A stretch of 25,220 nucleotides of DNA, from positions 1 through 25,220 of IMG/VR virus record IMGVR_UViG_3300033143_005968; one strand, given 5' to 3'. Below, piece by piece: positions 1 through 25,220 of this stretch (its first letter is position 1; every line of letters begins with the position of its first letter). The translations under genes and the position numbers were made by a program. The notes under the pieces are model-generated. The model saw only the letters and a list, made by a program, of their open reading frames with translations. It was not told where the DNA came from and ran no database searches. The DNA comes from a virus.

Positions 1-1
1 A

Positions 2-196
2 TGGCAATACTGGGCCGACAGTGCCGGACCCCCTCAATTAGAACCAATCGACAGAAATCGTTTTGCCAACATCGAAGAAACGCTTGATACACTAATTGGT
101 ATAAGCGATGATCCAGCACCGGCAATACAAGAAATGGCAGATGCCGGCAGAACAGTAATTATGATAGATGGAGAAAGGCAAGGCTATGAGGCCTAG
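2..196 (+). CDS. C-terminal end of an unrecognised protein upstream of terminase (partial)
   Basis: An open frame enters from the left edge and reads 64 residues to a TAG stop. It contains a short hydrophilic stretch (NIEETLDTLIGISDD) and ends in ...MIDGERQGYEA. Its last 11 bases overlap the start of the terminase gene, and the terminase SD lies inside its coding sequence, so the two are probably translationally coupled. Position suggests a small terminase subunit or another pre-terminase protein, but no diagnostic motif is visible and I do not recognise the family. The first 5' codons are missing from the window. Confidence 0.65.
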   Translation, partial: WQYWADSAGPPQLEPIDRNRFANIEETLDTLIGISDDPAPAIQEMADAGRTVIMIDGERQGYEA

Positions 197-1679
197 TGAC
201 CAACATATTTTACCACTCGCCTGGCGCAAGTCTGGACAGTTTCATATCGCAACAGAATGGTACTTAAGAGGTTGGACACCCCTTCCTTACCAGTATGCTT
301 TTCACCAATTCTCAGTCCCGAACGTTACATTTATAGCCGGCATCGCTGCCGGCAAGACCATTGGTGTTGCCGGTTCGTATTTCATGGATTGTCTTTCGAC
401 TCCTTACTTCAGGGCTTTAAATACTTCCGTCACTGCCAAGCAAGCAAGTCTTGTTTACGACATGATGGAGACCTGGATTGAGGACAATCCAAGGATAGAG
501 CCCCTGATCGATGGTATGAGTCTTCGGCCGTACCCCTCTATTACATTTAAGAATTATTCACATATGGAATTTAGGACAGCCGGAAATGATGCCCGGTTTA
601 TCCGTGGATCCGAGTACGACCGCATCAATTTCGACGAAGCCGGCCTCGACATGACTGGAGGCATTTCCAAAGTCCTTAGAGGTCGTCTTCGTGGTACCAG
701 GCCCGACGGAACTACCCGGTTAGCACGTTTTGACGTAACAACTTCCCCGACTGATGCTCCCTGGCTGCGCGAGAGGGCCGAAAGGGGCACTAAGGGCCAT
801 GCTGATGCAGATTTAGCCCTTTATCGATTTATGAGGGTGGAAACCTACGATAATACCCATTTGACACCAATGCAAATTCTTGCCATGGAAGCAGATTACC
901 CTCCGGAAATGATTGATGTCGAAATGAAAGGAATGTTCCCAGACTATGGCTATTCCATGTTCGCGTCCGGAAACATACGTGCATGTGTTGACCAAAGTCT
1001 CTATGATGCTGCCTATATTGCGCTCAATCCCGAAAGTGATAATAAAAAGGACATCAAGCCCGGATATAACCTCGGTGAAGATCCCAGGCACGGAATTTTC
1101 AAAATTGAGCTCCCTAGAATCCCCGGGAATATATACGTACAGGGCGGAGACCCTGGTACTGAGAATTTCCCGAAACGTTCGGCTGGCGTTGTCATGGTTT
1201 TCGACGTCACTGACATGCCTCTCAAAAAACTTGTTTATTTCGACTGGGTCTCGGGAAAAGGTTCTTACAATCCTTTTCTTCAAAGTTATAAGTATGCTCT
1301 TAAAAAATATGATCCCATACTTAAGGGCATTGATAACACCGGAACCCAAAAAGCTATTGACGAGTTAGCCTTTGAAAATTATGGTATTACGGTCGATGGG
1401 CTTAATTTTGGCTCTGAAAAACAATCCATGTTGAATGCATTATCCCTTGATATAGGGAATCATCATCTTCGTTTCCCGCCAATTCAAGGCCTACTAAAGC
1501 AACTTGGTACCTATTCGCTGGCGCTTGACAAAAAAATTGCCCAGGACATTGTTATGACGATGGCAGAAATATCACACCTCTCTCGGTATGTTCCAGCAGT
1601 CCGCGGGGAAAAAGATCCGCCGGCAAAGAAAAGTAATCACAGAAGCCGTAAAAGAACCAGTAGCAGAAGACGTAGATAA
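186..1679 (+). CDS. terL: Terminase large subunit (DNA packaging ATPase/nuclease)
   Basis: Motor protein that pumps phage DNA through the portal and cuts the concatemer. Numbered from an in-frame ATG at 168 (503 residues), it has a Walker A-like GIAAGKT at 58-64, a Walker B INFDEA at 153-158 with catalytic Glu157, and a coupling motif TTSPTDAP at 191-198. The C-terminal RNase H-like nuclease shows acidic residues at D328 (GGDPG), D389 (KGIDN) and D470 (AQDIV). I prefer the start at 186 (497 residues) because the SD GGAGAAAGG at 170-178 is correctly spaced for it, while the ATG at 168 overlaps that SD. Length is normal for the family. The last 16 or so residues are very arginine-rich, and an adjacent frame looks more coding-like there (see findings). 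Family assignment is firm from motif order and from the portal downstream. Confidence 0.93.
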   Translation: MRPSDQHILPLAWRKSGQFHIATEWYLRGWTPLPYQYAFHQFSVPNVTFIAGIAAGKTIGVAGSYFMDCLSTPYFRALNTSVTAKQASLVYDMMETWIEDNPRIEPLIDGMSLRPYPSITFKNYSHMEFRTAGNDARFIRGSEYDRINFDEAGLDMTGGISKVLRGRLRGTRPDGTTRLARFDVTTSPTDAPWLRERAERGTKGHADADLALYRFMRVETYDNTHLTPMQILAMEADYPPEMIDVEMKGMFPDYGYSMFASGNIRACVDQSLYDAAYIALNPESDNKKDIKPGYNLGEDPRHGIFKIELPRIPGNIYVQGGDPGTENFPKRSAGVVMVFDVTDMPLKKLVYFDWVSGKGSYNPFLQSYKYALKKYDPILKGIDNTGTQKAIDELAFENYGITVDGLNFGSEKQSMLNALSLDIGNHHLRFPPIQGLLKQLGTYSLALDKKIAQDIVMTMAEISHLSRYVPAVRGEKDPPAKKSNHRSRKRTSSRRRR

Positions 1680-1693
1680 AAGGAGAAAGCTCC

Positions 1694-2254
1694 ATGTTAG
1701 TTTACACCATTATTGAAAAAGGCGTTTCCCTAGAAGAAGTTGCAAATGCCTCAAAAGACATGTTTGAAAACGGAATGACACCGATCACTGGTCTTCCAAA
1801 CAGCCCGTCCGTGACGGAAGCAGTTGCTAGATGCGATGCGGTTGTCGTTCTTGAACACCCAGGTACCGTGCGGGATAGTTTCTATGATTTTGACGGCATA
1901 TCCGTTTACACATATCCAGACTTGCCCGCACTGTCTTCTACTGAAGTCCGGTATCCTAAACAGGTGCAAGGTTTTATTCAAAAGATTATGGGTATGTATA
2001 GGGTACATCTTCGAAAAAACGAAGACTATTCCCCGGCAAATATCATGGGCGCGGGTGAGATTGGCATCGTAACAAGGCTGTGGGACAAGATGGCCCGATT
2101 GATGAACTTAACCGGGTTCGATATTCAAGTTCAGTCCAGTTCATTCCGTGAACCGAAAGAGCCCAAGCATGAAAGCATTGAAGACAATGCCATGGACATG
2201 GCCGTCTATTCTATTATATTCCAACTCTTCCGAGAGGATAAATGGGCAAAGTAA
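1694..2254 (+). CDS. Nucleotide-modification-associated (DUF1599/Nmad1-like) protein with an N-terminal deoxyribosyltransferase-like part
   Basis: A 186-residue protein preceded by a strong SD (AGGAG at 1681-1685, 8 bases from ATG). The C-terminal half, about residues 100-180, has the pattern HLRKNEDYSPANIMGAGEIG, RLWDKMARLMNL and KHESIEDNAMDMAVYSIIF. I recognise this as the helical DUF1599 / nucleotide modification associated domain 1 family, which is found in phages and related in style to MazG-like nucleotide hydrolases. The N-terminal half (VTEAVARCDAVVVLEHPG at about 40-57, then a GISVYTY segment) resembles part of the DUF4406 / nucleoside deoxyribosyltransferase fold, without its usual N-terminus; that assignment is weaker. 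A role in the nucleotide pool or DNA base modification is inferred from family knowledge only. It lies between terminase and portal with no structural role evident. Confidence 0.7.
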   Translation: MLVYTIIEKGVSLEEVANASKDMFENGMTPITGLPNSPSVTEAVARCDAVVVLEHPGTVRDSFYDFDGISVYTYPDLPALSSTEVRYPKQVQGFIQKIMGMYRVHLRKNEDYSPANIMGAGEIGIVTRLWDKMARLMNLTGFDIQVQSSSFREPKEPKHESIEDNAMDMAVYSIIFQLFREDKWAK

Positions 2255-2439
2255 CCGCAGAGGAACTTGCCGAGCAATTTCATGAGATCTACGAAGAAAT
2301 TGCTCCCGCGCACGGATACAAGACCAGAGACGGAACTGCAGTGCCGTGGGAAGAACTGCCAATGAACAACAAGATGTTAATGATTATGACATGCAGGATA
2401 ATCCTGCTGAGGGCTGCAGATGGCAAAATACAATTTTAA
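2242..2439 (+). CDS. Small conserved phage protein, unknown function
   Basis: 65 residues, starting 13 bases before the previous stop, with SD GAGAGG at 2232-2237. The sequence pattern (AEQFHEIYEEIAPAHGYKTR followed by MNNKMLMIMTCRIIL) matches small proteins often seen in phage genomes that start with a 'HEIYE..AP..GY.TR' helix and end in a hydrophobic helix. No catalytic motif is visible. Its stop lies 20 bases inside the next gene, consistent with coupled translation. Confidence 0.72.
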   Translation: MGKVTAEELAEQFHEIYEEIAPAHGYKTRDGTAVPWEELPMNNKMLMIMTCRIILLRAADGKIQF

Positions 2440-2668
2440 TTGTAAAAAGTGTGGTATACTGGAGATAGAACACCCGATGGTTGAAGATCATCCGGAGGTG
2501 TGTCCAAATTGTGGAGGTGATATTACCCGAATATTTAATAACCCGGGTATCATGTTTCGAGGGTCGGGGTTTTACAAGACAGACAAAATTCTTTCCGAGC
2601 CAACTCCAGACGAAGTCACCGAAATGAAGTTGGCCGAAAACGCCAGAGATCGATTGAGTAGAGCATGA
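2420..2668 (+). CDS. FmdB-type zinc ribbon protein
   Basis: 82 residues with paired CxxC knuckles: C8-x2-C11 and C28-x2-C31 (CPNCGG). This is the typical FmdB/CxxC regulatory-protein zinc ribbon, followed by an FRGSGFYKTD segment that is also typical of that family. The C-terminal third is charged and helical. SD GAGGG at 2409-2413. Such single-ribbon proteins are common phage accessory genes; the target is unknown. The binding residues are all present. Confidence 0.85.
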   Translation: MAKYNFNCKKCGILEIEHPMVEDHPEVCPNCGGDITRIFNNPGIMFRGSGFYKTDKILSEPTPDEVTEMKLAENARDRLSRA

Positions 2669-2937
2669 TAATTTCCACACATACCGGCAAAATTATTCAT
2701 CACAACAATTGCACGCATTGTGTTTTTAGAAACAACAAGAATATTGGAACCAAAAGCAAGAAAAGGATACAAGAAAGATGTATATTACATAATCGTATAC
2801 TCACACCACCTAATTCGGACCAAAAACGCACTTGTGACGACTACACACAGGTAAATTGTCAATGTGAAGCGTGTTTAGACAAGTATAAGCGTTTCGATAC
2901 CGAAACACTACTTGACAAAAAGGATAAAGCATGGTAA
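2665..2937 (+). CDS. Cysteine-rich small protein, unknown function
   Basis: 90 residues, coupled to the zinc-ribbon gene through an ATGA overlap. It has seven cysteines (positions 16, 19, 39, 57, 65, 67, 70), including CTHC and CQCEAC, so it may bind a metal. Lysine and asparagine content is high, and the DNA is visibly more A+T-rich than the neighbouring genes, which suggests a separate origin. I do not recognise the family. Tight overlaps on both sides (the next ATG is inside its last codons) support its being translated. Confidence 0.65.
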   Translation: MIISTHTGKIIHHNNCTHCVFRNNKNIGTKSKKRIQERCILHNRILTPPNSDQKRTCDDYTQVNCQCEACLDKYKRFDTETLLDKKDKAW

Positions 2938-3212
2938 CATTTAGTTGTACACCACAGGAAGTGGACATCATTGAAGACATCGAAGAAGTAGGCTACGGTG
3001 AATTATTCGATGTAGTGAAACCGGATGACATACACAAGGGTGTAACAATCGAAGTCACAAAACACGAGGCATTTCAATTACTACTCAAAGAACTTCGAAA
3101 TCAGGAAGCATTCAATAAAGTCATTATTCATGGAAGCCTACCGGCGTATGGCACCTTCGAGGGTCATACCGAGGGTGGGCGTTTGTGCGTAAAGAAGTTC
3201 AAGTTTAGCTAA
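2931..3212 (+). CDS. Hypothetical protein
   Basis: 93 residues with SD AAGGA just before the ATG, which overlaps the end of the cysteine-rich gene. The N-terminal third is acidic (DIIEDIEEVGYGELFDVVKP), and the remainder alternates helix and strand (HEAFQLLLKELR, then VIIHGSLPAYG). No known motif is visible. It is the last of the five small genes between terminase and portal; the portal start follows 9 bases after its stop. Confidence 0.65.
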   Translation: MVTFSCTPQEVDIIEDIEEVGYGELFDVVKPDDIHKGVTIEVTKHEAFQLLLKELRNQEAFNKVIIHGSLPAYGTFEGHTEGGRLCVKKFKFS

Positions 3213-3221
3213 CGGAACCCT

Positions 3222-4754
3222 ATGATAGATTTCCCTATATGGGCTGATTTGGGGATGGATACCACCTCCAAGGAACATAAAGACGGTTGGGAAGGCGAGC
3301 TCGGTAGAGCACAGAAATATTGGTATTACTTTACCGGACACATCTTCAAAGAAACTGTCGACGAATATGAACTTGGCGCTGATATTCCCCTAATGTATCC
3401 GGTTGGTCTGAATTTGACACGTATGTTATGTATGGCGCATGCCGACAGCACATACGGCGAATGGGAAGGGATTCCCGTCACGTTCGATCCAGTCTCTGAA
3501 AATGTTCCACAAGATGGTGACGAAGAAGCGTCCAAGTTAATGAGCAAAGTTCTTCGACACAGCCAGGCAGCTTCGCTGCTCTGGAAAGTAGAACTCGAGC
3601 GGCAAATCTTTGGTGGTTCAGTGATCAAGATTTCTCCGAGTTTAGACAAGAAAGGCATAGTAAGATGGCAACATATCCCGAAGGGAAGTTTTTTCCCGAT
3701 CTGGGATCCAGCAAACCCAAACAATTTGCTGCAGGTTGAAATTGTTACTATTCTTAGTTTAGAACAAGCGAAACTAAAGTACAATTTTGTTCCGAAAGAC
3801 ATCACGCAAAATGTGACTCGTGTTGAAAAGTGGGATAAATCCACTTTCGAAATTCGCATGAATGACGATGTTGTTCGGTCTGGAACAAATCCCTGGGGTC
3901 GCGTTCCATTCGTTTATATCCCACGTTTCCGTGTCAATGATTGGTGGGGAGAAGCGCTGACTGAAATCATCATGCCTTTGCAAGATGAAATGAACATGCG
4001 CATCGGCGATATTGGCGAAGCGATCAATTATAATACACATCCCGTTCGCTGGGGTCTGAATTTGGCCAAGAACTTTACCCAGCAGAATTTCCCTCTCGGC
4101 TCGAATGCTATGTGGGACTTGGGACGCGCTCTTGGTTCCAGCCCGGCACCTTCTGTTGGTGCGCTCGAGCTTAAGAACCCGATACCCGAGGGAACGTTCA
4201 AATATGTCAACTTCTTGTACGACTGGGCACGTACTGCTTCGTTCGCACCTCCTATTGCATTTGGCGAGGACGATGGTGGCGGACAACGCTCGGGCGCCAC
4301 TCTAGAAATTAGAATGTGGCCGTTGATAAAGGCAACTACGCGCTCGCGCGCGTTCCTGCACGATGGCTTGACGGAAGCAATGAAGATTACTGCTTTGATT
4401 TACAAGCAAAAAGGTTTTCCGGGCGTAGACGAAAAAGCTATCGAGGCAATCTTAGAAGACAGGATTGATATTGGTTTCGGCAATATGTTACCGAGAGACC
4501 AGAAGTCGTCTGTCGACGAAGTAGTAAAGTTATTGTCCACATCACCACCTTCTATTTCTCTGGAAACCGCAGTGGATATACTTGGTAGAGGTCCTGGTGA
4601 GTACGCTAGAATATTAGCTATGATAAAACATCCGGAATTGAAAGAGTTCTTCGAAGAGAAAGAAGCGGAAACTCCAATCGGATCAGAAGAAGACACGGAA
4701 AAGAAAAATAAAGATGAGGTAGCCAAAGCCAAAACTGGCAAGGAGCCAAAATGA
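3222..4754 (+). CDS. Portal protein
   Basis: 510 residues, a usual portal length. Portals form the dodecameric ring at one head vertex through which DNA enters and to which the tail attaches. Supporting features are the position two steps after terminase, the early 'YPVGLNLTRMLCMAHADSTYG' segment, the central 'NPWGRVPFVYIPRFR' strand followed by a long helix-forming stretch (EALTEIIMPLQDEMNMRIGD), and an acidic then lysine-rich C-terminal tail (residues about 475-510), typical of portals. The SD is weak (ACGGA), so translation may depend on the upstream gene. Its stop overlaps the next ATG as ATGA. Confidence 0.88.
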   Translation: MIDFPIWADLGMDTTSKEHKDGWEGELGRAQKYWYYFTGHIFKETVDEYELGADIPLMYPVGLNLTRMLCMAHADSTYGEWEGIPVTFDPVSENVPQDGDEEASKLMSKVLRHSQAASLLWKVELERQIFGGSVIKISPSLDKKGIVRWQHIPKGSFFPIWDPANPNNLLQVEIVTILSLEQAKLKYNFVPKDITQNVTRVEKWDKSTFEIRMNDDVVRSGTNPWGRVPFVYIPRFRVNDWWGEALTEIIMPLQDEMNMRIGDIGEAINYNTHPVRWGLNLAKNFTQQNFPLGSNAMWDLGRALGSSPAPSVGALELKNPIPEGTFKYVNFLYDWARTASFAPPIAFGEDDGGGQRSGATLEIRMWPLIKATTRSRAFLHDGLTEAMKITALIYKQKGFPGVDEKAIEAILEDRIDIGFGNMLPRDQKSSVDEVVKLLSTSPPSISLETAVDILGRGPGEYARILAMIKHPELKEFFEEKEAETPIGSEEDTEKKNKDEVAKAKTGKEPK

Positions 4755-5503
4755 CCAAGATAGTCTTCCCTACTGACGAGCATCATCCGTATGCGGACAT
4801 GCGAGCCATTGAGTTAGCACAAAAGATTACAGAAGTGTTCAATCCTGATATTCGGATAGCAGGTAGTGACGGGATAGATTTTTACTCAATTTCGTCATTT
4901 AACAAAGATCCAAACCATTTCAAATATGGTGGATTACAACGAGAAATAAGCGAGTGGCAAGCAACACAAAGAGATTGGATGAGCGCCACTCCCAACGCAG
5001 ATGTGTATTTCCTAATTGGAAATCACGAGGACAGGCTCAAGAGGTATCTCTGGAAGAACCCTGAGCTCTATGGCCTGGAAGCGCTGGAATTAGAGAACCT
5101 ACTTGATTTTGACGGCCTGGGAATTATTATGGCGTCAAAAGGAGGCCTCGAGATGGTCTTCCACGACAAGCTGGTAATAAAGCATGGGAATCTCGTAAGA
5201 AAATGGTCCGGATATACTGCCCGGGGCGAATTGGAAAAAGAGAGTTACGGAATATCCACTCTGAGTGGCCATACTCACAGGGGAGCACAGATTTTCCGGA
5301 AAACAAGACATGGCACGGTTACCGGAGTAGAAGGCTTTTGTTTATGTGACATCGAGCCAACTTACATCAATAACCCAGATTGGCAACAAGGAATTACCTT
5401 GGCTACAGTGACTAACGATGCGGTTCAGTTTGAACTGGTACCCTTTTACAATAAGGGAAATCGTAAAGCAGCCATATGGCGCGGTACTGAATATACCGCA
5501 TAA
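4751..5503 (+). CDS. Calcineurin-like metallophosphoesterase
   Basis: 250 residues with SD AGGAG at 4741-4745. All the metal-binding motifs of the superfamily appear in order: D9-E-H11, S-D40-G-I-D43 in place of GDxxD, GNHE at 90-93, H145 in KHGN, and GHTH at 173-176. It should therefore be an active two-metal phosphodiesterase or phosphatase. The substrate is unknown; phage members of the family include DNA-end and protein phosphatases. It is embedded between portal and head genes and overlaps the portal stop by 4 bases, so it is expressed with the head operon. It is not a structural protein by any visible feature. Confidence 0.88.
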   Translation: MTKIVFPTDEHHPYADMRAIELAQKITEVFNPDIRIAGSDGIDFYSISSFNKDPNHFKYGGLQREISEWQATQRDWMSATPNADVYFLIGNHEDRLKRYLWKNPELYGLEALELENLLDFDGLGIIMASKGGLEMVFHDKLVIKHGNLVRKWSGYTARGELEKESYGISTLSGHTHRGAQIFRKTRHGTVTGVEGFCLCDIEPTYINNPDWQQGITLATVTNDAVQFELVPFYNKGNRKAAIWRGTEYTA

Positions 5504-5511
5504 CTAACAAA

Positions 5512-5604
5512 ATGATTTTACGTAGCAGAGCAGAAACTAGAGGTGCACCGTTTCCCTCTGCGACAGTAAGATTTAAACAATTTTCAGCCTATAACAAGGA
5601 GTAA
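5512..5604 (+). CDS. Possible 30-residue micro-ORF in the decoration-gene leader
   Basis: An ATG-to-TAA frame of 30 residues (MILRSRAETRGAP...) almost fills the gap between the phosphoesterase and the decoration gene. Its last sense codons (AAG GAG) form the SD of the next gene. There is no clear SD of its own, and the same bases can form a strong RNA hairpin, so it may be chance. Translation of it would unfold that hairpin, which would make sense for a leader peptide; this is inference. Confidence 0.25.
   Translation: MILRSRAETRGAPFPSATVRFKQFSAYNKE
5525..5561 (+). promoter_or_regulatory. Structured RNA leader upstream of the head decoration gene
   Basis: GCAGAG (5525-5530) pairs with CTCTGC (5556-5561), and GAAAC (5533-5537) pairs with GTTTC (5550-5554), giving an 11-bp interrupted stem. 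The 12-base loop holds the self-complementary GGTGCACC (5542-5549), which could pair with another copy. No U-run follows, so it is not a standard intrinsic terminator. It ends about 35 bases before the SD of the decoration gene. A role in stability, processing or translation control is inferred. Confidence 0.45.
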
Positions 5605-5609
5605 CACAT

Positions 5610-6107
5610 ATGGCAGTTTACCTCACTGCTGCGAAAAAGGCAGAAATCGTTAAGAACTATAACTTTGCTCTTCACACGAGCTCGTTACAGAACTTCTTAG
5701 ATGAGATTGCTGCCGCCGTGGCACAAGCTGGTATTGTCGAGATTAACGAAACAATCGCCTTTGGTGATTTCACTGATAATCTTGATGCAACTGGCACCTA
5801 TGAAATGCTAGAGGATATTCCCGCTGGCGCGCTGGTTTTAGGGGCAACTCTAACCGCCGTCACTGGATTCACTGGCGACACATCTGCAGCCATCACCGTT
5901 GGTGATGGAACAGACGTGGACCGGTACAATACCGGCACAATCGATGTTTTCACAACTGCAGCGGCTCTCGATCTGGGCGCAATGTCCGGAGCGGCAGTTC
6001 ACATAGTTGACAAAACACCCACTATCATATTGACAAGCGCCGCAGCTTTTGCAGATGTCGACGCAGGATCCATGGATGTAAGTCTTTTTTACGTCATCGC
6101 TGACTAA
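5610..6107 (+). CDS. Probable capsid decoration / head fibre-like protein
   Basis: 165 residues with a strong SD (AAGGAG, 8 bases from the ATG). The first 40 residues are helical (MAVYLTAAKKAEIVKNY...). The rest is a beta-rich domain of short strands and Ala/Gly/Thr/Asp turns (IPAGALVLGATLTAVTG, AAITVGDGTD), ending in an acidic strand SMDVSLFYVIAD. Such small beta proteins beside the scaffold and capsid genes usually bind the outside of the head. No sequence motif proves this; a structural protein is highly likely, decoration is the best guess, and a minor head protein is the alternative. Confidence 0.65.
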   Translation: MAVYLTAAKKAEIVKNYNFALHTSSLQNFLDEIAAAVAQAGIVEINETIAFGDFTDNLDATGTYEMLEDIPAGALVLGATLTAVTGFTGDTSAAITVGDGTDVDRYNTGTIDVFTTAAALDLGAMSGAAVHIVDKTPTIILTSAAAFADVDAGSMDVSLFYVIAD

Positions 6108-6116
6108 GTAGTTTCA

Positions 6117-6134
6117 TGGTTCGGCACCGAACCA
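6117..6134. repeat. 18-bp palindrome, copy 1 (TGGTTCGGCACCGAACCA)
   Basis: Inverted repeat with 8-bp arms around a CA centre, in the gap 9 bases after the decoration gene stop. As RNA it would form a hairpin in the scaffold leader. There is no U-tract after it. The same arms (TGGTTCG/CGAACCA) recur at 11204 and 16491. Confidence 0.8.
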
Positions 6135-6144
6135 CCAAATCAAA

Positions 6145-6158
6145 TCGCTATATAGCGA
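6145..6158. promoter_or_regulatory. 14-bp perfect palindrome upstream of the scaffold SD
   Basis: TCGCTATATAGCGA is perfectly self-complementary and ends where the scaffold SD (AAAGGA, 6158-6163) begins. It lies 10 bases after the 18-bp palindrome. It could be a protein operator, or a small hairpin affecting access to the SD. Function unproven. Confidence 0.45.
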
Positions 6159-6175
6159 AAGGAAACAAAGACAAA

Positions 6176-6880
6176 ATGACCACTAAACCAGTCCCTGTAG
6201 AGCCTATTGTGGCAATTCCAGAGGCGCCATCAGCAGCACCGATTACACCCCCAGTAGCATCCGCTGCCCAAGCACCAAAAGAACCCGCAGTACCTCCTCA
6301 GCAGAATGTGCCCGAAGGTTATGTTACACAAGAGCGTTATACAGGTGCAATTCAAAAGATTGAAACGCTGGCTCTTTCTCAGAAAGACCTGCAGCAACAA
6401 ATTGCTGATAAGTCCTCCTCACTGGAGCAACTGAACAGCCAATTAGCAGAAGCTGACGCGTTACGTAATACTTCTCTGGGCGAGAAGGATACGGAAATCA
6501 CCGGATTGCAAGGGCAAATCACAGATCTTACAGCATCAAATGCTGCCCTCAAATCGCTAGAAGTCAAGATTAACACCTTGAAAGAGGTAGGACGTCCTGA
6601 CTTACTCCCAATATTGGAGCATCTGCCTGATACAACCGATCCTGAGAAACTGAAAGAAGCCTTGAATGCCATGGCCGGCACAGTCGACTCGGCCGTCAAA
6701 GCAAGGTCAGAACAGTTACTCTCCGGGGTCGTTGATACGCCATCTATCTCTGCGTCGTCAGCACCTGATACGCCAGAGGGATGGGTAAAACATATTGAAA
6801 GCTTACCTCTGGGCACCCCAGAACGTGACAAAGCGTTTGATGATTACGGCGCTTTCCTCCACAACTCGGGAGCTCTGTAA
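6176..6880 (+). CDS. Probable capsid scaffolding protein
   Basis: 234 residues directly before the capsid gene. The N-terminus is rich in Pro and Ala (about residues 1-45). A long coiled coil follows (about 55-130: many heptad-like Leu/Ile, LQQQIADKSSSLEQLNSQL), then a charged helical end (GTPERDKAFDDYGAF). This layout is standard for scaffolds, which guide procapsid assembly and are removed afterwards. I chose the ATG at 6176, about 12 bases after AAAGGA. An upstream ATG at 6116 has no SD and would run through both palindromes, adding 20 basic residues. Assignment rests on layout and position. Confidence 0.78.
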   Translation: MTTKPVPVEPIVAIPEAPSAAPITPPVASAAQAPKEPAVPPQQNVPEGYVTQERYTGAIQKIETLALSQKDLQQQIADKSSSLEQLNSQLAEADALRNTSLGEKDTEITGLQGQITDLTASNAALKSLEVKINTLKEVGRPDLLPILEHLPDTTDPEKLKEALNAMAGTVDSAVKARSEQLLSGVVDTPSISASSAPDTPEGWVKHIESLPLGTPERDKAFDDYGAFLHNSGAL

Positions 6881-6903
6881 GCACTAACCAACGGAGATAA
6901 ATT

Positions 6904-8160
6904 ATGACTTCCCTTATCACCGGCGCGCATCTAGCTCAGGGAGCAAATCCCCAGTGGCAACGGTCTTATTACGAGATGCTTTTGCTGGAAACCCTGCGGA
7001 CAAAATCTATTTTGGTGCCTTTCACGGCATACAAAGAGGATTTTAATGCCCGCTCAACCGGTACAATTGTTTACACAGAAGTGTTCGATACTGAACCCGA
7101 CTGGTCAACATTGGCCGAAACCGACATTTGGCTGCGTGGTGCACATCTTGACACGCAAACAATCTCTGTGGACCTCGAAATCCACGGTGACGTTCTGAAA
7201 TATTCCGACTATTCCGAAGTTGTGCAGTATGTCAACAGCGGCAATATGGGCGGACTTGTCAAGAACAAAATCGGTCTAAACCAAAAAGAATACCTGGACA
7301 TTCTTGCTCGGAACGCATTTTTAACACATCCGAACAAAATCTTCGCAGACAGCAAAGCCAGCCGTGCAACACTCGCTGCTGACAGCTTGTTTGAGCCTTC
7401 CCTGGCTCGCCTCGCTCGCCTGCACTTAGAAGAGAATGAAGTTCCCGGAGTTGCAAATCCTTACGACGGTGGAGCAGCGATTGTCTGCGTTACCACACCT
7501 CGCGTGATTTACGACATCCAGGAAGCAGCAGGTTCTGAGTGGAAAGACGCTCAACTGTACGAACAAACCGGTCGTTTATTCACCGGCGAAGTCGGAATGT
7601 GGGGCGGAGTTCGTTTCGTTAAATCCATGCGTATGCGTCTGCGTAATGCAGGTACAGTGGAAGTCGAAACTACACTCGCACAAGATGTTGCACCCGGAGA
7701 CGGCGCATCCTCAACTGTAGATACTGTATACAGTCCAGGACAAGCTGGTTCTGACCGCCTCATCGCAGTAACATCTGCCGCTGGCTTCGCAGTTGGTGAC
7801 TATGTCACTATTTCTGCTGCAGCCAAAGGCGGAGGCGTTGGTGTACCGGAAAGTGACGGCACACAGGAAACACGTCGGATTACGGCTATTGCCACAAACG
7901 ATATTTCCTTCAACAAACCATTCATGAAATCTCACTCGACTAGTGACTACATGACCAAAGGTATCGATGTACATGCTTCGGCAATCATCGGTGGCCCTGG
8001 CGTTGCATTCGCAGTAGGTGAACGGCCAAACGTATTTGCTCCTCCGAAATACGATGACCTCATGATGATTAACCGCATCGGCTGGAGAGGTTTCCTGAAG
8101 ATGCAGCTTTGGCGCCCAGAGTTCTTCGAAGTTGTGGAGAGCGCTGGCTCAACAGACTAA
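6904..8160 (+). CDS. Major capsid protein (N4-gp56-like family)
   Basis: 418 residues with SD GGAG at 6891-6894. The pattern 'YYEMLLLETLRTKSIL' near the N-terminus, 'TGTIVYTEVFD', the 'ISVDLEIHGDVLKYSDYS' strand and the late 'MMINRIGWRGFLKMQLWRPEF' are like the N4-gp56 family of HK97-fold capsid proteins. Residues about 262-332 form a Gly/Ala/Ser/Thr-rich beta insertion (TAAGFAVGDYVTIS-like), probably a surface domain. It sits after the scaffold, and a strong hairpin directly after its stop suits a gene transcribed at very high level. Capsid role is confident; the exact family is less so. Confidence 0.87.
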   Translation: MTSLITGAHLAQGANPQWQRSYYEMLLLETLRTKSILVPFTAYKEDFNARSTGTIVYTEVFDTEPDWSTLAETDIWLRGAHLDTQTISVDLEIHGDVLKYSDYSEVVQYVNSGNMGGLVKNKIGLNQKEYLDILARNAFLTHPNKIFADSKASRATLAADSLFEPSLARLARLHLEENEVPGVANPYDGGAAIVCVTTPRVIYDIQEAAGSEWKDAQLYEQTGRLFTGEVGMWGGVRFVKSMRMRLRNAGTVEVETTLAQDVAPGDGASSTVDTVYSPGQAGSDRLIAVTSAAGFAVGDYVTISAAAKGGGVGVPESDGTQETRRITAIATNDISFNKPFMKSHSTSDYMTKGIDVHASAIIGGPGVAFAVGERPNVFAPPKYDDLMMINRIGWRGFLKMQLWRPEFFEVVESAGSTD

Positions 8161-8166
8161 TTGACT

Positions 8167-8196
8167 CCCGGGGTGAAAGCCCCGGGCTTTAGTCTT
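8167..8196 (+). terminator. Intrinsic terminator-like hairpin after the capsid gene
   Basis: CCCGGGG (8167-8173) and CCCCGGG (8180-8186) form a perfect 7-bp GC stem with loop TGAAAG, followed by the moderately T-rich CTTTAGTCTT. It lies between the capsid stop and the connector SD. The short T-tract suggests partial termination, which would lower tail-gene expression relative to capsid. Confidence 0.7.
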
Positions 8197-8206
8197 AAAG
8201 GAAAAT

Positions 8207-8851
8207 ATGGCGACTACTTGGGCTGAGTTACTTATTGATGTACGGGCTGAATTATCGGACGAGACCGCTGGCACTTATGAATGGTCAGACGCTCTCTTTT
8301 ATATATGGCTGAGAGATGCCGTAGCCGATTATTCTCTGTACAATCCCGTTCTCAAAACAGCTACTCTATCGGTTATAGCGGCTGCCTCCTACGCTTTTCC
8401 GGACGATTACGTTGTTGAAGAATATGTCGAGGCTCCGGCCGGAACATATTTGAGAAAAAGATTTCTTAGCCCCGGTCGTCGTTTTACCAGAACCACCGGC
8501 TCTCCAATTTATTATTGGACAGTCGGTGCCGTAATGTATCTAAACAGCGAAACTACTGAAGATGTGATTTTGACTTATCATGCTACGCATGAACATCCAG
8601 ACGCCGTTGGTGATGATACTTTTGAATTTACCTTCCCGCAAAGAGATGAGGAGCTTATCCGCTTGTATATGAGGGCTAAAGCTCACGAGAAAATGCGTTC
8701 AGGCCAGGCAAGCTTAGACAGGTTCGCTCTCGGCTCAGGATCGCGGGATGACAACCCACTAGAACCCGAGTATGATAATCTCATGGAAGATTATGAGAGG
8801 AAAATATACGACCGTTATGGTGGAGGGATTATTACGCTTTATCGAGCATAA
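8207..8851 (+). CDS. Head-tail connector / adaptor protein
   Basis: 214 residues, SD AAAGGA. It starts with helical 'TWAELLIDVRAELSDETAGTYEWSDALFYIWLRDAV', the usual opening of gp6-like adaptor proteins (DNA passage, ring on the portal). A beta middle (TLSVIAAASYAFPDDY; VGAVMYLNSE; ILTYHATHEHP) and long acidic/basic C-terminal helices (RDEELIRLYMRAKAHEKM) follow. Position right after the capsid fits. It is larger than classic adaptors (about 100-120 residues) because of the beta middle. Confidence 0.72.
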   Translation: MATTWAELLIDVRAELSDETAGTYEWSDALFYIWLRDAVADYSLYNPVLKTATLSVIAAASYAFPDDYVVEEYVEAPAGTYLRKRFLSPGRRFTRTTGSPIYYWTVGAVMYLNSETTEDVILTYHATHEHPDAVGDDTFEFTFPQRDEELIRLYMRAKAHEKMRSGQASLDRFALGSGSRDDNPLEPEYDNLMEDYERKIYDRYGGGIITLYRA

Positions 8852-8854
8852 ACT

Positions 8855-9409
8855 ATGGCATCTATACATGACGTGACGCTCGATTACATCGAAGATGAAC
8901 TAAGGGCAGCGCTTATCACCGAAGTTGATGATGATGATATTGCTCTGGTCGGCCACATGCAGCAAGGTCCTTCACAGGGTAGCCCAGCTCCAGACGCCGC
9001 ACGCATAAGTGTAACAATACACGAGAATGACCCGGACGCTTTTTTCGACAATCCGGCGTCGGCCATCAAAAATGTATGGCCCGACGAAATCGCATTTGTT
9101 GAGACATCCCAAGTAATTACTTGGAAAAGACGCTTTACAATTAAGGCAAGATGTCTATTAGTGCGAACCAAAGAAACTAAAGACGTCGCGAGAGAAATTG
9201 CATCTACATTGCGCACTCGCCTCGAGGACACATTGCTGAGTATGGATTACACAGACGTAGAGGCTACTAATGGAGAGTATGTTTCCAGAAAAGCCGTAGC
9301 AAAATCCATGAAATCAGAAATGATTCAAGCAGGCGGCCCGCCCAATAGTTTCGATTATCACATCAAAGTAAGATTTGATGTTCTAACAACAACGAGGAGT
9401 TTTGTATAA
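8855..9409 (+). CDS. Probable tail completion / head-closure protein
   Basis: 184 residues. The layout is an N-terminal helix (VTLDYIEDELRAAL), an acidic loop, strands 'RISVTIHENDP' and 'WKRRFTIKARCLLV', a helix 'KDVAREIASTLRTRLEDTLL', then C-terminal strands 'SFDYHIKVRFDVLTT'. This alternating fold and place in the order fit a neck or tail-terminator protein. No specific motif is visible. The SD is poor and the gene follows only 3 bases after the connector stop, so coupling is likely. Its last base overlaps the next ATG (TAATG). Confidence 0.6.
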   Translation: MASIHDVTLDYIEDELRAALITEVDDDDIALVGHMQQGPSQGSPAPDAARISVTIHENDPDAFFDNPASAIKNVWPDEIAFVETSQVITWKRRFTIKARCLLVRTKETKDVAREIASTLRTRLEDTLLSMDYTDVEATNGEYVSRKAVAKSMKSEMIQAGGPPNSFDYHIKVRFDVLTTTRSFV

Positions 9410-10449
9410 TGGTTCTTTCCGCTGATAGTTCAGTATTTGGAGTAGCGCAGCAAACAGGCAAGGGTACGCCTAATGTTACTGACGCTGATTTCAAATACAT
9501 ACTTTTCACAGAAGGAGTTCCTACACCTCAGAACATCACTCGCGCTCTTGACCGAGAAGTGGGTGCTGGCGCACTGCCGCAGGGCAGCGTTAAAGTAGGC
9601 GTTCTTTCTGGCGCGCAAATGCAGTTTATCCCACGTCCTCAAACGCTGGGCGAATTGTTATATGCGCAACTAGGTGCTGTGTCTACCGAAGACAATACCA
9701 CCTATTCTACTCACACATTTACATTGCCAACCGACCAGTTTTCACAGCCGTATTATACGCTGAGAACTGGCATGGCAAATACATGGGGTGAGCAATACGA
9801 CGACAATAAGCTAGCTTCGCTCGCTTTACGTTGGCGTGGTGCTGATTTCATGCGTGGCGCATTCGCTTTCCAAGGCGGATTGCCACAAAAGGTTGCCTCT
9901 ATGGCAGCTTGGGCCCCTCAGACTTATATTGACGAGGGTCCTCAATTCTTGTCACCGGTTTCCAGTATCGAAGTGCCAACAAGTACCTCTATCAAGGTAT
10001 TAGAGGGCGCTATCACAATGGGCTCTGCCGTTCCTCTGGATGAGCAGTGGATTGTCGGAAGTTATTATCCCGATGACACCCCAACCGTGAATCGTGCTAT
10101 TGGCCTCACTATGACTGTCTTGATTGAGGATAATACACTTTATCAAAAACTTATGTACGACCCAACTGGTGGGGCAGACTGGACAGCAGACATCTTCAGA
10201 GAAGCGGATATTGCTCTTTCGTTTGTATCCGATCAAGAAGTTGACACTGGAGTTCCATACAGCTTATTGTTTGAAGCTAATGGCCAAAATGCCGCAAGCG
10301 GAGATAGTAATATCCAGTGGTCAGTACAACCAGTGGCAATTCAGGCTGGTCGACAGATGAAAATGATCATCTCAGGCATTTTCACCGCAAGTCCGACCGT
10401 AGACGAACCAATCACTGTAACACTCGTAAATGGCGAAGCATCTTACTAA
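9409..10449 (+). CDS. Major tail (tube) protein
   Basis: 346 residues, SD AGGAG at 9395-9399. N-terminus 'SSVFGVAQQTGKGTPNVTDADFKYILF' is the typical opening of long-tail tube proteins. The remainder is beta-rich with Gly/Thr/Ser turns and a repeated-strand end (TVDEPITVTLVNGEASY). The tube protein polymerises in hexameric rings around the tape measure protein. It directly precedes the tail assembly chaperone pair, the standard order. At 346 residues it is longer than simple tube proteins (about 150-250) and may carry an extra surface domain. Confidence 0.8.
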   Translation: MVLSADSSVFGVAQQTGKGTPNVTDADFKYILFTEGVPTPQNITRALDREVGAGALPQGSVKVGVLSGAQMQFIPRPQTLGELLYAQLGAVSTEDNTTYSTHTFTLPTDQFSQPYYTLRTGMANTWGEQYDDNKLASLALRWRGADFMRGAFAFQGGLPQKVASMAAWAPQTYIDEGPQFLSPVSSIEVPTSTSIKVLEGAITMGSAVPLDEQWIVGSYYPDDTPTVNRAIGLTMTVLIEDNTLYQKLMYDPTGGADWTADIFREADIALSFVSDQEVDTGVPYSLLFEANGQNAASGDSNIQWSVQPVAIQAGRQMKMIISGIFTASPTVDEPITVTLVNGEASY

Positions 10450-10470
10450 ATAGAGCTTTAGGAGGCAGTA

Positions 10471-10932
10471 ATGAGTAATTTTGGAAAATACGCAGTATTA
10501 GACAATGTAAAATATCACCTTGAACGTGAGCCGGATATGTGGTGGGTATTCAAACCACCGACCGCTCGTGAAGAAATTGCGATTAACCGGTTCACGCAAG
10601 GTGGATCCATCAAACAATCTGCAGCGGGCATCGAGCGCAACATTGTTACCAATGCAGAAATTGCTCTTGAAGAGCTTGCACTAACTGTGCAATCCTCAAA
10701 TCTCAAGGGTAAAGACGGCAAGAATATTATCAACACCAAAACAATGAGCGTTGATACTATCCGAGAAGTTGTCCGATCATTCCCAAAAGAACTTTTCTGG
10801 GAACTCTGGGATGCTCTTGGTGCAACTTGCCCTGGCTGGGGCGCTGTTCCGAAAATTACAGACGACGATGATGATGAGTCTGAAGATAGCCCGAAAGACA
10901 GCCCAAAAGAGAAGCCCTCAAAAGAGGGCTAG
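10471..10932 (+). CDS. Tail assembly chaperone, short form (gpG-like)
   Basis: 153 residues with excellent SD AGGAGG at 10460-10465. It has a helical body (EEIAINRFTQGGSIKQSAAG; IREVVRSFPKELFWELWDAL) and an acidic Asp/Glu/Ser/Pro/Lys tail (from about residue 130). It sits between tube and tape measure genes, as lambda G does, and ends in a -1 frameshift cassette. In lambda-like tails this protein and its longer frameshift product keep the tape measure protein soluble during assembly. The role is inferred from position and the frameshift signal. Confidence 0.82.
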   Translation: MSNFGKYAVLDNVKYHLEREPDMWWVFKPPTAREEIAINRFTQGGSIKQSAAGIERNIVTNAEIALEELALTVQSSNLKGKDGKNIINTKTMSVDTIREVVRSFPKELFWELWDALGATCPGWGAVPKITDDDDDESEDSPKDSPKEKPSKEG

Positions 10933-11189
10933 AACTACTTGAGCGCACAGTAAAAGAAGCCGTTGGATACGGAACTAAGGACAAAGTGTTACAAAGCCTT
11001 GTGGAATTGACAATGATAGAAATAACACAAGGAAGGCCATTATTTCCAAATCCAATGGATGAACCAGTCTTTTATAGACGCGCATTCCGCGAATGGGTTT
11101 CCGAAGCAATAAAAGAAAAACAGACGGAAGGCGGAGTGTACGACAAGATTATGAACGATGCGCAGACAGGAAAAATCACGAAGCGATAG
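10471..11189 (+). CDS. Tail assembly chaperone, long form (gpGT-like) by -1 frameshift
   Basis: The -1 frame is open from 10890 to the TAG at 11187-11189. It has no good start of its own but reads as normal protein, including EAVGYGTKDK and MDEPVFYRRAFREW. If the ribosome slips at 10902-10908, the product is 146 residues of the short form plus 93 -1-frame residues, 239 in all. This is the usual long form of the tail chaperone, made as a minor fraction. The fusion is inferred; slip efficiency cannot be read from sequence. Confidence 0.8.
10902..10908 (+). promoter_or_regulatory. Slippery heptamer C CCA AAA for the -1 frameshift
   Basis: In the reading frame of the short chaperone the bases are C CCA AAA, which matches X XXY YYZ. 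After slipping back one base both tRNAs still pair at most positions (CCC AAA). It is the only such heptamer in the window open in both frames (10890-10932), and it sits 4 bases before a perfect hairpin. Confidence 0.82.
10913..10930 (+). promoter_or_regulatory. Stimulatory hairpin of the frameshift site
   Basis: AGCCCTC (10913-10919) and GAGGGCT (10924-10930) form a perfect 7-bp stem with an AAAA loop. It begins 4 bases after the slippery heptamer, close to the spacing needed to stall a ribosome, and contains the start of the short-form stop codon. Confidence 0.82.
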
Positions 11190-11308
11190 CTTCTTTAGAC
11201 GGGTGGTTCGGCATCGAACCAGTGAGCTTCACAAAACACAATACAATTTACGATTACACAAATACACTCTTTGCCGAGGGTGTATTTGTCATTTCTGAGG
11301 ATAATTAA
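11174..11308 (+). CDS. Possible further -1 extension of the chaperone long form
   Basis: After the long-form stop, the next -1 frame reads about 44 residues of protein-like sequence (EAIASLDGWFGIEPVSF, then TNTLFAEGVFVISEDN) and ends in a TAA whose last base is the A of the tape measure ATG. A small independent gene is unlikely: the only in-frame start in the unique region is GTG at 11222 with no SD, and the ATG at 11093 gives an odd Lys/Arg-rich N-terminus overlapping the chaperone. A run of five A at 11171-11175 could allow a second slip, or one A may be missing from the assembly. Confidence 0.45.
   Translation, partial: NHEAIASLDGWFGIEPVSFTKHNTIYDYTNTLFAEGVFVISEDN
11204..11221. repeat. 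18-bp palindrome, copy 2 (TGGTTCGGCATCGAACCA)
   Basis: Perfect 7-bp arms TGGTTCG/CGAACCA around GCAT. It lies about 85 bases before the tape measure start, in the region read only in the further -1 frame. See the copies at 6117 and 16491. Confidence 0.8.
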
Positions 11309-14300
11309 TGAGCTACGACGACGAAGATAATTGGTACGACAAGGCATTCCTTGAGGACGATGACGATCCAACTGGCGTTCCTTTTACAACAGACCATAAT
11401 TTCAGTAGTTCGCGAGCTAGCATAGCTCCTTCGAATGTCTTTAATCAACAAAGCGTTCCTTTTAGACAGGACCGCACTTATACTCATTCGCGAGTTAGTA
11501 GCGCTCCTTCAAATGTCTTTAATTCACCTGGTTCGTATAACGCTTTTGGCTCATATGGTCAGCAGCCCGTAGACGATGGTTTCAACAGTACCACTCCTTC
11601 GACTCTCGATAATACCCACGTTACTCCAGCGGTGAGGGCATGGCTGGATCAGACTCGAAAAGAATACAATTCTGCTAACGAAATCAATGATCGTATATTC
11701 GAAGCAGCCATTCGTCAATCCAGGCCAGCACAAACTGCAAATAGACTTGCAGCCGCTGCCGGAACTGAATTGCTCGATCCGTTAGTTGGCTTTAGAGGAA
11801 CCTATAATGCAATGCAGGCTTCGTCAATAAGCCTGGAAAGTATTCTCGGAACGGAAAATATGTACAGAGGCAAAGGGTCTCTGGATGAATGGGGCAGAGA
11901 ACAAACTGGTCATAGGTTCACTGGTAAAGGTAATGAATTGCGTCTTATCGATGCCTCCAGTGGAGAAGTAAAGCTAGATAAAGATCAAGTAAGAATGGCC
12001 CATGAGGCCACTCGCCAGGTTACAGATCAAGTAGTAGGTCAATCTATTTCTCCTGACGGACAAAATCTTGTCGGCACTATTCATAAAAATATCAATACAG
12101 CAATCGGAAAGTACGTTGATAAGTTAATGCAATCAACGCAGAATGATATAGCTCCGGAAGATGCCGCAATATTCGAAAAAACCATGAAAACCATGTATAA
12201 CCGGATGGTTTCAAAGGTTACTGACCAATTGGCTGGTCAAGATGGTTTCGCCTCGTCTCATGTGAGAGGTCAGGCGTTCAACAGTGCGGTAGATCTCAAC
12301 GTACATAACGAAGCTACGGCTAAAGAAGTACTTTCGAGAATGCCAGTAGGTGCTCAGCAAGCTGTAGATAAAGTTGGATTTACTGCTGCTTACAATAGTC
12401 CGACAGCACAATTTTTCTCTGGCGGTTCAGGCGAGCAGGGCGTTACTCTTGGTGGGTGGCGTCGCGGTGGTAGTAGTGGTGGAATGAACACAGGTGGCGG
12501 CGGCAGGGGTGGAATGGGCGGTCTCATGCATTCCGCATATATCGCTAAAAGAATGTGGAGTTATACTGGTGAGCCGGTTATGGCTGGCGCAGCAGAACAT
12601 GTTAAGTCACAAGGTGAATATGCAGCATTATTCAGAACCGTAACTGGCCAAGATCCAATTACTTCAGATTATGGCGCTCAACTGCGCGCCGATGAAGTTT
12701 CTGGCGCACAAAATGAAGCAGCTTTTCAAAACATAGGCGCTCTCGGAGATGCGGCTTGGGTAGCAAACCAAGGTCCTAATGCGGATGCAAATCAGCGCTT
12801 GATTCAAGGTGGTAAATTAGCCGCGGGCGTTGGATTTATGGGAACCATAGCTGGTGGTGCATTGACATCATTGGCAGCTCCCGGCATTGCTGCAGCAGCC
12901 TCTGCTGGGGTAGCAGTAGGTGGAGGCACGGCTCTTCTGGCTGGTGCTGGAACGGTTTTAAGTGCTGCTGCACTTCCAGTTGCTGGAGCATTAGCTGCTG
13001 GTTTTCTTGGAAACGAAGCATACAACTTGGCAACTGGCTCAGACACTGGTCTCGGTCAGAAATTCATGGGTGGGCTTTACGAGAATGCTGGACAGCGGGG
13101 TCAAATTGGTGCCCTTCGCGCGAAGGGTTACATGGGCCTTGCTACTTCTTTCAATTTAGAAGATCTAGTCAAGGCGTATGACGTCACAGACGAAGAAACC
13201 CAGGCGCAAATGACTCCTGGTATGGCAGCGATGTACGGACAGTCTCAACGGCAAGATGATTTCTCGCCATATGAGAAAACGATTAAAGATGCCGCTACAT
13301 TAACCGGTGGAGACAAGAAGGCCTCTATTGCCCAAGCCAGGGGCCTAGATGTAATGTTTGGCGGGGATTCCGCAAAAATGTTGGATGCAGTTGGTTTGCT
13401 GTCCAGCATTGATGCTCCTCTCCAGGATAGTATCGCAAAAACTATTGGCTTGGCAGCACAGGGTGGTATCTTGCCTGGCGACACTAAGGCAATGGATAAT
13501 TTGATAGACCAGTATGCCGGTACCGATGACGCTGGTCGTTCCGCGCTAACAGAAGAATATGGCGAATACGCTGCCATGGGTGGCATGCTTGGTCAATACA
13601 CTGGTTCTGCTCGCAGTGGCTCTTCCCTAGCCAGGGAAGAAGGCTTGACTGCGATTACCGCTGGAACAACTCAGTCCTATATGGCCGCAGCAACACGCTA
13701 CGGCTCGAACATGGACGATGTTGTAGGATACGACGAAGAAGGAAGGCCTCTTACGCTCGGGCGCGATCTTGCTATGCGCGGAGCTGGCACAACACAACGT
13801 CAAGCATCAATTGATATTGGTGTCGCCGCTCCATTCCAGGCTGCCGGTATGACGGCTGGTACTGCATTTGCACAAGCTGGAAGTCTTGGATTTGAAACTC
13901 CTAGCCAAGTCGGCACATTTAATCAATGGTCTCAAACTAATGAAGCATTCCAGGGACAAGCCAGTATTGCAAGAACGTCCCAATTAGCTAAACTCTCTCT
14001 CGGGCAAAATGTTGCTCAAGGAGCAATGATTGGTAATGTTGCCAGTCAGATGATGATCGGTGGACGAGATCCATATACTACATTTGGCGGTGGTGGATAC
14101 ACTGACCAACAAATGTCGAATTTCACCCGGGCTGCCGGTGGGGATATGAAGGCTGTATCTTATTTGACAAATAGCGGACAGGCGGATATGTCTGCCTTCT
14201 CTATGTTCGATGATGCCGGGCGCAGTAACTTGCAATTCAATGGCGCTAATTTCATGGAAATGAATGCCGGCCAAGCTGCTTTGGGCAATCCTTATTCCGC

Positions 14301-15642
14301 AGGAGTTCAGTCAGCATTTGATAATCTAAACGAGAGAAACCAAGAAACATTCTTGGAAAGCGGAGTGCAGGGAGTTCAGCAAGATTACGCACAACGAGGT
14401 AGAGATTTGTCTCGCGGAAGTCTTGGTGTAGGATTTGCCAAGATTGCTGAGAATAAAGCATATTTATGGGGTGATGATGGCGGTGGCACGTGGGATAACC
14501 CAACCGCTGGTTCCATGTGGGGGCTCCAGGATACGCAACGTGCAATGCAACACCAGTCTTCATTAGCTGGTTTTGGTATGCAACGTCGCAGAATGGACCT
14601 TAATCAACAGTTCGCCGAACAGAGCGAAGGTCTTCAGTCTCGCCAAATGGGAGTTACTCAAGGTTTCCAAAACTGGAACCAAGGCTTTAACAGGCAGTCA
14701 TCCTTAATGCAACGTGGTTACACTCAGCAAAATTGGCAAGCTCAGGATCAGATGAATAGCCTGCAGTTTGGTTGGCAAATGGAAGACGCTGATGAAGCCA
14801 TTCGTATGTCTGGTGGGCGCCAACGCCGACAACTTGTTACACAAAAAGAACGCGCTACTTTAGCTCACAATATAGAAGGCCAGAATACCGAAGATCAACG
14901 GTCTAACCAAGAAGAAATGTGGGCACGGGAAGACGAACGGTTTGAAAAGCAGACTCAATATACAGCCGATCTACAAGAGCTTGAAAATGAACGGTTTGAA
15001 ATGCAAGTCAGTCGTAGAGAAACTTTATCTACACTTGACGAGGAAGATTTTACTCGTCAGAAAAAAGAATATGAAGAAATGCGCAAGTTGAATGAAGAAA
15101 TGATTAAGGTCGAGCGTCAGCACCAGGCCAAGCAAATGGAATTGCAACTTGCTGGCCTCGGTATACAGGCAGCTCAACTCGCTTTGCAAGACGAAATGGC
15201 TGAACAGCTCGAGCCTCTGATCGAAGAGGGCGAGGCTATGGCCGGATGGGCGAAAATAATTGCCGAGTTCGATTTGGATAAATTCTACACTGGAACCGTT
15301 GACATGATTACGGCCATGTCAGTGGTTGATCCCGAAAGCGCCAGGTTGCAAGCTAACGTCCTGGTAGCTATGACAGAGGTTGGTACCGAGAATCCAGACT
15401 CAGTCACACAAACACTTGATGCGTTCGAAGGTACTGTTACAGCATCTAACGCTGTACGAAGGATGCTCGAGAGCATGGCAGAGATCAATATAGGTGGCGT
15501 AAAAGCGCTTGGTTCTGCTCTAAACAATGCGAAATCACTAGATACTAGCGGCATTTATGCTCTCTCTTCACTTGCAAGATCGTCCCACTCAATCAATACA
15601 TACAGAATTCGTGTGCTACAAGACCTAATGAGACAATTCTAA
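11308..15642 (+). CDS. Tape measure protein
   Basis: 1444 residues, the longest head-to-hub gene, SD GAGGA at 11297-11301. Tape measure proteins set tail length and lie inside the tube. In order: an acidic N-terminus, two 26-residue repeats (about 23-74), mostly helical sequence, a glycine-rich linker (about 381-407), a long hydrophobic Ala/Gly-rich block (about 504-574) that can form several membrane segments, more helical/Gln-Ala-rich sequence, and a long coiled coil (about 1085-1310) rich in Glu, Gln and Arg. The hydrophobic block fits a role in crossing the host membrane on infection. No peptidoglycan hydrolase domain is visible. At the usual 0.15 nm per residue the tail would be about 200 nm (inference). 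Confidence 0.93.
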   Translation: MSYDDEDNWYDKAFLEDDDDPTGVPFTTDHNFSSSRASIAPSNVFNQQSVPFRQDRTYTHSRVSSAPSNVFNSPGSYNAFGSYGQQPVDDGFNSTTPSTLDNTHVTPAVRAWLDQTRKEYNSANEINDRIFEAAIRQSRPAQTANRLAAAAGTELLDPLVGFRGTYNAMQASSISLESILGTENMYRGKGSLDEWGREQTGHRFTGKGNELRLIDASSGEVKLDKDQVRMAHEATRQVTDQVVGQSISPDGQNLVGTIHKNINTAIGKYVDKLMQSTQNDIAPEDAAIFEKTMKTMYNRMVSKVTDQLAGQDGFASSHVRGQAFNSAVDLNVHNEATAKEVLSRMPVGAQQAVDKVGFTAAYNSPTAQFFSGGSGEQGVTLGGWRRGGSSGGMNTGGGGRGGMGGLMHSAYIAKRMWSYTGEPVMAGAAEHVKSQGEYAALFRTVTGQDPITSDYGAQLRADEVSGAQNEAAFQNIGALGDAAWVANQGPNADANQRLIQGGKLAAGVGFMGTIAGGALTSLAAPGIAAAASAGVAVGGGTALLAGAGTVLSAAALPVAGALAAGFLGNEAYNLATGSDTGLGQKFMGGLYENAGQRGQIGALRAKGYMGLATSFNLEDLVKAYDVTDEETQAQMTPGMAAMYGQSQRQDDFSPYEKTIKDAATLTGGDKKASIAQARGLDVMFGGDSAKMLDAVGLLSSIDAPLQDSIAKTIGLAAQGGILPGDTKAMDNLIDQYAGTDDAGRSALTEEYGEYAAMGGMLGQYTGSARSGSSLAREEGLTAITAGTTQSYMAAATRYGSNMDDVVGYDEEGRPLTLGRDLAMRGAGTTQRQASIDIGVAAPFQAAGMTAGTAFAQAGSLGFETPSQVGTFNQWSQTNEAFQGQASIARTSQLAKLSLGQNVAQGAMIGNVASQMMIGGRDPYTTFGGGGYTDQQMSNFTRAAGGDMKAVSYLTNSGQADMSAFSMFDDAGRSNLQFNGANFMEMNAGQAALGNPYSAGVQSAFDNLNERNQETFLESGVQGVQQDYAQRGRDLSRGSLGVGFAKIAENKAYLWGDDGGGTWDNPTAGSMWGLQDTQRAMQHQSSLAGFGMQRRRMDLNQQFAEQSEGLQSRQMGVTQGFQNWNQGFNRQSSLMQRGYTQQNWQAQDQMNSLQFGWQMEDADEAIRMSGGRQRRQLVTQKERATLAHNIEGQNTEDQRSNQEEMWAREDERFEKQTQYTADLQELENERFEMQVSRRETLSTLDEEDFTRQKKEYEEMRKLNEEMIKVERQHQAKQMELQLAGLGIQAAQLALQDEMAEQLEPLIEEGEAMAGWAKIIAEFDLDKFYTGTVDMITAMSVVDPESARLQANVLVAMTEVGTENPDSVTQTLDAFEGTVTASNAVRRMLESMAEINIGGVKALGSALNNAKSLDTSGIYALSSLARSSHSINTYRIRVLQDLMRQF
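11375..11530 (+). repeat. Two tandem 78-bp repeats in the tape measure N-terminus
   Basis: Units 11375-11452 and 11453-11530 are 78 bases (26 codons) each. They share VPF, a central SR.S.APSNVFN motif and nearly identical DNA at GCGTTCCTTTTA and ATGTCTTTAAT. They are diverged, so the duplication is not recent. Confidence 0.8.
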
Positions 15643-15643
15643 T

Positions 15644-16018
15644 ATGAATGCATATATAACACTCGACAGTTACAAATACCCTACACTTATGATTGATTGG
15701 GAAAGTCATCCAGTCAGACCTGCAACCGCAGCGGTTATGCTCAATGGAGAAACAGCGGTTACATTTGGGCCGACTGCTCGAACAGCATGGTCTGGTTCTA
15801 TCAAAGCAGAAGTCACCGCTCGTGATACTGGGTGGGGCACTATCACGACTCTAAGAGCAACGCTTGCTAAATTATCAACGTTGTCTTTTACAGATCATTA
15901 TGGTTCTTCCTATACAGTATTGTGCAATATTTCTGGGCCAGAGGTAAGCCTTTCTCCAGTGTGGGACGCTACAGAGAATGAATTTTCAGTTAAGGTTATG
16001 TTAAGGCAGGTTACATGA
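15644..16018 (+). CDS. Probable distal tail protein
   Basis: 124 residues, starting 1 base after the tape measure stop with a weak SD, so probably translationally coupled. Beta-rich content (YITLDSYKYPTLMIDW; AWSGSIKAEVTAR; NEFSVKVMLRQVT) and position between tape measure and hub match distal tail or tail-tip adaptor proteins, which form the ring linking tube to hub. No specific motif. Its stop overlaps the hub ATG as ATGA. Confidence 0.6.
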   Translation: MNAYITLDSYKYPTLMIDWESHPVRPATAAVMLNGETAVTFGPTARTAWSGSIKAEVTARDTGWGTITTLRATLAKLSTLSFTDHYGSSYTVLCNISGPEVSLSPVWDATENEFSVKVMLRQVT

Positions 16019-19000
16019 GAACGCTAAGTGGCGGCGCAATTACACAATTAGCCGAAAGCGAGCGCATAGTTGAGGCTTCTCTTACGATAAGAGATGAACG
16101 ACTTCGATTTGCTGACCAAAGATCCACACAGGTAGATTACCTGGCCGGGGATCTTGTGCTCGCGTATGACGATTGCGTTTACTCAAGCAACGTGTTACGT
16201 GTCGCAGTCGTAAAAGATGGATCGGATTACGAATTATGGTATAACTATATTGATGATTTTGGATCTGTTTGGGACAACTGGACAGATATGTCCATTGCCT
16301 TGGCCGAGAACAGCAGACCCGCAGTCTTCGGCGGCCGAGTTATTTACCTTAAGTCTAACTACGAGCTGGCCTACAAAGACTGGAATGGCACCATTTGGGG
16401 CTCTGAGACAGTAATAGAGACTGTTCCCGGAACACCGACTGCAGATATTGCTATGGTTTCCACGGATATCTTCTATATGCATTATACGCCTGGTTCGACG
16501 TCGAACCATGGCTTTATTATTCGCAAAAGTGTTTCCAGCGCATTTGCTGATCAGGCGTGGGATGGTAGAACAATTGGCGCAGACTTTTATGGTGCCTTTG
16601 ACGCCGTAGCATTCAGCGGCGTGGAATATATTTACTTCTCTGACCACGATGGCGCTCGGGCTTGGGGTATGAGAGTAGACACAGCCGGGATATTCGGCCG
16701 ACCTTTCCCGGTTGTCCCCTTGGATATTGTAGACATTACATCTAAGTTTGTCATGGGGCACGCTTCCGTAATTGACGGAGAAGTATTTGTTACTGGTATT
16801 CTAAAACGCCCAGGTGGCCATTCTATGCATATCTACATGAAAGGCCCTGAAAAATTCTCCATCGGGCGCGACATGTTCATTGCTCAGGCCAATGACAAGG
16901 TAAAATTATACACATACGGTGATGAAACAACAATTGAATACGATCCAATCCCTGGCCAAATTCATGTCGTAAGTGATGAAGTCTGGTACCTCGGTCCTCT
17001 CCTGGCATGGATGGCTCCAGCTACACAATACGTTGGATATGACAATACAGCATTAGAAACAACTATAACTTCGTTCTCTCAATTGGACATTGGCGACGGG
17101 GGCAATGGTTCGAAAAAGTTACGCTTCTCGATCGATCCGAACATTTCTCATGTTGCTATAAGAGAAGGTTCTGTTGTAGAGTTGACCGTTACAATAAATA
17201 GCGAAAATATTGACATGGGAACCTTTCTCATTGATGCTATTGCGGAGGACGAGACAGAATTAGGCTCATATAAAAACATTGCTGCGCGCTCGCGCGCCTC
17301 TAAGACCTTAGATAATTGGGCGTCTGATGCTGATTTTGATTTTTGGGGACAGACTGCCAACGCGGCAAGGCCATATGATTTAGCTGAAGTCATTAGAGCT
17401 GAAGGACTTTGGGATCAGGAAACAGTTGGCGTAGGCAATGTTATTACACTTCCTGTTCTAAACACACAAGGCATTTTATATTCATCCGCCCATTCTGGTA
17501 TGGGCACTATTGCTCAGGGCATGTTTTATTATCCCGATGATGCAGAATTTGCGCCATCATATGGAGTAATAGCTAATTACACACATCAGAGATATACAGC
17601 TACAGGACTAGAACTATATGAAAACTCTGCCCGGCTGGGACACTGGGGTATCGGAGTTATTTTTGAGTTAGACGCGCACACGGGCTCTCCCGGGGTTAGG
17701 GTAACACATTTTTATGAAGACAGTGTCGAGGATATCACTACTTTTGCTTTATCTATTCCTGGTGATACCTGGCACTGGCTTCGCGCGCGATATGAATTTG
17801 GCCATTTGATTATCGATTACAGGCTTGATTCCTCCACTGATTGGACACGCGTAGGCGAGTTAATCATATGTTACGATAGCGAAGACAGCACCTATCACGG
17901 TTTAACAGTTGAGACAGTAACTCTTGCCAACACGGAAGAAACCGAGAGAGGCAGAGCTGCTCTTTATATCAAGAATATTACAGAATATTCTCCGAGTTAT
18001 GGACTATCATCTTCCGGACTGATTGTTGGTGTCGATGATAATGACTTTGCGGAAATTGATGATTACCTTCTCCTTGACCGGGAAATAGTCAAGGTTACAG
18101 ATAAAAGCCCAATGATTGCGCCAAGTTCTAACTTGGATGTAGTTGAAGGGTTTACATTCCCCTCTGCTGACCACTGGGATAGTGATCCAACTGGTTTTAC
18201 CGGGTATGAAATTTATCTCGACGGTAACGGAACAGCGGCTCGAGATGCGTTTGACGATCACGCGTTAGTTATCGTCTCTGGCCCGGGAGAAGGTAGAACT
18301 TTCACGATTACAGAGTATGATAAGATTGCCCCAACACAGTGGACAGACACCGGAGGGCCCTATACTCCTCCGGACAAGTGGACAGATCATATCGATGATG
18401 TTGTTTATGGATCTTGGACGGCTTCTGGGATGCAAAGAATCTTTGTTGCCGAGAATCCCAGTGGCGCTATTTCTGAGGGTTCCGTCGTAAGAATTGTACC
18501 ATCTTTTACGATCACACGAGCACAACTCTCTACTGATGCAACTACGCACATATCCGGAATAAATGTAAGTTTTTACAAGGATTTGTCCATTTATTGTCGT
18601 GATTTCAATTATTTCACAACGGAGCCAGAATATAGCGTCGCCGACATGGCTGCTGAGATTACAGGCAAGGCTGGAGCAGGAGGTGTTTCGGCACCGAACC
18701 GCTTAACCAATCAGGCGAAAGTATCTGCAGGTTGGGATTTACAGACAGAAATAGCCGCCACCGAACAAACAGCCAGAAGCTTTGTTGCACACTTTAATCT
18801 CAATGACCCAGATACAGCAGGCGGGTTTGGTATTGCTTTTGCTCTTTTGAAAGACCCAGATACGGATGCTTATTCTGACGGGCGCATTGTCATGATATAC
18901 GAAGACCGCGTAGATTACTTCGAATATCACCCGACGGTTCCGGTACTTATTGAAAGTTATGACTTGGATATAGCCTATGACAGTGGCCCGTCCACGATCT

Positions 19001-19716
19001 CGGTTTACGATGAATTTGTTTCTGTATATATTCAACAGAAACATATCTGCACATTCGTAGATCGTGATGTTGCTTCAATCCAGGCTGATGTTATTGTACC
19101 CATTCCCCAATGGTACGCTGGTGTTGTTTTGCACAATGCTTGCGACGTGGATCCTCTTTGGACTGAGGTATCTCAGCGATGTGATAATTATGTTTTAACC
19201 ATGGGTACTTATGGCAGTAGTTTGCTTTCTACATTGCTTGGTGAACAGAGAATTTATTTTACAGACGACGTAGACGGCACGTTGCGCATGTTCACTGACC
19301 GTGTTATAATCAATAGCGGTTCTGCAGTCGATTTCTTACTGGACGAGCAAAGCCGTCAGAACGAAGATGGTTTGTTCACGCGCGTTCGAATTGAGGGCGC
19401 TGAAGTAGCAGAGCAATTTGATACAGCGGCAATGATTGATCATGGAAATTTGTTTGTCCTGGCCAATGCTTCGGATTTGATAGAGTATGATGATCATTAT
19501 CGTGAAGCATTAAATTTACTTGAAGACAGCACCACGAACGCGGCGCCTATTACCCTTTTGGGTTTGGCTGATCCTCGCGTAGAAGCAAATGATACATATA
19601 TCATTGACGACGGTAGCGAAAAGACTATCTTAGTTGATTCCGTGAATTTCTCTATGGATGTTATGGATATAGAAGTATCCTTTGTTATGAATATAGAAGG
19701 AAGAAATGGCGACTAA
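16015..19716 (+). CDS. Large tail hub / tip protein with probable beta-propeller and lectin-like insertions
   Basis: 1233 residues. The N-terminal 60 residues and the C-terminal block (about 1120-1233: VRIEGAEVAEQF, LLGLADPRVEANDTYIID, MDIEVSFVMNI) look like the ends of siphovirus hub proteins. Inserted between are a tryptophan/tyrosine-rich repetitive region at about 70-330 (YELWYNYID, ELAYKDWNGTIWG, YEYIYFSDHDGAR-like strands) that suggests a beta-propeller, and two beta-sandwich-like regions (about 490-660 and 880-1060, with WHWLRARYEFGHLIIDYRLD and GGFGIAFALL) resembling LamG/concanavalin folds. Such insertions often bind carbohydrate. Function in host contact is inferred. SD AGGCAGG precedes the start; the gene overlaps the distal tail gene by 4 bases and the fibre by 11. 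Confidence 0.7.
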   Translation: MRTLSGGAITQLAESERIVEASLTIRDERLRFADQRSTQVDYLAGDLVLAYDDCVYSSNVLRVAVVKDGSDYELWYNYIDDFGSVWDNWTDMSIALAENSRPAVFGGRVIYLKSNYELAYKDWNGTIWGSETVIETVPGTPTADIAMVSTDIFYMHYTPGSTSNHGFIIRKSVSSAFADQAWDGRTIGADFYGAFDAVAFSGVEYIYFSDHDGARAWGMRVDTAGIFGRPFPVVPLDIVDITSKFVMGHASVIDGEVFVTGILKRPGGHSMHIYMKGPEKFSIGRDMFIAQANDKVKLYTYGDETTIEYDPIPGQIHVVSDEVWYLGPLLAWMAPATQYVGYDNTALETTITSFSQLDIGDGGNGSKKLRFSIDPNISHVAIREGSVVELTVTINSENIDMGTFLIDAIAEDETELGSYKNIAARSRASKTLDNWASDADFDFWGQTANAARPYDLAEVIRAEGLWDQETVGVGNVITLPVLNTQGILYSSAHSGMGTIAQGMFYYPDDAEFAPSYGVIANYTHQRYTATGLELYENSARLGHWGIGVIFELDAHTGSPGVRVTHFYEDSVEDITTFALSIPGDTWHWLRARYEFGHLIIDYRLDSSTDWTRVGELIICYDSEDSTYHGLTVETVTLANTEETERGRAALYIKNITEYSPSYGLSSSGLIVGVDDNDFAEIDDYLLLDREIVKVTDKSPMIAPSSNLDVVEGFTFPSADHWDSDPTGFTGYEIYLDGNGTAARDAFDDHALVIVSGPGEGRTFTITEYDKIAPTQWTDTGGPYTPPDKWTDHIDDVVYGSWTASGMQRIFVAENPSGAISEGSVVRIVPSFTITRAQLSTDATTHISGINVSFYKDLSIYCRDFNYFTTEPEYSVADMAAEITGKAGAGGVSAPNRLTNQAKVSAGWDLQTEIAATEQTARSFVAHFNLNDPDTAGGFGIAFALLKDPDTDAYSDGRIVMIYEDRVDYFEYHPTVPVLIESYDLDIAYDSGPSTISVYDEFVSVYIQQKHICTFVDRDVASIQADVIVPIPQWYAGVVLHNACDVDPLWTEVSQRCDNYVLTMGTYGSSLLSTLLGEQRIYFTDDVDGTLRMFTDRVIINSGSAVDFLLDEQSRQNEDGLFTRVRIEGAEVAEQFDTAAMIDHGNLFVLANASDLIEYDDHYREALNLLEDSTTNAAPITLLGLADPRVEANDTYIIDDGSEKTILVDSVNFSMDVMDIEVSFVMNIEGRNGD
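16491..16508. repeat. 18-bp palindrome, copy 3 (TGGTTCGACGTCGAACCA)
   Basis: Fully self-complementary over all 18 bases. It lies inside the hub gene, read as PGSTSNH, a different phase from the copy at 11204. Confidence 0.8.
18684..18701. repeat. 18-bp palindrome, degenerate copy 4 (TGTTTCGGCACCGAACCG)
   Basis: Two changes from copy 1, at the third and last bases, leave a 5-bp inner match on each side. Inside the hub gene, read as GVSAPNR. Weaker evidence than the other three copies. Confidence 0.5.
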
Positions 19717-22700
19717 GCGTATAACCAATCTCATTAAAATGCTCACTGAGCAGCAAACGACATATCCGTCTCGTGCGACTATCTTTAGAATTGATGGTAG
19801 TTATCTCGATGTTCGGTTTGGTTCTTCTCCATCAATTGTTAGGAACGTGGATATTGTTGGCGATCCTTACAGACTTGCGGTTGGTGACGAGGTTCTCGTC
19901 TATTGGGAATCTGTGCCAGGGCGCCATGGAAAAGCACCAGTAGTATACGTAAGTGATAGTGCTTTAATGGTGAGTACAGAGGGAGGTCATGGTTTACCCT
20001 CAGTCGATGGAATCACAATTGATTATGGCGTTGCCGGCTTACATGTTCCAAGAGGTGGTATCGCTCTTGAGAATTTATCTTTCTTGCCATCGCTCGATGG
20101 ACATAAACATCGTACACCACTTGAAGAATTCGGATGGAATTTTACCAATGACGGTATTATGTTCGCCAATGATACATACATCCATCCGGACGGCCAAATT
20201 GCCGTCGGCACTGGAGATAATACCGTTAAGTTGGACAGCCTCCATGCTACTTATCGATTGTGGGCGGGCGCTCAAGATCCTACCGCAGCTCCCTTCTCCG
20301 TAACGAAGGCAGGAGCTATCCTGGCATCCTCTGGTGTTATTGCCGGGTGGAATATTTACGAACAGTATCTAGATAACAACGACGTTCGACTTGACCCCGA
20401 TGGCGAGATTACCGTCGGTGCATATGGCACAAATGACGTTGCAGTCCTAAGCACGCAGGAAAGCACTTGGCGTTTGTGGATTGGACATGCGGACGCTGCG
20501 TCTGCTCCGTTCCGCGTTTCTAAAACTGGAGAAGTATGGCTTGACAATGCGCACGTAGCCACTACGTTGGAAAGTGCTAATTATTCAGCAGGTCTCAAGG
20601 GATGGAAACTAGATCCAACTGGTTGGGCAGAGTTCCAGGATGTGGTAATCCGTGGCACTTTGACTAACGTTGTATTTCAATATGATCCTATCTCAATTAT
20701 TTCTGGACGCATTCGCGTTACAGACAGTGTGACACTCATTGCAGATCTCGCTTCCACAGATTTGACCATGGATGTGAATACTGACACTCCAGCGCAAGAC
20801 GAAATTATTCAATTCAAGACGACTGCCACCAGAAAAGAATGGATACGATTGGATTCTGGGCCGATAACTATCACTGGCGGTTTCAGGTATGACATTGTAC
20901 GAGATCTAGCCAGTACTGGCGCTCAAGATTTTTATATCAGCGAAAGCGGAGCTGCAACAGGAACTGCGACTTTCCCTGACGATCCTCTCATGTTTGGTGA
21001 GGATGTCTTCGGTGCGCATTATCCATTTGCAGGGCGCGGCTATTCTGCTCTCGGTGGTTTTCTGACTCTGGATGGTTCCCGACAATATGGGCCGTACTTC
21101 GGTGTTGCACGTAGATTCGGTGCTAATTATGACCAGATTCAGGACGTAGCAAGGTTCGGATTACTGTCCGGCTTTCTTGGTGAAACCAGGGAAGTTTATG
21201 GTATTGCCATGGGTGATGTTTCCCAGTTCATGAAATATTCTTATGAAGACGGATTGTCTATTCAGACTAGAAATGGTTTGACCACTTTGGATGATCGCGG
21301 TTTACTCACTGATGCCTTTGGTATGGCGTTGATTAGTGGAGCTCCTAGTTATGTAGATCAGATAGCTTTTCTTTACGTGGACGAAACCGACAAAAGCTTA
21401 TATTGTGTTTACAAAGACGGCGCATACGAATACACAAAGCTTATCGCTACTATCGATAGCGGCACAGCCACCGGAAACGCAGATACTGTCGATGACCTTC
21501 ACGCTTCGGCTTTTCAACTAGCAGATTCAGAAAACGTAATATATCAGGATTGGATGGATGAAACACAATCTGCCGGATACGTTAGTGGATGTGTTATGTC
21601 TGACAATATGGACGGCACGATTGCTGTTGCCAGTGGTTACGGGTTTTTCAAGCATACTGATGACCCGCTCGTTGCTACCGAGAGGATTTTCATTCCCGCT
21701 GATGTTGAAATTACTTTAGTAGACAACGTCACGAATTATATATATGTAGATTACGATGGAGGAACTCCTTCTTTGGGTTCCTCAGTTTCCAAAACAGAAG
21801 AAGGAAACGATGTCTTTTACATTGGTAAGGTATTCCGCGAGGATACAAACTTACATATTGTTCAGGCCGGGATGGATATATCCGACCTTGCAAAGAGAAT
21901 TCAATCACGATTTAATGCTGTATTTGGTGAGCTTCAACGTGCTTCCGGTATGGTGATCTCAGAAAGCGGCACCAGAAGTATCGCTATGACTGCCGGTGTT
22001 TATTACGCCGGCTTAACAAGGGTTACTGTTTTATCCATTGACACGAACGGAGCAGATACTTTTGAGTATTATTACTTAGATACTGGTGCTTGGGTAGACA
22101 GTGACGAAAGTCAAATTGATAATTTGTATTATAATGATGTATCCAGCCCGGGATCTGAAGTATTGGCCTTGGTTGATAATAATAAGTTTGTCAATCACTG
22201 GGTATATTGTGATGTCATTGGCGACGTGTTGGTCGTGTATGGTCAAACGCAACATACTAAATTAAGTGAAGCAGAGGCAGAAGAAGCTCCCACAGTATCT
22301 TGGGGACACGTATCCGATGCATCATTCCTGATTGGGCGTATTACAATTGAAAAAAGTGCAACATCTTTTGACTTGGTTACAACAGCATTTGGTGCTGATT
22401 TGTCACCCACGGTTATTACTGATCATGGCGACTTGGCCAATTTATTGATTGATGATCATACACAATATATTTTGCATTCATTGGCAGACGCTGCAGATGA
22501 TTTCTTAGTAGCCTCCGGAGATAATGTTTTTATCAAAAAGACACTTGCCGAAGTTGGAGCTATTTTAGAAGGTGATTTAGACCATGGAAATTTACAAGGG
22601 CTGAGCACAGGGGCTGATCATTCTTATATTGATCAGGATGTAACTTCTGGTTCAAGTCCCACCTTGGACGGAACCAACTTTACTGGTGTTCCAGATGGTG

Positions 22701-24331
22701 GATTAGATGAAGATTATTTGACAGTTTCGGAAGCTACGGCGTATGTTTTACATTCATTGGCTGATGCTGAGAATGATTTTTTGGTAGCGTCCGGAGATAA
22801 TACTTTTGTTAAGAAAACGCTTGCTGAAGTTGGAGCTATACTTGAGGCCGACTTAGATCACGGCAGCCTTCAAGGCTTGGCTGGTGACGACCATACTATA
22901 TATATGCTTGCTGACGGCACTAGAGATTTTTCTGGTGATGTAAAGACGCAAGCATTACTGCTTGTTGAACAAGCTGCTGCATCTGCAGACGTAGAATCTT
23001 ATGGACAAATTTGGGTCAAAACAGAAAGCCCAAACACTCTTTGGTTCACTGATGACGCTGGAACAGATTTTCAATTAAACACTGGAGCTGGCAGTACTGC
23101 TGGTTCGTATACCGGTGAGTGGGATATCGATGGCGCTCTTATAGCTGCGACAGAAGTCGGTGGAGTATTTATTGTTCCGGCGTCTATCACGATTGTTGGT
23201 GTTTATGTTTATGCAAAAGAGACCGGTAGCGCGAGTTCTACTATTGTTGATATCAACAAGAATGGCACCACAGTATATACTACCCAAGGTAACAGACCAA
23301 CAATAGCTTACGATGACGCAGATGGCCTTGTTGCGGCTGCACTTCCAGATGTTTTAAGCGCTGGTGAGAACGATTTAATTACTATTGATATTGACCAGGT
23401 TGCCACAGGCTCTGGTGGACTATCTGTTGTTCTTGCTATGGTTCCGTTTGGTATCGAGCCGGAAGTTTTTACAGATATTGGTTCAGGTGTTGAGTTGACA
23501 ACGTTGGCCGGCACGGATAAGTTTTTTGTCGATGACGGCTCGGCTAGTTATATTGTGTGGAGTGATATATTAGCTGAAATTCTCAGTGACGTAACGCTCG
23601 ATGAAGACGATATGACGAGTAATAGTGATGTAAAACTTGCTACTCAACAGTCAATCAAAAAATACGTTGATGATAATACCATTCGTGGAATTGCTGATGA
23701 TAATTTGTTGGAAGTGGATGGAACGGTAGTTGATAATGATTATCTCAAAGCTACGGCAAATGGAGCAGAGGGTAAGACTTTAACTGAGATTGTTGCCGAG
23801 TTAAGAACTGGTGGACTGATTGGTATCGGAGATAACGACATTCTCGAGGTGGATGGCACGGTAGCGGCTAATGATATCATGCAAGCCACGGCTAGCGGGT
23901 TGAAAGGATTGACTTATGCAGAATTGGTTGCATTGATTGATGGCAATACTGCTGGTTGGACTTTTGGTGGAACACTCAATTTGAATACCAATGATATTGA
24001 CAATGCTCGGAGCATTACTTTTATTACAGAAGTTGACAATGGAAATTCCAGCACAGCTGATACTATTGATTTCGGTGCAGGACAGAAACAGAAATCAACA
24101 ATGACGGATGATTGTACATATACATTCACAGCTCCTGATGGTCCTTGTAACTTAGTATTCAAACTTATCCAAGGCTCAGGATTTCCTCATGATCCAACTT
24201 GGCCCGCATCAGTTAAATGGCCTGGAGGAATTGAACCCACTTGGTCTGAAGGTGATGGAGAAATAGATTTAATTGGATTTTATTATGATGGTACTACCTA
24301 CCACGGTAGTGCCGGAATAGGATTTGCGTAA
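19706..24331 (+). CDS. Large tail fibre protein with internal repeats
   Basis: 1541 residues, SD AAGGAAG before the ATG, overlapping the hub by 11 bases. An N-terminal OB-like segment (about 13-75: VRNVDIVGDPYRLAVGDEVLVYW) may dock on the hub. Two fibre repeats of type 'D..G.I.VG..(YR/WR)LW.G...A.APF.V.K.G' lie at about 153-285. DDLHASAF at about 596 is a common fibre motif. 'DHG.L..L.DDHT.Y' appears at about 910 and 1055. A 43-residue repeat occurs at 923-965 and 1015-1057, and a 39-residue repeat at 1328-1366 and 1373-1411. The last 90 residues (TFTAPDGPCNLVFKL; WPASVKWPGG; IGFYYDGTTYHG) are a widespread fibre tip domain. It probably binds the host surface or bridges to the next protein. 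Confidence 0.88.
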   Translation: MATKRITNLIKMLTEQQTTYPSRATIFRIDGSYLDVRFGSSPSIVRNVDIVGDPYRLAVGDEVLVYWESVPGRHGKAPVVYVSDSALMVSTEGGHGLPSVDGITIDYGVAGLHVPRGGIALENLSFLPSLDGHKHRTPLEEFGWNFTNDGIMFANDTYIHPDGQIAVGTGDNTVKLDSLHATYRLWAGAQDPTAAPFSVTKAGAILASSGVIAGWNIYEQYLDNNDVRLDPDGEITVGAYGTNDVAVLSTQESTWRLWIGHADAASAPFRVSKTGEVWLDNAHVATTLESANYSAGLKGWKLDPTGWAEFQDVVIRGTLTNVVFQYDPISIISGRIRVTDSVTLIADLASTDLTMDVNTDTPAQDEIIQFKTTATRKEWIRLDSGPITITGGFRYDIVRDLASTGAQDFYISESGAATGTATFPDDPLMFGEDVFGAHYPFAGRGYSALGGFLTLDGSRQYGPYFGVARRFGANYDQIQDVARFGLLSGFLGETREVYGIAMGDVSQFMKYSYEDGLSIQTRNGLTTLDDRGLLTDAFGMALISGAPSYVDQIAFLYVDETDKSLYCVYKDGAYEYTKLIATIDSGTATGNADTVDDLHASAFQLADSENVIYQDWMDETQSAGYVSGCVMSDNMDGTIAVASGYGFFKHTDDPLVATERIFIPADVEITLVDNVTNYIYVDYDGGTPSLGSSVSKTEEGNDVFYIGKVFREDTNLHIVQAGMDISDLAKRIQSRFNAVFGELQRASGMVISESGTRSIAMTAGVYYAGLTRVTVLSIDTNGADTFEYYYLDTGAWVDSDESQIDNLYYNDVSSPGSEVLALVDNNKFVNHWVYCDVIGDVLVVYGQTQHTKLSEAEAEEAPTVSWGHVSDASFLIGRITIEKSATSFDLVTTAFGADLSPTVITDHGDLANLLIDDHTQYILHSLADAADDFLVASGDNVFIKKTLAEVGAILEGDLDHGNLQGLSTGADHSYIDQDVTSGSSPTLDGTNFTGVPDGGLDEDYLTVSEATAYVLHSLADAENDFLVASGDNTFVKKTLAEVGAILEADLDHGSLQGLAGDDHTIYMLADGTRDFSGDVKTQALLLVEQAAASADVESYGQIWVKTESPNTLWFTDDAGTDFQLNTGAGSTAGSYTGEWDIDGALIAATEVGGVFIVPASITIVGVYVYAKETGSASSTIVDINKNGTTVYTTQGNRPTIAYDDADGLVAAALPDVLSAGENDLITIDIDQVATGSGGLSVVLAMVPFGIEPEVFTDIGSGVELTTLAGTDKFFVDDGSASYIVWSDILAEILSDVTLDEDDMTSNSDVKLATQQSIKKYVDDNTIRGIADDNLLEVDGTVVDNDYLKATANGAEGKTLTEIVAELRTGGLIGIGDNDILEVDGTVAANDIMQATASGLKGLTYAELVALIDGNTAGWTFGGTLNLNTNDIDNARSITFITEVDNGNSSTADTIDFGAGQKQKSTMTDDCTYTFTAPDGPCNLVFKLIQGSGFPHDPTWPASVKWPGGIEPTWSEGDGEIDLIGFYYDGTTYHGSAGIGFA
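22472..22600 (+). repeat. Fibre repeat A, unit 1 (129 bp)
   Basis: Codes for 43 residues beginning LHSLADA and containing FLVASGDN, KKTLAEVGAIL and DLDHG. Its partner is at 22748-22876, 276 bases (92 codons) downstream. Protein identity is high while many third bases differ. Confidence 0.9.
22748..22876 (+). repeat. Fibre repeat A, unit 2 (129 bp)
   Basis: Same 43-residue module as 22472-22600, with changes such as ADAENDF for ADAADDF and a Thr for Val after SGDN. It leads into a DDHTIY motif that is also found just before unit 1 as DDHTQY. Confidence 0.9.
23687..23938 (+). repeat. Fibre repeat B: two 117-bp units
   Basis: Units 23687-23803 and 23822-23938, separated by six codons, each code for 39 residues of the form GI.D(D/N)(N/D).LEVDGTV..ND...ATA.G..G.T..E(I/L)VA. 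Sites in between have diverged. Confidence 0.85.
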
Positions 24332-25220
24332 TGACTAACGCAACCGGTGGAACAATAACTTATTCTGGTGGCTTTACAATTCACACCTTCACAAGTAGTG
24401 ATGATTTTATTGTGTCCAAAGGCGGTAATGCCGAACTTTTAGTAGTAGCAGGTGGCGGCGGTGGTGGTGGGGTGAATGGGTCAAAAGGTGGTGGAGGGGG
24501 CGGTGCAGGTGGCGTTCTTTATGACGGTGTTCGGGCAATTACAGCCGACACTTATGGTGTTGTGGTAGGTGCTGGTGGGGCACAGAATACGGACGGGGGA
24601 GACTCAGAATTTGACACGCTTATAGCAGACGGTGGTGGTAAGGGCGGTCTTGGTGGGACAAGTAATGGCAATGGTGGTGGCTGTGGTGGTGGTGGAGGTT
24701 GGGGAAGGAGTGGTGGTTCAGCATCACAGGCAGATGTTGGTGGAGGAACTGGTTATGGTTATAATGGTGGGGGTGGTCAAAATAGTCACCCTGATGGTCG
24801 AGTTGGTGGTGGAGGTGGTGGTGCTGACCAAGTTGGTGATGGCGGGGCGGGTGACAACTTTGGTGGTGATGGAAGAGAAAGCTCAATTTCAGGTTCACCT
24901 GTATATTATGGTGGCGGGGGTGTGGCTGGTAGTGCTGGCAATGACCAAACAAACAATAACTGGGGGCCGGGGGTAGGTGGCCTTGGTGGTGGTGGCCTTG
25001 GCGGTTATCATACCAACCCCGGAAACGGTACTGACGCCACAGGATATGGTTCTGGCGGTGGGGGTAATGGAGGCTCTGGTAGTGGTACTGGTGGTGCTGG
25101 TAGTGATGGTATTGTAATTATTTCTTATCCAACAGATGTAGGAGTAATTGGTGGAGTAGTTACCACAAGTGGTGGAATGACAATTCACACCTTCAATTCT
25201 TCTGGTGTATTCCACGCTCC
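24331..25220 (+). CDS. Glycine-rich tail tip adhesin (partial, continues past the window)
   Basis: An open frame begins at an ATG that shares its A with the fibre stop (TAATG) and runs 296 codons to the edge with no stop. The opening 'TITYSGGFTIHTFTSSDDFIV' then 'AELLVVAGGGGGGG' is the common start of phage glycine-rich domains. A long region (about residues 45-265) follows with GG-rich runs, ending 'GSDGIVIISYP'. A second 'TSGGMTIHTFNSSGVFHA' then begins at about residue 280, so a second module probably follows. The poly-glycine region resembles adhesins that recognise bacterial surface receptors; that function is inference. It is coupled to the fibre gene and is probably the host-specificity tip. 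Confidence 0.85.
   Translation, partial: MTNATGGTITYSGGFTIHTFTSSDDFIVSKGGNAELLVVAGGGGGGGVNGSKGGGGGGAGGVLYDGVRAITADTYGVVVGAGGAQNTDGGDSEFDTLIADGGGKGGLGGTSNGNGGGCGGGGGWGRSGGSASQADVGGGTGYGYNGGGGQNSHPDGRVGGGGGGADQVGDGGAGDNFGGDGRESSISGSPVYYGGGGVAGSAGNDQTNNNWGPGVGGLGGGGLGGYHTNPGNGTDATGYGSGGGGNGGSGSGTGGAGSDGIVIISYPTDVGVIGGVVTTSGGMTIHTFNSSGVFHA
24376..25195 (+). repeat. Repeated module start in the glycine-rich gene
   Basis: The 16 bases ACAATTCACACCTTCA occur at 24376-24391 and at 25180-25195, 804 bases (268 codons) apart and in the same frame. They mark the start of two copies of the same protein module. Confidence 0.8.

Follow-up and report, generated by a model that had tools for sequence, protein, structure and literature searches.

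A tail chaperone gene pair of a tailed phage is followed by a gene-like third reading frame, possibly split from it by a one-base change

The window, the whole 25,220-base stretch of an IMG/VR virus record analysed here, encodes, judged by its genes, the head and tail of an uncultured tailed phage. The portal gene was identified by a PHROGs profile match (phrog_64, E 6.2e-15), and the capsid protein has a relative in a Bacteroides phage (E 6e-9). The tail tube gene (9409–10449) matches PF18906 (E 1.2e-8) and phrog_290 (E 3.5e-13), and is followed by a 153-residue open reading frame, the short, gpG-like tail assembly chaperone (10471–10932, + strand, as are all features below). The tape-measure gene (11308–15642, 1,444 residues), named by its position and length, has a GAGG 7 nt 5′ of its ATG and no family match in the libraries searched. 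Near its start, at 11375–11523, are two copies of a 71-nt direct repeat that are 76% alike.

Towards the end of the short chaperone gene lies a slippery heptamer, CCCAAAA (10902–10908), read as C CCA AAA in the short-form frame by arithmetic from the ATG at 10471. Four nucleotides 3′ of the heptamer is a 7-bp hairpin (AGCCCTC/GAGGGCT, 10913–10930), and the fold of 10890–10960 has a z of −2.84. The −1 frame that would supply the T part of a gpGT-like long form spans 10890–11189, and the end at 11189 given in an earlier note on this DNA was confirmed as the TAG at 11187–11189. This frame overlaps the short form without a start of its own in the overlap, its sole listed start being a GTG at 10986, 96 nt inside, and over 10944–11165 its codon log-odds are 0.17 bits per codon. 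The position of the pair between the major tail protein and the tape measure fits a G/GT arrangement, as do the hairpin and the in-frame heptamer within the overlap. Neither chaperone form has a match worth naming in Pfam, PHROGs, NCBIfam or phage records. Tail chaperone families diverge beyond recognition, so the pair was assigned by its architecture. The first frameshift site is textbook, and the arrangement is that of an ordinary G/GT pair in every tested feature except sequence similarity.

A third frame, −1 relative to the long form, runs without a stop from 11078 to a TAA at 11306–11308, the final A of which is the first A of the tape-measure ATG at 11308; the junction is thus placed as the earlier note had it. 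The same TAA/ATG overlap (TAATG) is used elsewhere in the window, at 9409 and 24331. The reading that concerns us extends from 11171 to 11308, and its description as protein-like is upheld by a codon log-odds score trained on the window's genes with the gap excluded. Scored over 11192–11305, the third frame reaches 0.325 bits per codon, against a mean of 0.361 (sd 0.175) for in-frame gene windows, 42% of which lie at or under the third-frame score, and a mean of −0.384 (99th percentile 0.078) for wrong + frames. The remaining two + frames of the gap score −0.26 and −0.64. The third-frame score is attained by none of 755 open wrong-frame + segments and by 14 of 2,214 open reverse segments, counted in overlapping windows. 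It is attained by 0.16% of dinucleotide shuffles (n = 5,000), with 0.02% both attaining it and remaining open; the frame was chosen by eye, and a factor of about 3 for that choice applies to these chance figures. Openness alone is unremarkable: 16% of shuffles have that frame open, and 47% have at least one open frame. The score holds when training is confined to upstream genes (0.286) or downstream genes (0.322), and amino-acid composition alone gives 0.30 for the third frame, 0.27 for the gene mean and −0.30 for the wrong-frame mean. The signal is weak in 11190–11235 and concentrated in 11235–11300, a segment that partly coincides with a 14-bp hairpin. Without the third frame, the 118 nt left before the tape measure would exceed every other spacer in the window (106, 68 and 46 nt), none of which shows a coding-like signal. 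The predicted protein has no homologue among viral contigs, phage records and protein family libraries, and an AlphaFold model of it alone has a mean pLDDT of 57. The third frame is probably coding now, or was until recently.

Plausible starts for the third frame are limited to an ATG at 11093, deep within the long form, an ATA at 11186 and a GTG at 11222, in keeping with the earlier remark that no convincing start serves it. The ATG at 11093 was rejected because the third-frame score is strongly negative across 11085–11115. Reinitiation at the ATA, which overlaps the TAG, or at the GTG would make the third frame a separate small gene, a reading that would suit the peak of coding signal after 11220 and the tight gene packing common in this phage. 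ATA is a very rare start codon. Neither codon is preceded by a Shine–Dalgarno sequence at a normal distance, as inspected by eye, and codons 11174–11185 also lean slightly towards the third frame (about 2 bits); a separate gene is therefore very unlikely. With no start of its own and a textbook first shift upstream, the third frame is most likely part of the long form.

The optimal two-frame path switches from the long-form frame to the third frame at 11178–11180 and is almost flat over 11160–11186. Within this flat zone is a run of five A (11171–11175), in the in-frame sequence GGA AAA ATC; no XXXYYYZ heptamer is present. In-frame NNA AAA ANN occurs at only 7 of the 7,735 codons of the window's genes, and this rarity makes its presence in the switch zone suggestive. 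The run suits slippage and a change of homopolymer length equally. It had been singled out before as the obvious place for either a second slip or a lost base: its location in the switch zone bears this out, and of the two, the lost base is favoured, a slip being the lesser reading at a site that lacks the heptamer.

The only contig found to cover this spot is the sister contig IMGVR_UViG_3300033155_002050, which shows no difference from the window over 10000–12000 and also has five A. Loss of one base from the record by assembly or sequencing error, an idea to which a homopolymer lends itself and which six A in a close relative would have favoured, is disfavoured by this second IMG/VR contig, which differs elsewhere and may share a sample or project with the first; we regard such an error as highly improbable. 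A mutation in the lineage is still compatible with five A in both contigs, since the sister may belong to the same phage population. Over 1–9749 and 9834–13986 of the window, the two contigs differ at 18 single bases, 13 of them synonymous and one creating a stop codon in the tape measure of the sister (window 13735). The sister also has an in-frame 84-bp absence in the tail tube gene (window 9749–9834), and because several differences cluster at this junction, part of the sister contig may be misassembled. The tail tube deletion and the tape-measure stop may be either real variation or misassembly.

A more distant relative, contig JAUUYL010000058.1 (L018) of a Lentisphaerota metagenome-assembled genome (MAG), has 75–81% DNA identity over aligned parts of window 123–8160, and its portal and capsid proteins are 92% identical to those of the window. 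The contig ends before the tail genes, and the remainder of its phage was not found in the same MAG. Its binning there is a hint at the host of the window's phage, which is otherwise isolated, and the binning may be wrong. A frameshifted end of TerL in the window was considered and rejected, as the same kind of end is present in this relative. Viral-contig scans with protein queries (long form, tail tube, tape measure, TerL, capsid, a portal alignment and the third frame) returned the sister contig and one portal match, 22% identical (L021); when the capsid was aligned to six distant homologues, the result was too divergent to serve as a scan query. A capsid search of 387 genomes of the phylum gave no further relative, genome G002 being its sole match, and a tail tube search of 345 genomes of the class gave no match. 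Phage records searched with the chaperone DNA and proteins, TerL and the protein of 16015–19713 yielded nothing useful, as did plasmids searched with the capsid.

A used second −1 slip, on A AAA A, would generate a third nested chaperone, giving G, GT and GT plus about 40 residues in the manner of mouse mammary tumour virus (MMTV). The coding-like third frame without a start is what such a slip would call for, the rare in-frame A run lies in the switch zone, and its five A are common to both contigs. A small 5-bp hairpin (GAAGC/GCTTC, 11180–11193), with the TAG partly in its loop, begins 4 nt past the run, and the fold of 11170–11225 has a z of −2.81. Retroviruses are known to use two −1 shifts in one message (PMC5009743), and one frameshift-predictor paper includes a motif called ‘five’ among candidate −1 slippery motifs (PMC10885494). 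Against this, without an XXXYYYZ heptamer, re-pairing could be made only by the P-site lysine tRNA; the one relative spanning the spot matches the window base for base there; and literature searches found no phage tail gene with two shifts. The shift in phage tail chaperone genes was measured at 6–7% in one study (PMC3711429). Two such steps in series, the second of them weaker, would yield very little of the longest form. Two successive shifts giving three nested chaperones, the rarest with its own part in starting tail assembly, are considered unlikely.

Stems larger than the 5-bp hairpin lie at least 28 nt downstream of the A run. One is a 14-bp hairpin (11258–11289) 5′ of the tape-measure ribosome-binding site, with a z of −4.36, a fold equalled in none of 200 shuffles and no T run. 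Another is an 18-bp palindrome, TGGTTCGGCATCGAACCA (TGGTTCGNNNNCGAACCA), at 11204–11221, 14 nt from the long-form stop and starting 28 nt past the A run. Allowing up to three mismatches, TGGTTCGNNNNCGAACCA has 7 matches in the window, against 0.90 expected and none of 100 shuffles attaining 7. Besides the copy at 11204–11221, exact copies lie at 6117–6134 and 16491–16508, and a two-mismatch copy at 18684–18701. The sister contig likewise has 7 matches and includes two further strong ones, at 1291–1308 and 8231–8248, the latter differing on both sides of its outer pair (C-G for T-A). The Lentisphaerota relative has 5 matches, of which those at 15211–15228 and 6020–6037 correspond to window 6117 and sister 8231. 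Of the three occurrences of the 16-base core in the 2.6-Mb MAG, two lie on the phage contig. A viral-contig scan with the palindrome returned the sister contig and L015, which has no protein similarity to the window and whose match was taken as chance.

The palindrome had been proposed as a pausing hairpin for the second slip. That role does not stand up, as the palindrome is distant from the A run and recurs, in the window (6117, 16491 and 18684), the sister and the relative, at places without a frame change; it was rejected as a specific frameshift signal. Being dispersed in the phage and its relative and near-absent from the rest of the MAG, it is a phage element rather than a signal for this frameshift, with an operator or an RNA hairpin as candidate roles. 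In the spacer at 6108–6175, before a scaffold-like gene, the palindrome is accompanied by TCGCTATATAGCGA just 5′ of the ribosome-binding site, and it is almost unchanged in the Lentisphaerota relative. Elsewhere, a 41-bp island containing TATTTTATAAT (sister 272–312, relative 1261–1301) is 97.6% identical between two contigs whose surroundings have diverged, and is perhaps a promoter.

These hairpins bear on whether 11190–11307 could be an untranslated spacer before the tape-measure gene, with the third frame open by chance. Three hairpins are present, the fold of 11160–11307 has a z of −3.63, the dispersed palindrome is found likewise in the 68-nt spacer at 6108–6175, and the corresponding position in Gordonia phage GMA7 is taken up by a hairpin spacer. 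In codon usage and in amino-acid composition alike, the third frame scores as genes do, at levels seldom attained by chance, and palindrome copies occur inside genes (window 16491 and sister 8231) as well as in spacers, so the palindrome is no marker of untranslated DNA. A spacer open by chance is thus an improbable explanation.

The reading that we tentatively prefer is that of an otherwise ordinary chaperone gene whose single long frame has been disrupted, at the A run or close to it, through a change of one base. On this view, a single −1 ribosomal shift at CCCAAAA would yield an ordinary G/GT pair, with a T part that originally extended, or in intact copies would extend, for about 40 more residues to the TAA joined to the tape-measure ATG. 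A one-base change of length at or near 11171–11175 would bring ribosomes into the frame that stops a few codons later, so that most long-form protein would here lack its last part, the longer form arising only when ribosomes now and then slip at the A run. The coding-like score of the third frame, the lack of a usable start, the switch at 11160–11186 with its five A, the TAA/ATG join and the absence of an XXXYYYZ sequence all speak for a one-base change. The two frames would formerly have been one, and we infer a mutation or, with lower probability, an assembly error, and not a programmed shift. A one-base change is favoured over a programmed second slip, though not strongly, because the second site lacks both a heptamer and evidence of conservation. 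No intact copy of the chaperone gene was found, the sole contig covering it being identical to the window there, which counts against this reading. Two further observations weigh against a one-base change: the mostly synonymous differences between the contigs elsewhere suggest that selection acts on the phage, so that a harmful mutation would not be expected to persist, and the long form has a basic C terminus (GKITKR) like that of GMA7 (PRGKRR), where a hairpin spacer and then the tape measure follow, so that 11189 could be a natural end. If the one-base change is real, it is a caution that gene prediction cuts the chaperone short, leaving out about 40 residues. A genuine second shift would mean that a phage tail gene carries two programmed frameshifts in succession, a case absent from our literature searches, and would add a third level to the known control of tail assembly by the G:GT ratio.

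The locus resembles G/GT of phage lambda and its tailed-phage relatives in its short gene, the −1 overlap without a start, the XXXYYYZ heptamer with a hairpin, and the position between tail tube and tape measure. It differs from them in having no detectable similarity to known families or phage records, and in that a coding-like reading continues here in a third frame. Orf17/Orf18 of GMA7, annotated as a conserved programmed frameshift, share the gene order and the basic end of the long form, and a 137-nt spacer with hairpins separates them from the tape measure; the GMA7 spacer, however, is interrupted by stops in each of its three frames and contains no third coding frame, and the tail tube proteins are only about 25% identical. 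Two successive −1 changes, if they took place, would give three nested products, as in the double −1 frameshift of gag-pro-pol in MMTV and HTLV (PMC5009743), and the chaperone would then be a phage counterpart of the retroviral arrangement, although the second site is efficient and programmed in those viruses and is a bare A run here.
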